From: a virus
Virus record (IMG/VR): IMGVR_UViG_3300033143_005075
Span: 1 to 64,000 of that record
DNA length: 64,000 bases
Direction: 5' to 3' (one strand)
A program made the position numbers and the translations under genes. Shown here piece after piece: positions 1-64,000 of this stretch. The number at the start of each line of letters is the position of its first letter. The first letter of the stretch is position 1. The notes under the pieces were generated by a model, which was given only the letters and a program-made list of their open reading frames with translations, was not told the DNA's origin and did not search any database.

Positions 1-396
1 ACAGAGAAAGCATTCTTGTCGCAGGTTACTGAGTTACGGAGAGAAAATGAACTCGATAGGAAACAAGCTCGAGCTTTGTATGACTATATCAAGGATAACA
101 TGCCCACGGAAACCAGCGGTGCACATTGGGTAGCTCATTGGATCATGGATAAACTTCGTGATTTCGCGGATAGCATAGGCAAACCGAACCTGTATGATGA
201 TTGGGAGTTCATCCTGATACAGAAGACTTGCGATAGCCACATACTTCATATATGGTATAAAGGTTGGCTACCGTTCATTCAAGAACTTTGCAAGGAGCTC
301 AAAATTGAATACAAAGAACCCTGGAGCCCAGAATGCTCCGAAATCTACAAAACCACTCCGGAAGACTTACATGTGCCTATTGAAGAAATACCGTGA
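1..396 (+). CDS. Hypothetical protein, 5' end outside the window
   Basis: The reading frame is open from the first base and ends at TGA 394-396. The only in-window start candidate is a TTG at 16 without a convincing Shine-Dalgarno site, so the gene most likely begins upstream and is truncated here. The visible product is rich in Trp, Asp and Glu (W-x-x-H-W and WEFILI segments) and ends in a Pro/Glu-rich tail. I recognise no family. The next gene starts inside its last 26 bases, which suggests translational coupling. Confidence 0.6.
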   Translation, partial: TEKAFLSQVTELRRENELDRKQARALYDYIKDNMPTETSGAHWVAHWIMDKLRDFADSIGKPNLYDDWEFILIQKTCDSHILHIWYKGWLPFIQELCKELKIEYKEPWSPECSEIYKTTPEDLHVPIEEIP

Positions 397-586
397 GGTT
401 GTCGCATCTTTTATGAACCTAAAGACCAAACTCCGTATGAAGTGGTTCTTAAAGAAGTATGACATCAAAGATTGGTGGAAAGAGCTCTGGTGCAGACATC
501 ACTGGATAATCCAGATACACTGTATCACGAAAGGGAGTTACATATTCGTATGCAAAAAGTGCCAAAAACACAGTCCAAAGATATAA
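371..586 (+). CDS. Small basic protein with Cys/His pairs
   Basis: This is a 71-residue product, very rich in Lys and Trp, with one Cys-x-x-Cys (CKKC) near the C-terminus and a C-R-H-H cluster in the middle. It could be a small zinc-ribbon protein, although only three Cys/His groups are visible. The ATG at 371 has GGAAG eight bases upstream and overlaps the previous gene by 26 bases. A later ATG at 414 is also possible. Function unknown. Confidence 0.5.
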   Translation: MCLLKKYREVVASFMNLKTKLRMKWFLKKYDIKDWWKELWCRHHWIIQIHCITKGSYIFVCKKCQKHSPKI

Positions 587-1089
587 GGTTTACTGTCAGA
601 GGCATGTTCCGTGCCGCAAAGAAACATATGGATGCACTCCGTGCCCGAGAACACAAGATAATCCAGCAGAAACTAAAGATTGCATCGGTAGTCATCTTCT
701 CCAACGATGTCATGAGATACTTCACTTGGGAATATAGTCCTCATTTTCATAACTTCACTATCAGAACAAGACGAGCACTACCAAAGTATGTCATAGATGG
801 AATCAGACCACTTGTTAGAGACTCATTCGACTTTTCATGGTACAGCAAGAACGGAAAGGTTGAGGTAAGAGCCAGCGTTATGCCAGACACAGTAGATAAC
901 AAATGGCATCTCTTGATGCACTTCTATAAGGCTAAAGATATGCATGCATTTATAGAAGAACACAAGATCAAAGTTGTTTCAACAGAACTATTACTACAGG
1001 TCAGAAACGATCTTAAAGAGCAACTACAATTCGTCGAGGACAAAGTAAAGACAATGCGAGAACTCGAAAAACGTAAGAAAAAGACTTGA
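550..1089 (+). CDS. Hypothetical basic protein
   Basis: The product has about 179 residues. The first half is Lys/Arg-rich (a helix around M-F-R-A-A-K-K-H), the middle is beta-rich and the C-terminal 40 residues look like a charged coiled coil ending in R-K-K-K-T. The start is uncertain: ATG 550 has GGGAG 12 bases upstream but overlaps the previous gene by 37 bases, and ATG 604 would avoid the overlap. No known family was recognised. The stop lies directly in front of a sigma-70-like promoter with an inverted repeat. Confidence 0.6.
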   Translation: MQKVPKTQSKDIRFTVRGMFRAAKKHMDALRAREHKIIQQKLKIASVVIFSNDVMRYFTWEYSPHFHNFTIRTRRALPKYVIDGIRPLVRDSFDFSWYSKNGKVEVRASVMPDTVDNKWHLLMHFYKAKDMHAFIEEHKIKVVSTELLLQVRNDLKEQLQFVEDKVKTMRELEKRKKKT

Positions 1090-1114
1090 CATGGTCAAGT
1101 ATCAGCTATATTAC
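1084..1114 (+). promoter_or_regulatory. Sigma-70-like promoter with perfect inverted repeat over the -35 box
   Basis: TTGACA at 1086-1091 is followed after 17 bases by TATTAC at 1109-1114 (or after 15 bases by TATATT at 1107-1112). The -35 box is embedded in a perfect inverted repeat, ACTTGAC (1084-1090), spacer ATG, GTCAAGT (1094-1100), which has the form of a repressor operator. It would drive the gene at 1138. Confidence 0.55.
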
Positions 1115-1137
1115 ATCACGATTAAAAGGAGAACACA

Positions 1138-1674
1138 ATGCCAGAAGAGAAGAAACCAGAAAAGATCATCGAGGGGCTGAAAAGACTCCGGGTCCTGGAG
1201 AAGCGCTGTCACGATACAGCTACTGACATTCAGGAGTATGCATCCGTGGTTTCTACCGAGATCCCTCGGTTCGAGACAAAAGAGAAACAGACCGCCAAAG
1301 TCGCTTCCCTTGTCCAATCTGTCGAAAGCATGGAACGTGAGATGCGCGGACTGAAGCTCCAGATTGATCGAACTAACATGTCCGTCAAAGTCACGATCCA
1401 AGGGAAAGAGTACTCTCTGGCTGATCTGCTGTACATCCGCAGGAAGACCAAGAACCTTGTATCGCTGGCGTACAACGCCCTGAACCTGCACGAAGCAGAA
1501 AGCCGCATGAGTCGTCTGAGCATGCGTGCTCGGGAGAACGAGAAAACACCCACTGCCATGGCGATGTTCAACGAGGACGACAAGCGCAAGAAACAGCGTG
1601 CGTGGCAGGACCTTCTGGACGAGATTGAATCGCGTTTGGAAGTGATAAATGCCACCACAAACATGGTCGACTAG
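1138..1674 (+). CDS. DIP1984/septicolysin-like helical protein
   Basis: This is a 178-residue, strongly charged, mostly helical protein with an AAAGGAG site before the ATG. The central segment (around residues 75-105), L-Q-I-D-R-T-N followed by G-K-E-Y-S-L-A-D-L-L and a charged helix, resembles the I-N-R-T-N ... G-x-x-L-T-x-A-L core of the DIP1984 (septicolysin-like) family. The biochemical function of that family is not established to my knowledge. Base composition is more G+C-rich than the flanking small genes, as for SSB at 12795 and DUF1257 at 15045, which may reflect high expression or recent acquisition. Confidence 0.55.
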   Translation: MPEEKKPEKIIEGLKRLRVLEKRCHDTATDIQEYASVVSTEIPRFETKEKQTAKVASLVQSVESMEREMRGLKLQIDRTNMSVKVTIQGKEYSLADLLYIRRKTKNLVSLAYNALNLHEAESRMSRLSMRARENEKTPTAMAMFNEDDKRKKQRAWQDLLDEIESRLEVINATTNMVD

Positions 1675-2047
1675 ACAAAAACTGCATCTTCTGTGATGTA
1701 AACAGAGGAAATAGAGAGCGTCCTTGACACGAACGATATCGTGATCAAACTCACTGAGGAATAGGCCTGAAACCTATATTCAGATTGGTATCGCATTAGC
1801 GATCCACGACTCAAATATAACGACTTATGACTCACGACATCACGACTCACACACTACCCAGGTGACTAAACTCGGGTTATCATGTGTCAGGACAAAAGAC
1901 TTACGACATGGTGTTCGGTGAATTCCGACACTGGAGAAATCCAGATCATGTGTAGCTACTCTCGGCATCCACACACAACTGGCTGTCATTAGAAGATGCT
2001 TTTTCTTTATGCTTTCAAGGAATATCACAAGTTAAAACAGAAACAAC
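1675..2047 (+). other. Structured non-coding region upstream of tRNA-Met
   Basis: There is no open frame of plausible coding character in this stretch. Several short hairpins can be drawn: ATAGG-CCTGAAA-CCTAT near 1762-1778, ATCGC-ATTA-GCGAT near 1788-1802, CGG-TGAATT-CCG near 1915-1927 and CTGGA-GAAA-TCCAG near 1931-1945, the last with a GNRA tetraloop. A 10-base palindrome ACGATATCGT lies at 1733-1742 just behind a TTGACA. The stretch may be a structured RNA or a regulatory region. I cannot match it to a known RNA family by eye. Confidence 0.4.
1805..1849 (+). repeat. Short iteron-like direct repeats
   Basis: CACGACTCA occurs at 1805-1813 and again at 841-849 of the same kilobase (1841-1849). 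Related copies lie between them (CGACTTA at 1821, GACTCACGAC around 1829-1838). The spacing is irregular. The group could be a protein-binding array, or simple drift of a short word. Confidence 0.35.
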
Positions 2048-2120
2048 AGCAGGGTGGAGCAGAGGTTAGCTTGAGTGGCTCATAACCACTAGGTCACTGG
2101 TTCGAATCCAGTCCCTGCTA
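2048..2120 (+). tRNA. tRNA-Met (anticodon CAT)
   Basis: The full cloverleaf can be drawn by hand. Acceptor AGCAGGG (2048-2054) pairs with CCCTGCT (2113-2119), the D-stem is GAGC/GCTT, the anticodon stem AGTGG/CCACT encloses loop CTCATAA with anticodon CAT, and the T-arm is ACTGG-TTCGAAT-CCAGT. The discriminator base is A and CCA is not encoded. Elongator Met, initiator Met and Ile (lysidine-modified CAT) cannot be told apart safely from the primary sequence. Confidence 0.9.
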
Positions 2121-2121
2121 A

Positions 2122-2229
2122 ATGGAAAAATGCGAAGCACCATCAGCTAATATACTAGTTATTGCAGTAGTGGTTATAATCATCATGCCGTTCTGTCTAT
2201 TCTTAGCACTAAAGAAGGCAATAAAATGA
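2122..2229 (+). CDS. 35-residue single-pass membrane peptide
   Basis: A short frame begins two bases after the tRNA and ends at TGA 2227-2229, sharing ATGA with the next start at 2226. The product has a charged N-terminus with Cys4, a hydrophobic segment of about 21 residues rich in Val and Ile (residues 11-30), and a K-K-x-x-K end, the pattern of a small type III-like membrane protein. No Shine-Dalgarno site is visible because the tRNA 3' end occupies that place. Translation of the following gene may be coupled to it. Confidence 0.5.
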   Translation: MEKCEAPSANILVIAVVVIIIMPFCLFLALKKAIK

Positions 2230-2426
2230 GATCAAAAGTCCTGAAAAGTAACGATGACTTATTTGATCCATACAGAGGTGACATATGCCCGATATTGACA
2301 ACATCTTCGACCCCATCCCAGGAGAACCAATCAAAGAAGTTAAAGAAGAGAAGAAGACAGAGACGAAAGAGGAAGAAGACGCACAAGAATGGTGCAAAGA
2401 AAACCGCGCAAGAATTGAGTTCCTAG
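2226..2426 (+). CDS. Small protein with N-terminal LFDP motif, overprinted tail
   Basis: This is a 66-residue frame starting at the ATGA overlap with the membrane peptide, with GAAGG ten bases upstream. The N-terminal part contains D-D-L-F-D-P, the recurring peptide motif seen in several genes here. The last 47 codons overlap the gene at 2285 in another frame and encode a stretch made almost only of Lys and Arg. Either this is a genuine overlapping gene, or only the first part is meaningful. Confidence 0.4.
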   Translation: MRSKVLKSNDDLFDPYRGDICPILTTSSTPSQENQSKKLKKRRRQRRKRKKTHKNGAKKTAQELSS

Positions 2427-2686
2427 ATAACGGAGTGAGAGTAACAACTAACACTTGTGGAATGGAACTCTGTAGTAGTGGCTTAAACCTTAAAATTGCT
2501 GTGTCAAACATCAGAGAAGTAATCGATCCATATAATAAAATTTGGTGTGAGATTATAGCTACACTTGAAAGATCTATGATTTCTAATGATGTAACAGCAC
2601 AAGGAGTTGATAAACTCCTCACAGCATTTAAGATAGCAGTAATGCCACGTATTCTAGAGTGGGAAAGGACAAAAAGAGATTCGTAA
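2285..2686 (+). CDS. Hypothetical protein with N-terminal IFDP motif
   Basis: The product has 133 residues. The N-terminus reads D-N-I-F-D-P within the first ten residues, followed by a Lys/Glu-rich disordered linker (residues 15-38) and a compact alpha/beta domain with two Cys (C-G-M-E-L-C). AGAGGTG lies before the ATG. Domain function unknown. It is one of three consecutive genes that carry the [L/I]FDP peptide near the N-terminus. Confidence 0.65.
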   Translation: MPDIDNIFDPIPGEPIKEVKEEKKTETKEEEDAQEWCKENRARIEFLDNGVRVTTNTCGMELCSSGLNLKIAVSNIREVIDPYNKIWCEIIATLERSMISNDVTAQGVDKLLTAFKIAVMPRILEWERTKRDS

Positions 2687-2692
2687 CAAACT

Positions 2693-3088
2693 ATGAGAAT
2701 AAAACATGCACAAAATGATCCAAATGGCCAATTATTTGACCCCACAAGTGACAAGAAACTGAATATCAACCATCCCCACCGAAAACGAGAGAAACAAACA
2801 ACTCTCGCAGCAGTTATAAAATGGTGTGAAAATATGCAAGTACATATTAATACATCATTTAGTAGCATGGAAAGTATGAAAATTAGAATAAGTCTTAACT
2901 CAAGATCAGTAGTTGGGCCAAATATTCTTATAGCAGGACGAAGACTAATGAAAATATTCGATGATCTTCGCAAACTAAGAGAAGCATCTACTGCATTTAT
3001 AAAAACGCTACAAAACTACGGATTAGGCGACGAAGACATTATCAACGAACTAAAAACACAAATCGATCAGCTCAAAAAGGAGGATTAA
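2693..3088 (+). CDS. Hypothetical protein with N-terminal LFDP motif
   Basis: The product has 131 residues. Residues 12-18 read N-G-Q-L-F-D-P, then a His/Lys-rich linker leads to a helical domain of about 90 residues that starts with A-A-V-I-K-W-C and ends in a charged coiled-coil-like tail. The layout (short motif, linker, small domain) is the same as in the gene at 2285, so the two may be distant paralogues, but sequence identity is not obvious. Function unknown. Confidence 0.6.
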   Translation: MRIKHAQNDPNGQLFDPTSDKKLNINHPHRKREKQTTLAAVIKWCENMQVHINTSFSSMESMKIRISLNSRSVVGPNILIAGRRLMKIFDDLRKLREASTAFIKTLQNYGLGDEDIINELKTQIDQLKKED

Positions 3089-3146
3089 TTACAATATCAG
3101 CAATGGCTCATCTGTAGCCAATATACCAAACTATGGGAGGAAACGA

Positions 3147-6100
3147 ATGACGAGTTTCAACGACCTGCACGTTGAATTCGCCACGGGAGCTTCTGCGCAA
3201 CTAAGTGTATTATTCGAAGATGGCGAAATGAAAATCGACATCACTGCGAACACCAAGCGCGGAGAGAAGAAGGCGAGAGTCGTGGCACGTGACTACGACC
3301 GAATGATCCCACCGTATTATGTAATGTTATCACCAGTATGCATCACACATGACCAAGAAGTATCCATTACACAATTTCTTAAGTACAACTGGGAAAAGAA
3401 GATGCTTCATATTCCACATGAGCATCATCGTGCTTCTACGTTCGATGGAACAGCTACCGAGAGAATACTGCAACGTGCGGTATTCAGTGATGCTGAATTA
3501 GCCAGGTTTAAACAAACCTTCGGATGGATACCAGAGAGCAGGTATCTGAACTTCAGTGAATTCAAGAAAGTTATCGCAACTACGTTACCATCGTGCTACA
3601 ATGCTGCCCGATGGCGCCTCGTAAGGAAGAATACCCTGATATACGAGAAAGTAGTCTCCAAGCTGTATCAGTTTGCATGTGAGAATATCAGTCAGGGTAT
3701 GCTTCAAAGAATAGTATCCAACGAAAACTCGCTCAGAATGGAGTATATTCCTAGCCGTCTAAAAGCTAGAGATGTAGCAGGCAAGGTTGTGCTTCCATTT
3801 GGAGCTCCAGAAAAGATTTACAATAACGAATATCTTGTCATGAGTGATACCCAACAGAGCGGAAAAGCAGGTGAGATAGTACACCTGAGTTTGGGAACCA
3901 AAATCACTAGCGATGGAGATGTCATTGCATATGGTAAGTACCCAGTAAGCTGGATCTTTGCTCACAACCCATTTCATCGACATATCTCGCCGAACAGACA
4001 AGTCGTGGCCAGATATACAACACAAGCATGTGAGTTACTCTACGATGAGCCTCCTCTCATGTTAAATCCAGAAGCAGACATGAATGATGAGCCAGAATTC
4101 CGACCCCATGGTCGAAATCTTCTGGCAGCAAGAATGGAGTATTATGGATATACTCATGAAGATGGCTGTGTCATTTCGAAAGAAGCATCTGAAGAATTCA
4201 TAACAATTGTCAAACACTATGATATCTTCAAAGCCAGAGATGCAGAATTGGCGGTACAACCTCTGCGAATCAATCCTGCAGAGATGATCCAGAAGTTCCG
4301 CTCCGCGGTGAACACTCTAGATGCATATGTAAACAGAGGACACCTCGGGAAATGCAAAGCCGGACCTATGCGATCATCTCTACAGAGAACAGCTATCGTG
4401 ACGGACATAAGAATCGAGAATGGAGACGACTCCGATGAAAACGTAAAGTATATACAAGTTGAATCGAGTTATCCCTTAAGATTATCAATCGGTGACAAAC
4501 TGGCAGATCATCATGGCAACAAGGTTATTGTGGCAAAAATCCTGCCAAGAAAAGATATGCCAAAGATAAATGATCAACCAGTAGATATCATCGTTCCACC
4601 ATATGTCGGAAAAAGGTGCTGTCCGAGTCGAATTCTTGAAGAAATGTATAGCATATATGCCCGAAAGACAACACAAGGCAAAATGCCCCTTTTGGCAAAT
4701 GACATTTCATTCAAAGATGCTACGAAGAAACTCAAAGAAGTTAAACTACCTCGAGAAGCACTAGTTGTAGACTGGACAAATGGTAGCTGGTATGAAAACG
4801 TGGGCTATGGTTGGGTTAGATACTTTCGACTTGAACAACATGCCGAATCAAAGGCTAAGGCCAGCAGGGATGTCCTAATGGACTATAGAGGAGTCGCTCC
4901 CCGCGGTAAAGGTATGTATACTCTTGCTGATGTTATGTTTAGCTTATACTCTGTTAATGCGGATGAGCTCATAAAAGAGATAGTCCTCGAAGTACGCAAA
5001 ACGCAAGCGGAAGAGGCGACAATCGATCATATGCAATGTTTCGGATTTACACTAGAAGGCGGATTTATTAAGAAATCCAGAAATGGCTTCTTGGTGCCGA
5101 AATCGCAAATGGATGGGATTGTGATCGATACAGCAATCGACCGAACAGCACTTACAGCTGAAACTGATATCGTGGAATCAGAACTACGTGAGAGAACAGT
5201 TCTAGATCCACGGCTTCTAAAGTCAAATGGCTATGTTCGAGTTCCAAAAGACATGAAGTTAATTTTAGGTGCATTCGCAAGATCGATAAATGTACCATCA
5301 TATGACCCAACCCAATTTGAGCGAAATGCACGAATGGGCCGAGATAAAGTGAAAACCGAAGATGTATATGTGTGCTCGGATGGCGAAATGTACATCAGAG
5401 TACCGAAAACGCTAAAAGCCCATATGCTCAATAATGGAAGTTTCACAGTTTCGGATGTTCAGAACGCATTGAACACATTGCTCGTATACTTCCAGAACTT
5501 CGAAAAGCACAAAGCTGGAGGATATGACAATCCATGGATAGAGCGAAGTATGATAACTCGCTCAAATCAAATGTTCAACATGGTAATGAATGGTATCGCA
5601 AAGCGTCTGTTCAGGAAGACAGGTATAATCCGAATGCTGGCATTTCCAAGAGTTATCAGAAGCTGCCATGCAGTAATATCGGGTAATCCACAACTAGACA
5701 TGACAACATGCGAGATTCCAATTCGGCTATTTAAGAAATGGTGTGCATCTGCCGATTTCCGAAAATCCTATATGATTCCGGAAGATGACTGGATGGACCT
5801 AACAACAGGATCCATTAATTCTATCCTGAAACGCCAAAAGGCAAGATGCCTAATCAGCCGAAATCCGGCACATCAGGTAAACAACGTAGCAGGCATGAGA
5901 ATGCTAGTATGGAAGGGAAACACAATTCGCTTCAATCCAGCATTAGTTACTGTTTTCGATGGTGACTTTGATGGCGATACAATGATTGCATATGCTCCAT
6001 TAGGAGCAAAGGCAAAAGCAGACTTGAGCAAAATCTGGATCGCCAAGTATTTCAACATGCTTTCTTGTTCCAAAGCCTTAAAGGGGCTCAAAATCTCTCC

Positions 6101-6773
6101 CCGCGAAAATCTCATGAAGCGGAAAGTAGACTTTCGGTTTTCAATGTCCACTGGTACCAGCGAAAACTGGAGAGATATCCGCGACAGATATAGCAAAGAG
6201 AAAAATGCTGACTTCAACAGGTATATGAAGGGAAGAGTCAGCATTGAGCACATAGTTAAAGGTCAGGCAGCTGCAGCAGCCGAGTTCAGATTTATGAAAG
6301 AAGGTGCTGCAAATGCCGGTAACATTGGTAATATCATGCGAAATATCATGGTGCAAGATCATGGTAGAGTAGGGATTACATATGCAAATGATCTCTACCA
6401 TTCACTCGCACAGCCTGCTCTAAACAGTAAGAATAGTGAAGGGCAAAAGGCTACTCTAGATATAGTAACAAATATGCTAAGGTCACTGGAAGCAGTCCCA
6501 AGACAGGAACTGCAGGACGAGCTCTCAAAGCTCGTGCGCCTGCCAGAGACCGCGCAGAAGGTGGTCGAAAGCATGTTTAAAGGTGGTAAGTGGCAGTCCG
6601 GCGTCAGCGTAATATGCGCAAGGACAACACCAGTTGCTCATTCCATAATGAGCGGAGGAGTTATAAGTCTCCATCGAGCAGCGGCTCAAGGTGATGACGG
6701 GAGCATTGTAAGTCTCTTCCTTCAAATGGCTTCAAGAAGCAACACAATGGTGATGTCGGATACGTCGAAGTAA
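3147..6773 (+). CDS. Single-chain RNA polymerase with fused beta-type and beta'-type catalytic barrels
   Basis: A DNA-directed RNA polymerase of 1208 residues, translated from an ATG behind GGGAGG. A beta-like part comes first: G-Y-T-H-E-D-G (about residue 335) resembles the beta motif GYNFEDS. Residues 449-459 read G-D-K-L-A-D-H-H-G-N-K, keeping both catalytic-site lysines of the beta GDKxxxRHGNKG element (E. coli K1065 and K1073), and are followed by D-M-P and P-V-D-I. A beta'-like part follows in the same chain: R-N-P-A-H, then F-N-P-A-L-V ahead of D-G-D-F-D-G-D at 938-944, the metal-binding NADFDGD loop with Asp940, 942 and 944. Near residues 1050-1105 lies a helical region that could be the bridge helix and trigger loop. 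Bacterial beta plus beta' exceeds 2700 residues, so the accessory domains are largely missing. The architecture is closest to the two-barrel single-chain phage enzymes (YonO, crAss-like phages). A terminator follows directly. Confidence 0.9.
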   Translation: MTSFNDLHVEFATGASAQLSVLFEDGEMKIDITANTKRGEKKARVVARDYDRMIPPYYVMLSPVCITHDQEVSITQFLKYNWEKKMLHIPHEHHRASTFDGTATERILQRAVFSDAELARFKQTFGWIPESRYLNFSEFKKVIATTLPSCYNAARWRLVRKNTLIYEKVVSKLYQFACENISQGMLQRIVSNENSLRMEYIPSRLKARDVAGKVVLPFGAPEKIYNNEYLVMSDTQQSGKAGEIVHLSLGTKITSDGDVIAYGKYPVSWIFAHNPFHRHISPNRQVVARYTTQACELLYDEPPLMLNPEADMNDEPEFRPHGRNLLAARMEYYGYTHEDGCVISKEASEEFITIVKHYDIFKARDAELAVQPLRINPAEMIQKFRSAVNTLDAYVNRGHLGKCKAGPMRSSLQRTAIVTDIRIENGDDSDENVKYIQVESSYPLRLSIGDKLADHHGNKVIVAKILPRKDMPKINDQPVDIIVPPYVGKRCCPSRILEEMYSIYARKTTQGKMPLLANDISFKDATKKLKEVKLPREALVVDWTNGSWYENVGYGWVRYFRLEQHAESKAKASRDVLMDYRGVAPRGKGMYTLADVMFSLYSVNADELIKEIVLEVRKTQAEEATIDHMQCFGFTLEGGFIKKSRNGFLVPKSQMDGIVIDTAIDRTALTAETDIVESELRERTVLDPRLLKSNGYVRVPKDMKLILGAFARSINVPSYDPTQFERNARMGRDKVKTEDVYVCSDGEMYIRVPKTLKAHMLNNGSFTVSDVQNALNTLLVYFQNFEKHKAGGYDNPWIERSMITRSNQMFNMVMNGIAKRLFRKTGIIRMLAFPRVIRSCHAVISGNPQLDMTTCEIPIRLFKKWCASADFRKSYMIPEDDWMDLTTGSINSILKRQKARCLISRNPAHQVNNVAGMRMLVWKGNTIRFNPALVTVFDGDFDGDTMIAYAPLGAKAKADLSKIWIAKYFNMLSCSKALKGLKISPRENLMKRKVDFRFSMSTGTSENWRDIRDRYSKEKNADFNRYMKGRVSIEHIVKGQAAAAAEFRFMKEGAANAGNIGNIMRNIMVQDHGRVGITYANDLYHSLAQPALNSKNSEGQKATLDIVTNMLRSLEAVPRQELQDELSKLVRLPETAQKVVESMFKGGKWQSGVSVICARTTPVAHSIMSGGVISLHRAAAQGDDGSIVSLFLQMASRSNTMVMSDTSK

Positions 6774-6786
6774 CTGACACAGTGGA

Positions 6787-6826
6787 GGACACGAATGGTC
6801 AATGTATCATTCGTGTCCCCCTTTTT
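6787..6826 (+). terminator. Strong intrinsic terminator after the RNA polymerase gene
   Basis: An 11-bp perfect stem, GGACACGAATG (6787-6797) with CATTCGTGTCC (6808-6818), encloses a 10-base loop and is followed by CCCTTTTT. It separates the polymerase gene from the Clp-like gene. Confidence 0.9.
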
Positions 6827-6840
6827 ACAAAGGAGAAAAC

Positions 6841-9033
6841 ATGGAGAGCGTAAGTAGGCTTGCAAAAGCAATATTAAGAGAGTTTGACTCGTCCCCAAAG
6901 ACGATTAACTCACTAACAAGATGCATTTCGAATGCTATGACAAGAACCGAACAACTCGGAGATAATGATGTCATGCTTAAAGAAATCGCCACTAAGGCCG
7001 GCAACAAGAAGACCACCATGAATGAGGTGCTCTTAGTTGCTAGTTCGATATCCAGATCCCGATTATCCAATGAAATAGAGAGCACTGATATCGTATGTGC
7101 TGCTGCTAAGATAGCTAAATACACAAGCAACCACTTATACAGCTACATTCTATCAGAGAGTGGAACAAGGGTAGCATCAAAGGTAGAAATGCCAGGGAAC
7201 ATGTGCCTGGACTCCCTAGAAGAACCAATAGTAGGTCGCTTACATGAAATCACACAACTAGCAGCATGCATAGCTAGAAAGAACAGAGTTCCATTTGTTA
7301 TTGGTAAAACTGGTGTCGGTAAGACCTCTGTTGTAAAAGGACTCGCACGACTACTTGCATTCAATGCTATTCCTCAATTAAACGGAATGGTACTCCTTGA
7401 TACAAGTAAGTATCTTCAACCACCAGTTGAGTTAGCTCAGGGACAAATGCAAATGATCCAACCTAACATACCGACTAACACAATTCAAGGCCTACAACTG
7501 CCTGGATCTGCAGAACAGTCCAGAGCAATAGGTGTGTTTGATGGTGCTGGTAAGCAACATGCTCAACAGATTAATACAATGCGTAAGCACAACAGAGTCC
7601 TTGTTACATGTGACGAAAGTGAATATTCGGCTATTGTGGATACATCCAAAGAGCTAAAGAAGAGTGCGGTGGTGATCCGTGTGTCTGAACCTTCTGATGA
7701 AGAGACAAAGAAAATCATGCATATCAAGGCTAAGAAGTTTGAGTATGATTTTAACTGTAAGATCGCTGATGATGTACTCGATTATGCAGTTGACGTATCA
7801 ACTAAGTTCCATAGTGAAGCAAGCCAACCAACAAAAACATTAACTCTGATGGAAATCACATGTGCAACCAAGAGAGTAAAGATTACAAAGGACTCAAGCT
7901 TTCTTGAGACTGATATCGAGAAGGAAATCCGGGACGGAAATATTCCCCTTCTGAAGAAGCTGATTGAAGCAAGTGGAAACGAGAGCCTAGCAAAAGCAAT
8001 GCTAGTTGCTGATACTGCTGACATTAATAGAGAGGAAGTCAGTGATACATTAAGAATTGTTGCTGATATCTCTCCGAATGTCCCACTTGCAGCAATTACT
8101 GCAGACTCTGTTAAATTACTGCAAATGTTGGAACCTTATGTGAAAGAGAAAGTTTATGGTCAAGATGATGCTATATCATCGATCTGTAAAGCCATCAAAA
8201 GAAAGAGTCTTGGCTTAAGTGATCCCCAAAGACCTGCAAGTTTCCTATTTGTGGGACCAACTGGTGTTGGAAAAACATGGCTTGCCACTCAGATTGCAGA
8301 GCTAATGTTTGGCAGCGATAAGTCACTGGTCAGATTCGATATGTCTGAATACATGGAAAGACACAGTGTAAGCAAACTGATTGGAGCACCTCCCGGATAT
8401 ATTGGCTTCGATAAGGGAGGACAGCTCACTAATAAGGTATATAATAGACCTCATTGTGTCTTACTACTTGATGAGATCGAGAAGGCACATCCAGATATCC
8501 TGAACGCTTTACTTCAAGTACTTGAAGATGGAAGACTAACCGATAGCAGAGATAGAGAGGTAACATTCAGACACTGTATCATTATTATGACCAGTAATCT
8601 AGGCACAAAGCGAAGCATTAAATATGGAATGGGTTTTGGTAAAAGCAAGGACGAATCATCCAAAGAAAAGGTCAGTGATGAAATCAAGGGGTTTATGAGC
8701 CCAGAGTTTATTAACAGACTTAATATGATCGTATACTTCAAATCTCTATCTGATAAACCTCTCAAGAGAATCCTACAATATCAACTAAACCATCTCGGAG
8801 AGTTTTCCTCATATAAGATCAGCATCAAGGATGGAGTTATTGATCATATGATGAAAAGAGTTAAGGATAACGAAAAGGTCGAACTCTATGGTGCTCGAGA
8901 GGTCAAGAGGATTATCGAAACTGAGGTTACAGACCAAATCGCGAATGAGATCATAAAAGAAGGACTACCAACGGGAACAACAGTATTCCTCAAGATAGAG
9001 AATGACAAGCTAGTAGCTAAAAAGGAGAAGTAG
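6841..9033 (+). CDS. ClpA/ClpB-type AAA+ unfoldase
   Basis: An ATP-dependent protein unfoldase of 730 residues with two AAA+ modules. Module 1 has Walker A G-K-T-G-V-G-K-T at about 155-162. Its Walker B region is weak, so it may be degenerate. Module 2 is textbook Clp/Hsp100: G-P-T-G-V-G-K-T at about 472-479, the pore segment G-A-P-P-G-Y-I-G-F, Walker B L-L-L-D-E-I-E-K-A-H and sensor T-S-N-L-G. After sensor 1 comes G-M-G-F-G-K (about 596), in the place where ClpA, ClpC and ClpX carry the hydrophobic loop that docks on ClpP. This raises the possibility of partnering with host ClpP. I start at ATG 6841 behind AAAGGAG because the earlier in-frame ATG at 6802 lies inside the terminator stem-loop. 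Confidence 0.85.
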   Translation: MESVSRLAKAILREFDSSPKTINSLTRCISNAMTRTEQLGDNDVMLKEIATKAGNKKTTMNEVLLVASSISRSRLSNEIESTDIVCAAAKIAKYTSNHLYSYILSESGTRVASKVEMPGNMCLDSLEEPIVGRLHEITQLAACIARKNRVPFVIGKTGVGKTSVVKGLARLLAFNAIPQLNGMVLLDTSKYLQPPVELAQGQMQMIQPNIPTNTIQGLQLPGSAEQSRAIGVFDGAGKQHAQQINTMRKHNRVLVTCDESEYSAIVDTSKELKKSAVVIRVSEPSDEETKKIMHIKAKKFEYDFNCKIADDVLDYAVDVSTKFHSEASQPTKTLTLMEITCATKRVKITKDSSFLETDIEKEIRDGNIPLLKKLIEASGNESLAKAMLVADTADINREEVSDTLRIVADISPNVPLAAITADSVKLLQMLEPYVKEKVYGQDDAISSICKAIKRKSLGLSDPQRPASFLFVGPTGVGKTWLATQIAELMFGSDKSLVRFDMSEYMERHSVSKLIGAPPGYIGFDKGGQLTNKVYNRPHCVLLLDEIEKAHPDILNALLQVLEDGRLTDSRDREVTFRHCIIIMTSNLGTKRSIKYGMGFGKSKDESSKEKVSDEIKGFMSPEFINRLNMIVYFKSLSDKPLKRILQYQLNHLGEFSSYKISIKDGVIDHMMKRVKDNEKVELYGAREVKRIIETEVTDQIANEIIKEGLPTGTTVFLKIENDKLVAKKEK

Positions 9034-9804
9034 ATGCCAGACGAAACAAAGAAAAACGATAGACATTCATTGGACAAAACGCTTGTTGACAATGTAGTAG
9101 AGGAAGCACATGCACTAGCAGAATGGATTGCTAACACTGTTTCACAATGGGTCGCAGATGAGAAGAGTATGACTGCTATTGTTTCTGATGGAATAAAGAA
9201 AGATTCCAAGCGGAAATCAAGTAACAATGAAGATGATATCGATAATGGTATCTTCTGTAAGATGGTAGGTAAGGTTATTAATGAGGAAGAGATGGAATGC
9301 AGGTTTTGTCCATTGTTTCTCAGAGGATTCCTCGCAAATAAAGACACAAAGAAAATTGCAACTATGGGAAACCACACTTCCCGCTTTCCCCGCAGTGGAC
9401 TATTAAGAGAGGGAAGAGCAGACATGTGTCTTGCAAACATGACGCTTCTATCGTATCTGTCAACAACACAAGAAACAACCGATAATGATGATGATGAATC
9501 AAAATCACCATCACCATCACGATCTGAGACGATACAGAATCAATTCTGGAAGTTGGTTTGTGTGATTAATCCATATCAATTATCGTTCCTCTTCGCTCTA
9601 AGAAACTACTTCGGCTTAGTTATTAAGAAAGATATGGAATCCAGACTAGAAGGAGAAATGTTTGATCCAAAAGGTGTTGATGAAGAAAGAAGGAAAGTTG
9701 GCCTCGATTCCCTGTTCGACCCAACTCCTGAGTGCTGTAAAGAAACAGCACCTAAGATATCTAAGGACATGCCTGCTCATCTTCCAGGGGACAGAAAAGA
9801 ATGA
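9034..9804 (+). CDS. Hypothetical acidic protein with two FDP motifs
   Basis: The product has 256 residues and starts immediately after the Clp stop. The N-terminal helical part is followed by a C-R-F-C pair (about residue 90), an Asp/Ser-rich disordered linker (about 148-165), a hydrophobic segment (L-S-F-L-F-A-L), and a C-terminal tail with two copies of the recurring peptide, G-E-M-F-D-P and D-S-L-F-D-P, about 21 residues apart. It has the features of an adaptor rather than an enzyme. Position after the unfoldase gene could hint at a partner role, which is only a guess. Confidence 0.65.
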   Translation: MPDETKKNDRHSLDKTLVDNVVEEAHALAEWIANTVSQWVADEKSMTAIVSDGIKKDSKRKSSNNEDDIDNGIFCKMVGKVINEEEMECRFCPLFLRGFLANKDTKKIATMGNHTSRFPRSGLLREGRADMCLANMTLLSYLSTTQETTDNDDDESKSPSPSRSETIQNQFWKLVCVINPYQLSFLFALRNYFGLVIKKDMESRLEGEMFDPKGVDEERRKVGLDSLFDPTPECCKETAPKISKDMPAHLPGDRKE

Positions 9805-10058
9805 TTAGTGTATCCCTGGTCTTAACAGGTATTACTGCAGGACTATTATATGTCTTCCCGAAGGCAAAGTTCGAAATCCTTCCAAGAAAGGTCAATGTAG
9901 TTCTAGAAGGTGGAATACTTGTAAATGCAATCTGCAGAAGAAAATATGGATCACAAGATGGCAACGAGGATAACATTATGTTTGATATCCTAGGAGCAAT
10001 AACATCAGCAGCAAGCACATTCGTTGTTGGATATCAACAAACAAGGATAGTACCATGA
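9801..10058 (+). CDS. Small membrane protein
   Basis: The product has 85 residues and a 4-base overlap with the preceding gene. An N-terminal hydrophobic segment (residues 2-20, ending V-F-P-K) and a second one near the C-terminus (A-I-T-S-A-A-S-T-F-V-V-G) suggest two membrane spans with a basic loop between. It overlaps the next start by 4 bases. No family recognised. Confidence 0.6.
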   Translation: MISVSLVLTGITAGLLYVFPKAKFEILPRKVNVVLEGGILVNAICRRKYGSQDGNEDNIMFDILGAITSAASTFVVGYQQTRIVP

Positions 10059-10858
10059 ACAAAGAAATCGATTGCCTAGTCCTAAATGTTCCAGGCAAGT
10101 GTGAAGCAAACTGTAGTTTCTGTTACCTTAAACGCAGATTCGGCGCAGACTGGGACAAGAATATAAGTATGGAAGATGAACTATCTTATACAGCAAACAT
10201 AATCCGAATGTACGTAAAAGAACATGGAACATTACTCTTATCTATTCCACATAACAGACAAGCAATAGACCTACTCGATCATCAGCTACAAATCCTAGAC
10301 AAACAGGTCGCAGATAAGCTTATAAAACTCGGAGTAATTGCACTATACAATACAGCAGCAGAATATGGAAACACATTAGCTACACTGATTAAGAACTGTG
10401 TGAACTTTGGCGACCTATTTCTATCAGTACAGTCTAGCGAAATGATAAGACTCCCAAAGATAACACTGGGCAAGATCTCGCCTACTGTTACTATAACTAT
10501 TAATCTAATTCTGGATGAACTAGTTACACTAGATATGATAACAGAAATGCAGAAAACACTAGAAAGCTCAGGCATTCAACTATCAGAGATTAATGTGACT
10601 ATTCCAATAGCTAAGGGAATAACAAATCCAGACACACTTGAAGCATCAATGGGTCTGCTTGGATCATCACTCGATACACTATGGAGAGTGAAGAATTTAC
10701 ATACATACGCATCACCCTGCATAAAAAGAGTACTCGCTCCCAAAGCAAGAGAGAGAAACATTCCTTGTTACGCAAAGCTCTGTAAGTATGCAGAAATAAC
10801 GCGCACAAAAGTACATAGAGAATGTCCATACGACATTGAACTGGAGTGTTCACAATAA
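10055..10858 (+). CDS. Radical SAM superfamily enzyme
   Basis: The product has 267 residues. Near the N-terminus G-K-C-E-A-N-C-S-F-C-Y contains the canonical C-x3-C-x2-C cluster that binds the 4Fe-4S centre and S-adenosylmethionine. The rest fits a (beta/alpha) barrel. The C-terminal 60 residues carry five further Cys (C-I-K, C-Y-A-K-L-C, E-C-P, L-E-C), enough for a second iron-sulfur cluster or a zinc site, as in SPASM/twitch-type enzymes. Substrate unknown: no neighbouring gene identifies a pathway, and no deazaguanine-synthesis partners are visible. It overlaps its neighbours on both sides by 1 to 4 bases. Confidence 0.8.
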   Translation: MNKEIDCLVLNVPGKCEANCSFCYLKRRFGADWDKNISMEDELSYTANIIRMYVKEHGTLLLSIPHNRQAIDLLDHQLQILDKQVADKLIKLGVIALYNTAAEYGNTLATLIKNCVNFGDLFLSVQSSEMIRLPKITLGKISPTVTITINLILDELVTLDMITEMQKTLESSGIQLSEINVTIPIAKGITNPDTLEASMGLLGSSLDTLWRVKNLHTYASPCIKRVLAPKARERNIPCYAKLCKYAEITRTKVHRECPYDIELECSQ

Positions 10859-11127
10859 TGGTCAAGACCATTGCGATTATTATATCAGCATTTGCTGTAC
10901 TTATCATTATTGTATATCCAATAATGAGAAGCTTGTATGAAATATTCCGACTTGCATTCCCATTGCGAAAACTCATACCTAGGAAGAACGATAACGACAA
11001 GGAGAAAGCAAGGAAAGCATCAGAAACTAGGAGGATCCTCTCTAGGAAGGTAGGATCCACAAGCTGCTGCTGGGAGGATGATAATGTTAGGAATAAGAAA
11101 AGCGATCGTCGAAGGAAACAAAGTTAA
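10858..11127 (+). CDS. Single-pass membrane protein with basic tail
   Basis: The product has 89 residues. ATG 10858 shares a base with the radical SAM stop (TAATG). Residues 4-24 form a hydrophobic helix rich in Ile and Val, followed by an amphipathic segment and a strongly basic tail of about 50 residues with a C-C pair. The tail probably lies in the cytoplasm and may bind nucleic acid or acidic lipids. Function unknown. Confidence 0.55.
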   Translation: MVKTIAIIISAFAVLIIIVYPIMRSLYEIFRLAFPLRKLIPRKNDNDKEKARKASETRRILSRKVGSTSCCWEDDNVRNKKSDRRRKQS

Positions 11128-11278
11128 AATACTTGCCGGTGTTGGAATCAGAATGTCACTCGAGATCCACAACGGAAAGATTAAGCGTACACTGAAAGGA
11201 CAACAGGGTAGTCCCAAGCTAAGAATCACAAAGGAGTTCGCACGACAGATCGAAAAGAAACTAATGTCAAAGGACTAA
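11084..11278 (+). CDS. Small basic beta-rich protein
   Basis: The product has 64 residues. A perfect GGGAGG sits six bases before ATG 11084 (another ATG at 11078 overlaps that site). It overlaps the end of the previous gene by 44 bases in another frame. The sequence alternates hydrophobic and basic residues (V-K-I-L-A-G-V-G-I) and ends in a charged helix. No family recognised. Confidence 0.55.
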   Translation: MLGIRKAIVEGNKVKILAGVGIRMSLEIHNGKIKRTLKGQQGSPKLRITKEFARQIEKKLMSKD

Positions 11279-11279
11279 C

Positions 11280-11729
11280 ATGAAAGATCCAAAATATAAG
11301 ATCTGTCCATTATCATTCGTAAAGTCTAGACCAACTCCAAATGATCCATCGTATGATACTCCCGTATTTACAACCTGTCACGAGGAACAATGCCAATGGT
11401 GGGATGGACACAACTGTTGTATTGTATCACTAACAAGTAGACTAACAGCCTTACCATCGATAGCACATGTTGGAGGCCTCCTCAAAGGTGAACTAGAAAG
11501 AGATGAAGCAGACAAAGAATGGCATGAATTGTTTATCCAGGGCAAAAAAATCCAGGCCATCAAAAAACATAGAGAATTCTATAATACTGGTCTGAAAGAA
11601 GCAAAAGATGCTGTCGAAGAATGGGCATACTCATGTGGATGGAGAACATGTCAATTCTGCTATGAAACATATAATATAAATGCAGGTACGGCAGACCATA
11701 TCTGTAAAGAGAATAGCAATTATACATAA
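11280..11729 (+). CDS. Cys-rich protein with ribosomal L7/L12 C-terminal-like segment
   Basis: The product has 149 residues. Cys residues are clustered at both ends (C-H-E-E-Q-C and G-H-N-C-C near residues 34-48, G-W-R-T-C-Q-F-C near 122-127, plus a late C), consistent with zinc binding. In the middle, residues about 87-107 read G-K-K-I-Q-A-I-K-K-H-R-E ... G-L-K-E-A-K-D-A-V-E. This matches the helix-turn-helix signature of the bL12 C-terminal domain (K-I-x-V-I-K-x-x-R-E ... G-L-K-E-A-K-x-x-V-E), the surface that contacts translation factors. Phages are known to encode bL12-like domains. Here it is embedded in a larger zinc protein, so a role in translation is inference. Confidence 0.65.
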   Translation: MKDPKYKICPLSFVKSRPTPNDPSYDTPVFTTCHEEQCQWWDGHNCCIVSLTSRLTALPSIAHVGGLLKGELERDEADKEWHELFIQGKKIQAIKKHREFYNTGLKEAKDAVEEWAYSCGWRTCQFCYETYNINAGTADHICKENSNYT

Positions 11730-11743
11730 TACTAGGAGGAAAT

Positions 11744-11941
11744 ATGTTTAACTGTGGAAGATGTGGACGAACAACTGATTTAGGAGAGAAAGGTTCTCTG
11801 ATCGTCACCGAGAAACGAGATAAGGAATATCAGCCTAAAGACAGGCATGGCAATCTCATCACCGATAGAAATGGTGCTTCTATTACCACTAAAGGATGGG
11901 AGATCGTGAAGGAGATCAGAGTATGCGAAAAATGCGCATAG
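11744..11941 (+). CDS. Small zinc-ribbon protein
   Basis: The product has 65 residues. N-terminal N-C-G-R-C-G and C-terminal V-C-E-K-C-A give two C-x2-C knuckles about 50 residues apart, the spacing of a zinc ribbon. The intervening loop is charged and contains D-R-H-G-N and D-R-N-G-A repeats. AGGAGG lies before the ATG. Function unknown. Confidence 0.65.
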   Translation: MFNCGRCGRTTDLGEKGSLIVTEKRDKEYQPKDRHGNLITDRNGASITTKGWEIVKEIRVCEKCA

Positions 11942-12138
11942 CATTCTGGAAGTGGAGACTCAAGATCGCATACTTAAACTATGTAGATCTTCAAGATGAA
12001 TATGACTGCGGAAACAAACTCTTGCATCATGTGTCAGGTACGCTTGCAGCACTAGCACTCAAAATCAATGTATTAATACGTAAACTTAAGACACTCGATC
12101 ATACATGTAAGCTCAAAGAGATCATATTCGATGCTTAA
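11923..12138 (+). CDS. Small helical protein
   Basis: The product has 71 residues. It begins within the last 19 bases of the zinc-ribbon gene, with GGAG nine bases upstream. It consists of two basic helices separated by D-E-Y-D-C-G. Two Cys are present. Its stop codon TAA lies inside a 28-base hairpin repeat. No family recognised. Confidence 0.5.
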   Translation: MRKMRIAFWKWRLKIAYLNYVDLQDEYDCGNKLLHHVSGTLAALALKINVLIRKLKTLDHTCKLKEIIFDA

Positions 12139-12161
12139 AGGGGGTCAAAACCTGTCCCCGC
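12134..12161 (+). repeat. 28-base GGGG/CCCC hairpin repeat, copy 1
   Basis: CTTAAAGGGG, then AAAACC in the loop, then TCCCCGC. It is identical at 23 of 28 positions to 23026-23053 and also sits over a gene end. The stem is GGGG with CCCC, extended by wobble pairs. An A-rich tract follows. Confidence 0.5.
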
Positions 12162-12184
12162 TAAAAAAGATTCGAGGAGAGACA

Positions 12185-12784
12185 ATGAACTGTTATTCAA
12201 GAGGCTCGATCCTAGCACCAATTATGATAGTCGGCGAAGGCCCTGGGAAAGATGAGATAGGTCATGTCCTAAAGAGTCCTGGCATGGAATCAGTATCAGT
12301 ACCAATACCATTTGCTGGCAAATCAGGACAGTTACTCCAGCAGATACTACAATGGGCTGGCATAGAGGAAGGCGATTATATCATGACAAATGTCGTGAAG
12401 TTCTTTCCCACTGATGACAGAGGAAGAACAAGACGTCCCACTGAGAAAGAAATCAGTGAGGATGCAGAAATCCTCATCCAAGAGATTCAGAAGATCAGAC
12501 CAAAGATGATTATATCTGTTGGTGCTACTGCTTACTGGGCACTAACCCAAAAGGAAAAGATTGGACTAGCCCAGGTCAGAATCGGAGAAGTCAATGGTAA
12601 AATTTCAACACTAACAGTTTCTGATGGATTTAATATTGATATCATGCCCATTTATCATCCAGCAGCAATACTAAGAGGTGATGCTGATCGCAAGAAGGAA
12701 TACAAGAAGGCAATAGCATCAGCATTTGTGAGAAATCTAGAATTGATAAGTAAAGCGGTCGAACGGCCGCTATTTATACGTTAG
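12185..12784 (+). CDS. Family 4-like uracil-DNA glycosylase
   Basis: This is a base-excision enzyme expected to remove uracil from DNA, 199 residues. The active-site motif G-E-G-P-G-K-D-E (about residues 16-23), P-F-A-G-K-S-G-Q-L-L, T-N-V-V-K-F, and the C-terminal Y-H-P-A-A-I-L-R (the H-P-A motif) are all in place for family 4/5 UDGs. The N-terminal C-x2-C that normally opens the iron-sulfur site in family 4 is missing (only Cys3 is present). The cluster may therefore be lost, or the enzyme belongs to a related branch. ATG 12185 behind GGAGAG is preferred over ATG 12131, which lies in the hairpin repeat. SSB follows at once. Confidence 0.8.
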   Translation: MNCYSRGSILAPIMIVGEGPGKDEIGHVLKSPGMESVSVPIPFAGKSGQLLQQILQWAGIEEGDYIMTNVVKFFPTDDRGRTRRPTEKEISEDAEILIQEIQKIRPKMIISVGATAYWALTQKEKIGLAQVRIGEVNGKISTLTVSDGFNIDIMPIYHPAAILRGDADRKKEYKKAIASAFVRNLELISKAVERPLFIR

Positions 12785-12794
12785 GAGGATTACA

Positions 12795-13217
12795 ATGATT
12801 AAGGTAACAGCTGAAGGTTACGTTACTGACAACGTGAGGATCAACGAAGCCGGTGATACTGGTCGCTTCGTGAACTTTGGTTTGTCCGTGCGGAGCCAGA
12901 AGCCCAAAGCAGAACGGAAGGATCGACAGTTTATTAATGTCGAGATCTTCGTTCGCAAAGATGGAAAGCTCGCCGACTACATCAAAGGTGGGAAGCGCAT
13001 CATGTTTGTAAATGGTGGGCTGTACTATGACGACGTCGAGAAGGAAGGAAAATCTACTCGATACTGGAAAGTTCGTGTCAATGCTAATGACATCACCCTG
13101 TTGGGCGATGGTCCTGCAAAGGGCAGTGGCGAAGCCAAACCAGCATCCGATGGCGCGAAGACAGAGCAGGCTGCACCTGCAAGTGACGAAAAAGGTGGGA
13201 GTGACTGGGACGGATAG
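12795..13217 (+). CDS. ssb: Single-stranded DNA-binding protein
   Basis: The product has 140 residues. An N-terminal OB fold (about residues 1-105: V-N-F-G-L-S-V, Q-F-I-N-V-E-I-F, G-G-K-R-I-M-F-V-N-G) is followed by a Gly/Ala/Ser/Glu-rich linker and an acidic tip ending G-S-D-W-D-G. The tip corresponds to the partner-recruiting tail of bacterial SSB (D-D-D-I-P-F) in character but not in sequence. It binds ssDNA at replication and recombination intermediates. Strong GGAGG before the ATG. Higher G+C content than the neighbours. Confidence 0.85.
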   Translation: MIKVTAEGYVTDNVRINEAGDTGRFVNFGLSVRSQKPKAERKDRQFINVEIFVRKDGKLADYIKGGKRIMFVNGGLYYDDVEKEGKSTRYWKVRVNANDITLLGDGPAKGSGEAKPASDGAKTEQAAPASDEKGGSDWDG

Positions 13218-13224
13218 TCCCAGT
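13204..13224 (+). other. Hairpin over the ssb stop codon
   Basis: A perfect 8-bp stem, ACTGGGAC (13204-13211) and GTCCCAGT (13217-13224), has loop GGATA containing part of the TAG stop. No T-run follows, so it is more likely an mRNA processing or stabilising element than a terminator. Directly downstream CTCCT-ACT-AGGAG can partly mask the Shine-Dalgarno site of the next gene. Confidence 0.5.
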
Positions 13225-13244
13225 TCTCCTACTAGGAGGACACG

Positions 13245-14924
13245 ATGGCTCTAAAGAAAGTCGACGAATTCCTACGGTTACTTGACGTAGGAGCACCGCT
13301 AATACATATCTCAGACAGGGATGTTCCAACCCTGCTAGCAGTAGTGGCGGGGCATAAAGCAAGGGGAGGTAACTCCGGAGGAACTTATTTCTTTGTGAAC
13401 GGAGCAGGATTATTCCTGTACGATCTTCCTCTAAGTGGTGGAGCACCTACAGTATCACAGGTAACGATTAAGTTATCCATGGGAAATCAACCAATCACAG
13501 ATGCAGAAACTCTGCTATCTTTGGTGATTGGAGTATCACCTCATGCACAGATACTAAGACCAGGAAGCAATGTATTCCTGTGCCTAATGGAAAGAGATTC
13601 ATTTGATAGATCACCTCCATTGGTAAGTATGTGTAAGTCACTGTATGTTGGTGCCGATAAGCTGTTCAAGCTAGCACCGCCTCTAGGTGGAAAGAAGAAA
13701 CAAGGAACTTCGACACAGCACTCCGAAGCAATGCAGGAGTACAAACCGAAATCACAGGTACCGACGAGCAGTACAATAATTCTGCTTGGTGAAACACTAG
13801 AACCACCTCCGCAGATAGCTTCACATTGCTTTGTCTTTGGAGCCATGAAGACCGAACTTCCATCGTGGATTACATCGGAGAAGAAGGACAAGAAGGGTAA
13901 CCTAATCTATCCGAAACAACTATGGGAACACCTTGGTGGTCTAATCCAGAATGAGTGTACCATGGTAGCAGCTGCTGCTCACAAAGGTGCTGATGATCTA
14001 GCAGGAAAGAAACGGATTGACGCAATGGTCCAGGCAGCAACGTGGATCAGAAGCGGTATCTTTAGAAGCAATGCAGTTGTGAAAGAACTCAGCGAGACCA
14101 TTCGCATGGAAGATGTTGGTGGATACGAAGTAGTAAAGAAGTTCATCAACAGACGCAAATCCATCGTTGAGAAATGGGAGAAAGCCAAAGCAAAGAATGT
14201 TCAGATGAAAGGAATATTCTTGGTTGGTATCCCAGGATCTGGTAAGACTATCTTACTAGAAGCAATGGGTAAAGAATGGGGTTTGCCTTCATATGAACTG
14301 AACCTGAACCTGGCACTCGGTCGATATGTCGGCGAGAGTGAGAGCAGGTTACAGGCTGGGTTTGACACCTTGAGGAAACTAGCACCTTGTTTCTGTCTCA
14401 TTGATGAGGTAGACAAGGTTCTTGCCGGGGTCGGTGAGGGGCAGACCGCAGGAAGCGATGTTCCACTGAGGATCTTTGGAATGCTCCTACGCGCAATGAA
14501 CGAGAGCAATGACATCATCTTTGGTGTCAGTGCGAACCGCGTGAAATCTTTACCCGGAGAGTTCATGAGGAAAGGAAGATTCGATAAGATGTTCTTCATG
14601 GATGTTCCAGGTCCAACTGAGAGAGCAGAAATCTTCGCAATCCACATGAAGAAACGAGGTGAAGATGCGCTTAAGCTTCCCAAGGAAGACAAGGAAAAGA
14701 TCATCAGCGAAATGGAGGACTTTACCGGCGCGGAAATCGAATCTATTGTGAATGAAGCAGTCGCAACCAGCGTAATTGAGGACGAAGAACTGAATACCAG
14801 CATGATTATGGCACAAATTCGTGAGTGTAAAGGGATTGACTACGACAAGAAAGAGATCGTTGACCTACGAAACTGGGCGAAGAAACATGCTGAATTCGCA
14901 TCAATCACGCGACAGAAAAGTTAA
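13245..14924 (+). CDS. Ycf46-like AAA+ ATPase
   Basis: The product has 559 residues. The N-terminal 290 residues are a family-specific domain of unknown role. The C-terminal AAA+ module has Walker A G-I-P-G-S-G-K-T (about 327-334), the pore-loop-like R-Y-V-G-E-S-E-S-R, Walker B C-L-I-D-E-V-D-K, sensor G-V-S-A-N-R and the arginine-finger region M-R-K-G-R-F-D-K. This is the Ycf46/FtsH-type branch found in plastids, cyanobacteria and phages. It is followed by DUF1257 (Ycf35) and DUF2997 genes, the same trio seen elsewhere, which supports the assignment. Molecular function is not known to me. Confidence 0.85.
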   Translation: MALKKVDEFLRLLDVGAPLIHISDRDVPTLLAVVAGHKARGGNSGGTYFFVNGAGLFLYDLPLSGGAPTVSQVTIKLSMGNQPITDAETLLSLVIGVSPHAQILRPGSNVFLCLMERDSFDRSPPLVSMCKSLYVGADKLFKLAPPLGGKKKQGTSTQHSEAMQEYKPKSQVPTSSTIILLGETLEPPPQIASHCFVFGAMKTELPSWITSEKKDKKGNLIYPKQLWEHLGGLIQNECTMVAAAAHKGADDLAGKKRIDAMVQAATWIRSGIFRSNAVVKELSETIRMEDVGGYEVVKKFINRRKSIVEKWEKAKAKNVQMKGIFLVGIPGSGKTILLEAMGKEWGLPSYELNLNLALGRYVGESESRLQAGFDTLRKLAPCFCLIDEVDKVLAGVGEGQTAGSDVPLRIFGMLLRAMNESNDIIFGVSANRVKSLPGEFMRKGRFDKMFFMDVPGPTERAEIFAIHMKKRGEDALKLPKEDKEKIISEMEDFTGAEIESIVNEAVATSVIEDEELNTSMIMAQIRECKGIDYDKKEIVDLRNWAKKHAEFASITRQKS

Positions 14925-14933
14925 ATAAAATGC

Positions 14934-14961
14934 TTGACAAAATCGATCAATAGTATATGTT
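14934..14961 (+). promoter_or_regulatory. Sigma-70-like promoter before the DUF1257 gene
   Basis: TTGACA (14934-14939) is followed by TATGTT (14956-14961) at a 16-base distance. It lies in the only gap between the Ycf46-like gene and the DUF1257 gene, about 80 bases upstream of the latter's start. Confidence 0.5.
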
Positions 14962-15044
14962 GGTACACATACAAACGATTGAGGAAAAGAGAGAAAGATA
15001 TCATCCCAGATGGAATGATAAAACTAAAGAGGAGGTATAATACA

Positions 15045-15386
15045 TTGAGTGGGATTCTAACAGTTAAGACCAAAGTATCTTGTGAGAGTCATATTGAGCA
15101 AGCTGCTAAAGAACGTGGTCACAAGGTGGAGAAAATCAAGGACACTCTGAAGGTTCACGTCAACGAAGGCTACTACGGTTCCGTCACGTTCAAAAAGAAC
15201 ACGAATGGAACGTTTGATGCCAAAGGTGACACCATGAACAAGCAGCATGTCAATCGTTTTCTCCAGGCTTGCAACGTCGTTGCAGTCCGTGAACTGTTCA
15301 TGGAACGTGGCTACAAGAACATTCAGGAACCAGGCCTGCGTAACCTGGAAAAGAACAGCAAGTACGTAATCCAGGCGAACGTCTAA
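15045..15386 (+). CDS. DUF1257 (Ycf35-like) protein
   Basis: The product has 113 residues. It starts at TTG 15045, nine bases behind AGAGGAGG. An earlier in-frame start would lie inside the promoter. The pattern (V-K-T-K-V, helix with charged residues, H-V-N-E-G-Y-Y-G-S-V-T-F-K, then a helix leading to G-Y) fits DUF1257, a small family linked to Ycf46-type ATPases and DUF2997. Function unknown; a complex of the three proteins is inference from conserved neighbourhood. Confidence 0.7.
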   Translation: MSGILTVKTKVSCESHIEQAAKERGHKVEKIKDTLKVHVNEGYYGSVTFKKNTNGTFDAKGDTMNKQHVNRFLQACNVVAVRELFMERGYKNIQEPGLRNLEKNSKYVIQANV

Positions 15387-15421
15387 GAAACGTTCCCGAT
15401 ACGTTAACAAAGGAGAGGAAT

Positions 15422-15625
15422 ATGTCACAGAAAGGTGTAACCGCAACCATTGATATCGACGGAAAGATTGAAGTCGATGTCCATGGAGTAAAGGGCAGCT
15501 GTACAAAACATCTGAGTGAGATTGCCGAAAGTCTTTCGCATATCAGCGAACATAAAGACTTAACATTCAGAGAGGAGTCCAGAGACAAGGACTCCAAAGT
15601 TGTTGCCCAGAACAGCCAGTCGTAA
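15422..15625 (+). CDS. DUF2997 protein
   Basis: The product has 67 residues. The beta-hairpin T-I-D-I-D-G-K-I-E-V-D-V-H-G-V-K-G followed by S-C and a helix with E-I-A-E is the hallmark of DUF2997, which reads I-x-I-x-x-D-G-x-x-x-x-x-x-x-G-x-x-G-x-x-C. The C-terminal 20 residues are charged and probably disordered. Third member of the Ycf46 cassette. Confidence 0.7.
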   Translation: MSQKGVTATIDIDGKIEVDVHGVKGSCTKHLSEIAESLSHISEHKDLTFREESRDKDSKVVAQNSQS

Positions 15626-15637
15626 CGGAGTAAGAAG

Positions 15638-16051
15638 ATGGGTGAATCCATCATTACTTCACGTATCCTAGAATCTGCTGATGCCATTGGAACTAAGGCA
15701 CAGGAGTACATCTGTGAGAGAGAACCAGAGTTTTGGAACTGGCTCATGAAGAAAGCCACAGATGGATCCAAGGAAGTCTTAGTAGCTGCAAAGAATCATC
15801 GACAGCCTAGAGACGAGATAATCCGAGTCATTATCTCTACTGCTATGCAAGCGGTAATGGCAGAGGTTCTCGCCCGAGATACAATGGATGGCAAAGAAAA
15901 CAGGAAACTCAATTCTCTCATCAAGGCTGGATATGAAGATGTAAGTAAAGCCATGGAGAGAGCAGCTGGTGCACACCAGGACGAAGGGGTACCAACTCCG
16001 GAAGAGTCTAGCTTTGATCAAGCTATAAAGCAAGAGACTGAGAAGGAGTAG
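15638..16051 (+). CDS. Hypothetical helical protein
   Basis: The product has 137 residues and is predominantly alpha-helical with an acidic, Pro-containing tail (P-T-P-E-E-S, then S-S-F-D-Q). AACGGAG lies before the ATG. It may be the fourth gene of the cassette driven from 14934. No family recognised. A hairpin with a short T-run overlaps its stop. Confidence 0.55.
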   Translation: MGESIITSRILESADAIGTKAQEYICEREPEFWNWLMKKATDGSKEVLVAAKNHRQPRDEIIRVIISTAMQAVMAEVLARDTMDGKENRKLNSLIKAGYEDVSKAMERAAGAHQDEGVPTPEESSFDQAIKQETEKE

Positions 16052-16073
16052 GCGCCCCTTGGCCCTACTTTCT
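16047..16073 (+). terminator. Probable weak intrinsic terminator
   Basis: AGTAGG (16047-16052) pairs with CCTACT (16064-16069) across an 11-base GC-rich loop and is followed by TTTCT. The stem is short and the T-run poor. Confidence 0.4.
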
Positions 16074-16086
16074 GAGCATAGAGAAT

Positions 16087-16926
16087 ATGGAAGACCCAAG
16101 AGAACAAAAGCTTATCGATATCGATAAACTCATTACCGATATAGGTATTGATAATCACCGAGTCAGGCACAAACTCCTGAACATGATCCATCTAGCATCT
16201 TCCACAGAGAAAAGGAAGATCTCCATCGGAGGTGATGTATGGAGTGGTGTTCTTCCATACGATTATGTAGCAGGACCACTCAATCCCTCAAGTAGAGTAC
16301 ACATTTGGGGCCCTCCCTCATCAGGTAAAACCGCACTCGCTCTTAATATTGCTAGTCAAACTGCATGTTGTGGCGGGAAAATCCTTCTCATTGACACTAC
16401 TTTTGCAGCAAACAAAAACTATATAACTAAACTGAGCGGAGACTTCAGCATTGTCCAAACTGCAGAGATTGCTCCAGTCATCCCCGCGGTCGGAGAATAC
16501 AACATCATAATTCTAGACGACTTTGCTTGTGTTACCGATCCTGGCTCTGTTATACAACTTATGTCATCATGTGGCATCACAGAAACCATCCTAATAGTAT
16601 GCAACCAAATCAGAGCTAACATGAAGGGTGGATACTATGCTCGACGACCTGGCCTTCAAGGCATGATGACTATGTCTATCTATATGAAGCGCGTAGAGAA
16701 ACGAGAGAAGTATTCCATCAGCCAACTTAAGCTGGAAAGATATCGCGGTAAGGGAACTAAGGAAGGCAGGATTGCAACGCTTCCTATGGACTATGATGGT
16801 AATATCCTGAACAACAAGATAGTAGAAACACTACTTCCCTTAGCAATGATGGATAATCCAGCAACAAACACAAAAGATATAGAAATCGTAGAGAAATGGA
16901 TAAAGAAACAGTGGCAAAAGGACTAG
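16087..16926 (+). CDS. RecA/RadA-like ATPase (first of two RecA-fold paralogues)
   Basis: The product has 279 residues. Walker A reads G-P-P-S-S-G-K-T (about 77-84), strand I-L-L-I-D-T carries the conserved acidic residue, Walker B is I-I-I-L-D-D, and V-C-N-Q-I-R aligns with the L1/L2 neighbourhood of RecA-fold recombinases (N-Q). It lacks the long C-terminal domain of bacterial RecA and resembles the RadA/KaiC/UvsX class in length. Its role could be recombination mediation or a RadA-like motor. The canonical RecA-like copy is at 37440. The last 31 bases overlap the next nuclease gene. Confidence 0.75.
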   Translation: MEDPREQKLIDIDKLITDIGIDNHRVRHKLLNMIHLASSTEKRKISIGGDVWSGVLPYDYVAGPLNPSSRVHIWGPPSSGKTALALNIASQTACCGGKILLIDTTFAANKNYITKLSGDFSIVQTAEIAPVIPAVGEYNIIILDDFACVTDPGSVIQLMSSCGITETILIVCNQIRANMKGGYYARRPGLQGMMTMSIYMKRVEKREKYSISQLKLERYRGKGTKEGRIATLPMDYDGNILNNKIVETLLPLAMMDNPATNTKDIEIVEKWIKKQWQKD

Positions 16927-17270
16927 ACACACGAGACATTGGTGATGAGTATGAGGATGAGATCCTTGAACTCATTCACAAATACGATGAAGGATTCATT
17001 AAGACAAAAGGATCTGGTGCTGTACATAACGATGGAGACATAGTTTCTCAGCATCATCCTGACAGACCACAGATTGCTATCGATGCCAAATGGAAGGGCA
17101 ACGCAAAAAGTGCTATCGCGACTGATAATGAACTAGAAAAGATAGCACTACAAGCAGCAATGAGAGGAAGAAAAGGAATTATCATTACACCATCAAAAAC
17201 TAACAAGATGGTAGCAATGCTACCACTAACAGCACTACTCGAGCTCATCTATGGAGGAAAGAATGGATAA
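16896..17270 (+). CDS. Small PD-(D/E)XK nuclease, Holliday-junction resolvase-like
   Basis: The product has 124 residues. The motif order is that of an Hjc/RecU-like restriction-fold nuclease: an N-terminal Glu helix (G-D-E-Y-E-D-E-I-L), G-S-G-A-V-H-N-D-G-D-I-V with the first catalytic Asp, then I-A-I-D-A-K-W-K providing the D-x-K pair (about residues 62-67). It follows the RecA-like ATPase with a 31-base overlap, consistent with a recombination pair. The substrate (four-way junctions or mismatched ends) is inferred. Confidence 0.7.
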   Translation: MDKETVAKGLDTRDIGDEYEDEILELIHKYDEGFIKTKGSGAVHNDGDIVSQHHPDRPQIAIDAKWKGNAKSAIATDNELEKIALQAAMRGRKGIIITPSKTNKMVAMLPLTALLELIYGGKNG

Positions 17271-18129
17271 GCCAGAAGACATGAATACAGGACTCATGAT
17301 GGGACAGACAGAGAAACCACCCGAAGATGCTGTGCAAAAGATGCAGAAGAGTGTCTTCAAGGAAAAGGGGGGAAGTGATGTCCTGAAGATAAGACCTCGT
17401 GATCCACAAGAATTCATCGCTAATATAGATGCTGCAAGAGCTAAAGCATACCTCGCTGTTCAAGAAGATCTTGAAGGGCTTAAGAAACTTAAAGTTAACG
17501 GCAAAAAGAAGGCATACAAGACAGCATGCAAAGAAAAGTGCTGTCTTTGTTGTTATACATTAGTTCCTATCACTTATGGCGAAGAAGCTTTACTAATTGC
17601 ACAATCTATACAACAAGGAGACTATGCTGCCACAGTATCTATGGTTGATATGCTTGATGCTGCATACGAAGAAGCAGGTGTCTATGAACTTTGGGACAAG
17701 GGGAAACTCAAGGAGGCAGCACAAAAAGCATTCGAATTGAAGATGGCGTGCCCTTTCTTAGATAAGAGCACGAAGCTCTGTACTACGTACAGCAATAGAC
17801 CCATCTGTTGTTTTGCCAGGTTAGCAATTAGACAGACTAAAGGACTTGGTAAGAATACCTCTGGTGCAGCCACATGTAAGGAGAACATCAGATTATCCAA
17901 AGGATTAGTCATACATACTATGGCTACCAGAGTGTTGCGCGGCGCGGCAGACCTAGAAACCAGGAATGATGAAACCAAGAAGATATTCATGCCTCTTCCG
18001 CAGCTAGTGAATAGAACTATCGAAAAGCTAACTCCACTAAATGAAACAGAGAAGTTAGCTGCATTAGGAATTCCTCTGGAGGTATCAACAGAAGATGAAA
18101 AAGAGGAGGCGAAAAATGGACACACTTGA
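17263..18129 (+). CDS. YkgJ-type Cys-cluster protein
   Basis: The product has 288 residues and starts at ATG 17263, five bases behind GGAGG. The central K-C-C-L-C-C and the later C-P-F-L-D ... K-L-C ... Y-S-N-R-P-I-C-C form the YkgJ/CxxCxxCC signature, a putative zinc or iron-sulfur binding domain whose function is not established. The N-terminal 75 residues and the C-terminal 60 residues are charged extensions without recognised domains. Confidence 0.7.
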   Translation: MDKPEDMNTGLMMGQTEKPPEDAVQKMQKSVFKEKGGSDVLKIRPRDPQEFIANIDAARAKAYLAVQEDLEGLKKLKVNGKKKAYKTACKEKCCLCCYTLVPITYGEEALLIAQSIQQGDYAATVSMVDMLDAAYEEAGVYELWDKGKLKEAAQKAFELKMACPFLDKSTKLCTTYSNRPICCFARLAIRQTKGLGKNTSGAATCKENIRLSKGLVIHTMATRVLRGAADLETRNDETKKIFMPLPQLVNRTIEKLTPLNETEKLAALGIPLEVSTEDEKEEAKNGHT

Positions 18130-18454
18130 TGAACGTGCGCTTAGAATATCATCAATAATCGCAATATCTCTACTAATTGGTGCTTTCATTGGTGGTTGGT
18201 TTGTAGGACGATCACGTAGAGTTGGTGCTAATATCGGAGATTTCGGACCACATGCACGTATCCTGAAAAGCAAAAGCATACGTAAAGAAGTCAAACGAGC
18301 AACAACTGTTACCTGCAATAAGATTATTGCAAGGGAACTTAAAGAAGAAGCAACTATGGCTGAACAAGAAGCCAGAAACGTGGAGGAAGGAAAAGATGCC
18401 AAAAATCCTAACCGAAGAGGAGTGCGAAAGAGTACTACGTATTCCGTACAATGA
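18116..18454 (+). CDS. N-terminally anchored membrane protein
   Basis: The product has 112 residues. ATG 18116 has GAGGAGG upstream and overlaps the previous stop by 14 bases. A hydrophobic span with glycine motifs (residues 11-32, ending G-W-F-V-G-R-S-R-R) is followed by a basic, probably helical tail of about 80 residues. The positive residues after the span predict a cytoplasmic tail. No family recognised. Confidence 0.6.
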   Translation: MDTLDERALRISSIIAISLLIGAFIGGWFVGRSRRVGANIGDFGPHARILKSKSIRKEVKRATTVTCNKIIARELKEEATMAEQEARNVEEGKDAKNPNRRGVRKSTTYSVQ

Positions 18455-18941
18455 GTACCAAGAACTAATCATTACAGGTAAGCCACATGCAGAAACTGCA
18501 GCAGATACCAGAAAGTTCAACGAACGTTTGACACATACGATGATCGAGCTTCATCATATGGTGGTAAAAGCTAGATCTGATGCTGCTGTAGCCGAGAAGG
18601 AATTCAAAGAAGCTAAAGCTAATACACTAGCCAAACTGGCTGAAGCAAAGATCAGATCAAAGAACAGAAACTCTGATGAGATAGGTAATGCTGATCCCGA
18701 CCTAGCTGGTATTACTAACGTGGATCCTGCTGGTCTCACAGAGAATATGATGAAAGCTATTGCAGAGAGGGAAGCATACAAGCTCACTGCAGAGAGCAGA
18801 AAACAACTAAGAAAGCTAACTTTCCTTTCCGAGATGTGGGAAGGACAGATTCGTATCGGCAAGAGGATCGGAGACGAGCTGGTTGCATTCGGTATTGAAA
18901 ACAAGATGAGTAAGCAACTTGCGAGCGACCGAAACGTATAA
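18396..18941 (+). CDS. Coiled-coil protein of unknown function
   Basis: The product has 181 residues. ATG 18396 lies behind GGAGGAAGG and overlaps the membrane protein gene by 59 bases. The sequence is dominated by Ala/Glu/Lys heptads (A-V-A-E-K-E-F-K-E-A-K-A) with an Asp/Pro loop (around N-A-D-P-D-L-A-G), as in scaffolding or structural helpers. Its stop codon overlaps the next start by one base. Confidence 0.55.
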   Translation: MPKILTEEECERVLRIPYNEYQELIITGKPHAETAADTRKFNERLTHTMIELHHMVVKARSDAAVAEKEFKEAKANTLAKLAEAKIRSKNRNSDEIGNADPDLAGITNVDPAGLTENMMKAIAEREAYKLTAESRKQLRKLTFLSEMWEGQIRIGKRIGDELVAFGIENKMSKQLASDRNV

Positions 18942-19234
18942 TGTTGCCAGTTCAGGATGAAAGAAACTTAGCAGCACTAGCTGCCATAGTATACCAAGCA
19001 GGCGGAAGAATAGAAGTACCACTCAGTTTAGTTCAAGACTGCTATGGCGCAGGTAAGGGACTGATGATATATGTATCATCAGACCAGCAAAATCTAATTA
19101 CTGAACTCGTAGATGGAAAGGGCGAAGCAAGGGTTCTAGCTTCAGTGCGTGCCATCAAAGAGGAAAACATAAGACGAGAGAAGTTACCAACAGATCCTAA
19201 CTTCATCTTCGATCCAACACTCAAGGAAAAATAG
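18941..19234 (+). CDS. Small alpha/beta protein with C-terminal IFDP motif
   Basis: The product has 97 residues and starts on the last base of the previous stop. The alternating beta/alpha pattern has Y-V-S-S-D-Q in the centre. The C-terminus reads P-N-F-I-F-D-P-T-L-K-E-K, so the recurring FDP peptide sits in the last eight residues, a placement typical of tail-docking motifs. Function unknown. Confidence 0.6.
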   Translation: MLPVQDERNLAALAAIVYQAGGRIEVPLSLVQDCYGAGKGLMIYVSSDQQNLITELVDGKGEARVLASVRAIKEENIRREKLPTDPNFIFDPTLKEK

Positions 19235-19243
19235 GGAGGAATC

Positions 19244-20221
19244 ATGAAAGTCATTGCTAAAGTGACCGTTGGGTCGCATCTGTACGGTACCGCTTTGCCC
19301 ACATCAGATACAGACCTTAAGGAAGTATACATCCCTGATATCGATGACATTCTTCTTCAGAATGCAGACAAAATCACTCGTAACAATAACGTCGATGATC
19401 TAGACATCGAACGCCTTCCCTTGCACAGATATATACAGTTACTCATGGAAGGACAGACTTCCGCGCATGATATGCTATTTGCTCCTGATAATATGGTTCA
19501 TGATGCTACAGATGACTGGCATAAACTGGTTGAAGTAGGCAGGAAGCATTTCATCAGCAAGAATGTCACAAAAATGGTGGGATTCTGCAAAGCACAAGCC
19601 TATATGTATTGTGTCAAAGCTGAGAGAATGAAAGTAGCACAGACTATACATGATATCCTACTTCCATATTCCAAAAGAGACCCCGATTGCAAAGGATCTC
19701 CTCCCCTAAAGATCAAGGACTGCGAAATTGACATCACCAAATCTCCTAAAGAGCATATATCTTTCGAAGAGATTATACATAAAGATGGCACAGGCAGAAA
19801 GGAAAAATACCTTAAGGTATGTGGCAAAATGATCTCTGAGAATGATTCTATAGAACAAGCAGTCAAGATCATCAAAAACATTCTCAGCAAGTATGGTAAA
19901 CGCGTAAAGAAAGCAGCCAACATGGAGTACAACGACTGGAAAGCATTGATGCACGCCGTACGTGTAGCTGAAGAAGCACGTGAGCTCCTTAGGGATAAGA
20001 AAATCACATTCCCGCGGCCGAATGCAGACTTCCTATTGCAAATTAAGACAGGTAAGATCAAGTTCTATGTAATTGATACGATCATTACGACAACTATTAG
20101 TCAGATCGAAGGACTTATGAAGACATCAAATCTTCCTGACAAACCGATGTCAACACTAGCGCAGAAGTTTGTCACTGATATCTACAGAAGGGAGATTAAT
20201 AATGCAAAAGAAGAAAAGTAA
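19244..20221 (+). CDS. Pol beta-superfamily nucleotidyltransferase
   Basis: The product has 325 residues. The N-terminus G-S-H-L-Y-G-T ... S-D-T-D-L-K-E-V-Y is the G-S-x-x-x-G-x-x-x-x-S-D-x-D motif of nucleotidyltransferases (COG3541-type), giving the two metal-binding Asp. The remainder is helical (S-A-H-D-M-L-F, conserved in this family). Phage members have been linked to RNA repair or tRNA modification, but the substrate here cannot be decided from sequence. GGGAGGA precedes the ATG. Confidence 0.75.
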   Translation: MKVIAKVTVGSHLYGTALPTSDTDLKEVYIPDIDDILLQNADKITRNNNVDDLDIERLPLHRYIQLLMEGQTSAHDMLFAPDNMVHDATDDWHKLVEVGRKHFISKNVTKMVGFCKAQAYMYCVKAERMKVAQTIHDILLPYSKRDPDCKGSPPLKIKDCEIDITKSPKEHISFEEIIHKDGTGRKEKYLKVCGKMISENDSIEQAVKIIKNILSKYGKRVKKAANMEYNDWKALMHAVRVAEEARELLRDKKITFPRPNADFLLQIKTGKIKFYVIDTIITTTISQIEGLMKTSNLPDKPMSTLAQKFVTDIYRREINNAKEEK

Positions 20222-20858
20222 AGAACAAGAGATCTTCAACCTACTCAACTCAATAGGAGAGAAGTTCAAAGATATCTGGGACATACTAAAGAAGATCGTA
20301 CAGTTACTATTAAACACGGTAAATGGAACATATGTTGTCGCTGGGGGACTAATCTTTCTCTTTCTTATTGCATCGGTTACAACTATAACATGTAATACTA
20401 ATCTCACACATGAGCCTAAGCTAGATCCTAAGACTTTAGTCGTGCCACCACAAGTAGAACATCCAAAGTTTGAAAATGATGATCTTCACTGGAAGGTTGA
20501 GAAAATGTTGGCAATCAACGATCGTGACGACATCAGCGGGAAGGGATACTTTAACTCAAGCCATGAGAGCATATGGGTTAAAGATCCAGATGAAAACTGG
20601 GGCGATAGTGCCGATCGGGTCCGCGGGAGGTCACTCATCGACGGCATTCAGATCCGAATCTGGGATCCTGTTACGAAGAAACAAAACACGTTCATATTTA
20701 GTGAGAAAGATGCTATGGAACTCTCATCCAGTACTAACAGGAATGACCTAAGAGCTGCAGGATTCATACTTAGGAAACTACGCCGCTCAATACCAGAGAG
20801 CATCAAAAAGAGATTCCCCAAAACATATGGGGATGAGGAGGAAGAGGATGACGATTAA
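20202..20858 (+). CDS. Membrane-anchored protein with acidic tail
   Basis: The product has 218 residues. ATG 20202 lies behind GGGAG and overlaps the nucleotidyltransferase gene by 20 bases. An amphipathic N-terminal helix, one membrane span (about residues 45-65, G-G-L-I-F-L-F-L-I-A), a Pro-rich hinge and a soluble domain with W-D-P-V-T-K are followed by a C-terminal run of Glu and Asp (about eight acidic residues). Function unknown. Confidence 0.6.
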   Translation: MQKKKSKEQEIFNLLNSIGEKFKDIWDILKKIVQLLLNTVNGTYVVAGGLIFLFLIASVTTITCNTNLTHEPKLDPKTLVVPPQVEHPKFENDDLHWKVEKMLAINDRDDISGKGYFNSSHESIWVKDPDENWGDSADRVRGRSLIDGIQIRIWDPVTKKQNTFIFSEKDAMELSSSTNRNDLRAAGFILRKLRRSIPESIKKRFPKTYGDEEEEDDD

Positions 20859-20888
20859 AGATGGACTTAAGCAGGCAGGAGAGAATCG

Positions 20889-22757
20889 GTGAAACTAAAA
20901 CGACTAACAATTAAGGACTTCAGAAACCACGAGAACACTGACATAAAGATTCCACACGCGCTCATCATTACCGGACCAGAAGGGTCCGGGAAGAGCACTA
21001 TCAGGTACGCTCTTGAGGTAGCACTTAGGGGCAACGCCAGCTTCCCAGACTCTAGACCCCTCGTAAGAAGAGGACAGAAGGAAGCCAGAGTCAAGGCCGA
21101 GTTTGCTATGGGTGAATCTACGCGTATCATTGAGAAGATCATCCCAGTGGATCCCTCCAAACCACAACGTACCAACCTCATGAATCATCAAGCACTTCTC
21201 GATTTCGTGGGCGTCGACAAAGATGTTGCCCAGGTCCTTTGTAGTACCCACCGCTTCGAGAACATGACCAAGGACGAACGTGTACGAATGTTCTCCAAGC
21301 TAGTCCTTGGTCAGATCACACTTAAGACCATTAAGGATGAAGTCATCGCCGGTATTCGTGAAGAACATAAGGAAGCAACCAAAGCATTGCTCAATGCTGA
21401 TGACATGGATGCTGGTGGAAACGATGCTCTTGCTATATACAAACAGCTCGGCGCCGCGGTGAGGACAAAGAGATCCAAGCTTGACGTTAGTCTAGAACTC
21501 CAGCAAGAAGCGAGAGACAAACTTACTGTCAACCTCGAAGAGGCAAAGAAAGAACACAAGGAACCTACAAATAATACTGACGAGATCGCACAATGGTGGG
21601 AGGACAATGCAAATCTCAACGTCATAAAACCTGATCTTGAAGGAAAGAAAGAGAATCTTATAGAAATAAAGAAACGCATCGAGACCATAACAAATAGTAT
21701 TACATCCAAAGAAGAGTTCGATAAGAAGAAGGAACCGCACACGAAAGCTATAACTGAAGCACATATGAGACAGGAAGCTCTCAATTCGGATGAACTTGAC
21801 AAAGAATGGACAAGACTCTTCTCTCTTGTTGAAAGTCTGAAGAAAGCTGATCCTTCTAAAGTGCCTTGTCCGCACTTCGGAGGATGCCAACTATCAGAAA
21901 CCAAACTCTCCGCATTAATCTCTGATAACTTGGAGAAGACACAAGAAGAACTAAAGAAAGCAAATGCAGCTAGCGAAATTGCTCTTGAAGCATATGATAC
22001 ATTCCAGGGGAAATGTGACATCGCAACTGAAGCCTTGCTCGAAATCAAAAAAGAAGAGGAAGCATCACAAGCCTTGGAGAAGACATTAGCCCTTCTGAAA
22101 TCATCACAGGAAAGAACAGAGAAGACAATCGAAAGTATCGAAGCATCTGTTACTAGCCTTGAGGAAGCAGTTAAGGGAAAGGACTTCTCTAGTATTCAAC
22201 AAGTCAGTGAGACTACGTCTCCTGCTAGTATTGAGAAACAGATAACAGATGCGGACAGAGTAATCAATAAGGGATCGAAAGAGTTAACTCTCTGGGAGAT
22301 GCTACAGAAGGAGCTTAGACCTACGGCAGCATGGAGAAGAATGGTCATGTCCAGAATGAAGCCTCTCGCTAATGAAATCAAAGTATGGGGAAAACATCTT
22401 GCTAATACAGATGATATTACACTATCTCCTGATGAGGTTGACCTAGTTGTTCATGATCTACCATTTGATTATCTATCTGAGAGCGAACGCTACAAAATAT
22501 GTGTTGCAGTACAACAAGCTATCTCTAAAGTATCTAAAGCGGGCATCGTAATTATCGATGACATCAGAAGAGTCATAGATATTAGTCCAATTACATCTAT
22601 GGCTAAAGAAATCGCAAAGGATACAGAGTGCACCATTATCGTAATCTCTCCAGAGGATCTCGATATCGAAGGCTTCGAGAAAATCAACATCAAAGAAGGG
22701 AAGGTAGGAAATGGAACTGACATCAACACTAAAAGCAATGCTGAAGGGGAGAATTGA
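20889..22757 (+). CDS. Rad50/SbcC-like SMC-type ATPase
   Basis: The product has 622 residues, with a GTG start behind GGAGAG. An N-terminal ABC half (Walker A G-P-E-G-S-G-K-S-T at 29-37) and a C-terminal half (signature L-S-E-S-E-R, Walker B I-V-I-I-D-D) flank about 330 residues of coiled coil. At mid-coil, around residue 327, C-P-H-F-G-G-C could serve as a zinc-hook-like apex although it is not the canonical C-x-x-C. This matches T4 gp46/SbcC in architecture but is short. The nuclease partner (Mre11/SbcD/gp47) is not in the window. Predicted role: processing of DNA ends for recombination. Confidence 0.8.
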   Translation: MKLKRLTIKDFRNHENTDIKIPHALIITGPEGSGKSTIRYALEVALRGNASFPDSRPLVRRGQKEARVKAEFAMGESTRIIEKIIPVDPSKPQRTNLMNHQALLDFVGVDKDVAQVLCSTHRFENMTKDERVRMFSKLVLGQITLKTIKDEVIAGIREEHKEATKALLNADDMDAGGNDALAIYKQLGAAVRTKRSKLDVSLELQQEARDKLTVNLEEAKKEHKEPTNNTDEIAQWWEDNANLNVIKPDLEGKKENLIEIKKRIETITNSITSKEEFDKKKEPHTKAITEAHMRQEALNSDELDKEWTRLFSLVESLKKADPSKVPCPHFGGCQLSETKLSALISDNLEKTQEELKKANAASEIALEAYDTFQGKCDIATEALLEIKKEEEASQALEKTLALLKSSQERTEKTIESIEASVTSLEEAVKGKDFSSIQQVSETTSPASIEKQITDADRVINKGSKELTLWEMLQKELRPTAAWRRMVMSRMKPLANEIKVWGKHLANTDDITLSPDEVDLVVHDLPFDYLSESERYKICVAVQQAISKVSKAGIVIIDDIRRVIDISPITSMAKEIAKDTECTIIVISPEDLDIEGFEKINIKEGKVGNGTDINTKSNAEGEN

Positions 22758-23040
22758 TGATCTTCAGGAAATTCTAAACAGATACAAGAAAACTCTTAAT
22801 GAAATTGGATGTGAGGAAGAAGACATCATCACGCATGCAAAATCCCTCTATAAAGAGGGAGATGATTATCATGGTGAAGATTATATCAGCCAAATGAATT
22901 ATGTTCTAGATCCTCTAGTCCAGAGAATCAGACATACTGATGATGATTGGAGTATCGTTCTTATCCTTCAACATCTAGAAGATAAGCTAAAACGCACCAG
23001 ATCCAAGCTGGAGAAGGAAGTGTCCCTTAAAGGGGACTAA
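22711..23040 (+). CDS. Small coiled-coil protein
   Basis: The product has 109 residues and overlaps the Rad50-like gene by 47 bases, with AGGTAGGAA before the ATG. It is highly charged and probably forms a helical hairpin (R-I-D-D-L-Q-E-I-L ... L-E-D-K-L-K-R-T-R-S-K-L). Co-translation with the SMC-type ATPase suggests a possible partner. Its stop lies inside the second copy of the GGGG/CCCC repeat. Confidence 0.55.
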   Translation: MELTSTLKAMLKGRIDDLQEILNRYKKTLNEIGCEEEDIITHAKSLYKEGDDYHGEDYISQMNYVLDPLVQRIRHTDDDWSIVLILQHLEDKLKRTRSKLEKEVSLKGD

Positions 23041-23053
23041 AACCGTTCCCCGC
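23026..23053 (+). repeat. 28-base GGGG/CCCC hairpin repeat, copy 2
   Basis: This copy has the same design as 12134-12161: CTTAAAGGGG, AAAACC in the loop, TCCCCGC, 23 of 28 identical. It is followed by AATAATTTTT, so here it could also end transcripts. Confidence 0.5.
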
Positions 23054-23078
23054 AATAATTTTTCCGAAGGAGCTTGAC

Positions 23079-23390
23079 ATGGAGATAAAGATCACAGACA
23101 AAGAAGGACATGAAAAAGTTGACAGATTCATTCGTGCAGCACCATTCGAACATGCATTTGCAGAAGCAAGTGCACGTATGCGCAAACATGAGATCATAAA
23201 GATCAACGCTAGCTATAACGGATTCGTATTCTCACTGAGTGCAGGAGACGGTCACATTACACTCAATGGTACAGTCCCAAAAGAGTTGATTCCAATGACG
23301 GGTCACGGATCAATCACACTGTCAGATTCAGGTGTCATGGCAGTAGACTTCGAAGTCCCGGAGGCATGGCTCTATGGCAAGAAAGATTAA
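23079..23390 (+). CDS. Hypothetical beta-rich protein
   Basis: The product has 103 residues, with GAAGGAG before the ATG. The N-terminal half is helical and the C-terminal half is an alternating beta pattern (I-T-L-N-G-T-V, S-I-T-L-S-D-S-G-V). No Cys and no recognised motif. It overlaps nothing upstream, and the next start at 23404 follows after 13 bases. Confidence 0.55.
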   Translation: MEIKITDKEGHEKVDRFIRAAPFEHAFAEASARMRKHEIIKINASYNGFVFSLSAGDGHITLNGTVPKELIPMTGHGSITLSDSGVMAVDFEVPEAWLYGKKD

Positions 23391-23403
23391 GGAGGCAGAG
23401 GGT

Positions 23404-23646
23404 ATGAGCAATACTATCAAGAACATTATACTAACATTGATGATCGTAGCTGTCGGTTTCTTTGCTGGCATTACTACTAAAAACAATTCGATGCATAAAA
23501 AGTACGTATGTATTGAGCGTGTAGAATTCCCCAGTCATATTGACGGGGAAGAACTCACAGATGAGAAGATTAAGCAAACCATTACTTTAGCATTTCGAAT
23601 GATCCAGATTAATAAAGAAGCAAGGAGAAATAATGAATCACACTGA
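23404..23646 (+). CDS. Small protein with N-terminal membrane anchor
   Basis: The product has 80 residues. ATG 23404 is preceded by AAGGAGG. Residues 5-24 (I-I-L-T-L-M-I-V-A-V-G-F-F-A-G) form a signal anchor, followed by a short charged soluble part. There is no signal-peptidase or lipobox site. It overlaps the next gene by 14 bases. Confidence 0.55.
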   Translation: MSNTIKNIILTLMIVAVGFFAGITTKNNSMHKKYVCIERVEFPSHIDGEELTDEKIKQTITLAFRMIQINKEARRNNESH

Positions 23647-24649
23647 AACTAAGAGCAAACACATTAAAGCAATACACGATGGCATAATCATCTGGGATAA
23701 ATTTGAATATGGAGAATTCAGGAAGAGAGTTCTCGAGGAAGAGGGAGAGAAACGTGAAGGTGTTGCTTATGTATCACCGAGCAGTGCTAGTGTCATGATT
23801 CCCGGTCCTGGTGAATTCTCCAGACTAGAAGGATCATGTCGAAGATCTGTCTGGTTAAAGAAAATGGGCTTCGAAGTTACCGACCCACCTAATGCCGCAG
23901 GGAGAAGAAAGATGGCAATGGGAAAAGCTATTGAAGCACAAGAGCACGAATATTCTCATCATGCTGGTATTCTAGTGAACAAAAACGTACGGTTAACACA
24001 TATGCTTACTCCCACATGTATTCTCAAGATGGAAGTCGACTCAGTTCTTAAGGACGGAGATGATAAATACATCAACGAAATCAAGAGTTTCTATGGATAC
24101 TGGGCAAAGAAACAAGTCTTTGGAACAAAGACAAATCCAGGTGGTCGACCAAAGATCGGGCATCTCATGCAGGCACTAATATATCTCCAAGTTCTCAGAG
24201 AGAAAGATACCACTATAAAATATGCATTGCTCCATTACATAGATAGGAGTGACGCTGAAGAGGGAACATTTATCATTGAGCTCGAAGAAGTAAAGGATGA
24301 CGACGGCAAAGTAATTAATGGTTATCCTATCATCGACGGACAAACCTATAAAGATGTCTCGTTAAGAGATATCTACTCAAGATATCTTGAGCTAGGTGAA
24401 CATATGGTCAATAAGACTATTCCACCTCGAGATGCAGATCCATGTTGGAGTGAAGCTAAGATTCAAGCAATGAGAAACGCCGAATTCATGACCAAGAAAG
24501 CATTTACAGACTGGCAAAACAATAAGCTATCTCCCAAAGACTGGCAATGTGGATATTGTGATCATAAAGCTCTCTGTCTAGGCAGATCTGGCAAAGAACC
24601 ATATCCCTCTGATGAGGAAATTATGAAGACATTTCCTCGAAAAAAGTAG
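23633..24649 (+). CDS. Cas4/RecB-like PD-(D/E)XK exonuclease with iron-sulfur ligands
   Basis: The product has 338 residues. The nuclease core has M-E-V-D-S-V-L (catalytic Asp), I-N-E-I-K-S-F (E-x-K) and a downstream Q-A-L-I-Y-L-Q helix (motif QxxxY-like), the order found in Cas4/AddB-type nucleases. A Cys near the N-terminus (G-S-C-R-R-S) plus C-terminal C-G-Y-C-D-H-K-A-L-C can supply four ligands to a 4Fe-4S cluster as in Cas4. No CRISPR array is present, so a role in replication and recombination is more likely. A consensus promoter begins on its stop codon. Confidence 0.75.
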   Translation: MNHTETKSKHIKAIHDGIIIWDKFEYGEFRKRVLEEEGEKREGVAYVSPSSASVMIPGPGEFSRLEGSCRRSVWLKKMGFEVTDPPNAAGRRKMAMGKAIEAQEHEYSHHAGILVNKNVRLTHMLTPTCILKMEVDSVLKDGDDKYINEIKSFYGYWAKKQVFGTKTNPGGRPKIGHLMQALIYLQVLREKDTTIKYALLHYIDRSDAEEGTFIIELEEVKDDDGKVINGYPIIDGQTYKDVSLRDIYSRYLELGEHMVNKTIPPRDADPCWSEAKIQAMRNAEFMTKKAFTDWQNNKLSPKDWQCGYCDHKALCLGRSGKEPYPSDEEIMKTFPRKK

Positions 24650-24678
24650 TTGACATATTACAGATGATCATTTACAAT
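24650..24678 (+). promoter_or_regulatory. Consensus sigma-70-type promoter
   Basis: TTGACA (24650-24655), a 17-base spacer and TACAAT (24673-24678) match the consensus at 11 of 12 positions. The -35 box starts on the stop codon of the nuclease gene. It would start a transcript near 24685 with a 115-base leader. Confidence 0.8.
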
Positions 24679-24718
24679 TGCTTCAACGTGTTAAACATAA
24701 TAGCATATGTACGATGCA

Positions 24719-24781
24719 CTGCTTCCTCCCTTGGGTTTCTGGCGCTCTTTCTCCCTGCCGAAGCAGCTTTAAAAAGAGCGC
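24719..24781 (+). ncRNA. Leader RNA with predicted H-type pseudoknot
   Basis: Two perfect helices are interleaved. CTGCTTC (24719-24725) pairs with GAAGCAG (24760-24766), and GCGCTCTTT (24742-24750) pairs with AAAGAGCGC (24773-24781). Because the order is A, B, A', B', both can form together only as a pseudoknot. The element lies between a strong promoter and an ATG at 24801 that has no Shine-Dalgarno site. A riboswitch-like or translation-control role is inferred. Confidence 0.55.
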
Positions 24782-24800
24782 TACTATTAACCTTTAACAT

Positions 24801-25019
24801 ATGAATACATACGAAATAATAAACAAGCTAGATACAGCGTTAGTCAGAACGCATGCTATCATTATTGAACACAAAGAAGTGGAAGAAGCTAAGGGGAAAG
24901 AGGTCTTATGGAAAGCACTCCGAGCATCTATCCTCGAAGCTGACAATCTTATGTATGAATTAATGAAAGACATTAAACACCCAGACTTGAAGGGCTGGGA
25001 AACACGAAGAGGATACTAG
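24801..25019 (+). CDS. Small helical protein behind the pseudoknot leader
   Basis: The product has 72 residues, fully helical and charged (heptad pattern A-L-V-R-T-H-A-I-I-I), with no recognised family. The ATG at 24801 is preceded by a T/A/C-rich stretch (TTAACCTTTAACAT) without any purine-rich ribosome site, unlike nearly every other gene here. It is the first gene of the transcription unit that leads into the DNA polymerase. Confidence 0.6.
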   Translation: MNTYEIINKLDTALVRTHAIIIEHKEVEEAKGKEVLWKALRASILEADNLMYELMKDIKHPDLKGWETRRGY

Positions 25020-25028
25020 GAGACTAAG

Positions 25029-25337
25029 ATGCCAGATCAGCCAGTAAGTACAAATCCATTTGATATTCCAGCCGGAAAAGAACCAACAATAGCTCAACTG
25101 AAAGCCATGCTTTCAGCGATCGTTACTGTACAAGAAGCAACGATCCGAGTCTTGGAAAAGAAAGGTGTTCTAACTAAAGATGAAATCTCGACAGAGTCTG
25201 CAAACATGTTAAAGAGCTTCACCGAAGCATTTCAGAAACAAGCAGCTCAAAAAGCAGAGAAGAAAGAATCAACAAACGATGAAGCAGTTGATCCGACACC
25301 AGGAGATCCAAATGCGAATAACGGAGAAAATAGCTAG
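25029..25337 (+). CDS. Hypothetical acidic protein
   Basis: The product has 102 residues. The N-terminus contains N-P-F-D-I-P, a variant of the FDP peptide, followed by a helix pair and an Asn/Pro/Glu-rich disordered tail. It overlaps the next gene by 26 bases. Function unknown. Confidence 0.55.
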   Translation: MPDQPVSTNPFDIPAGKEPTIAQLKAMLSAIVTVQEATIRVLEKKGVLTKDEISTESANMLKSFTEAFQKQAAQKAEKKESTNDEAVDPTPGDPNANNGENS

Positions 25338-25785
25338 CACCTGTTATGATATTCTTGATGGAGATATGACTGGCTCAGATGTAACGAGCTTTATGAAGGT
25401 TCGTCTTTATGGTGGAGAAGAGTATGCTCGCTTAATGGTAGTAAGTGATGGAACTCAAGTCCTCTTATACTATAGGAAATCTCCAGAAGGAAATGACATT
25501 AGTATAAACTTCCTTCCTGTACAGATGAATGAAAACAATGATACAGTGTCTGTGTACTTCAGGAAGGATAAGGAAACACTCAGAATGATGATGAAGATGG
25601 GAGACAAAGTTATTCCATTCAAATCTGTTACTCTTAGGAATCTTAAGAATATTCTTGGTACAGCATGTAATATTTCTCCAGATGATGGTATTATTAATGT
25701 TCGGGATATCATCATGGATCCAGAGTATATCATACAGACTACAGATACAATTATACTGGAGAAGGATGATGAAAGTACCTCTTAA
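25312..25785 (+). CDS. Hypothetical beta-rich protein upstream of the DNA polymerase
   Basis: The product has 157 residues. ATG 25312 lies behind AGGAG and overlaps the previous gene by 26 bases. The sequence alternates short strands (A-R-L-M-V-V-S-D-G-T-Q-V-L-L-Y-Y-R) and ends in an acidic tail. It overlaps the polymerase start by 17 bases, so the two are probably translated together. No family recognised. Confidence 0.6.
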   Translation: MRITEKIASTCYDILDGDMTGSDVTSFMKVRLYGGEEYARLMVVSDGTQVLLYYRKSPEGNDISINFLPVQMNENNDTVSVYFRKDKETLRMMMKMGDKVIPFKSVTLRNLKNILGTACNISPDDGIINVRDIIMDPEYIIQTTDTIILEKDDESTS

Positions 25786-28216
25786 CATCTTTCCATTCCA
25801 AGATCTCTTACATATTGTCCAAGAAGATGGTACTATTGCTATCACTCATCCCCCCAAAGTACCAAAGTATGACATCGTAGAAGTAGGAGACAAGAGTGCG
25901 TTTGTCGTTGGTCGCGGATGGAAACAAGTCAATGAACGAATGCTCTCACTAAGAGATTGGTCTAAACAATGTGCATCCTATCCATTTGGATATATGGCTC
26001 ACCTATATGTCACAAATCCTGACTTTGTAAAGAAAGCTACATGGGAGAGAGAACCCAGGATCATGCGCTTAGATATTGAGGTAGCATCCGACGGCTCTGG
26101 TATGTTCCCGCGGGCAGAGCGCAATGCTGCAGCCATGATAGGATACAAGATGTCTGGAGACAAGGATGTTACTATTCTTGACAGCTTTGATATGAGAGCC
26201 AAAGGCATGGAGGATACTCAGTTACTACGAGACTTCATGAGTAAGATCAATGAACTAGACCCAGACATTATTGTCACATATAACGGATGGAAGTTTGATA
26301 TTCCATATCTTAGAACAAGAATGGAAATCTGCAAGGTTCCACATAATGAACTTTTCATCCGAAAGGGATTCAAACCTGATGAAGGAATTACAATACCAGG
26401 AGATCACCTCACTAAGATACTAGCTATGACTGAGGGAAAGAACGCTCGATCTAATATGGCTGGCCGACTAAGCTATGATATATATGCAGTTGATGTTATG
26501 AAAGACCAGAAGCTGATGGGTCTCGAAAACAAGAAGATGAAGACACTAGCCAAGTACTTTCTTACTGACAAAGAGAGTGACTCCATCATTGAACTTGAGA
26601 CAGGTATCAAAAACATCATGGATATGATGAAGACTGAATCCGGCAGAAGCGAACTCAGAGAGTATCTCACATCAGATGTTAACATCACAGAACGACTTGA
26701 ACAAGTCTACATAGGACAGAACATAGAGTTCGCTGAGAAACTAAATGTTCCCTTGGGACAAATTATGAGCCGCACTAGTGGTGGTATTGCGACACTTCAT
26801 ATGATGAAAGAGATGCTAAAGAGCGATATCATTGCGGTTGATAATAATTACTCCAGATATTATGATGAGTTCTATAAACTCTCACTAGAAAACGGATTCA
26901 GTAAAGACTTCCAAGGAGCTCTCGTAGGTATTTATCGAACAGGTAAGATCAAGAACATGAAGAAGTATGATTTTAGATCACTGTATCCCTCCTTGATCCA
27001 AACGTTTAACCTTAGCTACGAAACAGTAAGGTTCGATTCCATCAATGATATTCTTTCTTATCAAGAAGACTTTATAATAAACAAAGACGAACAGAATAAT
27101 GAGTTAATCCTAGGTATTCCAGATGAAATCCTAAAGAGAACCATCGTAGTTCACATTGATCTATCAGAGAGAGGCATGGTTCCAAAGATGCTTGATAGCT
27201 TACTTGATGAAAGAAGCAAGCTTAAGGAAGAGATCAAGGGACTTGAGAAAGGTGACATCAAGTTCCAGAAGCTAGATTCACAGCAGTGGTATATAAAGGT
27301 GTGTGCCAATTCAGCATATGGTATTCTTGCAAACAGATACACCATTGGATACCTTCCTATAGGTATTACAATTACTGGCATGGGTAGATACTTTCTTAAG
27401 GAGGTTATGCAATTCCTCCGAGATAAATCCGGACCAGAATGTGTAATAGAAGTAGATACTGATGGTGTTATCACGACAGCAGATTTGCCGGTTAAGGAAA
27501 TCAACACATATATACAAGAGATAGTTAAAACAAAGTTTGGTATCACAGATAACAAACTTGAGCTCGAAGAAGAAGAGTTTGATGCTGGATACTTCTACAA
27601 GATGAAGAACTACATTGTCAGAGAAAAAGGTGGTAAGATCATTAAGCATGGTGCAGCATTTAAATCATCAAAGGCAGCTGCTGTACACAGACGAGCAGTA
27701 AATTTCTTAACAGATTATGCTATTAATGAAACTCTTACAGCTGAACAATGCAAAACTCAGTCTCTAGACTTTGCTAACCTACCAGTTGAAGACTATATGC
27801 TTTCGATGAGAATGTCAAAGAACGTCGAAGATTATGGTATGACAGGAGGAAAGATCAAGGCACTCTCGGATGATGATAACTTCAATATGCATGCTACATC
27901 AACATTTGCTGATAGAGTAGCAACATCATCATCAAGTTTAGTAGTAAGCTTGGTAAACCAGTACCAAACATTATTCGGATTCACTCCCAGTGGAGGCGAT
28001 GTACTAGAGTACATCGTCGTGAAGAGCCCACTTACTGGGAAGAAAGAATATGAACCACTTAATGTCCACGATTCTACTCAGTTAGGTAGAATCGATAACG
28101 AATATTACTTCGAGATGGTAGAGCGTATACTTGGAGACTTGATCCACATGACAAATGAGGATCAAGAAGCAATAGAGCTGGTAGATATCTTTGATGTCTC
28201 CGGCAACATACTATAA
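25769..28216 (+). CDS. Family B DNA polymerase
   Basis: Replicative DNA polymerase of 815 residues. The 3'-5' exonuclease motifs are complete: M-R-L-D-I-E-V (Exo I, about residue 102), V-T-Y-N-G-W-K-F-D (Exo II) and Y-L-T-S-D-V-N (Exo III). The palm motifs are D-F-R-S-L-Y-P-S-L (A, about 400), K-V-C-A-N-S-A-Y-G (B, about 510) and V-D-T-D-G-V (C, about 563; the usual D-T-D-S has Gly instead of Ser). The C-terminus reads V-D-I-F-D-V-S-G-N, close to the recurring FDP peptide and to the clamp-binding tail of the RB69/T4 polymerase. Start at ATG 25769 behind GGAGAAGG; an ATG at 25766 is equally possible. Confidence 0.9.
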   Translation: MKVPLNIFPFQDLLHIVQEDGTIAITHPPKVPKYDIVEVGDKSAFVVGRGWKQVNERMLSLRDWSKQCASYPFGYMAHLYVTNPDFVKKATWEREPRIMRLDIEVASDGSGMFPRAERNAAAMIGYKMSGDKDVTILDSFDMRAKGMEDTQLLRDFMSKINELDPDIIVTYNGWKFDIPYLRTRMEICKVPHNELFIRKGFKPDEGITIPGDHLTKILAMTEGKNARSNMAGRLSYDIYAVDVMKDQKLMGLENKKMKTLAKYFLTDKESDSIIELETGIKNIMDMMKTESGRSELREYLTSDVNITERLEQVYIGQNIEFAEKLNVPLGQIMSRTSGGIATLHMMKEMLKSDIIAVDNNYSRYYDEFYKLSLENGFSKDFQGALVGIYRTGKIKNMKKYDFRSLYPSLIQTFNLSYETVRFDSINDILSYQEDFIINKDEQNNELILGIPDEILKRTIVVHIDLSERGMVPKMLDSLLDERSKLKEEIKGLEKGDIKFQKLDSQQWYIKVCANSAYGILANRYTIGYLPIGITITGMGRYFLKEVMQFLRDKSGPECVIEVDTDGVITTADLPVKEINTYIQEIVKTKFGITDNKLELEEEEFDAGYFYKMKNYIVREKGGKIIKHGAAFKSSKAAAVHRRAVNFLTDYAINETLTAEQCKTQSLDFANLPVEDYMLSMRMSKNVEDYGMTGGKIKALSDDDNFNMHATSTFADRVATSSSSLVVSLVNQYQTLFGFTPSGGDVLEYIVVKSPLTGKKEYEPLNVHDSTQLGRIDNEYYFEMVERILGDLIHMTNEDQEAIELVDIFDVSGNIL

Positions 28217-28227
28217 AGGAGATCAAA

Positions 28228-28977
28228 ATGAGCGACGCAGAACTGTTCGACCCGCAGGCTAATATGAGTAATGACAAGAAGGATGGTGTTACTGATATCA
28301 CAGTAATTCTAGATAGATCAGGTTCGATGAATACAGTACTCGAGCCTACTATCACTGGTTTCAACAAGTTCATTGATGAACAGAAGGCAGTGAAAGGTAA
28401 GGCCAGAATGACTCTGGTTCAATTCGACAACCAGTATGAAGTTGTCTATAAAGACAAGGACATTCAGGACGTCCCCGAACTGACTGCAAAAACGTTCATA
28501 CCACGTGGTGGAACTGCTCTTCTAGATGCTATCGGGATGGCCGTAGCCAGCAAGAAGGAATCCATCATAAATATCGAGGAGAAACCAACCAATGTTGTTA
28601 TAGTTGTCATCACTGACGGTGAAGAGAACATGAGTATGGAATACAAACACAACCAGGTTCAAGATACCATTAACAAGCTTAAGGAACACTGGCAATTTGT
28701 ATTCCTTGGCGCCGGACAGGATGCCATCCAACAGGCAACATCCATGGGCTTTAATGCAAACATGGCTGCACACTATTCACATGACTCCGCTGGAGTACAT
28801 AAGTCATATGGTATCACATCTCGTAACGTATCTATGATGCGTTCTAACACTAATACAGACATAAACAATGCACAGATTATGTCATTCTCGACTCAAGATC
28901 GTACAGCTATGGTAGACAGTAACGATCATAACCATATCATTAGTACTACAAAAGAAGAGGACATCGAGGACAAATAG
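28228..28977 (+). CDS. von Willebrand factor A domain protein with N-terminal LFDP motif
   Basis: The product has 249 residues. A-E-L-F-D-P stands in the first ten residues, then a vWA domain: MIDAS motif L-D-R-S-G-S-M (about residues 30-36), a Thr in R-G-G-T-A-L and V-I-T-D-G-E-E, so all three metal-site elements are present. vWA proteins bind partners in a metal-dependent way. In phages they occur as cytoplasmic adaptor proteins. The last base of the stop is shared with a possible upstream start of the lysozyme gene. Confidence 0.75.
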   Translation: MSDAELFDPQANMSNDKKDGVTDITVILDRSGSMNTVLEPTITGFNKFIDEQKAVKGKARMTLVQFDNQYEVVYKDKDIQDVPELTAKTFIPRGGTALLDAIGMAVASKKESIINIEEKPTNVVIVVITDGEENMSMEYKHNQVQDTINKLKEHWQFVFLGAGQDAIQQATSMGFNANMAAHYSHDSAGVHKSYGITSRNVSMMRSNTNTDINNAQIMSFSTQDRTAMVDSNDHNHIISTTKEEDIEDK

Positions 28978-29030
28978 TGTCAATCGAGAAAATATGGGCG
29001 GGAATAAAATACCGTCTCAGGAGGAAAAAG

Positions 29031-29654
29031 ATGAGCGATAACTTTAATACTGCATATGAGCATACACTTAAGCTCGAAGGTGACTATGTAAATCATCCAG
29101 ATGATCCAGGCGGAGAGACATACCGCGGGTGTGCTCGCCGGATCTTTCCGAACTGGAAAGGCTGGATAATTATCGATAACTACAAAGTAGATATGCTTGA
29201 AATCGATCTGAAATCAAAGGCCGGAAAGAAACGGCTAGAAACTCATCTGCATGAGGATATACAACTTCAAGTAGAGGTCAAAGACTTCTACCTGACTGAG
29301 TTCTGGAAGCCACTCAAGGCAGACAAGATTGAGTCCAAGCTCATCGCCATGGAGTACTTCGATACCGCAGTTAACTGCGGACATGGAACATCAAAGAAGT
29401 TCCTTCAGAGAACCTTAAACTTCCTGAACCTGAAAGAAAAGAGATGGGACGATCTTGTCGTAGATGGCAAGGTCGGTCCCAAGACAATATCAGCATGTAA
29501 CATAGCTACTAAGAGACAAGACATCGAAGAAGCTCTTGAGTTATATCTGAACTGCCTGCAAGGAGCCAGATATGTAGAGCTCGGAGAAAAGAACGAACGA
29601 TTCGAGTCATTCGCCATAGGTTGGGCGATTAGAGCTCGATCAAATAAGGGATAG
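29031..29654 (+). CDS. GH108-family endolysin (N-acetylmuramidase)
   Basis: Cleaves the glycan strand of peptidoglycan at the end of infection. The product has 207 residues and starts at ATG 29031 behind AGGAGG. L-E-G-D-Y-V-N-H-P-D-D-P-G-G-E-T with the catalytic Glu at about residue 15 is the GH108 signature. The second half has the peptidoglycan-binding pattern V-D-G-K-V-G-P-K-T. No signal peptide, so a holin or other export route is needed. None was recognised nearby. Confidence 0.85.
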   Translation: MSDNFNTAYEHTLKLEGDYVNHPDDPGGETYRGCARRIFPNWKGWIIIDNYKVDMLEIDLKSKAGKKRLETHLHEDIQLQVEVKDFYLTEFWKPLKADKIESKLIAMEYFDTAVNCGHGTSKKFLQRTLNFLNLKEKRWDDLVVDGKVGPKTISACNIATKRQDIEEALELYLNCLQGARYVELGEKNERFESFAIGWAIRARSNKG

Positions 29655-29684
29655 CAATAACATCCCACAAGTGAGGTGTACACT

Positions 29685-30404
29685 ATGCGTAAGCGAATCA
29701 AGTATACTCTGATTGCTCTTGTCGCCCTGACCTTCGTGCTCATTACCGAGAGCAACCTCCATAGCGGTAGCGACAGTTTTATGAGTATGATCAGAAATGA
29801 GATGAAGATGTATTCTCCCAAGACACTTAAGCTCGAGGGAAGAATCATGAAATCGATAGCAAGTGCTACAAGGAAGCAAATCATTGAGCCTCCACTAGTC
29901 ACTGCTATCATGTCAAATGAAAGTGCTTACAAGCAATATGCATACAGTCCAAAGAAAGCCAGGGGACTGATGCAGCTCGTAAGACTCGGAGCCAAGCAGG
30001 CTGAATGGGAAACTGGAAGAAGCTACTTTGACCCAGTAAAGAATACCAATGGTAAAATCATTGGCTGGGAGCTCAACAAATGGAAAGTATATAACATAGA
30101 GAATAACATTCATGGTGGGGTTGGCCTTCTTGAATGGCTAGCTAAAAAGTATCCCATGTACTACGAAGATGGTACAATGGACGAAGACAACCTTAAGGTA
30201 GTCATCGAACTATACAATGTAGGATGGGGAAACTACCACTATTATAATGTAAGAAACGCTAAGTATGTTCGTGATGTTATGCGTATCTATAAGAGACATA
30301 GGAAAGCATTCTATGATTCATATGGTACCGATGAAGGATTCAACAAGTACTGTAAGAACCAATACAAGAAGAAAAGAATCAGCAAAAGACGCAGTAGAAA
30401 GTAA
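29685..30404 (+). CDS. Membrane-anchored lytic transglycosylase
   Basis: The product has 239 residues. The N-terminal basic residues and a hydrophobic span (residues 7-23) form a signal anchor. The SLT domain has the catalytic Glu in M-S-N-E-S-A (about residue 79) followed by A-R-G-L-M-Q-L, the typical G-L-M-Q motif, and later L-Y-N-V-G-W-G-N. It could act in genome entry or in lysis. Its neighbourhood to the endolysin favours lysis. Start ATG 29685 is preferred over GTG 29676 because of the GTGAGG spacing. Confidence 0.8.
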   Translation: MRKRIKYTLIALVALTFVLITESNLHSGSDSFMSMIRNEMKMYSPKTLKLEGRIMKSIASATRKQIIEPPLVTAIMSNESAYKQYAYSPKKARGLMQLVRLGAKQAEWETGRSYFDPVKNTNGKIIGWELNKWKVYNIENNIHGGVGLLEWLAKKYPMYYEDGTMDEDNLKVVIELYNVGWGNYHYYNVRNAKYVRDVMRIYKRHRKAFYDSYGTDEGFNKYCKNQYKKKRISKRRSRK

Positions 30405-30420
30405 CTGCTGCACAAAATAT

Positions 30421-30770
30421 GGAGTAGTATCTCAGCGGAAGAGAACTTTTCCTCCCGCCTCGATGGTGTATGACAAGGAAGGTCAGGAATATCCCACTTC
30501 CACGGAATTATAGTGGCTTCGGCCCGTGTTTGGTCTATGACCTGCGCCCGTATAAGGAAGATGGCGAAAGCCGAGGGATCTCCGTGATCGTCCTAGATCC
30601 AAGCGATTCTGAGAAGGATTAGAGGACTGTCTGGCTTACAGTCGGACGGCGCTCTCTATGGGGTCTCAGGGGTAGCTATTGGGTTAGGCGCCACTCAGGG
30701 TGAGTACGCTTAGAGTACCCTTGCGGGAACCAGCGAAAAGTCGCCGTGGGTTCGAGTCCCACCTACTCCA
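30421..30770 (+). tRNA. tRNA gene interrupted by an intron in the anticodon arm
   Basis: GGAGTAG (30421-30427) pairs perfectly with CTACTCC (30763-30769), discriminator A770. The 5' half has a normal D-arm (TCTC-AGCGGAA-GAGA) and the 3' half a normal T-arm (GTGGG-TTCGAGT-CCCAC). Between CTTTTCC and AAAAG about 280 bases are inserted. If the splice sites are U30453 and G30735, the loop reads TTCCTAA with anticodon CCT (Arg), the position of the known group I introns in bacterial tRNA-Arg(CCU). The joined arm would then be about four bases short, so the exact junctions and the isotype remain open. Confidence 0.65.
30454..30735 (+). ncRNA. Probable group I intron (IC3-like) in the tRNA
   Basis: Elements reminiscent of bacterial tRNA group I introns occur in order: a possible P1 partner AGGAAGG (30475-30482) for the UUUUCCU of the 5' exon, GCGCCCG, ATGGC-GAAA-GCC with a GNRA loop followed by GAG, CCAAGC, then AAGGATTAGAGGAC and GGACGGC. 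The last two resemble the P3/P7 strand of the Azoarcus intron. GGTCTC (30662-30667) can pair with GAGGAC as P7 with a bulge. No homing endonuclease is present. Boundaries are predicted. Confidence 0.5.
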
Positions 30771-30800
30771 CCTAAAACAAACCCTAATAAGGAGATAAAT

Positions 30801-31970
30801 ATGAAGATTAACGGAGGAGAACTTGTTGAGCATTTCTCCAGGCTAAGATCTCTTACAGCACCATCCATTGATTCAAAACGGGTGGTGTTGTTTTCTAAAG
30901 GAGCAAGCCTGGTATCTGTTGTCTCATCAGCATCCGCACGCGCGATTACAGTGATGCAAATGCCAGTCGAAGAGGGAAAGGATCCAGATACATTTGGTCC
31001 TATTGCTATTGACTTCCAAAGATTCCTGAATGTCCTTATGACATGTAGGGAAGGCAATGTTGAAATGCGAATTGGCAAAAACATACAGATTAGAGGACCA
31101 GGTGGACGGTTCAGCCTGTCAGCAAATGAGTTAGACATGGAACAAATGAAACCCATGTTAGTTGACGCAGCGAAGGACACCTATGAAGATATCTTGGTTA
31201 TGAGTCCTAACACGCTCTCTGTATTCACAGAGATAATCTCCAGCTTATCTATCGGAGACGTCAAGGGTGCTACCTTCAAAGTGATTATTCATACAGAACC
31301 TGGGCAAGCCAATATTGCTATTGGTTGTAACTCTGTGATCGCAACCCTTGATATCAAGAACAAGGGCATAACAAGTACTATGGATGTAGAGACAAACTCT
31401 AAATCTCTAATGCAAGCAGTCAGAGCCATAGGACAAAGCACGAAGAAAGCACCACTTAAGATCAGCATCGGAGACAAGATCGTCAGACTCGAGAACGACT
31501 CATGTAAAATAATCATGTCATACTCAAAGACAGAGGGCGGCACTGGTATTGCGCAGATCCGTAAGCTACATGGTCTTATGAAAACTGTCGCTAGTACCAT
31601 GGAGGTTCCAGTCAAGAAACTCAGAGATGCACTCTCTACAGCTACCATGATGGCTGGTCCTGGACTACAACTCCCAATGGCATTTAAATCTTCGGGCGTG
31701 CACCTTGGAGTTCAAACATCATCTGGTAGCTTCAGTACAACAGTGAACGGTTCTTCATATAAACTTACGGGTAAAGAGACAGATGTTAAGTGTGTAGCAG
31801 GAATGTTCTCGAGGATGCTAAAATGTGTCGGTGATGCAGCCGAAGAAGACAAGGTCGGTATCCGAGTCTACCAAGTAAACCAGAAGAACTTCTATGTTAA
31901 CATGGCTGGTGGAGTAAAGGGAGAAGACTCCAGGATCTCATACGCCTTCAAGATGGTAAAGAATAAATGA
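30801..31970 (+). CDS. DnaN-like sliding clamp
   Basis: The product has 389 residues, the length of a bacterial beta clamp. Three successive domains of the same strand-helix pattern are visible, with D-F-Q-R-F-L-N-V-L, V-P-V-K-K-L-R-D-A-L and Y-Q-V-N-Q-K-N-F-Y at corresponding positions, and a C-terminus Y-A-F-K-M-V-K ending as in DnaN (a short hydrophobic tail). It encircles DNA and tethers the polymerase. It is paired with the DnaX-like loader at 35993. The combination with a family B polymerase is T4-like in logic although the clamp is bacterial in type. Confidence 0.75.
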   Translation: MKINGGELVEHFSRLRSLTAPSIDSKRVVLFSKGASLVSVVSSASARAITVMQMPVEEGKDPDTFGPIAIDFQRFLNVLMTCREGNVEMRIGKNIQIRGPGGRFSLSANELDMEQMKPMLVDAAKDTYEDILVMSPNTLSVFTEIISSLSIGDVKGATFKVIIHTEPGQANIAIGCNSVIATLDIKNKGITSTMDVETNSKSLMQAVRAIGQSTKKAPLKISIGDKIVRLENDSCKIIMSYSKTEGGTGIAQIRKLHGLMKTVASTMEVPVKKLRDALSTATMMAGPGLQLPMAFKSSGVHLGVQTSSGSFSTTVNGSSYKLTGKETDVKCVAGMFSRMLKCVGDAAEEDKVGIRVYQVNQKNFYVNMAGGVKGEDSRISYAFKMVKNK

Positions 31971-32389
31971 ATGGCTTTCATGTAAATACACAGCTCGGCA
32001 GGACTACTGCATCCCTTCGCCGAGCTTTAATAAGTAACGGCTGGGCAGTTGGTAGTCCCATACCACATGAAACTCTCTTACCAACGGGAACTGATGAAGT
32101 TCCCAGAGTATATCTCTACTCTGAAGGAGAGAGTACTACGTATGTCATACTCCCAGATAAAATAACTCCACCTGAGAACTATTCACCAGATGATTATATC
32201 ATAAGAACACTAGAAAATCATGGACACTCCGCCAAATCATCTACTGCAAATGACTTCAAGAATCTACTTACATCTGCACGCATTAATAATCCAAATATTA
32301 CAAACTCATTAGATGAAGCAGATAAGTCTGCTCGTATTCTCAGAAACTATAAGTGCATCATGATGGCACTAGCAAGGAAAGAACAATGA
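31967..32389 (+). CDS. Hypothetical protein
   Basis: The product has 140 residues and overlaps the clamp stop by 4 bases. The segment V-P-R-V-Y-L-Y-S-E-G-E ... V-I-L-P-D resembles the N-terminal region of the helicase at 33208 (F-L-Y-S-E-D-E ... I-L-I-P-R), so the two may share a small N-terminal domain. The C-terminal half is helical. Function unknown. Confidence 0.55.
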   Translation: MNGFHVNTQLGRTTASLRRALISNGWAVGSPIPHETLLPTGTDEVPRVYLYSEGESTTYVILPDKITPPENYSPDDYIIRTLENHGHSAKSSTANDFKNLLTSARINNPNITNSLDEADKSARILRNYKCIMMALARKEQ

Positions 32390-32679
32390 AAAAGAGCACC
32401 GCAAAGCTGAAAGCAGATGTCCAATGGGTAATATCAGACAGACTAGCTCAAAAAGTTGTTCTCATCATGAAAGAATACGATACGAAGACTCACCAGTCCA
32501 GAACATCTGTGCTCTTCTTCGAGAGTACTCCTAAAGCAAAAGTATACGCAAGAAAACTAGCTAGATGCAGACAGGATATAGATTATGATTTCTGCACTGG
32601 TATGATTTCTTATACCTCTAAGCCATTGAATATTGGCTCAATCGAGAGAAAAGAAAGAGAGGTACGTAACAGACCATGA
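32386..32679 (+). CDS. Small basic protein
   Basis: The product has 97 residues, with an ATGA overlap with the preceding stop. Lys/Arg-rich with two strand-helix units. One Cys pair (A-R-C-R and F-C-T). No known domain. It overlaps the next start by 4 bases. Confidence 0.5.
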   Translation: MKKSTAKLKADVQWVISDRLAQKVVLIMKEYDTKTHQSRTSVLFFESTPKAKVYARKLARCRQDIDYDFCTGMISYTSKPLNIGSIERKEREVRNRP

Positions 32680-33221
32680 CGCACACTATAGATACAGAAT
32701 GCTCAGCGGATGATCTCCAGACTTTCTTAGACACCTTCGAGAAAGTCGCAATTGCAGATGCAGGAATGGGTCAACACCATCCGCACCTCCAAGTACTCTC
32801 CGAAGATGAGTGTAAGAAGATCGCACCAAAGAACATTCGCGCAATCAATATGATCAAAGAGATTATCAAGATGAAGAAAAAGGACGAGGAAGAGCTCAAA
32901 GAGATAGACGAAAGGCTAAGTACTATAACCATCTGTCCGCACTGCTTTTGCATGACTCATACTATTGACAAAAAATGTGGCAAATGCAAGAAGGTAAAGT
33001 ATCCTGAAGCACAAAGAATGCAATGCACTCGGTGCAATCAGACATGGACGGAAGAACTGAGAGGGGGAGAATCTGTTGAATATAAACGTACAACTAGTGA
33101 CCAATATGATCTTAATGCATTCTATAAAATTCTCTCTCTGCCTTACGAACATGAAGTATCTTTGATTACATGCCCGAAGTGTTGCAGACATGATAAGGTT
33201 AAGAAGCATGAAGATAAATAG
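32676..33221 (+). CDS. Zinc-ribbon protein
   Basis: The product has 181 residues. The N-terminal helical part is followed by four Cys pairs in order: I-C-P-H-C-F-C, K-C-G-K-C, Q-C-T-R-C and I-T-C-P-K-C-C, enough for two zinc ribbons. Such proteins often bind nucleic acid or RNA polymerase. No specific family recognised. It overlaps the helicase start by 14 bases. Confidence 0.6.
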   Translation: MTHTIDTECSADDLQTFLDTFEKVAIADAGMGQHHPHLQVLSEDECKKIAPKNIRAINMIKEIIKMKKKDEEELKEIDERLSTITICPHCFCMTHTIDKKCGKCKKVKYPEAQRMQCTRCNQTWTEELRGGESVEYKRTTSDQYDLNAFYKILSLPYEHEVSLITCPKCCRHDKVKKHEDK

Positions 33222-34704
33222 ATATTGTATCATCGAACCAAACGATACTATCGAACGAGATGCATTAAGGAAATCATTGACGATCGCAAACCCACTTCAT
33301 AAAAGCCAGTCCAAATTTGCAGGAAAGACTGATGTACCAGAAACAATCTTCCTCTACTCGGAAGACGAACTAGGAAGCATCCTTATTCCGAGACACTTCC
33401 TAGCTGACAACAAGAACGCCTACTGGTCCATAATTACAGAAAACATGGAGCAGCTGTATTCAACTGATGATCTACCTGATAAGCCAATCAAGATCAGTTG
33501 GACCAAGAAGAAGACCTGCCAGCTAAGAAGAGACCAACAAGCCGCGGTCGAAGCATTAGCTACATCATGTGATCTCTTACATGCAGATTGTGGATCAGGA
33601 AAGACTGTAGTCTGTGTCGGACTCATCAACAAACTCAAGGTCAGAACCGCGGTATTGGTTAACCAGGAATTCCTCGCTAATCAATGGAAGGACTCTCTCC
33701 TGAAGTTCACTAACCTCACAGAGGATGACATTAAGATCAATGCTGGTGGAAAACTGGATCACTCAGGCAAAGTAAATATCTGCCTAGTCCAAACTCTAAT
33801 TCGTCGTGACTATGAAGACAACCAGGAGTTCTATGATGCACACAGCTTAGTCATAGCAGATGAAGTCCATACTTCAGTAGGATCTTTCAAGTTCAGAGAA
33901 GCCATCGAGAAATTTCCCTGCGCCAGGAAGGGCGTTACTGCCACCATCCAGAGGACAGATAAGCTTCGAGTATTCATGTGGGTCATCGGTAACAGAATCC
34001 ATAGGATGGAAACAAACATGCTTATTCCCGACATCCGATTCCTGGATACCAGGATGGCTGTCCCCGACAACAAGTACGCCATGTGGCGCAGAGAGAATGG
34101 ACAATGGATTAACAAAGGTGATAACATGCCTAAATTAATAAACATTCTTGTATCAGACAAGGAGAGAAATAAACGTATCGCCGAGCTCATAATGAAGAAG
34201 TATGCTGGCGGACGAAATGTAATTATCTTAACACATCGAAGAGACCACACTAAGGTTCTGTACGAACTGTGCGATAAGATCCCAGACAAAGAAAAGCTGA
34301 TTATGGTCGGGGGTAAGGGATTCAAAGACCACCCAGGATGCGAGGAGAAAAATGAGCCACACATCACATTCGCTACCTTCCAATACGTTAGACAAGCATT
34401 GGACATACCGAGACTGGATCTCATCGTCTTCACTACCCCATTCGCTGCTAAGAATGATGTGCAACAGGCTATCGGCCGGGTACTCAGACAGTACCCCGGG
34501 AAGCCAAAGCCGGAAGCATATTATATATACGATAGCGAAACGACAGGAGCAATGAGAAGAGCGAGGGCGGTTCAGAAACATTGCAACGCTCTTGGTTATA
34601 CTGTAGTAAAGGAAGCAGTGTATCCTCTCCAAGGTACAGGAAGAGGCATGATCAACAACAAATCTGGATTAATAGCTAAGTCCTTACAGGACGCGGGGTT
34701 ATAG
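33208..34704 (+). CDS. UvsW/XPB-like SF2 helicase
   Basis: The product has 498 residues. L-R-R-D-Q-Q-A-A-V (Q-motif-like), Walker A A-D-C-G-S-G-K-T (about 125-132), D-E-V-H (motif II, about 219) and motif III T-A-T. In the C-terminal RecA-like domain are motif IV (V-I-I-L-T-H-R), V and VI (Q-A-I-G-R-V-L-R). Domain order and length are those of T4 UvsW, which remodels branched DNA and stalled forks. It lies between the clamp and clamp-loader genes. ATG 33208 is used because it keeps the overlap short. Confidence 0.85.
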   Translation: MKINRYCIIEPNDTIERDALRKSLTIANPLHKSQSKFAGKTDVPETIFLYSEDELGSILIPRHFLADNKNAYWSIITENMEQLYSTDDLPDKPIKISWTKKKTCQLRRDQQAAVEALATSCDLLHADCGSGKTVVCVGLINKLKVRTAVLVNQEFLANQWKDSLLKFTNLTEDDIKINAGGKLDHSGKVNICLVQTLIRRDYEDNQEFYDAHSLVIADEVHTSVGSFKFREAIEKFPCARKGVTATIQRTDKLRVFMWVIGNRIHRMETNMLIPDIRFLDTRMAVPDNKYAMWRRENGQWINKGDNMPKLINILVSDKERNKRIAELIMKKYAGGRNVIILTHRRDHTKVLYELCDKIPDKEKLIMVGGKGFKDHPGCEEKNEPHITFATFQYVRQALDIPRLDLIVFTTPFAAKNDVQQAIGRVLRQYPGKPKPEAYYIYDSETTGAMRRARAVQKHCNALGYTVVKEAVYPLQGTGRGMINNKSGLIAKSLQDAGL

Positions 34705-34752
34705 TATCGAAGCCAAAAACGCGCTCATAGGAGCATTCTAAGGGGTATCTAA

Positions 34753-35079
34753 ATGGCTGACACACATGATCTATCTTCAATAAGGATAAATAGCTTTGAG
34801 GAGTCCGTACGTGCATCTGAGAGGCCTTCTACAACTCTTCCAGAGGGATGGTTCGAGTGTGGCAAATGTCGCACTATATATAATGCATCTATGGTTCTCG
34901 GTGTTAAGTTTCAGTTTAGTGATAAATTCTATTGTGAAGGCTGCTCCGATAAAGTACTGTTAGAACATCTTGGAGAGAAGGAGTTCAAGAAGTTTCGGAT
35001 AGGAGTTCTTGGACCATCAATGGATGACATATTCGATCCACACAAAGAGGAGAAACAAAATGAACTGGAAGAACTTTGA
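34753..35079 (+). CDS. Zinc-finger protein with C-terminal IFDP motif
   Basis: The product has 108 residues. E-C-G-K-C-R-T and F-Y-C-E-G-C give one C-x2-C ... C-x2-C zinc site (about residues 37-65). The C-terminal tail reads M-D-D-I-F-D-P-H-K followed by acidic residues, the same peptide as in other small proteins here. Possibly an adaptor that links nucleic acid to whatever the FDP peptide binds. Confidence 0.6.
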   Translation: MADTHDLSSIRINSFEESVRASERPSTTLPEGWFECGKCRTIYNASMVLGVKFQFSDKFYCEGCSDKVLLEHLGEKEFKKFRIGVLGPSMDDIFDPHKEEKQNELEEL

Positions 35080-35563
35080 TGGAATGGACCTTACATTAAT
35101 GATTATTACTGTAACATTATCTATAATATTCGGAGGAATCATTGGAGGATGCAATGATAATGCCCAGATACGTGAAGCAGTTTACACAGCAAGACAAGAA
35201 GACAGAATGAAGATGCTAAAAGATCGAGAAGGATCAGAGACTAAGCATGAGAAGAAGGAAACAAACCTCATGAATGTAGCCAAAGAGCTTACAGCATCCA
35301 ATGACTTCAATCCTGGAATCAACTTCTACGTCAGTAAGGTAACTGCTAGAGACGGAAGAAAGATTCATTGGTGTGATAACGTTGGGATCAACGCTGCGGA
35401 CGCTAGCAAAGGAAAAGTCGTGAGCTACCGACTCACGAAGGATCAGGTCAGAGTCCTGTCCCTCCACACAAACGAAAGCTACAGGAAACTAGGTGAATAT
35501 GTACTAGCTAAGATCGAGCAATACAACGCGGAGGTACTGGAAGCCAATGAAGCAGAGTATTAG
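35060..35563 (+). CDS. Putative lipoprotein or membrane-anchored protein
   Basis: The product has 167 residues and starts at ATG 35060 behind GAGGAG, overlapping the zinc-finger gene by 20 bases. A hydrophobic span (residues 10-27) ends in I-I-G-G-C-N, which could be a lipobox (I-G-G-C) for attachment to the membrane. The soluble part has a Lys/Glu-rich region and a compact C-terminal domain with H-W-C-D-N-V-G. Function unknown. Confidence 0.55.
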   Translation: MNWKNFDGMDLTLMIITVTLSIIFGGIIGGCNDNAQIREAVYTARQEDRMKMLKDREGSETKHEKKETNLMNVAKELTASNDFNPGINFYVSKVTARDGRKIHWCDNVGINAADASKGKVVSYRLTKDQVRVLSLHTNESYRKLGEYVLAKIEQYNAEVLEANEAEY

Positions 35564-35576
35564 CAGGAATGGTGAG

Positions 35577-35993
35577 ATGCATACTAATAAAGAAATACAA
35601 GCAGCCATCCAAGTTCTCATGGAAACTCTTGTTGAGGGCAGTAACGAAGCCACTGACAGTCCATACTGGTTGATCATTGATCCCTGCACATTAGAGAGAA
35701 ATAGAGACGATGATGAAGCAGAAGATCCAGATATTTACAGAGTTGCACACTGTATATCTGGAATCTTCTTCTCTAGAAAAGATGCGGAAGACTTCCTAGA
35801 GGCTACTCGTTATAACTATTCAGATAAGGCGAGGGTATACTGCCATTCTGGGTGGAGATCACGAAAGTACAAAGCATTCTGCAAGGCACTTCGGATTGGC
35901 TACGGAGATCCGATTGAGAAATTCGAGATAGCGCATCGTCAAGGAAAAGAAGATCATGAGGCAATCATAAAAGATGCCAAGGAGAACCCATAA
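35577..35993 (+). CDS. Hypothetical protein
   Basis: The product has 138 residues (an ATG at 35547 would add ten). Contains W-L-I-I-D-P-C, an acidic linker R-D-D-D-E-A-E-D, F-F-S-R-K-D-A-E-D-F, and C-H-S-G-W-R-S-R-K-Y. It looks like a small globular protein; no family recognised. Its last base is shared with the clamp-loader start. Confidence 0.5.
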   Translation: MHTNKEIQAAIQVLMETLVEGSNEATDSPYWLIIDPCTLERNRDDDEAEDPDIYRVAHCISGIFFSRKDAEDFLEATRYNYSDKARVYCHSGWRSRKYKAFCKALRIGYGDPIEKFEIAHRQGKEDHEAIIKDAKENP

Positions 35994-36991
35994 TGGACCA
36001 AAATATATACAACGCAATAAGACCCAAGCGTCTCAGCGAGATGTTTCCGACATCTAATTCCCTAAAGCACGTGAAGGAACTCATGGAGACAGGGAAGATG
36101 GGCAGAAGCGTCTTTCTATATGGTGAGTCTGGCTGCGGCAAGACCACTCTCGCCAGGATTATTGCTAGGTTCCTGAACTGTGAATCTAAAGATGAGAAAC
36201 CATGTGGTGTCTGTGCACAATGTACGAATGCTGATATGTGGTCTATCATAGAGACCAACGCCGCGGACCAACGTGGCATTGACGATATGAGATCATTAAT
36301 AGATGAGGTGGCAGTCCCACCCCTGAACTCAGAAATCAAGACAGTTATCCTAGACGAATGTCACCAATTATCTAAGGACGCCCAAAATGTAATTCTGAAA
36401 GTGCTAGAGGAGTGTCCAGACCACCTCTGTATGATCATGTGTACGACTGAACCCATGAAGGTACTTCCAACCATCCGAAACAGATGTTACCAAATCGGAT
36501 TCGATAGTCTAGCATACTCACAGTCTAAAGAGTTCATGGAATATATCACCAAGAGAATGCTCGATGGTGGTTATATTGATGAGGTCCGTACGATGATGGA
36601 ACCCACTAGAGATACCATTATAGGCATGGCTCGGGGATCTGCTAGACAGCTTACTGTCCTAACTTATATCTTTCAGAGAACTGGTGCCGTTTCCGAAATG
36701 CATGAGGAACGAGAGATTCTAATGAGAGACTTTGCCAGGGTGATTCTAGGTAGCTGCAGATGGCGAGAAATGGTTGACCTTATTAAGGGAGTCAAAACTG
36801 ATCACGAAGCAGTTAGAATCCATATGGTGAACTACTTCGCTGCAATTGCCATGAGAGAGCGAAAGACTAAGCTTCAGAGATGTCACGAGCTTCTAATGTG
36901 CATGAGGGCTCCTCTGGAGATGACAAACCAGAAAGCTGACTTTATTGCAAGAATGCTGGACATTGCAAGAATTTGTGCAGCAATTCAATAA
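35993..36991 (+). CDS. DnaX-like clamp-loader ATPase
   Basis: The product has 332 residues. Opens with I-R-P-K-R-L-S-E-M-F, the R-P-x-x-F start of DnaX/RFC small subunits. Walker A G-E-S-G-C-G-K-T-T (about 44-52), the zinc module C-E-S ... C-G-V-C-A-Q-C typical of bacterial gamma/tau, Walker B I-L-D-E-C-H, sensor 1 C-T-T-E-P and the S-R-C-like arginine finger region I-R-N-R-C. It loads the clamp encoded at 30801. No second loader subunit (delta) was recognised. Confidence 0.85.
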   Translation: MDQNIYNAIRPKRLSEMFPTSNSLKHVKELMETGKMGRSVFLYGESGCGKTTLARIIARFLNCESKDEKPCGVCAQCTNADMWSIIETNAADQRGIDDMRSLIDEVAVPPLNSEIKTVILDECHQLSKDAQNVILKVLEECPDHLCMIMCTTEPMKVLPTIRNRCYQIGFDSLAYSQSKEFMEYITKRMLDGGYIDEVRTMMEPTRDTIIGMARGSARQLTVLTYIFQRTGAVSEMHEEREILMRDFARVILGSCRWREMVDLIKGVKTDHEAVRIHMVNYFAAIAMRERKTKLQRCHELLMCMRAPLEMTNQKADFIARMLDIARICAAIQ

Positions 36992-36997
36992 AAGTAC

Positions 36998-37026
36998 TTG
37001 ACAAGATTAAGATAATGAGTTACATA
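36998..37026 (+). promoter_or_regulatory. Sigma-70-like promoter
   Basis: TTGACA (36998-37003), 17-base spacer, TACATA (37021-37026). Placed in the 66-base gap upstream of the zinc-finger gene that leads into recA. Confidence 0.6.
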
Positions 37027-37057
37027 TTTCGTATCGCATAACAACCAAGGGAGAACA

Positions 37058-37534
37058 ATGAAGGTAAGCGATCATTTAGTAAACGTATTGCGTCAGATAA
37101 TCAAGTTTGGATTGTCTGAAGCAGAGGGCTCACGATACTTTGATGAGCATATTCGTTCCAACAAAAAGACACTGGAAGAACTGATCAAGCTAGACTGGGC
37201 TCCTCCATCATTCAAGTTCTTCTTAAAACTTCATAGTACTGATGCACCTAGATGTCCTGACTGTGGTACACGCATGAACGTTGACTGTCCAGCCGCTAAA
37301 TGCCCAAGACGAGACTGTAATGAAGCCATCTATCTAAATTATCCTGAATCAGAAGAAATGTGTAAAGCTTGTGTATCATATAAGATGAGATCTTGTCCGT
37401 TCCCCTTTGGAGGGAATGGCAGAACAAAAGGAGAGAAAAATGCCAAAAGGAAAGAAGAACAAGGCGCAAGAATTACTCGAAGTAACAACGAGAGCAATGA
37501 CAGCCAAAGCAAAAGACAAACGATTAAACATTGA
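37058..37534 (+). CDS. Zinc-binding protein overlapping recA
   Basis: The product has 158 residues, with AGGGAG before the ATG. C-P-D-C-G, C-P-A-A-K-C-P-R-R-D-C and M-C-K-A-C give one or two zinc sites (about residues 69-110). The last 32 codons overlap the recA-like gene in another frame and encode a hydrophilic Asn/Lys/Arg-rich tail, which looks like overprinted sequence rather than a domain. Function unknown. Confidence 0.6.
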   Translation: MKVSDHLVNVLRQIIKFGLSEAEGSRYFDEHIRSNKKTLEELIKLDWAPPSFKFFLKLHSTDAPRCPDCGTRMNVDCPAAKCPRRDCNEAIYLNYPESEEMCKACVSYKMRSCPFPFGGNGRTKGEKNAKRKEEQGARITRSNNESNDSQSKRQTIKH

Positions 37535-38609
37535 GATCATAAAAGCATCCGAGCTAAGAAGTCAGGAGTATATACCAACAGGTAACCCAGCATTTGATTT
37601 AGTATTCGGAGGCTGGCCACGTGGTATGTTCTCATGTATCTATGGCGGACCCGGATGTGGAAAGACAAGTCTTATTATGCAGGCTATTGCACATGAACAA
37701 AGTTTGAACATGGGAATATTCATAGCTGAATCTGAACAAAGCTTCTCAAAGAAATGGGCAGTAACACACGGAGTTGACCTCGAGAACCTAGTTATGACAC
37801 AAAGCACAGATCTTGGTAGTGTCCTAGATGCTGTCGTCAGGATCGCAGCGACTGGCAAATGTGATGTCATCTACGTTGACTCTCTCGCTACTCTAAGTCC
37901 TAAAGAGATGAGAAAGAAGGGAGTCGATGAAGATGACATGGCAATCGTAGCTAGAAGACTCGGTCGATTCTTCCAGATTGCTCCTGAGACCATTAAGAAA
38001 TCAAATACTGCTATTGTATTTGTTACCCAGAAAAGAGATTCATTAGATCTATTCTCTGGTGGTCTGGAACAATATCCTGGAGGCAACGCTCTCAAACATC
38101 AATTGGCAATGGCTATCAATGTACGAAGGTCTGGAAAGTCCGCTCAAAGAGACGGCGGAGCCAAGTTCATACAAGACAGACACAAAATTGGCTTTGCCAG
38201 TATGTGGAAAGCAATAAAATCCAAGGTTGATGTTACTGAGAATACAGGTGTCCTCCTCGACTTCTTCTTTGGAAGCGGATTTGATAATAAGAGTACTGTA
38301 TTCGAACTAGCACTTGGACATGGCATTCTGGAGAAGAATGGTCCAGGAGGATATAAGTTCATGGCGAACGATGGTAGCACATATGATCAACATGGATCAG
38401 AGAATGTTCTTCGTGACATCAGAACCAATGATGGATTATACAATCAAATGATAGAATCAATCAAGACAAGATGTAAACCAGGTAACTTCACGAACCCACC
38501 TTCTGATGTGGATACGGAGTACGAACAAGAAGCCATCCAAGATGAGAAAGCAAGAATGGAATCAAAACCAGAGGACAAAAAGACCGAGGAGAAACCAGCT
38601 AAGAAATGA
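37440..38609 (+). CDS. RecA-like recombinase
   Basis: Strand-exchange protein of 389 residues. ATG 37440 follows AAAGGAGAG. Walker A G-G-P-G-C-G-K-T-S (70-77), the catalytic Glu in A-E-S-E-Q-S, Walker B V-I-Y-V-D-S-L, and V-T-Q-K-R-D in the L2 neighbourhood. A Lys/Glu-rich acidic tail follows, ending K-P-A-K-K. It is nearer to UvsX and bacterial RecA than the smaller paralogue at 16087. Confidence 0.85.
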   Translation: MPKGKKNKAQELLEVTTRAMTAKAKDKRLNIEIIKASELRSQEYIPTGNPAFDLVFGGWPRGMFSCIYGGPGCGKTSLIMQAIAHEQSLNMGIFIAESEQSFSKKWAVTHGVDLENLVMTQSTDLGSVLDAVVRIAATGKCDVIYVDSLATLSPKEMRKKGVDEDDMAIVARRLGRFFQIAPETIKKSNTAIVFVTQKRDSLDLFSGGLEQYPGGNALKHQLAMAINVRRSGKSAQRDGGAKFIQDRHKIGFASMWKAIKSKVDVTENTGVLLDFFFGSGFDNKSTVFELALGHGILEKNGPGGYKFMANDGSTYDQHGSENVLRDIRTNDGLYNQMIESIKTRCKPGNFTNPPSDVDTEYEQEAIQDEKARMESKPEDKKTEEKPAKK

Positions 38610-38845
38610 GTGCATATTGCCCAAAAAGTTGTCAGTATATCAAGCAAGATATACTTAGCTCACATAAGATACCACGATATGATTGTTCCAAGTTTGGTGG
38701 ACATCTAGACATAAAGTATATGGAAAGCAAGAGATTCAGATTCATTCGTGTACCAACATGTAGGAACAGAGAATTCGACGACATCGATGAAGACATATAC
38801 CATGAAAGAAAGGAAAGCAATGGACAAGAAGAACCCGCTGCTTGA
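38606..38845 (+). CDS. Small Cys-containing protein
   Basis: The product has 79 residues, with an ATGA overlap with recA. C-P-K-S-C-Q near the N-terminus, Y-D-C and P-T-C-R later, so four Cys that could bind one zinc ion, then an acidic tail. Function unknown. Confidence 0.5.
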   Translation: MSAYCPKSCQYIKQDILSSHKIPRYDCSKFGGHLDIKYMESKRFRFIRVPTCRNREFDDIDEDIYHERKESNGQEEPAA

Positions 38846-39188
38846 TACAACATATGCAACGATTATTGGCAAAGAAAAGATACGACTTCTCTCGAAGAAG
38901 CAAGCAAAACAGGTAATCTCACAAGTAGAAAAGAACTGCTCAGATATAGAGATAGCCAAGAAGATTAGAGAAATCGCTTGGTTATATGGTGCTAGTGTCT
39001 TCGGAGTTGCTACGTGCATACTTGGTACACCTAAAGAAACATCAGAGATGATTCTACAAGCAGAATGGAGTCTCAAGGGAAGCATCTTACCATGTAAGGT
39101 AAAGCTCACAGTGGCAATGAAGGGCTTACTCCATTTCCTAGATATGATCAATAAGAATGTTGGTATACCTCAAGGGGGAAGATATTGA
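38820..39188 (+). CDS. Hypothetical helical protein
   Basis: The product has 122 residues. ATG 38820 is preceded by GAAAGGAAAG and overlaps the preceding gene by 26 bases. Alternating helices (S-K-K-Q-A-K-Q-V-I-S-Q-V-E) and a hydrophobic middle with W-L-Y-G-A-S-V-F-G-V. No family recognised. Confidence 0.5.
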   Translation: MDKKNPLLDTTYATIIGKEKIRLLSKKQAKQVISQVEKNCSDIEIAKKIREIAWLYGASVFGVATCILGTPKETSEMILQAEWSLKGSILPCKVKLTVAMKGLLHFLDMINKNVGIPQGGRY

Positions 39189-40267
39189 GACGACGTAAGG
39201 GCCCAACAGAATTCAAGCTTATTAGAATTCCAGAGAAACACATTAATATTGACACTGTAAAAGAAGCTGTAATCAGTGCGATAAATGCTGAAGTACATAT
39301 TAAACGAGTTTCATATGATGAGTTCAGAGGAAGAACCACTCAAGACAATGTTAAAAGATACATTATGGCTATTAGAACTGAGTTCCGCCAGTATCTTAAA
39401 GACATGAAAAAAGATCTAGAACAAGGAAAGACACCTGCATTCCAACAAAATCTTAACGATGGAAAGATTACAAGCATTGAGATGCCAAAACTAGGTCGTC
39501 CAGATGAGGATCCATCCAAAGCTGACAAGAGATATGGCATACTAGACATTCATAAAATCGATATCACATATGATCAATCTGGTAAAGACACATCCAGAAA
39601 GAAACCGTTTCTAGAAAGAATAGAAGATCATAGTGAAGAAGTTAAGCGTCTTGATCATGACATGAAACAACAAGTCATCCATGACAAATCATGGATTATC
39701 AATCTATGCTTGAACCCACTTATTCCAGTCATATCATTTGAACTTCTTGATGCAATCGCTATGAGAATATCCAGGATTACCGACACAGAAGTACTAGCAT
39801 TGGAGATGATACCATCAAATGGCAACCAAATCTTCTGGGAACATTATGCATCGTACAAAGCCAATGTAGCCACTCGAACACTTACTGTACCATATGGAAA
39901 ACATTTATTCACAGAATACAAGAAACATTCCGGAATAGAGATCCGCAAGATTCTCGCATGTATGGACAAGAACGTAGACGTAGTAATGGCACCAAAAGAT
40001 CTTGAAGAAATATCACGATGGGGAAGAGAGTTCTCACTCGCAAAAGAATTCATGAAGAAATCAGGTCTTCATGAAACAGAAAAAGCAGAATATATAAAAC
40101 TTGAAGAAGATATTACATTGCTCGAAAGTGAAAGGGCACAAACAGAGAAGATGCTTTTCCAAGATGCAGATGTAGAAAGCATCTACTTCAAGATAAGAGA
40201 CCCAAGAGAACTCGCCAAGTTCAAATGGCGAAGCCTACATAGGCAAGACGAAACCAAACTCAACTAA
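39185..40267 (+). CDS. Hypothetical protein, 360 residues
   Basis: Start is TTG 39185, six bases behind AGGGGG, overlapping the previous TGA (TTGA). The protein is charged and mixed alpha/beta. C-terminal 60 residues form a probable coiled coil (E-E-D-I-T-L-L-E-S-E-R-A-Q-T-E). No motif recognised. It lies directly upstream of the ribonucleotide reductase genes but shows no similarity to known partners. Confidence 0.6.
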   Translation: MRRRKGPTEFKLIRIPEKHINIDTVKEAVISAINAEVHIKRVSYDEFRGRTTQDNVKRYIMAIRTEFRQYLKDMKKDLEQGKTPAFQQNLNDGKITSIEMPKLGRPDEDPSKADKRYGILDIHKIDITYDQSGKDTSRKKPFLERIEDHSEEVKRLDHDMKQQVIHDKSWIINLCLNPLIPVISFELLDAIAMRISRITDTEVLALEMIPSNGNQIFWEHYASYKANVATRTLTVPYGKHLFTEYKKHSGIEIRKILACMDKNVDVVMAPKDLEEISRWGREFSLAKEFMKKSGLHETEKAEYIKLEEDITLLESERAQTEKMLFQDADVESIYFKIRDPRELAKFKWRSLHRQDETKLN

Positions 40268-40287
40268 CCTACTCTGGAGGAACTGAT

Positions 40288-42408
40288 ATGAGCGCACAGC
40301 AAACTAAGAAGGACTATGCCCCAAGACGAGTGAGACTACATAGCGGTAAGATCGCCAAGTATAAAGAAGACCATATCAGAAACAAGATTCTAAAACTTGC
40401 TGCATCCTGCAAGGTAAAGGGACCAAAGACATTCTCGAAAAATATAGCTGGTTTAGTAACACAAACACTCACAAAAGACAAGAAGGAAACACCCAGTGGT
40501 AATCAGATAAGCGATACCATTGAAGAAGTTCTGTTAAATTCAGAACACAAGAACGTAGCAAAGAAATTCATTCTCGAGAGAGCAGAAGAGAAGAGACTGA
40601 AGAAGATCGACAATCTGTTCTCTGAAACTATGCAAGTCATGGATGATTATCTAGGCGCAAAGGACTGGCGCGTCAAAGAGAATTCAAACATGACGTATTC
40701 ACTTCAAGGATTAAACAACCATCTATCGAGCAGCACTACTGCTAAATACTGGTTGGATAGAATTTATCCTTCTGAGATAGCAGATGCACATAAGTTTGGG
40801 TATATACATATTCATGATCTTGGATCACTTGCGTGTTATTGTTGCGGTTGGGACTTGGAAGATCTTCTAATGACTGGTATCACAGGTGTTCCACAGAAGA
40901 CAATTTCTGGACCAGCAACTCATTTCTCATCTATCCTTGGTCAAATAATGAATTTCCTATACATGCTCCAAGGAGAAATTGCAGGAGCTGTTGCGCTTTC
41001 GAACTTTGATACACTATTAGCTCCATTCATCAAGAAGGATGGACTAAACCAGAAGCAAGTAAAGCAAGGCATTCAAGAGTTCGTATACAATATGAACTCG
41101 CCACTGAGAACTGGGTTTCAACAAACGTTCTCGAACATCACGATGGACATGGTGCCATCATCACTGTATGCCGATCGACCATGTATCATTGGTGGCAAAC
41201 AGATGGATTTCACATATAAAGAATGTGCGAAAGAGATGGAGATGATCAATATCGCTTTCGCAGAAACAATGATGGAGGGTGACTCAAGGGGTGCTATTCA
41301 CTCCTTCCCGATCCCAACTTATAATATTACAGATGAATTCATCTGGGATTCTCCCGCGGCAAAAAAGGTATGGGAAATGACAGCAAAACTAGGCGTACCA
41401 TACTTTGCTAATATGGTAAACTCAGGTATAAAACCTGAAGATATTCGCAGCATGTGTTGTCGAATTTCTATCGATAATCGTGAACTCAGGAAGAGACTTG
41501 GTGGTATCTTTGCATCTGCTCCATTAACAGGAAGTGTCGGAGTATGCACACTTAACCTACCAAGACTCGCTTATATATCAAGTGATAAAGAAGAGTTCTT
41601 TGAAAACGTTGAAGCATATATGGAAGTTGCAAGAGATAGTCTAGAGATTAAACGCAAGATCTTAGAAGATCTAATGGATAGAGAACTCTATCCATATTCT
41701 AAGTTCTATCTCAGATCAATTAAACAACGGAGTGGTGCATATTATACAAACCATTTCTCAACAGTTGGTCTAGTAGGTATGCATGAAGCATGTCTCAATC
41801 TCCTGGGAGATGGGATACAAACCAAAGCCGGAAAGGCATTAGCTATAGAGACACTCACGTTCATGAAGAAAATCACACAAGAATTCCAAGTCACTACCGG
41901 AAATCTATATAATCTAGAAGCAACACCAGCAGAAGGCGCATGTTACAGACTAGCAAAAGCAGATCAGAAATCGTTTGGTGCCGAAGCTGCTCATGCAGGA
42001 GACAAGATTGTATATTATACTAATTCAACACATCTACCTGTAGGACACACAGATGATCTGTTTAAGGCACTAGATCATCAAGATGAGTTACAGTGTCTTT
42101 ACACCGGTGGTACTGTGCTTCATTCATTCCTAGGTGAAAGTGCGCCAGACCCAGAAGCATTAGCAGGTCTCATCAAGAAGATCACTTCGAAGTACAAGTT
42201 ACCATATATTTCAATCACACCAACGTTTACGATCTGCGAAGAACATGGATATCTAAAAGGCGAACATCATAAATGTCCACACGAAGGATGTATCGCTATA
42301 GTGAATGTCTATTCAAGAGTGGTTGGTTATTACAGACCGGTCAGTAGCTGGAATGACGGAAAGAAAAGCGAGTATGGAGACAGAAGAACATACTGCCTAC
42401 CAGCATAA
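40288..42408 (+). CDS. nrdD: Anaerobic (class III) ribonucleoside-triphosphate reductase
   Basis: Makes dNTPs from NTPs without oxygen by a glycyl radical. The product has 706 residues. An N-terminal ATP-cone (residues 10-105, K-I-x-K-Y-K-E-D-H-I), the catalytic barrel with a conserved Cys (M-C-C-R-I-S, S-V-G-V-C-T-L-N), a C-terminal zinc site (C-E-E-H-G-Y and C-P-H-E-G-C) and the glycyl radical loop R-V-V-G-Y-Y-R-P at about residue 680 are all present. GGAGGAA precedes the ATG. Followed by its activase. Confidence 0.92.
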   Translation: MSAQQTKKDYAPRRVRLHSGKIAKYKEDHIRNKILKLAASCKVKGPKTFSKNIAGLVTQTLTKDKKETPSGNQISDTIEEVLLNSEHKNVAKKFILERAEEKRLKKIDNLFSETMQVMDDYLGAKDWRVKENSNMTYSLQGLNNHLSSSTTAKYWLDRIYPSEIADAHKFGYIHIHDLGSLACYCCGWDLEDLLMTGITGVPQKTISGPATHFSSILGQIMNFLYMLQGEIAGAVALSNFDTLLAPFIKKDGLNQKQVKQGIQEFVYNMNSPLRTGFQQTFSNITMDMVPSSLYADRPCIIGGKQMDFTYKECAKEMEMINIAFAETMMEGDSRGAIHSFPIPTYNITDEFIWDSPAAKKVWEMTAKLGVPYFANMVNSGIKPEDIRSMCCRISIDNRELRKRLGGIFASAPLTGSVGVCTLNLPRLAYISSDKEEFFENVEAYMEVARDSLEIKRKILEDLMDRELYPYSKFYLRSIKQRSGAYYTNHFSTVGLVGMHEACLNLLGDGIQTKAGKALAIETLTFMKKITQEFQVTTGNLYNLEATPAEGACYRLAKADQKSFGAEAAHAGDKIVYYTNSTHLPVGHTDDLFKALDHQDELQCLYTGGTVLHSFLGESAPDPEALAGLIKKITSKYKLPYISITPTFTICEEHGYLKGEHHKCPHEGCIAIVNVYSRVVGYYRPVSSWNDGKKSEYGDRRTYCLPA

Positions 42409-42423
42409 TTGAAGGAGTAATCC

Positions 42424-43137
42424 ATGGTAGGAGCAATAACAAACCTCTCTCTTGTTGATTACCCTAGCTTACCAGCTATGGTGATCTTCATGAAGGGATG
42501 CAACCTAAAATGTACATACTGTCACAACATGGCACTCGCAAGAATGCCACAAGTTGTGGAATCAATAGAAATGAGAAGAGTAATACACCGGATGAGAAAG
42601 AGCAAAGATCTTATCGATGCAGTTGTGATAACCGGGGGTGAACCATTACACGGTGAACCCCCATGCTCATCATTCAATGAGATTCAAACCATTGCATTGG
42701 AGGCACACAAACTTGGCTTAATGGTTAAGCTAGATACAAATGGTACATATGCTGACAGATTATCATATGTGATAACCAGACTTCACATCGATTATGTCGC
42801 AATGGATATCAAGACATATCCACAAGCAGGACAAAATCGAAAAGGATATGAAGCCAAACACTGGAAGCAAATCATATCTAGCTTAGATGTAATGGAAAAC
42901 TATCGTACATCGTTAGATTTCCAGTACGAGATCAGAACAACATGTCATCCTCTTTATGTGAACGAGAGGATCATCAGAGCAATTGCAAGACTAATACCAG
43001 ACGAAGTCCCTTACTATCTACAGCCATATCAGCAAGTAGAGGGCGATAATATTCAATCAACACCAGAGGGTGCACTGCTCCCATTTCTGGAGATAGCAAG
43101 TAGTGTTCATGCGGACACTCATATTAGAGGAGGATAA
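42424..43137 (+). CDS. nrdG: Anaerobic RNR activase (radical SAM)
   Basis: Generates the glycyl radical of NrdD. The product has 237 residues. G-C-N-L-K-C-T-Y-C-H-N holds the C-x3-C-x2-C cluster, preceded by S-L-V-D-Y-P (typical of NrdG), and I-T-G-G-E-P-L provides the SAM-binding G-G-E motif. Its position 16 bases after nrdD supports the call. Confidence 0.9.
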   Translation: MVGAITNLSLVDYPSLPAMVIFMKGCNLKCTYCHNMALARMPQVVESIEMRRVIHRMRKSKDLIDAVVITGGEPLHGEPPCSSFNEIQTIALEAHKLGLMVKLDTNGTYADRLSYVITRLHIDYVAMDIKTYPQAGQNRKGYEAKHWKQIISSLDVMENYRTSLDFQYEIRTTCHPLYVNERIIRAIARLIPDEVPYYLQPYQQVEGDNIQSTPEGALLPFLEIASSVHADTHIRGG

Positions 43138-43138
43138 G

Positions 43139-43978
43139 ATGGAGAATAAATCAATGAATCGAGAACAAATCATGGATGCAGTTGCTGGACTGTCAGATCC
43201 GCTTCCAAAGGAGAGAACGCAATCCAGGAAGGTTAAGCAATACAACAAAGACACCAGGAAGATGGAAGATATAGAGCTCACATATATCCCAATCTGGGTC
43301 ACGATTGAAGAATTCGATAAACGTTTCGGCACTCATTGGTCTGTCGAAAACTTAGAACAGACCATGAAAGACGTATCCTTCTCATACATGCAGGAAGTTA
43401 GACTTGAGAATGGAAAGCTGGACTGGATGAAACTTGAGCAGCAGAATGGCAAAGTAAAGAACTTTCCGAGGAAGGAAAGAATTCATGTCACAGAAAGTGC
43501 AGCATTTGTATCTCTTGACTTAGTTCTTAGAGACAATGAAGGTACTGAGATTTGCCGACGCCCAGGTACTGGTAGCGGAACAAATAGCGGTCAAAGGAAT
43601 TTGGACTCTGATAAGATGACCAAGACAGCTCTTGCTAATGCCATACGGAAAGCATCGAACAATTATGGCTTTGGTATTTATCTATGGCATGGTCCAGATG
43701 ATACTTTGCCTCAAAATGATCCCGAACCTATTGATGAATCAGCACCAGCAAAGACAGGTCCATCCATGTCTGAAATCAACTCTGAGAAAATCAAGCTTTT
43801 AAGAGAGAAGCATGGTCTTGGTAAGGATGACTTAAGTGATTACCTAAAAACCTGTTTCCCTGCTTCCAAAGGTCAATATGCATTCATGAAAGTTGATGAT
43901 GAAAATGGAACACAAGATGAAAAAGTAACGAAGTTCGCTAAGTTCATCAATGATTCCGTTGCAAGAAAGAAACAGTAG
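43139..43978 (+). CDS. Rad52/Sak-like single-strand annealing protein
   Basis: The product has 279 residues. ATG 43139 follows AGAGGAGG. The segment M-T-K-T-A-L-A-N-A-I-R-K-A-S followed by G-F-G-I-Y-L-W (about residues 157-182) corresponds to the conserved helix and G-x-G-x-Y-L-Y motif of Rad52-type phage annealases (Sak, DUF1071). N-terminal beta strands with R-I-H-V-T-E-S fit the fold. The C-terminal part has a small helical domain. Predicted to anneal complementary strands in recombination-dependent replication. Confidence 0.65.
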   Translation: MENKSMNREQIMDAVAGLSDPLPKERTQSRKVKQYNKDTRKMEDIELTYIPIWVTIEEFDKRFGTHWSVENLEQTMKDVSFSYMQEVRLENGKLDWMKLEQQNGKVKNFPRKERIHVTESAAFVSLDLVLRDNEGTEICRRPGTGSGTNSGQRNLDSDKMTKTALANAIRKASNNYGFGIYLWHGPDDTLPQNDPEPIDESAPAKTGPSMSEINSEKIKLLREKHGLGKDDLSDYLKTCFPASKGQYAFMKVDDENGTQDEKVTKFAKFINDSVARKKQ

Positions 43979-44010
43979 TATTCGGTCAGGATACCACAAG
44001 AGGAGATAAA

Positions 44011-47000
44011 ATGCCAGATGATCTAGATCTTATATCTGTAGACGATCTGTTAGCGTCTGTAGATAGTGACATTAAAGAGTTTGATGATAACCTTGAACAT
44101 CTCAAAGCTAAACGAGAAGAGGATACTCTTACAAGCTATCTAACTGATCTTGGATTTACACGAAAAGCTAAGGGTCCCGCATCAAGAAAATATCATCTAG
44201 TCCTTGTGGGAAAATCGGCAGATGGAATCGACATGATTCTCAGTAAGCATATTAATTTCGAGAGAGTCAATGCGATTAACCTACTTGACCAGAAGATACG
44301 GGTCAATAACGCTATCATCATTATCGATAACGAAGATGATTTCAAAGCTGCTAAGAAGGGCATAAAGACGAAGACTAAGTGTCCGCAGCTTTTTAATAGC
44401 GTAGTTGTCCTGGTCAAGAACAGAAAGATTATCGACTATTTATATTTCACAAAGAAACCTGCTATAGATGCTGAATCTAAGATAGTCTCTATCGTCTCTG
44501 GACGAACACTTCGTATCAGATTCCCATTTAATCTACATCTACATCCTGGGCTACCCAGAGAACATGCACAGATAACATCTCTGCCAATGGATCTTATATC
44601 ATCAATTGTTCTCTTGGTTCAGAACAGAATCTTTCCAATTGAGGGTCGACAAGGAAGATATATTGGAAACGTATATAGATACCAATTCCAACAAAGAAAC
44701 GAGGGATTGAGTCAAGCACTAGACGGATCCACCAATTATGGTCTTCCTGCGGTCGTAAATGATCATATCCTATCAGATATTGATCCAGTAAATATTCAAG
44801 GTACAACAGAGGAAGATGATCCTGAATCTAATAGTGCTCGAAACACTCGCAAAAGACTAGATGCATGTGATGTGAACATTGTTGCATATGAATTCGAAAT
44901 AGAGCTAGCAAAGTTTGAGGGCTCCGTTCTGAGAATTGAGCTATTACTAGGAATCTTGGAAAAAGAAGGCTTCGACGTTGACGATAGCACTAAGACTACT
45001 ATTATTAAAGCAGTAAGGAACATCAAGAAATGGATGTCCCCTCCACCTGCTCAAGTAGAGAAAGATGACTTGTTCAGAACACACATGGGACAGATCGAAA
45101 AGATCAACAAGATACACAAGCTAGAGCTGCAGTGGCATCAGAAGTATTCAATTGCTATGGCCATGAGAAAGAAGGCTTCAGTACTACAATGTGATGTAGG
45201 CCTAGGCAAAACTCGGATCGCAATCGGACTCCATCTTGCACTCGGTGTGAAGAGGACACTAGTATGCGTAGAACCCGGTGCTCTCAATGAATTCATAAGA
45301 GAGATGGATAAACTGAAGATGGAGAAACCTTTCATCATCAAGAAGCTGACAGACATCCCACTCGCCAAGGAAAATGCCACACCCATAACCTTAATCGGGT
45401 ACTCGATCTTAGGTGCTGAGACAAAGATAAAGAGTCGACGGTCCAATGAAGATAAGAAACAGAAGAGCCTATACAAGATACATACTACAGGTGATGATCT
45501 ACGAGGACTATTTGATCTGGTAATCTTTGATGAGTGTTTCACATATGACACTGAAATTATGACAAACAAAGGGCTAAGAAAGATTGGAGACATTGTCACG
45601 AACAGAGAAGATGTACTCGCATTATCAAAGAACTTAGAAACTAACAACTGGGAATACAAACCCGTAGTACATTATTTTCATAAGCCATATGTTGACAACC
45701 TCGTCAAAGTAGAATATAATAATGGACATAGCATCATATGTACTCCAGACCATAAAATCTGGACAAAGGAGAAAGGCTATGTCAAGGCAAAGGAACTACG
45801 AAACGAGACAGTGTGCTTCATGTGGAACAACGTTCACATATTACAGACCAAAATCAACAAGACAACAAAAATGCTGCAGTACGAAGTGTGCAGGAATTCT
45901 TCGCCGTGTAAAGATGATAACAAAAACCTGCAAGTGGTGTGGGAAAGACTTCAGCCTAGGTACCGGACTAACGAGAAAGAGCAAGAACACACGATTCTGC
46001 GGAAAGCAATGTTCTGCAAAATGGCGATGCAGTCAACCAAAACAACAAAAGAGATTCCACATTATACAAAAGAAATACAAGAAGAAAGCAACTGCTGCTC
46101 TACGAAAGACTGGATTCAAAGCACAATCAGAACGAATGAAACGAATGAACGCAGACCCAGAATTTCAGAGGAAAGCTATTGCTGGCACAAAGAAGAGATG
46201 GAAAAAGAACCCCACGTTTCTCTCCAGAGGAGGAAACGGGAAGTTAACTGTGCCACAACTGAAGCTTCACAAAGCAACAGGATACCCAATGGAATTTCAG
46301 ATCGGTCTAAAGAATCTCAGAAGGAAGAGACCAGATCTCTGTCTTCCGACAAAGTATGCAGTCGACCTAGCAATTCCCGACAAGAAGATAGCAATCGAAG
46401 TAGACGGAGAATCTCACAAGACAAAGAAATGGAAGTATCTCGACAAAAGGAAAGAATCCGTATTGCTTATGCTAGGGTGGAAAATGTTACGATTCTGGAA
46501 CAAAGAAGTAATGGAAAATCTGGATACAGTCCTCAGCAAGATCAAAGAGTGTTCAACATCGACGTAGGAGATAATCACAACTATGTAGCTAACGGATTAC
46601 TCGTCAAAAATTGTCAAAACGTTAAATCTCCTACATCTTTGAAGTCAAAGTCAGCGATCAGACTAAGACCAGCTCGCTCCATGTTCATGAGTGGTACAGT
46701 CATTACTAATAAGATGGCTGAGCTAGCTACATATGCAGTGATCGGATATGGTAGCAAGAGCTGTGTATCCAAGGTCGATGCCACTCCGATATCCCACATA
46801 GGAACAGAGATCAGACGGAAAAATAAGAAGGTAGTAGCCAGGCTCGGAGAGGACAAAAAGGGAGAACCAACATACAAGATTGTTCATAATATATCAACAA
46901 CAAATATGAGGCTTGCAAAAATCAATGATAAGATGAGCTCAGATCCTGAATTCACAAAGGACTATGTCCGAAACTTGGTTGTCAAGGTCGCCAGAGAGAA

Positions 47001-47763
47001 TGAAGGATTGGTAAAGAACGATATGTTTCGTTTCAATGTGAAAGAGATGAAAGTTGTCGCGGAACCAAACAATACACAGTTCGAACAATATCTGTCTATT
47101 CTAGATGGCTCAAGAGAATTCGTCAGAGATGAAAGCAAAAGCTTAGCACGACTAATCGCCATGATGAAAATCTCTGAGTGTCCAAAACTTCTTGATCCAA
47201 CATGGCAGAACACACCAACAGCTAAGCAATTAGTAACAAGAGACCTGGTCATTGACAAACTCAGTGAGGGAAGAAGTGTACTAGTCTTTACAGGATTCAC
47301 AGAAGCCAGTATAGATCTTAGTAATCTATTCAAGAACAGTGGAGCGAGTACTTTCTTGCTTTCAAATAAGATGACACCTTCAGCAAGATATAAAGTCATC
47401 GAGAACTTCAGAAAGACTCCAAATAGTGTAGCTGTTGGTAACATAGGAATCCTTGGAAAGAGCTTCAATTTGGAACAAGCTGATGTTGTTATCATGTCAG
47501 ATATTCCATGGTCACCAGCGTTCTATGAACAAGCTATCGGAAGAATCCTGAGGCCCGATCAGACAGGTAACCCAGAGGTCTATGTAATATTCAACAGGTT
47601 TATGATTGATCAATATAAATTCGAAGTTATCTCCTCAAAGAGAAAGACGATCGACAAATATCTGAAAGACAAAGACGTATCAGTCGAGGAGACAAAACAC
47701 ATATCATACAGAGACTTCCTACAGTTGGTTATCAGGAAGGCAGATGAGAGAGGTTCTACATGA
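44011..47763 (+). CDS. SNF2-like SF2 helicase interrupted by an intein
   Basis: The frame encodes 1250 residues; removal of the 359-residue intein (509-867) leaves an 891-residue helicase. N-terminal 370 residues have no recognised domain. The motor starts with W-H-Q-K-Y-S (Q-motif region), Walker A D-V-G-L-G-K-T (about 400), then motif II L-V-I-F-D-E, where the intein is inserted. After splicing motif II reads D-E-C-Q-N-V-K-S-P, matching D-E-A-H-x-x-K-N-P of SNF2 proteins. Motif III is M-S-G-T and motif VI is Q-A-I-G-R-I-L-R-P-D-Q. Without splicing the ATPase site is split. Role probably in fork remodelling or recombination, close to the annealase gene. Confidence 0.85.
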   Translation: MPDDLDLISVDDLLASVDSDIKEFDDNLEHLKAKREEDTLTSYLTDLGFTRKAKGPASRKYHLVLVGKSADGIDMILSKHINFERVNAINLLDQKIRVNNAIIIIDNEDDFKAAKKGIKTKTKCPQLFNSVVVLVKNRKIIDYLYFTKKPAIDAESKIVSIVSGRTLRIRFPFNLHLHPGLPREHAQITSLPMDLISSIVLLVQNRIFPIEGRQGRYIGNVYRYQFQQRNEGLSQALDGSTNYGLPAVVNDHILSDIDPVNIQGTTEEDDPESNSARNTRKRLDACDVNIVAYEFEIELAKFEGSVLRIELLLGILEKEGFDVDDSTKTTIIKAVRNIKKWMSPPPAQVEKDDLFRTHMGQIEKINKIHKLELQWHQKYSIAMAMRKKASVLQCDVGLGKTRIAIGLHLALGVKRTLVCVEPGALNEFIREMDKLKMEKPFIIKKLTDIPLAKENATPITLIGYSILGAETKIKSRRSNEDKKQKSLYKIHTTGDDLRGLFDLVIFDECFTYDTEIMTNKGLRKIGDIVTNREDVLALSKNLETNNWEYKPVVHYFHKPYVDNLVKVEYNNGHSIICTPDHKIWTKEKGYVKAKELRNETVCFMWNNVHILQTKINKTTKMLQYEVCRNSSPCKDDNKNLQVVWERLQPRYRTNEKEQEHTILRKAMFCKMAMQSTKTTKEIPHYTKEIQEESNCCSTKDWIQSTIRTNETNERRPRISEESYCWHKEEMEKEPHVSLQRRKREVNCATTEASQSNRIPNGISDRSKESQKEETRSLSSDKVCSRPSNSRQEDSNRSRRRISQDKEMEVSRQKERIRIAYARVENVTILEQRSNGKSGYSPQQDQRVFNIDVGDNHNYVANGLLVKNCQNVKSPTSLKSKSAIRLRPARSMFMSGTVITNKMAELATYAVIGYGSKSCVSKVDATPISHIGTEIRRKNKKVVARLGEDKKGEPTYKIVHNISTTNMRLAKINDKMSSDPEFTKDYVRNLVVKVARENEGLVKNDMFRFNVKEMKVVAEPNNTQFEQYLSILDGSREFVRDESKSLARLIAMMKISECPKLLDPTWQNTPTAKQLVTRDLVIDKLSEGRSVLVFTGFTEASIDLSNLFKNSGASTFLLSNKMTPSARYKVIENFRKTPNSVAVGNIGILGKSFNLEQADVVIMSDIPWSPAFYEQAIGRILRPDQTGNPEVYVIFNRFMIDQYKFEVISSKRKTIDKYLKDKDVSVEETKHISYRDFLQLVIRKADERGST
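45535..46611 (+). mobile_element. Intein with out-of-frame nested homing endonuclease
   Basis: Runs from Cys509 to Asn867 of the helicase precursor. Block A is C-F-T-Y-D-T-E-I-M-T, block B contains T-P-D-H (578-581), block F is V-F-N-I-D-V-G-D-N-H-N-Y and block G is G-L-L-V-K-N followed by Cys868 of the extein. The penultimate residue is Lys instead of the common His. Between blocks B and F, where a LAGLIDADG or HNH domain would usually be fused in frame, this frame encodes about 240 residues of Lys/Glu/Ser/Thr/Arg/Gln-rich sequence without recognisable domain, while the +1 frame encodes a complete endonuclease gene. Confidence 0.85.
45779..46567 (+). CDS. Homing endonuclease (Vsr/EDxHD type) in the +1 frame of the intein
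   Basis: The product has 262 residues. Its own ATG at 45779 is preceded by AAAGGAG (45765-45771) at seven bases. Two zinc knuckle sets come first: Cys12/15 with Cys32/37 and Cys51/54 with Cys74/78. A basic region with a NUMOD3-like helix (M-N-A-D-P-E-F) follows. The C-terminal nuclease core has D196, E207, D209, H213 and D222 in Y-A-V-D ... I-E-V-D-G-E-S-H ... L-D, the arrangement of the Vsr-like EDxHD endonuclease family, which is known from fractured, intein-linked phage genes. The stop TAG 46565-46567 falls inside intein block F. It should cut the intein-free helicase gene near codon 508 and promote homing. Confidence 0.85.
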   Translation: MSRQRNYETRQCASCGTTFTYYRPKSTRQQKCCSTKCAGILRRVKMITKTCKWCGKDFSLGTGLTRKSKNTRFCGKQCSAKWRCSQPKQQKRFHIIQKKYKKKATAALRKTGFKAQSERMKRMNADPEFQRKAIAGTKKRWKKNPTFLSRGGNGKLTVPQLKLHKATGYPMEFQIGLKNLRRKRPDLCLPTKYAVDLAIPDKKIAIEVDGESHKTKKWKYLDKRKESVLLMLGWKMLRFWNKEVMENLDTVLSKIKECSTST

Positions 47764-49226
47764 AGATAAAAACAGTTTCTATACCACTTCTTGCTACTCC
47801 AAGAGAAGAACACACGACGGAGGATGTACGAGTTCTTGAGTTAGCAACGTATAATCAATCAAGATGTAATATAGAATCTACACTTCGATCATATCTATAT
47901 CATGGATATAATACATTTCGATCTATCGCTCCCATAGAAGCAAATGATTTCGGCACTGTAGATCGACAAAGACTCTGTGAATTCGCTGCAAATAATACAG
48001 AAGAAATGAATAACTTGGCAGATAGCTCCAGAATCATACCCATTATGAGACCAATGAGAACTCATGTATCAGATAGTGTTCACCAAGTATCATCACAATA
48101 CACACAAGATCACCTACATGGAATAATGATGTCATCTCAGTCTTTGTCAATCCAGTACCCCGTGAGACAAGGTAATCGAGGCATAAGATACAGACGATTT
48201 ACTACAGGAGATAGCAGCTTTATCGATACACACGAGGAGAATATTGCATCTTCATACTTACCAAGCAGGTTACAAAGCGACTGGAGGCCTAACTTTAAGA
48301 AATGTCTTTCTGGATTCTTCATTGCACACGAAAAGAAACATATGCAAGAAGCTTTAATAACATCACTGCTAGATCCAACACGATATAATAGAAAGATTAG
48401 CACAGTATGTGAAGCAATGGTCACTAGTGCAGGTCAAGCAATTGTAACTGCAGTAAACAAAGGATTCTTTCCCAAGGTCGATTTTGTATGTCAACCTAAC
48501 AGCAGTCGGAACTCGATTCTTCTATCAAATCTGGACACATTGCAACACACACTCTCAAACAAGGAGATAGACCATCAAACCATACCATCATGGATATATA
48601 AAGTTCCATACTGTAAGCATATTGCTAGAGACACAAGACAGATAATCGATAGACCTCCAAAGCCTGACAGTGGGTATAGATCATCAGATGAGGCAGAGAT
48701 GTTCTCACGCAGAATGTTAGCAATGGGTTCAATTTTACCAAGACCATTCTTTCCAATTGTTATCCTACCAACTGGGATATTTGGTGCTGCTTTACCATCA
48801 ATGGAAAGATTAGTTAAAGAATATGCGAGTAATGATGTATCATTTCTCCATGACTCAAAGGAAGCCAAAAAACAGGCGAAGTGCAGCCATTGTGTTGGTT
48901 TCATATGTCCAGATACCAGATACTTTAACTATGCAGACAATGTATACATGATGGCTTTAATCGGTTCGATTATAGAATCAGCTGTGATGTTAAGAGAAAC
49001 CAAGGTGGTAGGATGTGAAACAAATAATACAGTTAATAATATCGACAAGATAAAACAAGAAATGAACATAATTTACAAGCTAAGAATCGGAAAGAAGTTC
49101 CTTCCCGGATATCTCAGACATATCTATGATAAGTGCAGAAGTCTGGAGTATAAGTGGCACAAGAAGAGGATGGAGATATCAGAATGGCGCTCACCATATT
49201 ACTATGAAAGAGGATATGCAGGATGA
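47760..49226 (+). CDS. Hypothetical protein, 488 residues
   Basis: Overlaps the helicase stop by 4 bases. Ser/Arg/Tyr-rich N-terminal half (repeated S-x-Y-x-x-R patterns, several H-x-H), a central helical domain and one C-S-H-C pair (about residue 378). No hydrophobic membrane span except short ones around G-I-F-G-A-A-L-P. No known family. It lies between the helicase and the primase-helicase, so a replication role is possible. Confidence 0.6.
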   Translation: MKIKTVSIPLLATPREEHTTEDVRVLELATYNQSRCNIESTLRSYLYHGYNTFRSIAPIEANDFGTVDRQRLCEFAANNTEEMNNLADSSRIIPIMRPMRTHVSDSVHQVSSQYTQDHLHGIMMSSQSLSIQYPVRQGNRGIRYRRFTTGDSSFIDTHEENIASSYLPSRLQSDWRPNFKKCLSGFFIAHEKKHMQEALITSLLDPTRYNRKISTVCEAMVTSAGQAIVTAVNKGFFPKVDFVCQPNSSRNSILLSNLDTLQHTLSNKEIDHQTIPSWIYKVPYCKHIARDTRQIIDRPPKPDSGYRSSDEAEMFSRRMLAMGSILPRPFFPIVILPTGIFGAALPSMERLVKEYASNDVSFLHDSKEAKKQAKCSHCVGFICPDTRYFNYADNVYMMALIGSIIESAVMLRETKVVGCETNNTVNNIDKIKQEMNIIYKLRIGKKFLPGYLRHIYDKCRSLEYKWHKKRMEISEWRSPYYYERGYAG

Positions 49227-51718
49227 CTGAGATAGAAAGACTGAAAACAGAACTTAAATCTAAGCTCCTTGAATACATGGAGCTTAAAGGGGTCAAAAGA
49301 TCAACCGGTCAAAATTTCCGCTGCCCAAATAGTAATGCTCATAAACATGGTGACAGAGCGGCTTCGGCATCGTTTTGGAGAGACGGACCTGAGTATAGAT
49401 TTCTATGTCATGGTTGTGGACTAGGATATGACATCTTTAATATGGCTAACGTCGTAGATGGACTACCAATTAGGGGTAGCGCATTCGTTACTAAGACGAT
49501 TCCCATACTATGTAAGGACCTGGGAATTCACTTCGATGATACAATGTTGGATGATCGCTTCAAGAAGAAGATAGCTGCAGTAAAAGTCAACGAAGCTATT
49601 GTCCAGTATATGATCAAGAAGACAGAGAGACTTGAGAGATATCTAGGACAGAGGAACATGACTCTAGAAGACTCCAAGCTATATCTGATAGGCAACGTTA
49701 ACTATGGAGAACTATATACTCATCTCAGGAAGACACATAGCGAAGAACAGATTGAAGCCGCGGGTGCCGGATACGGTCCCAACGATGCGAGATCCAGCCT
49801 TGCTAAACAGCTCTTTCATCAAGATAGACTACTGTTCGGAGTATGTGATGAAGCCGGGGCTCCGATTGGATTTGCTGGTCGAGATATGTTATTCGAGGAG
49901 AAGAAAGCAAACAAAAACATTACTGGAAACATAGCTCCGAAGTATCTGAATACTAATAACACCAAAGCATACAAGAAGTCCGCAGCTATGTACCTACTGG
50001 ACAGAGCCTTAGAATATACTAGAACTAACGGAGAACTATACATCTTCGAAGGATACACAGATGCAATAACTGCACACAAGCACGGACTGAAAAACTCCGC
50101 AGCACTAGGTGGTGTATCATTCAGTGATGACCATCTAACTGTTATGATCTCTAATGAAGTCAGAAAGATCATCTTATGTCTGGACAGTGATGAGACAGGA
50201 CAGAACAAGATGCTAGGTACAGTCGAAAAGATCTTCAAGAATAACAGGGCTATATCCCTTGACTTGATCATCCTCCCTCCAGGAGAAGATGATCCTGATT
50301 CCATGATTCGGACAAAGGGTATCGAAGCATTCAAGAAACTGGATAGATACTCTCTACCAGAGTATATTATTCATAATACATTCGTTGCCAACAAAGATCC
50401 ACTGGGTGACGAAGACGAAAAGATCAATAATTTCATGAGATGGCTCACAGGTTACACGAAGCAACCTATGCTAAGACGTCGAGCTATCCAACAATTATCA
50501 GATGTACTGGAAAAACCCTTTGCTGAGATGTGGGATCAATTCGAATGGATCCGAACAGTCGAAGATGATAATATTGCAGGGAAGGCAGACAGTTGCTGGA
50601 GCCAAATGATCTCCGATGGCAAACGAATGAAGCTCAACGACAGAATCCTTTTGCTAGAGAAAGCACAAAGTCAACTCTTTACATTCACGAAGCATAGTAT
50701 TACTGGAGATGACAGAGATTATACACAGCAGCTTGAGGAACTGGAGAAGGCTACTGTTAATGCCCGCTTCCAGATGTTGAAGACAGGGATGGCTAGATTT
50801 GATAAGTATATTCAAATTCCAAAGGGAGCCGCTCTGATAGGTATGGCAGGATATCCAAATCATGGAAAGAGCGCATTCACCAGGAATTTAGCAATAGGAA
50901 TCGCAGCCAACAATCCAGACACGTTCATTATATACTGTAGTCTTGATGATCCAAGTACAGCAACTATTCCTGCTATTATAGCTAACATGATGAGCATGCC
51001 GATTAACAACGTAAAGTATCCAGGAAGCATAACCATACCTGAAATCAGGGAGGAATCACTGAAGAAGGTTGCACAAGGCTTCGACAACATGAGAAGGATG
51101 GCACTTGGTGAGCTTCAATGGAAGAACAAGATGTATGGAAGAGTCATTGTAAAAGACTCTAGTGAGGTTGTCTCTATCGTAGATATCAAGAGGCTTGTTG
51201 AAGTCTTCCATAACAAGAAGGAACTCTCCGGTAGGCAAATGGTGCTGTTCGTAGATAGTCTGCATAGCTTCATGGATGTTACATCGTACGGAGGAGACGC
51301 ACGCGCTAACGTTATGGATACTGCTCAACAGCTGAAGAGACTGGCTACCAAGTATGATATGCCCGTCTTTAGTGTGCTAGAGATGAACAAATCTGAGAGA
51401 ACTGGCAATCGGAAGCCCACTCTGAACAGTATTTCAGAGACAATAAGAATAGAATATTTGCTTGACTTAGGTGTGGTTATATGGAATGATCTACAAGCCA
51501 AGGGAGAAAAGGGCACTAAGTACTCCTGGAATGATGGTTCATCAGGAAGGACATATCCTTACCTTGATGCAGACATTCAGAAGAACAAGCTGGGGTATTT
51601 CAAGGGTAGTATACTCCAGAAGTTCAACCCTGTGATGAACCAGATGACAGAACTGTCCCTGGATGAACAGAAAGAGATCAGAACCAGGGAACAACAGAGT
51701 AACGGAGACTGGTCTTAA
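49223..51718 (+). CDS. Fused primase-helicase (DnaG-type TOPRIM plus DnaB-type motor)
   Basis: The product has 831 residues in T7 gp4-like order. Zinc finger: C-P-N ... H ... C-H-G-C (about residues 33-73). TOPRIM primase core: F-E-G-Y-T-D-A (about 275) and C-L-D-S-D-E-T-G (about 319). Helicase: Walker A M-A-G-Y-P-N-H-G-K-S (about 541-550), Walker B L-F-V-D-S-L-H, and a Q/N-containing strand V-L-E-M-N-K-S. It unwinds DNA and primes lagging-strand synthesis. It overlaps the previous gene by 4 bases. Confidence 0.9.
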   Translation: MTEIERLKTELKSKLLEYMELKGVKRSTGQNFRCPNSNAHKHGDRAASASFWRDGPEYRFLCHGCGLGYDIFNMANVVDGLPIRGSAFVTKTIPILCKDLGIHFDDTMLDDRFKKKIAAVKVNEAIVQYMIKKTERLERYLGQRNMTLEDSKLYLIGNVNYGELYTHLRKTHSEEQIEAAGAGYGPNDARSSLAKQLFHQDRLLFGVCDEAGAPIGFAGRDMLFEEKKANKNITGNIAPKYLNTNNTKAYKKSAAMYLLDRALEYTRTNGELYIFEGYTDAITAHKHGLKNSAALGGVSFSDDHLTVMISNEVRKIILCLDSDETGQNKMLGTVEKIFKNNRAISLDLIILPPGEDDPDSMIRTKGIEAFKKLDRYSLPEYIIHNTFVANKDPLGDEDEKINNFMRWLTGYTKQPMLRRRAIQQLSDVLEKPFAEMWDQFEWIRTVEDDNIAGKADSCWSQMISDGKRMKLNDRILLLEKAQSQLFTFTKHSITGDDRDYTQQLEELEKATVNARFQMLKTGMARFDKYIQIPKGAALIGMAGYPNHGKSAFTRNLAIGIAANNPDTFIIYCSLDDPSTATIPAIIANMMSMPINNVKYPGSITIPEIREESLKKVAQGFDNMRRMALGELQWKNKMYGRVIVKDSSEVVSIVDIKRLVEVFHNKKELSGRQMVLFVDSLHSFMDVTSYGGDARANVMDTAQQLKRLATKYDMPVFSVLEMNKSERTGNRKPTLNSISETIRIEYLLDLGVVIWNDLQAKGEKGTKYSWNDGSSGRTYPYLDADIQKNKLGYFKGSILQKFNPVMNQMTELSLDEQKEIRTREQQSNGDWS

Positions 51719-51754
51719 TAAGCCTCCTTGTGAGGTGCTCCTGACCGAGCATTT

Positions 51755-51800
51755 GGACAACACGATGCGGATACCCTCTCAGTCTGCATCGTGGCTGTCC
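51755..51800 (+). other. Long imperfect hairpin upstream of the gene at 51815
   Basis: GGACA (51755-51759) and CACGATGC (51761-51768) pair with GCATCGTG (51786-51793) and TGTCC (51796-51800), a 13-bp stem with a small internal loop and a 17-base apical loop. The hairpin ends four bases before AGGAAG of the next gene, so it could control its translation. No T-run. Confidence 0.55.
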
Positions 51801-51814
51801 TCTTAGGAAGTGGA

Positions 51815-52342
51815 ATGATGAAGAAGATTGAAGTAGACTATAGAGAAGCAGCTATTGAAAATCTCCCATATCGCCTAGCGATAGATGATGTTGGTATATA
51901 TGCAGCAGCTGTAACTGGCGGAAAGAATCCGTACGAAAAACGGACAGAAAGAATGGAAGGACATAACGAAGCAATAATGGGGATTGCGAAGAAGGCGAGT
52001 CAGATAGCAGACTTTATCAGGAAGCATCAATATCGAACTGAAATCGAGGACGCTCTTTTAAAGGATTGGATACACATTGACGCAGATGAAACCATCAAGC
52101 TATACGTAAATTGCAACGATGTATTTTGGTGGGCATGTGCAGACTCGGAAGAGATCAAGCCGGAAGAGATAAAAGGTCTACAAGAGTGCGTTGAATTATC
52201 TAAGGCTTATGGTACTATACTCTGGGCTTGCAGGAAGAGGGGCATGAGACCACAAAGCCCATGGTTCGAAGATCTCTCCAAGGAAGAGTTAAAGCTCTTT
52301 AAGGCATGTGGTCCAAAGAGAGACAAGAAGGATGAAGGATAG
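51815..52342 (+). CDS. Hypothetical protein
   Basis: The product has 175 residues. ATG 51815 follows AGGAAG at four bases (a GTG at 51791 would lie in the hairpin stem). Mixed helical protein with W-W-A-C-A and I-L-W-A-C-R-K-R. It ends in a Lys/Asp-rich tail. No family recognised. Confidence 0.55.
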   Translation: MMKKIEVDYREAAIENLPYRLAIDDVGIYAAAVTGGKNPYEKRTERMEGHNEAIMGIAKKASQIADFIRKHQYRTEIEDALLKDWIHIDADETIKLYVNCNDVFWWACADSEEIKPEEIKGLQECVELSKAYGTILWACRKRGMRPQSPWFEDLSKEELKLFKACGPKRDKKDEG

Positions 52343-52684
52343 AAGGAGAAATAGATTTTCTAGGTACGGTAGCAGAAAGGGCAGATGCGGGACACAAGTA
52401 GACGTACTTGTGAGCACGGTACCCTATAACGGGGTGCGTCAGTGCGCTTCAGAATGCATGTTACATGTTTTACATGTCATGCGATGTCCAGGGTTCGAAT
52501 CCCTGGTTGTGCCTAGCGGAGGGTCCATGCTGGAAAAGCAGCTCGGTAATAGAGTCAGTTGTCCTCCGATAATTAAGTAAATCAACTGGCATTCCCGGAT
52601 CTCCGTAAATAGGGGCGGAACTGGTTCGAGCATGATATCTACTAGGGCGACGCAGGTAGCCACTCCCTTGACCTGCTTTTTATA
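52343..52684 (+). other. Structured non-coding region with a tRNA-like T-arm
   Basis: No gene fits in this 342-base stretch. Visible elements: ACAAGTA-GACG-TACTTGT hairpin (near 52394-52411), GCATG/CATGC hairpin (near 52456-52482), a perfect T-arm CAGGG-TTCGAAT-CCCTG (52489-52505) followed by GTTGTGC, and CGGAGG/CCTCCG enclosing GGTAATAGAGTC (near 52516-52568). A complete cloverleaf could not be drawn: no upstream segment pairs well with GTTGTGC (GCACGGT at 52414 pairs only with three wobbles). It may be a degenerate or intron-split tRNA or an unrelated structured RNA. Confidence 0.45.
52652..52681 (+). terminator. Intrinsic terminator at the end of the structured region
   Basis: GCAGGT (52652-52657) pairs with ACCTGC (52671-52676) across a 13-base loop, followed directly by TTTTT. 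It ends three bases before the next ATG, so it would isolate the structured RNA from the gene behind it. Confidence 0.6.
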
Positions 52685-53515
52685 ATGGATATACAGTCAA
52701 CAAGATATGCACAGTGGTTTATGCTGTGCCCTACCTACGCTGATATCGCTGAGAACGGTGATACAAGAGTTGCTGAAGTAGTGTATGAACGTTCGGTCGT
52801 TTTCGCTATGGCTAGGTACATGACCCTCCAAGTTAAACGTAGAGAATACTCTTTACCCCTCCTCAAAAAGCTTCTCAGAGCGCTCTTAAAGCGCTTTGAT
52901 GAGCAACTCATCAATAAGGCCTACCGTGCCGTCGATAACCTTTCATTTTGTGTAGGGAAAGCTATTCATACTGGTGGAATATCCAGAAAAAGAGTAGCTG
53001 GTTTTAATCTCCCTGTACTATACGTAGGTGACGGGAACCCAATCAATCTCAATATTGACCTTATGTTGTCTGAGGTTAAGACTAGTGAGACCTCGAGTTC
53101 CAGTCCAAAGTTTGGCCTTCGCTTAATAATTTACCATTTAGATCCTGACAGGGAACCAAGCAAGGTATGGTTACTGTATAACCCACGAGTAATGGGGACA
53201 GTCTGCCTCGCATCCGATCTCATGTCGACGAATCCAGTCTTAGTAGACGTTATTTCTGCTTTCAGGAAAACTGTATATAGGCTGGATCTCACGCCAGAGT
53301 ACATAGACGAATGCAAACAAAACATCCACAGATTAGGGAGGCAGATGACCTATGGGATATTGGGGAAGAATGCAACGAGACGCTGCAGGAATTGTCCTTG
53401 CAGAGGAGAATGTGAACGAAGAGGAACAACGGGAAAGAACGATGTTCGAAAGATATCAGAAATATCCACAAGAGTTGATGGACCTCTTCTCAGAGGCATT
53501 GGTGGAGCTTCATAA
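52685..53515 (+). CDS. Possible PD-(D/E)XK-like protein with C-terminal Cys cluster
   Basis: The product has 276 residues. L-N-I-D-L-M-L-S-E-V-K-T-S (about residues 120-132) has the spacing of an (N/D)-x-D ... E-x-K nuclease core, and C-R-N-C-P-C-R-G-E-C near residue 235 could hold an iron-sulfur or zinc centre as in Cas4-type nucleases. The assignment is tentative: the full motif set is not clear. No Shine-Dalgarno site is visible at the ATG, which lies directly behind the terminator. The last 74 bases overlap the next gene. Confidence 0.5.
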   Translation: MDIQSTRYAQWFMLCPTYADIAENGDTRVAEVVYERSVVFAMARYMTLQVKRREYSLPLLKKLLRALLKRFDEQLINKAYRAVDNLSFCVGKAIHTGGISRKRVAGFNLPVLYVGDGNPINLNIDLMLSEVKTSETSSSSPKFGLRLIIYHLDPDREPSKVWLLYNPRVMGTVCLASDLMSTNPVLVDVISAFRKTVYRLDLTPEYIDECKQNIHRLGRQMTYGILGKNATRRCRNCPCRGECERRGTTGKNDVRKISEISTRVDGPLLRGIGGAS

Positions 53516-53810
53516 AGAAGGGCGAGTTAGTGACATAGATTTCCTCTTTGTCTATTCCTATATGATGACAAGGATGAATCTGAAAGACCTCGCTAGAAGG
53601 TATGTAGTTGGCTTCGATACTCCGGCGCCAACATATGCATCCAGACAGTATATCCACTTTGGGGTGGTACGTAAGGTCTGGAAGCTCATTGATGAGAGAG
53701 TCCGGGAAGAACATAATATACATAATATCATGCATGAAATGGAACAGAGAGAAGTGGCTTCTCAGATTCATCCAAAGGTAGATGAGCCGTTAGCAAAGAA
53801 TCTATTATAA
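53442..53810 (+). CDS. Hypothetical helical protein
   Basis: The product has 122 residues (ATG 53352 would add 30). CGGGAAAG lies before ATG 53442. It looks like a small helical DNA-binding-type protein: M-N-L-K-D-L-A-R-R-Y-V-V-G followed by S-R-Q-Y-I-H-F-G-V-V-R-K-V could be a helix-turn-helix. An acidic, His-rich tail follows. Function not established. Confidence 0.5.
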   Translation: MFERYQKYPQELMDLFSEALVELHKEGRVSDIDFLFVYSYMMTRMNLKDLARRYVVGFDTPAPTYASRQYIHFGVVRKVWKLIDERVREEHNIHNIMHEMEQREVASQIHPKVDEPLAKNLL

Positions 53811-53815
53811 ATTGC

Positions 53816-53844
53816 TTGACACGTTTGGTGATTTATGATACAGG
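53816..53844 (+). promoter_or_regulatory. Possible sigma-70-like promoter
   Basis: TTGACA at 53816-53821. The -10 is unclear: TACAGG at the 17-base distance, or TATGAT (834-839) at only 12. It lies just upstream of the resolvase gene. Confidence 0.35.
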
Positions 53845-53852
53845 AGACATAG

Positions 53853-54356
53853 ATGAGACTTATAACAGGTATTGACCCAGGACTCACAGGTGGTATTGTC
53901 ACTATTGCGGACAATGGTACTCTCTACAGTAAAGATGTAATGCCTCTCTGTAAGATTAAGGAGAAAGTACAATTAGATCTCGATGAACTGGGTAAGATTC
54001 TAAGTGCTGTTCAGGGGCTGAATCGTTACTTTGTGCTCGAGAAGGTGGCATCCATGCCTAAGCAGGGGGTCGCGAGTTCCTTTAAATTTGGTCGTATCTT
54101 TGGTATGATAGAAGGTATTCTGTCCGGGATCTCTGCTGCATATATTCTTGTACCACCACAGAGATGGACCAGAGAAATGACACGTAAATACACCGGTAAA
54201 GATCCAAAGATCAGAGCTAAACAAGCAGTTGTTGATCTATTTCCAGAAATAGATCTTCTAGCAACATCAAGATCAAAAGTACCTCATAGCGGTTTAGTTG
54301 ACGCCCTCCTTCTTGCAGAATACGGGCGTCGTAATATCACTCAACTGCTAAAATAA
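53853..54356 (+). CDS. RuvC-like Holliday junction resolvase
   Basis: The product has 167 residues. RNase H-fold order of RuvC: T-G-I-D-P-G-L-T-G-G (Asp8), V-L-E-K-V (Glu near residue 68), and the C-terminal V-D-A-L-L-L-A (Asp near residue 150) with a nearby Lys/His pair. It cuts four-way junctions in replication intermediates before packaging. AGGAGAC precedes the ATG. Confidence 0.85.
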   Translation: MRLITGIDPGLTGGIVTIADNGTLYSKDVMPLCKIKEKVQLDLDELGKILSAVQGLNRYFVLEKVASMPKQGVASSFKFGRIFGMIEGILSGISAAYILVPPQRWTREMTRKYTGKDPKIRAKQAVVDLFPEIDLLATSRSKVPHSGLVDALLLAEYGRRNITQLLK

Positions 54357-54367
54357 AAGGAGATAAA

Positions 54368-57109
54368 ATGAGACTATTTATCTGCGGCGAACACCCAATT
54401 AATCATTCAGGATTCTCTCAACTTACACATCATATCAGTCAGATCATTGATAACGAAATGAAATACGATGGTTGTCCTATCAGTGATGTCACAACTATTG
54501 GGTACAGCAGGGGCACCAACGAGGAATTCCCTACGAAATATAGGCTCATTAATGCAGCGACACCGTCCATTGTAGGTAGCATGCAAGGGACCATGATGGC
54601 TGAAGATGGTAAGTGTGGCATGCATACCCTACGCACTATGCTTAGAAATACCAATGAGAAATGCATAGTCCTGACCATCGGTGATCCATGGACATTCTGG
54701 TACATGAAGACAACAAAGCTCATGTTCCCTAAGATGAAATGGATCAGCTACCTTCCAGTAGAATCTACTGAACTAGTGGACGTCGCGAAGTTCTCCTTTC
54801 CTGGAAGGAATATTGAGTGTAACATCGGCCGGCTCTATTCATATGCAGATAAGATCATTGGATATACAAAGAATGGTATGAACGTTGTTCAGAAACTAGT
54901 CGGTAAAGACATCTGTAACTCATTCATCTATCATGGTATCGACAACAAGAGGTTGCGAAGCATAGAGCCCAGAGAGTTTAGACGTCTTAAGGATAAGTTC
55001 GTTGTTGGTACAGTCTGCCGAAACGGCTGGCGTAAAGCTCTCGATGTCCTTTTGATAGGCTTCGCCAATTTCATTAAGAAGTGGGAAGCACTCAAGAAGA
55101 AGGGACCAGAACCAGTCTTACTTCTTCATACACCCAGACATGATGTTGCAGGATGGGATCTACCTTCACTAGCTAGGAAGCTAGGCATTGAGAAGTATAT
55201 ACTGATATCTGATATGCTAGTAGACTCGTTCAAGAAAACCAGGGACCCCCGGACCGGAAGAATCAATTCAGGAGTGAAGAAGGGTGCATCACTAGAAGAC
55301 TTAGTCTCTCTGTATAAAGCCATGGATGTTTATATCAATGTGAGCAGAGGTGAGGGGTTTGGTATCCCCGTAATCGAGGCAATGAGTTTGGGTGTTCCTG
55401 TAGCATACATCGATCATGCAAATCTTGGTGAGATCTGTGAGTGCAAAGGCATCCCAATTGAAGTGGGTGGATATGAATACAAGGAGAACTATGAGATTCA
55501 GGCAGCAATAGCTAATCCCGAATCTATTGGCTTCGAGTTGGCTGAGATGTATAAGTATGCTCAGAAACAGGATGCTGCAACCATTACTGTTCCAGCTGGT
55601 ATCAAGTTCACTAATGAGTTGGACTGGAATGGTGCATCGATGATTAAACAATGGAAGGATGCAATCAAATCTACCGCGGAAGATTATGAGAAGGAAGAAG
55701 ACAAGACATATTCGAACCAGAGGGTTATTGCTCTCTCCACTTATAATGTGGAGTGTGGGATTGCTACATATACAGAGAACCTGATTAATAATCTTCAGCG
55801 CATCGACAAAAGAAGAGACTATTTAGTTCTCGACGATACCTCAGATCCAGAGAAGTATCTGGACCTCATCCTCGATTCAGATAAGGCTACGATCATACAC
55901 ATTCAGTATGAGCCCAACCTATTCTCACCAGAGAAGCTTATGCCGTTTATGGCTAAGCTAAAGTCCTTATCGGGTGGCAAGATTAAGACTGTCCTCACCA
56001 TGCATCAGGAAAATGAGCGCAGTATCAGAGGACTGGATGGCATCGCCGATAGCATTATCCTTCATTCGGATATGTTTAATATTGGAAACAGCCTTAAGTA
56101 TACTAATATTATCAAGGCGCAACATCCATTCTATACTGGGATTGAAATTATGAGAAAGGATGCTAGAGATAAAGTACGTGCTGATCTGGGATTCAAAGAA
56201 GATGACTTTGTTATTGGAACCACTGGTTTCCTCTTATCATACAAGATGATCCTTCAGATCTCAAAACAGATCATAGATATGATGAAAGACCGGCCGAAGT
56301 ATGCTCTGCTTCTCCCGGTCTCGCGACATAGGAATGATAGCGCAGGCTTTGCTAATAATGTTGTCGAAGAGATCATGTCATATGCTAAAGAGAACGGGGT
56401 AGGAGACCGTGTCGTGATCAAGCTTGGATTCCATGAACAATCCAAGCTGGTAGAATATCTGCAGTGTCTTGATATTGGTTGGATGTTTGTTAATAACCAG
56501 GCAGTCGGAGCCAATTCGGGCTCCGTACGCATGCTTATTAGTAGTGGAGTTCCATGTATCGTTGCTGGTAAGGGCAAGATGCATCATGAACTCTATAAGC
56601 TTAGGTGTACACTAAGTGTTGCTACCACAAATGACCCTGTCGAGTTTATCAAATCTGGATTAGAGTTTGCTGATGGGCAACCAGATCTCATCAAATCAAT
56701 GCGAACAAATTGTATCCAAGCAGCAGCTAGGTTTAGCTTTACAGCATTTGCTGCCATGCATAAGACGCAGATTTACGATCGTCTGTTTACACAGATACAG
56801 ATCGCAACATACACTACACAGGAGGTTGACAATGAGCAACGATGTAATGGAAAGATTCAAGGGCAAGATAGTATCGCTGGAACTTCCAATGATGGGCGGG
56901 AGAGCAGCAGGAATGGAGGGGAAACTCCTGGACTTCGATGCGAAGGACATGGTAGTGGAGACCAAAATCCCAGATCCGAGCGACTCAGCAATGGGATTCA
57001 TGGCAACAGTGCTCATCAGCAGACAGCTGGTAACAACAATAATCATGAAAGGAGACGTCAGCGTGCCTATGGTGGAGGGGAGCAGCCTCCTAGACAGCCA
57101 GGGAGATAA
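54368..57109 (+). CDS. Large glycosyltransferase with two GT-B domains
   Basis: The product has 913 residues. The first GT4-like unit (residues 1-440) contains the donor-binding pattern V-S-R-G-E-G-F-G-I-P-V-I-E-A-M (about 322-337). The second (about 455-820) starts with S-T-Y-N-V-E-C-G-I-A-T-Y-T-E-N, a typical GT4 acceptor-domain start, with a weaker E-A motif. Such enzymes can modify phage DNA, virion proteins or cell-surface glycans. The last 92 codons overlap the gene at 56832 in another frame and encode low-complexity Gly/Asn/Arg sequence, so the functional end may be near residue 822. Confidence 0.8.
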   Translation: MRLFICGEHPINHSGFSQLTHHISQIIDNEMKYDGCPISDVTTIGYSRGTNEEFPTKYRLINAATPSIVGSMQGTMMAEDGKCGMHTLRTMLRNTNEKCIVLTIGDPWTFWYMKTTKLMFPKMKWISYLPVESTELVDVAKFSFPGRNIECNIGRLYSYADKIIGYTKNGMNVVQKLVGKDICNSFIYHGIDNKRLRSIEPREFRRLKDKFVVGTVCRNGWRKALDVLLIGFANFIKKWEALKKKGPEPVLLLHTPRHDVAGWDLPSLARKLGIEKYILISDMLVDSFKKTRDPRTGRINSGVKKGASLEDLVSLYKAMDVYINVSRGEGFGIPVIEAMSLGVPVAYIDHANLGEICECKGIPIEVGGYEYKENYEIQAAIANPESIGFELAEMYKYAQKQDAATITVPAGIKFTNELDWNGASMIKQWKDAIKSTAEDYEKEEDKTYSNQRVIALSTYNVECGIATYTENLINNLQRIDKRRDYLVLDDTSDPEKYLDLILDSDKATIIHIQYEPNLFSPEKLMPFMAKLKSLSGGKIKTVLTMHQENERSIRGLDGIADSIILHSDMFNIGNSLKYTNIIKAQHPFYTGIEIMRKDARDKVRADLGFKEDDFVIGTTGFLLSYKMILQISKQIIDMMKDRPKYALLLPVSRHRNDSAGFANNVVEEIMSYAKENGVGDRVVIKLGFHEQSKLVEYLQCLDIGWMFVNNQAVGANSGSVRMLISSGVPCIVAGKGKMHHELYKLRCTLSVATTNDPVEFIKSGLEFADGQPDLIKSMRTNCIQAAARFSFTAFAAMHKTQIYDRLFTQIQIATYTTQEVDNEQRCNGKIQGQDSIAGTSNDGRESSRNGGETPGLRCEGHGSGDQNPRSERLSNGIHGNSAHQQTAGNNNNHERRRQRAYGGGEQPPRQPGR

Positions 57110-57119
57110 AGCTAAATAA
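56832..57119 (+). CDS. Small beta-rich protein overlapping the glycosyltransferase tail
   Basis: The product has 95 residues. A perfect AGGAGG lies six bases before ATG 56832. Alternating hydrophobic strands (I-V-S-L-E-L-P, D-M-V-V-E-T-K-I, F-M-A-T-V-L-I-S) resemble a small beta-barrel, Sm- or Hfq-like in length, but without a recognised signature. It lies in the +1 frame of the glycosyltransferase for 278 bases. Confidence 0.65.
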   Translation: MSNDVMERFKGKIVSLELPMMGGRAAGMEGKLLDFDAKDMVVETKIPDPSDSAMGFMATVLISRQLVTTIIMKGDVSVPMVEGSSLLDSQGDKAK

Positions 57120-57121
57120 CA

Positions 57122-57478
57122 ATGAAACTGATCAATACAGATGTGAAAAAGATTCCAAAGTCTAAGTCACTATATAGTATTGGGATGGCAATCGATTCCA
57201 GCATCTATTATGTGGCTATGGTCGACATCAATAGTCAGAAGAACTTCGTAGAAGAAGTATCACTCTCGCCAAGTAGGGAAAAGTTTACAGGGGTCTTCCG
57301 AGAGATACAAGACGAAGAAACCTGGAAGAAGGTCAGCGCATTCTTTAATGCGGCTGGACTTTTCGAACAGTTCTGGAAGGGCAAGAACTGGAGGTGGCAT
57401 AGAGAGAATGGCAAAGAAGTCGTACCAGACTGGTTCCAACGGAAATATAACGATCCGGCACCAGACAAGAAATCGTAG
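57122..57478 (+). CDS. Hypothetical protein
   Basis: The product has 118 residues. Beta-rich N-terminal half (Y-S-I-G-M-A-I-D-S-S-I-Y-Y-V-A-M-V-D) and a Trp-rich C-terminal half (F-W-K-G-K-N-W-R-W-H-R). No family recognised. Its last 71 bases overlap the next possible gene. Confidence 0.55.
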   Translation: MKLINTDVKKIPKSKSLYSIGMAIDSSIYYVAMVDINSQKNFVEEVSLSPSREKFTGVFREIQDEETWKKVSAFFNAAGLFEQFWKGKNWRWHRENGKEVVPDWFQRKYNDPAPDKKS

Positions 57479-58169
57479 TCTTACGTACACAGTAGACATT
57501 AACCACGTAGCACCAGCGATCATGTACCTACTCGACTTCCTTAAGTCGAGTAGGTATCTTGTTCTAAGTAGTAGTATCGCGAAGAGGTGTGGGTTTCATG
57601 AGTATATCCATCGTCATGAGAAGCTATGCTGGACGGTGGTGCGACTCTGTACAAAGACTTATCCTATCATCGCAGCACAAGATGCCTTCCGACAGATGTT
57701 CCATAAGCCCTTAAGTATCTATGGGTGGGATACCTTGTGGTCAGATCTTTGGTATGATTCATTCTATGTTATGCCTCAACGCTTTCGACCAGTTAACAAA
57801 ACAAAAATATATACAGAGTATCTTCCTTACTTCCTCAGGATGCTTCCTTTGTATACATCAAAAGCATTACTTAAGATACATAAGACATATAAGAGACACC
57901 TTCGCTCATCTATTCATCCTGTTATAGAGCTTAACGATGATTATATAGATAATAAGAAGAAAGCACTAACCAGATTAGATCTTATTAAGCGCCTTGTTTC
58001 TATGGAACAGGCGCCAAATAGTACCATCCAGAATATGTATTATTATCTTAAGGATGTTGGAAATGTTAAAGACTCTGGCTATGTGGGATTCGGAAAGCTA
58101 TTAGGATATAAGGACTTAGATGCTGCAGGACTTAGACGCATCGGATTCTCGGTTTTGAACTCACATTAG
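57408..58169 (+). CDS. Hypothetical basic protein
   Basis: The product has about 253 residues if ATG 57408 is used (GGAGG 12 bases upstream). Starts near 57522 or later are possible because a strong hairpin at 57525-57556 lies in the N-terminal coding part. The protein is rich in Tyr, Arg and Lys with helical repeats (L-P-Y-F-L-R-M-L-P-L-Y). Unknown family. Its last 38 bases overlap the end of the minus-strand gene that converges on it. Confidence 0.5.
   Translation: MAKKSYQTGSNGNITIRHQTRNRSLTYTVDINHVAPAIMYLLDFLKSSRYLVLSSSIAKRCGFHEYIHRHEKLCWTVVRLCTKTYPIIAAQDAFRQMFHKPLSIYGWDTLWSDLWYDSFYVMPQRFRPVNKTKIYTEYLPYFLRMLPLYTSKALLKIHKTYKRHLRSSIHPVIELNDDYIDNKKKALTRLDLIKRLVSMEQAPNSTIQNMYYYLKDVGNVKDSGYVGFGKLLGYKDLDAAGLRRIGFSVLNSH
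57525..57556 (+). repeat. Perfect 14-bp inverted repeat with 4-base loop
   Basis: TACCTACTCGACTT (57525-57538), loop CCTT, AAGTCGAGTAGGTA (57543-57556). By far the longest uninterrupted stem in the window. Only a weak T-run follows (TCTTGTTC). It could be a terminator or stability element if the gene at 57408 actually starts downstream, or a binding site. Confidence 0.75.
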
Positions 58170-60078
58170 ATTTAAATATTAGATTGCCAAACCAGTTAAA
58201 CCACCAAACACGAAACCAATTTCTTCCTTTACTTTCAACATGAATTGTCTCTCTTGTTGTATTAGCTATTGCTTTTGGTGCATCCGTTACTGTATCAACA
58301 GCTACTCCTGTTATAGTAGCAGCTGCACCGGCTACAGCGGTTTGTACCTGCTGTCGAGTTAAGGGTTGGTTAGGGCCGTTACCTTCAGCTTCTGTCATGA
58401 ATGTATGCAAAGCTGTTACACCTGTTACATTCATGACACTTGGTGTGTGTCCTCTTTGTCCTATTTCTATTGTGACACCAGCTGCTGCTGGATTTGTTGT
58501 TGACCTCTTATGTTGTGAGTAATAATCTGTGAGAGTAATGGTCTTAAGTAATGTCTCAAGACACTCTCGGAATTTCTCATCTAGATAATAGTATTCATCA
58601 TCAATCTTATAGAGCCGTCGATGAGGCGTTTCAACGCCATCATCGGCTTCACTTAATGAAGGAACAGTAGGAACTGTGGGTCTATCTCCTGTCTTTTGTA
58701 GAATTGCATTACCACTTGATCCGTATCTTGTGGATACATCATTCTCTAGAATAGATACATCTTCGTTTGCTTTAGCAAATCGTAGATGGAGTTGGTGATT
58801 ATTCTTAGTGAAATGTTCACTACTAAATATATGTTTGCGGCTACTACCACTTACTCCGAAATCAACTGTCTTACCTGGTATACGATCAGCTGATACGAAT
58901 ACATGCGAATCAAATATATTAAGAGCTTGCAGAAATTCATTGATAGAGTTTACATTGAGACAATTTCTAAACATATCAACGCGATCTGGCGCAGTCATTG
59001 CTGCCATTGCTTGAACCATTTTTAAATCATTATTTCCTGAGTTGCACTTCGTATAGTAATATTTTAGTGCTGCTACTGAAATCATGATTTGATCAAATTG
59101 TGAAAGCTGAGTAAGTATAACTTTCTCCAGAAACGCATTTGCAACTGTTGGTGTGCTTGCTTCATTTGCTATAGCTATAGCTTCTTCTTTCTCGTTTGAA
59201 TCATTCTTATCTAATCCTAGTCCTGGTGGATCCGAAGTAGTACTATCACTCACTGCATTGTTATATATGTCTTCCCATCGTGTAACCTGACTCTTTATTA
59301 GATGTTCTCTAGCTGATTGATATGTTGAATCTCCATAAGTGAATTGTGGGCCAAATGATAAATGCGGACTCTGAGAATCAATTGCTCTTGCAACAAATCC
59401 TTTGATCTCGAACAATAGAGGATTACCTGTTATTCCGAGGGTTAGTCTTCTGCTATCTCCTGGCCTATATAGATAAGGTGCAAATCTACTATTACTATTT
59501 TCAGAAAAGAACCTTTTGTTATATCTATCAATTAAAATACTAAGGCCATTAAAGAAATCATCGAAACTGAGCTGACAAATACCAAATCTAGAACTTATAG
59601 TAGAGATTGAGGGAACGCGAGATGCTTTCGTCATATCTAGTAACGATCTGGTAGCAAAGAATGCTTTAATAAATCTCCAGTCTGGAATTTCCCGTTCAGA
59701 ACCAATGGAGCTTCCACCACCAACCGACATACTAAAATTATCCGGGTTCTCAGAATGAAAGTGGTTCTTAAATAGAGCTAGTGTTGCATACTTAAATACC
59801 CAATCGTATTTGTCTGCTTCTGTACCAGTTAGTTTATCTAGGTTTGTTAGCACCCAGTTGCCCGCGGTTGAGTTTTTATCTGTGGTTTCTCCTGCTTCTG
59901 AAGCAGACTTCGGTTTCAGTTTTCTATATTCAGCATTCACCACTCCTGGATCGATTTCAGAGTTTGCCCAAGTTGGTATGCCGAATAGAGAGCCATTCAG
60001 ATATATTCCATTACGAGGATTTAGTGATTTGATACTAAAGAGATGATGATATGAGTCCCGTATTGTTGATATTGCCAT
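58132..60078 (-). CDS. Large hypothetical protein, possibly structural
   Basis: The product has 648 residues. Ser/Asn/Thr-rich, mixed strands and helices, with a low-complexity region (D-S-T-T-S-D-P-P-G) in the middle, an Ala/Thr/Val-rich helix (V-A-G-A-A-A-T-I-T-G-V-A-V) near residue 590 and an aromatic C-terminus (W-F-R-V-W-W-F-N-W-F). The composition is like that of virion or scaffold proteins, but no family was recognised. It is the last gene of the minus-strand operon, sharing a base with the upstream glycosyltransferase start-stop region, and converges on the plus-strand genes with a 38-base tail overlap and no terminator in between. Confidence 0.65.
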   Translation of the reverse strand: MAISTIRDSYHHLFSIKSLNPRNGIYLNGSLFGIPTWANSEIDPGVVNAEYRKLKPKSASEAGETTDKNSTAGNWVLTNLDKLTGTEADKYDWVFKYATLALFKNHFHSENPDNFSMSVGGGSSIGSEREIPDWRFIKAFFATRSLLDMTKASRVPSISTISSRFGICQLSFDDFFNGLSILIDRYNKRFFSENSNSRFAPYLYRPGDSRRLTLGITGNPLLFEIKGFVARAIDSQSPHLSFGPQFTYGDSTYQSAREHLIKSQVTRWEDIYNNAVSDSTTSDPPGLGLDKNDSNEKEEAIAIANEASTPTVANAFLEKVILTQLSQFDQIMISVAALKYYYTKCNSGNNDLKMVQAMAAMTAPDRVDMFRNCLNVNSINEFLQALNIFDSHVFVSADRIPGKTVDFGVSGSSRKHIFSSEHFTKNNHQLHLRFAKANEDVSILENDVSTRYGSSGNAILQKTGDRPTVPTVPSLSEADDGVETPHRRLYKIDDEYYYLDEKFRECLETLLKTITLTDYYSQHKRSTTNPAAAGVTIEIGQRGHTPSVMNVTGVTALHTFMTEAEGNGPNQPLTRQQVQTAVAGAAATITGVAVDTVTDAPKAIANTTRETIHVESKGRNWFRVWWFNWFGNLIFKSNVSSKPRIRCV

Positions 60079-61040
60079 TATATCACCATGATTTCCTTGA
60101 TCTTTGCCGCGGTGTTGGCCGGGCTGGTCTCTTCAGTATACTCTATAACCTTTCGTATGTCAATTGAGTTAATTACCTTCTGAGGGTCTTCTATGACCTC
60201 TCTGATGCTGTCTCTATAGTTGTCCTTCATACGATAGACAACACCTTCTGGAAGACCATCAAATTGAGGATAGCTTGGCACCACAACAGGCCGCCCGCTT
60301 GCTAATGCAACGCGGGCAGTGCCGCTTGCATTGTACGTATCACCACCATCAGCCTGAACGAGAAGGATCATGTCACACTTCTTGTTCAGTGCTTTAATGA
60401 TGTCGGATTTGTCTTTGTAATAATTAAAATCGAATGTAACTCTATCTTCGAAACCCTGACGCCGGCAAACACTCCTGCACCTATCCAGATATGATTTAGA
60501 GATCTGGAAGTGTTTCAGAGTTACGTCATTAATAGTGCTTACGATATGAAGATGCATATCTAGATTATATCCCAGCTCCATGATGCCTCTGATAAGACAT
60601 GTTCTGGGGACAGCAAAGCCATGCATCCCAATAGTGAAAATGTTCTCTGCTTTTGTCTCGTCTGGAGAGTCTGTGATAGGTTCAGAGTAGTGCTGTATTA
60701 CATAGATAGGAATAGTAATAACCTGAGCGAGTTTTGATTTCATGATCTCAGTGGAGACAAACACACCCTCACATAACTCGTTGATCTTTCTGTGAGTGAT
60801 CTGGTTGTTCGGATTGGTAAGATTTACAGAGTGCATGTAAATAAAGGTTTTAGGACGCAGCACTTCTATTTGTTCCCAACAATCACCATCATATGCGTAC
60901 TCATGTTCTAGTAAGATAACATCTGGAGAAATAATGACTGAATCATTTATCTCCATGTTAAGATAAGAGTTCAGTCCTTTGGCAAACTCGGCTATTCCGC
61001 ACTTCTTCTTAAGAGTTGGAACTAGGTGCAGATTCATCAT
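60078..61040 (-). CDS. GT-B glycosyltransferase
   Basis: The product has 320 residues, with AGGAG before the ATG. K-K-K-C-G-I-A-E-F-A at the N-terminus resembles the start of GT4 enzymes (and of the second unit of the enzyme at 54368). The C-terminal half holds D-M-I-L-L-V-Q-A-D-G-G ... S-G-T-A-R-V-A-L-A-S-G-R-P-V-V, the sugar-nucleotide-binding helix and P-V-V/I strand. Part of a glycan module. Confidence 0.75.
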   Translation of the reverse strand: MMNLHLVPTLKKKCGIAEFAKGLNSYLNMEINDSVIISPDVILLEHEYAYDGDCWEQIEVLRPKTFIYMHSVNLTNPNNQITHRKINELCEGVFVSTEIMKSKLAQVITIPIYVIQHYSEPITDSPDETKAENIFTIGMHGFAVPRTCLIRGIMELGYNLDMHLHIVSTINDVTLKHFQISKSYLDRCRSVCRRQGFEDRVTFDFNYYKDKSDIIKALNKKCDMILLVQADGGDTYNASGTARVALASGRPVVVPSYPQFDGLPEGVVYRMKDNYRDSIREVIEDPQKVINSIDIRKVIEYTEETSPANTAAKIKEIMVI

Positions 61041-61336
61041 ATACTCTCCTCATCTAAGTCATGGACCTCACAGACATCTGGTATGATCATAACTGATCCC
61101 TTGATGTCCTTATCCTTCATCCATTGTATGATCGGCTCGGCTCTCTTAAGCACATTTTCCTTTCTGATCCGAGTGTCCCTAATAAGGATCAAAATGGGCG
61201 TCCCAGGATTTTCTTTACGTTTTTGGTTGATGATCTCAATATCATCTGTAGGAAATGGCTCCCAATTACTCACAAATGCTATGTGAGGTTCCTGCATGTC
61301 TACGTTAGTCCAATACGGCACTAGTGTATTCTTCAT
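61037..61336 (-). CDS. Small protein, possibly nucleotidyltransferase-like
   Basis: The product has 99 residues. H-I-A-F-V-S-N-W-E-P-F followed by P-I-L-I-L-I-R-D-T-R recalls the first Rossmann strands of cytidylyl/adenylyltransferase-type folds, but the H-x-G-H signature is absent. It may have lost activity or be unrelated. It overlaps the glycosyltransferase start by 4 bases. Confidence 0.4.
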   Translation of the reverse strand: MKNTLVPYWTNVDMQEPHIAFVSNWEPFPTDDIEIINQKRKENPGTPILILIRDTRIRKENVLKRAEPIIQWMKDKDIKGSVMIIPDVCEVHDLDEESI

Positions 61337-61339
61337 TGC

Positions 61340-62131
61340 TTATCCTTTGAAAGGCTTGAGAGCCTTATAGTATTCTTTATTTGTCATGGTATCGGGCAAC
61401 CATTTGGTTGCAAGAGCATGCATTTTGATCTCTTCGGTGCTGTTTCCTGGGCTTCTGATCCTAGCTTCTGTTCCAACTGGATCATTGCTCCCATAGTGGT
61501 TATATCGTGCAATCGCCTGTTCCACGGTAGCGAGGCAGTGATAGTGGTCCACTCTTAGAGTCTTACTATTTGCATGTATCTTATTGTTACCACGTTGTAC
61601 CTCGGATCCATCCTCGTATACTATCCATTCAAAGATCGAGTCTTTTGTCTTGAAGTTCAAACCTTTATGCATGCGATATACACGCATTTGGTTGGTGTCT
61701 ATCCTATCAAGATTGTTTGCTATGAAGAACTTTCCATCTATAAATCGTTCGATGTTCATTAGCTTTACAATGATGCCATTGTATTTATCAGATCGAATAG
61801 CTTCACTGACTGCCTTCGCATTAGCCTCAGAATATATCTCATCCGAGTCTATCTGCCATGTCCATAAGTTGGAGTCATGGTTACCAGTTACATCCACATG
61901 TTCATTGTGCTTATTGAAGAGAGACCCCATCTGAGAAGCCACTATGTGCAGTGGCTTCTTGGAAGATGCCTTCAGTTTCTGTAGATACTCCCAGGTACCA
62001 TCAGTGCTCCTCTTTCCTTTAAAGGATCCATCTACTATGACTAGCTCATCTATTAGGTCATAGACAGCATCTATACTGTAGGGCAGTGTCACAATGTTGT
62101 TGTAACAAATCCAGCATGCAACAATCTTCAT
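61340..62131 (-). CDS. GT2-type glycosyltransferase
   Basis: The product has 263 residues, with AAAGGAG before the ATG. I-D-E-L-V-I-V-D-G-S-F with R-S-T-D-G-T-W-E is the nucleotide-binding start of GT-A enzymes, and W-Q-I-D-S-D-E-I-Y provides the D-x-D metal site. The C-terminal part is His-rich (D-H-Y-H-C). Second enzyme of the glycan module. Confidence 0.75.
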   Translation of the reverse strand: MKIVACWICYNNIVTLPYSIDAVYDLIDELVIVDGSFKGKRSTDGTWEYLQKLKASSKKPLHIVASQMGSLFNKHNEHVDVTGNHDSNLWTWQIDSDEIYSEANAKAVSEAIRSDKYNGIIVKLMNIERFIDGKFFIANNLDRIDTNQMRVYRMHKGLNFKTKDSIFEWIVYEDGSEVQRGNNKIHANSKTLRVDHYHCLATVEQAIARYNHYGSNDPVGTEARIRSPGNSTEEIKMHALATKWLPDTMTNKEYYKALKPFKG

Positions 62132-62142
62132 ATTATTCTCCT

Positions 62143-62886
62143 TTAATCTTCTGTTCCAAATAGACTTCTTATAGGTGCAAATCGACAGTTGTGTTCTGAT
62201 GGAAATGTTAACAATGGCTTTGTTGCCCGATCCTTGCTCTTGTAGTGCTTGTATAGCTGTTTCTTATCAAACATCATTTTGTAGTGCCACATACTATATG
62301 CACCAACCATGTCCTTGATATCTGCCAGTCGTTTGTTATACTTGTTACTAAAGAGACAACAATCAATTCCATTCAGGTTACGTATATCTTTGAAGACTAT
62401 ATCTGGAGTGTTTTTAATAAGTCTTGGTACACTATGATGGCCATTGATTCGTATATGAGGCAAGAACTTATTTCCTGGCACTACTTCATATTGTAGCTGA
62501 CTAAAGGATAGAAATGCAGGATTCTTCTCTATCAGATTGTGGAAATCCGTGTGTTCGTGATACAATTCATCTACATCTTTCATTAATATATGCGTGCCCG
62601 AACACTTAGATATAGCATATGTTCTACGTTCCATTTCATTAAAGCCATCGGCAGTTCTTTCACGACCAGATACAGTTCTCTTTCTGCCATATCTCTGTCG
62701 CATTGGATATAGTTTGATCTTACTAAATCTATTAGCCATTCTATCTAGAAGCTCTGCTGTGCCGTCGGTACTCTCTCCATCGGTAATGATTAACTCATCA
62801 ACGAACTGTAGTAAGTTCATGATGGATAACTTTATAATGGGTTTCTCATTATAACTGATCATATATCCGGAGAGCTTTATCTTCAT
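62143..62886 (-). CDS. GT2-type glycosyltransferase
   Basis: The product has 247 residues. Y-M-I-S-Y-N-E at the start, D-E-L-I-I-T-D-G-E-S-T-D-G-T-A (donor binding) and L-M-K-D-V-D-E-L-Y (D-x-D site) define a GT-A fold. It is a distant paralogue of the enzyme at 61340. It overlaps the methyltransferase stop by 4 bases. Confidence 0.75.
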   Translation of the reverse strand: MKIKLSGYMISYNEKPIIKLSIMNLLQFVDELIITDGESTDGTAELLDRMANRFSKIKLYPMRQRYGRKRTVSGRERTADGFNEMERRTYAISKCSGTHILMKDVDELYHEHTDFHNLIEKNPAFLSFSQLQYEVVPGNKFLPHIRINGHHSVPRLIKNTPDIVFKDIRNLNGIDCCLFSNKYNKRLADIKDMVGAYSMWHYKMMFDKKQLYKHYKSKDRATKPLLTFPSEHNCRFAPIRSLFGTED

Positions 62887-63437
62887 TTGATTATCTCCAG
62901 TATGATTCCATATGATCTCGAACTAAATCTCTCAATGAACCTCATAGTATCGCTATTCATAATCTGTGGTTTTATGTGTGCCATATTCTTGAGGTGGTCT
63001 TTGTATTTAGGATACATATGGACACTGAAATCATATCGATTGAAGAGATCCAGGAAGATAGATAGACTTGGAACGACACAGTCATGTTTATGATTATATC
63101 CTTTAAGAAGATCTTCTATCCGTTGACCATCAGGTCCAAATGGGAACCAGTGTACGGAAGCAATCCTTGCTGTTCTGATTGATTCCGACATGAATTTCGC
63201 TTGGTTGTTCACATGTTCTAACGTAGCAATCGATGTCGTGACATCGAAGCTGTTATCTTTATATGGGAGGTTCGTGCCATCGATTCCATTATTGATATTA
63301 GCATCAGTTACTTTGGCTGTCAGAAACTGTTGCAGTCTTCTGAATCCTCCAATATCCAACACAGTAGAAGGATCATATTTCTTGACATATGAAGCGACAG
63401 CATTATGGATTACTTTAGATACTTCAGGGATATGCAC
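62883..63437 (-). CDS. Class I SAM-dependent methyltransferase
   Basis: The product has 184 residues. V-L-D-I-G-G-F (motif I), N-L-P-Y-K-D-N-S-F-D-V-T (motif IV region) and T-L-E-H-V-N identify a type 11-like methyltransferase. In this surrounding the acceptor is probably a sugar or a glycan-linked group. Confidence 0.75.
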   Translation of the reverse strand: MHIPEVSKVIHNAVASYVKKYDPSTVLDIGGFRRLQQFLTAKVTDANINNGIDGTNLPYKDNSFDVTTSIATLEHVNNQAKFMSESIRTARIASVHWFPFGPDGQRIEDLLKGYNHKHDCVVPSLSIFLDLFNRYDFSVHMYPKYKDHLKNMAHIKPQIMNSDTMRFIERFSSRSYGIILEIIK

Positions 63438-64000
63438 CTAGTCTCCTTCGTGTTTCTTGACAAACTGTAGTATCCCGTCCACCCTGAAATTGATATTGTG
63501 TTGTCTCTTACATCGTTCGTGTGCCCTCTTGCCAATCTCTGCTAGCTGCTCTGGATGTTTCATATAGTGGTTTAACTTGGACAAGATGTCGCTGTATGTG
63601 GTATATGTAATAATTTCCTTGTCATTGAACACCATAGCAATTTCTGGTCGTGCTCTGGTGATAACAGGTACCCCACATGCTGCATACTCGAACATGCGGT
63701 GCGCCAGTGGGCTCCAGTCGTCTTGCACATCCAGTCCTATCTGGCTCTTACCGATAATGCGCAGAAACTTCTCTCCAGTAATAAATCCATGGTTCTCGGG
63801 ATGAGAATTCCATTGGGCACCAAATGCTAGTATTCTATAGGATGTCTCTGATCGTAATTTGTTAACGAATTTGATCCTTGTTTGCTTGTCGTGAAACCAT
63901 GGATGGGTACCCAGTCCGATGACTGATACATCTATATTCTTGGGTGTATCCATTACCTTATGATACCTGAAATCACATGCTGTCTGGTTATAATGCATAG
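63438..64000 (-). CDS. GT-B glycosyltransferase, 5' end possibly outside the window
   Basis: At least 186 residues are visible. L-A-H-R-M-F-E-Y-A-A-C-G-V-P-V-I-T is the C-terminal donor-binding motif (E-x7-E-like, with P-V-I) of GT4/CgeB-type enzymes, followed by a helical tail. The visible part corresponds to the C-terminal domain only, so the gene very likely continues beyond base 64000. An ATG at 63998 would be an internal start. Confidence 0.7.
   Translation of the reverse strand, partial: MHYNQTACDFRYHKVMDTPKNIDVSVIGLGTHPWFHDKQTRIKFVNKLRSETSYRILAFGAQWNSHPENHGFITGEKFLRIIGKSQIGLDVQDDWSPLAHRMFEYAACGVPVITRARPEIAMVFNDKEIITYTTYSDILSKLNHYMKHPEQLAEIGKRAHERCKRQHNINFRVDGILQFVKKHEGD

Follow-up and report, generated by a model that had tools for sequence, protein, structure and literature searches.

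An intein in a phage helicase gene shares its DNA with a nuclease gene that is read one base out of phase, and we interpret the pair as one member of a widespread, apparently unnamed class of mobile inteins. The class comprises about 150 clusters from phages and bacterial-genome contigs, inserted mostly at motif II/Walker B of helicases and clamp loaders. In this interpretation, to which we assign a probability of roughly 0.8, the intein carries an independent homing endonuclease gene overprinted in a single phase, with dual coding of one strand in each of the two folds, splicing and nuclease. The nuclease is thereby freed from the precursor and expressed alone, and one stop codon plus one internal start would turn the arrangement into a split (fractured) intein. 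Both frames, the homology of their products to inteins and nucleases, and the conservation of the arrangement are established here by computation. The first-pass annotation had proposed, for this locus, a cis-splicing intein with an overprinted, separately initiated homing gene; that remains the best reading and now holds family-wide, with splicing and separate translation still unproven.

An intein within helicase motif II

The window analysed here is a 64,000-nt stretch of phage DNA, positions 1 to 64,000 of record IMGVR_UViG_3300033143_005075. Far from the locus of interest, it contains a 1208-residue open reading frame (ORF; 3147–6770) that matches RNA polymerase beta (Rpb2 domain 6) and beta′ (Rpb1 domain 2) together.

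On the forward strand, which carries all the features described below, a single uninterrupted ORF (44011–47763) encodes an SF2/SNF2-like helicase (Pfam Helicase_C, E = 6.6e-15; PHROG DNA helicase, 2.6e-30). The ORF is host to a 359-aa intein (45535–46611; residues 509–867), which follows directly after the DE of helicase motif II and runs from Cys1 to a terminal Asn, with Cys+1 at 46612–46614. The initial observation that the helicase frame stays open across the whole intein, with the splicing blocks in that frame, is borne out by this ORF and by three profiles that exceed their cut-offs: Pfam Intein_splicing (PF14890; aa 516–867, 42.3 bits against a cut-off of 35.8), NCBIfam intein_Nterm (TIGR01445; aa 509–585, E = 2.5e-13) and NCBIfam intein_Cterm (TIGR01443; aa 847–868, E = 2.6e-5).

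The predicted model of the intein is ordered at its two ends. The N-terminal splicing domain (45535–45765), with Cys1 and the block B motif CTPDH, is supported by TIGR01445 and by the model (residues 11–110, block-mean pLDDT 86–97). The linker (45832–46461), which is the helicase-frame reading of the nuclease gene, is predicted to be mostly unfolded (model residues 111–320, ~210 residues, block-mean pLDDT 39–52). It is followed by a dual-coded stretch (46462–46497) that reads as the intein beta strand IAYARVENVTIL and, in the other frame, as the nuclease motif GWKMLRF; the models place a strand here in both products, at residues 320–331 of the intein (block 321–330, pLDDT 94) and at residues 235–240 of the nuclease. 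The C-terminal splicing region, VFNIDVGDNHNYVANGLLVKN plus Cys+1 (46549–46614), coincides with the TIGR01443 match. The best solved relatives of the predicted Hint fold are the NrdJ-1 and Npu DnaE inteins, and the best by sequence are NrdJ-1, which we take to be a fractured-gene (split) intein, and a DnaX mini-intein.

Cys1, the block B His, the terminal Asn and Cys+1 are all found in the window's intein, in which Lys, not the usual His, precedes the terminal Asn in block G. The same four residues are invariant in 35 aligned inteins, picked for clear N and C boundaries including Cys+1; Ser+1 replaces Cys+1 in two relatives, L048 and L054. A group I or group II intron was considered and ruled out, because the host frame is open (intron hosts are normally closed) and an Rfam search of 43500–48500 at E up to 1 returned no intron, its one match (E = 0.44) falling below the family threshold.

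A nuclease gene overprinted on the intein

In the +1 frame relative to the helicase, positions 45779–46567 form an ORF for a 262-aa endonuclease with a match to DUF559 (PF04480; aa 191–257, 54.2 bits against a cut-off of 20.6). A Shine–Dalgarno (SD)-like AAAGGAG (45765–45771) lies 7 nt 5′ of its ATG, and such sites are enriched in relatives, as described below. The first-pass annotation had placed the start and the TAG correctly and had rightly noted the AAAGGAG. An ATG farther upstream at 45722, which would give a product of 281 aa, was set aside because the SD rule chose 45779.

Pattern and alignment reveal two four-Cys sets (C12 C15 C33 C37 and C51 C54 C74 C78; 45812–46012), which we read as putatively zinc-binding on the strength of the pattern only. 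Seven of these Cys are invariant and C78 is nearly so in 26 aligned sequences picked for a full-length start; the first set is absent from some relatives (L022, L023, L024 and L027). An EDxHD/Vsr-like nuclease core follows (D196, E207, D209, H213 and D222; 46349–46549), in which D196, D209, H213 and D222 are invariant and E207 nearly so across 26 aligned sequences. Profile searches matched the nuclease to PDB 3hrl (2.3e-12) and 3r3p, which is I-Bth0305I (8.9e-5), and the same two structures were the top matches in a fold search with the predicted model (mean pLDDT 89.8, pTM 0.48), at probability 1.00 and an E value of only about 0.01. The early assignment to the EDxHD nucleases is supported by the match to 3r3p, and DUF559 belongs to that group according to a published report (PMC9403480).

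Conservation of the arrangement among relatives

Relatives were gathered by scans with the window's proteins and then with nuclease alignments, and candidates were selected by nuclease similarity, not by the state of the other frame (the window's own copies excepted). Each scan comprised the best 80 of 252–388 relatives, so all counts of relatives are lower bounds. The first round yielded at least 116 loci with a full-length nuclease, which a host ORF spans (30 nt of slack allowed at each end) in 110 and does not in 6; all 110 spanning ORFs lie in one phase and none in the other. These 110 loci, all chosen with an open host frame, form 86 clusters at 90 percent identity. An enlarged set of at least 273 loci, many of them duplicates of one place, forms 162 clusters.

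Both splicing motifs are present within one host ORF spanning the nuclease in 150 of the 162 clusters listed, and in three further open clusters (L111, L133 and L351) only one motif was found. The arrangement proposed from a single locus is therefore real, and is corrected to a conserved class. Seven of the 162 have no splicing motif (L056, L059, L087, L090, L096, L109 and L125). None of the clusters listed has splicing motifs in the other phase, and none has them in the nuclease's own frame, as an in-frame fusion would. A homologue with both motifs and a closed helicase frame, which would have counted against the proposal, was found in two of the 162 listed, L239 and L283, with a single host-frame stop in each. 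These lone stops lie in the linker (TAG at L239:3201 and TGA at L283:3009) and may be sequencing errors, recoding, decay or natural split-intein intermediates.

Relatives occur in phages and in bacterial-genome contigs, the latter of which may include prophages or misbinned phage. Among 71 nucleases compared, the median identity is 36 percent, from which we infer that the overprinted layout is old. Seven GenBank phage records (L021–L027) annotate only the helicase over the intein and miss the nuclease gene. Because the clusters share ancestry, the z and p values given here are nominal and overstate independence.

Several individual loci depart from the common arrangement. Five of the clusters without motifs (L056, L059, L087, L090 and L096) lie among phage structural genes, as judged by eye from the ORFs with no family searches. 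In L125 (3854–5919), a free gene closely related to the nuclease lies immediately 5′ of an uninterrupted, intein-less helicase with DESHH at the site, and there are 19 host-phase stops; this is possibly a homing gene adjoining its target. L109 (3950–4671), from Polaromonas, resembles a decayed overprinted intein that retains the motif codons, with two host-phase stops, and in which no splicing motif was found. L006 (3140–5299) has an intein-like insert whose DUF559-type nuclease is in frame with it; the host gene was judged by eye to be a DNA methyltransferase, and a scan with this nuclease found 6 loci, L006's own contig among them. One helicase, in L082 (2995–6888), matches inteins twice, once at the overprinted intein and once at another whose LAGLIDADG domain is in frame, and the contig IMGVR_UViG_3300044800_000040 has two separate nuclease-relative loci, L075 and L300 (about 36–44 kb and 56–63 kb).

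An open host frame is not expected by chance

When the nuclease core of the window was shuffled synonymously, the helicase frame acquired a mean of 9.4 stops and stayed open in 0 of 400 trials; the mean rose to 17.0 when codons were drawn according to the usage of the helicase itself. The Poisson values from these means, about 1e-4 and 4e-8, bracket the initial rough estimate of one in a million. The third frame has 15 stops over the nuclease core against 14.1 expected, and the stop first noticed in that frame at 45909 reads TAA.

Using one representative per cluster, chosen with openness disregarded, the host frame was found to be open over the nuclease core in 153 of the 162 clusters listed, against 0.08 expected from synonymous shuffles. 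These clusters contain 70 host-frame stops against 1654 expected, of which 68 fall in the seven motif-less clusters and one each in L239 and L283, whereas the third frame has 2872 against 2628 expected and is open in none of them. The 86 listed clusters have 0 host-frame stops against 864 expected, a result that is partly by construction because they were chosen with an open host frame. The control consisted of 62 nuclease homologues that do not belong to the first overprinted set, although the decayed L109 and the truncated L133 are among them; these have 302 stops against 383 expected; given this mild deficit, a small part of the openness effect is not due to the intein.

A second IMG/VR contig, L001 (234 kb), is identical to the window over 39174–53760, although the independence of the reads is unknown. 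Compared without gaps against window positions 38011–39173, L001 matches exactly only to the right of 39173. The identical contig and the open host frame in those 153 clusters make sequencing error unlikely, and so speak against the refutation that the first-pass annotation had anticipated, an error whose repair would restore one fused frame.

Selection and dual coding

Only four independent pairs of relatives were close enough (DNA identity of at least 90 percent) for a substitution test. Their nucleases differ by 8, 6 and 67 changes at codon positions 1, 2 and 3, respectively, and the same changes read in the host frame give 69 non-synonymous and 9 synonymous codon changes. Purifying selection therefore acts on the nuclease, and for most of the linker it is enough to remain free of stops. 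Over most of the overlap, the evidence is of selection on the nuclease sequence and, in the intein frame, against stops alone. Over all 29 pairs the third-position share is 0.47, a fall that saturation would give.

At the C-terminal end the outcome is different: the dual selection that the first-pass annotation predicted there is borne out by codon choice in the nuclease motif GWxVLRF. Compared with expectations from the rest of each gene, its Gly is GGG in 68 of 85 (28.4 expected), its Val is GTR in 71 of 75 (46.5 expected), its Leu is TTR in 65 of 78 (39.9 expected) and its Arg is AGR in 62 of 84 (38.3 expected), and the direction of these biases is unchanged in the enlarged set. Outside the overprinted set the motif Gly is GGG in only 9 of 61, the 9 including L109 and L133. 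In the intein frame, the GWxVLRF codons produce a conserved V-[ED]-S-[VI]-E-[VI] strand. This stretch is doubly constrained, with a codon bias in one frame that maintains the intein strand in the other.

Phase and initiation of the nuclease

The phase of the overprint is permissive. No dipeptide forces a stop in the host frame, and the nuclease need avoid only T-ending codons before AA, AG or GA. If the gene lay in the other same-strand phase, any Met before Ile, Lys, Met, Asn or Thr would create a host-frame stop, and 85 of 86 nucleases hold a pair of this kind. Stop avoidance can explain why a single phase is used; common descent alone would give it too.

A start codon precedes the first CxxC in 84 of the 86 listed clusters, the other 2 having no ATG, GTG or TTG, and in 73 of the 86 an ATG lies no more than 60 nt from it. 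Under a loose rule, which asks for 4 nt or more at a usable spacing, 58 of 86 clusters have an SD-like match and 28 have none. A stricter test with matched controls found SD matches of 6 nt or more in 21 of 73, compared with 33 of 2395 control windows (p = 9e-20); AAAGGAGGT, 6 nt before the ATG in L053 and L122, is an example.

Empty alleles, hosts and correlated distances

Two relatives have intein-less counterparts at the exact site, a count that leaves aside L190, an intein-less relative. In Corynebacterium phages, the helicase gene of phi673 is longer than that of phi674 by exactly the 906-nt intein, with 17 base differences besides, and at the site phi674 reads DEVHH where phi673 reads DE-intein-CHH. 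The helicase genes of CP-T1 and vB_VchM-138 differ in length by exactly 1059 nt, and vB_VchM-138 has DEAHH where CP-T1 has DE-intein-CHH.

Pfam searches of 55 of the 86 host ORFs, which left out the other 31, gave matches to Intein_splicing in 50, Helicase_C in 32, DNA polymerase III delta′ (clamp loader) in 20 and SNF2 in 10. Of the 80 clusters with an exact N boundary, 73 have an acidic pair just before the intein (DE in 71, EE in 2), as expected of motif II/Walker B. In the remaining seven the intein follows another pair (HA twice; FH, SH, GH, AH and AA), apparently two residues further on, which is perhaps a second insertion site within the same motif.

In a nuclease tree whose bootstrap is not fully settled, 20 rows form one supported clade (100/99), and 19 of these 20 have clamp-loader hosts. 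Host type was assigned by a pattern rule, and 19 of its 20 clamp loaders fit the clade; L073 is probably a false clamp-loader call and L065 probably a clamp loader that the rule missed. Distances between splicing domains correlate with those between nucleases (Mantel r = 0.53, p = 0.0005), and each set of distances also tracks that of the host sequences (r = 0.56 and 0.62); there is therefore no sign of frequent jumps between host families.

Interpretation and alternatives

We consider it very likely that the locus is a mobile intein whose splicing and homing functions occupy two coding layers of one stretch of DNA; splicing, internal initiation, cleavage and homing themselves are inferred. 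In the first layer, a ribosome making the helicase would translate through all 359 intein codons; the N-terminal part and the end strands, joined by the floppy linker of ~210 residues, would form a Hint domain that excises itself and restores helicase motif II. In the second layer, another ribosome would initiate at the internal ATG, one base out of phase and served by its own SD sequence, and produce a free EDxHD homing endonuclease. This enzyme would be expected to cut intein-less helicase genes at the motif II site, whereupon repair would copy the intein in. The phase permits any nuclease protein to be encoded without a helicase-frame stop, so that the nuclease can evolve while the host gene stays readable. 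Besides the two frames, their homologies and the conserved arrangement, computation demonstrates selection on the nuclease frame, selection against host-frame stops, codon bias that keeps the C-terminal intein strand and the empty alleles of two relatives.

Other readings differ in what they deny. If the insertion did not splice, as with the ShiLan element discussed below, the helicase would keep or tolerate the insert or be dead, and only the nuclease would matter. There is no splicing assay to exclude this, Lys stands before the Asn in block G of the window, and the ShiLan element is predicted by its authors to remain in the protein (PMC11855218). Such a reading leaves unexplained the invariance of Cys1, the block B His, the terminal Asn and Cys+1 in the 35 boundary-selected inteins and a codon bias that preserves a Hint strand. 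An active helicase needs an intact motif II, which is where the insert is located, and we regard a non-splicing insertion as unlikely. A fractured intein, in which a free-standing nuclease lies between two half genes, would be in keeping with the EDxHD nucleases that Dassa and colleagues reportedly found between split halves in 2009, with NrdJ-1, a split intein, as the closest solved relative, and with the one host-frame stop in each of L239 and L283; it is very hard to reconcile with the one open frame in the window and in the 150 clusters of 162 listed that have both motifs.

The route by which the nuclease is made could also differ, since +1 programmed ribosomal frameshifting, instead of internal initiation, would give a fusion of the N-terminal intein part to the nuclease. 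SD-like sites inside genes can stimulate frameshifting, as in release factor 2; the nuclease is always +1 to its host and 28 of 86 clusters have no SD-like match. Frameshifting is nevertheless improbable, as an ATG lies close before the first CxxC in 73 of 86 with SD rates far above those of matched windows, a nuclease-frame stop falls within about a codon before the start in L021, L050 and L122, and the fixed phase is accounted for by descent and stop avoidance. The absence of expression data leaves room for a nuclease frame that is merely a relic, with function confined to the intein frame, but the third-position excess in close pairs (8/6/67), in which the intein linker is free to change, and catalytic residues that are invariant or nearly so in 26 sequences speak against it, and for the family the substitution pattern in effect refutes it. 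Also in effect already refuted is an assembly or sequencing artefact, in which two indels split one fused intein–nuclease frame: no supporting evidence was found, L001 is identical, the phase is the same in 153 of the 162 clusters listed, including the seven GenBank phage records, and none of the 162 has an in-frame member.

Comparison with known systems

To our knowledge, inteins have been described with a nuclease fused in frame, split across broken genes or without a nuclease. An intein with an out-of-frame nuclease is not described in the literature searched, which covered titles, abstract openings and passages and left most subscription literature outside. The overprinted layout would be a further intein layout, common and concealed by gene annotation, and would show how a homing gene can occupy an intein without touching the splicing precursor. 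It also offers a natural set of about 150 same-strand overprinted lineages for studying the upkeep of open overlapping frames, a path connecting cis inteins with fractured split inteins that is open to test, and a ready pair in Corynebacterium glutamicum ATCC 13032, phi673 with the intein and phi674 without.

Canonical large inteins share with the window's a Hint splicing domain, a nuclease between blocks B and F, and mobility. Their nuclease is in the precursor frame, whereas that of the window is a separate +1 gene outside the precursor protein; the in-frame DUF559-type nuclease of L006, in another intein, differs from the overprinted family in the same way. Dassa et al. reportedly described, in 2009, split inteins with Vsr-like/EDxHD nucleases in fractured genes, where the host gene is broken and the product is spliced in trans. 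These resemble the window's element in having a related nuclease type, in occupying phage replication genes and in holding the nuclease gene within the intein, but their host is in two parts, whereas in the window's family one uninterrupted host frame runs over the nuclease. I-Bth0305I (3r3p) shares the catalytic fold and core motif of the window's nuclease, yet it is listed among the homing endonucleases of group I introns (PMC3943268) and not in an intein.

An element of the very same kind as the window's is present in the phi673 helicase. The phage's authors reported a putative helicase intein in phi673 and none in phi674, and the passage in which they do so makes no mention of a nuclease inside it (PMC6132909); the GenBank record annotates only the helicase there.

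The nearest precedent that we found for an out-of-frame nuclease in an open phage gene is the ShiLan domain (Arsenault, Gosselin and Gogarten 2025, PMC11855218). Like the window's element, it is an insertion in a phage gene that leaves the host frame open and encodes an endonuclease out of frame; it is described as spreading by homing, which for the window's element is inferred. Its nuclease is of the HNH type, whereas that of the window is EDxHD, and has no detectable ribosome-binding site (PMC11855218); going by the numbering given there (GTG at 18–20, 'third frame'), it occupies the other phase. The ShiLan domain is described there as having no splicing motifs and is thought not to splice (PMC11855218), whereas the intein in the window has splicing motifs.
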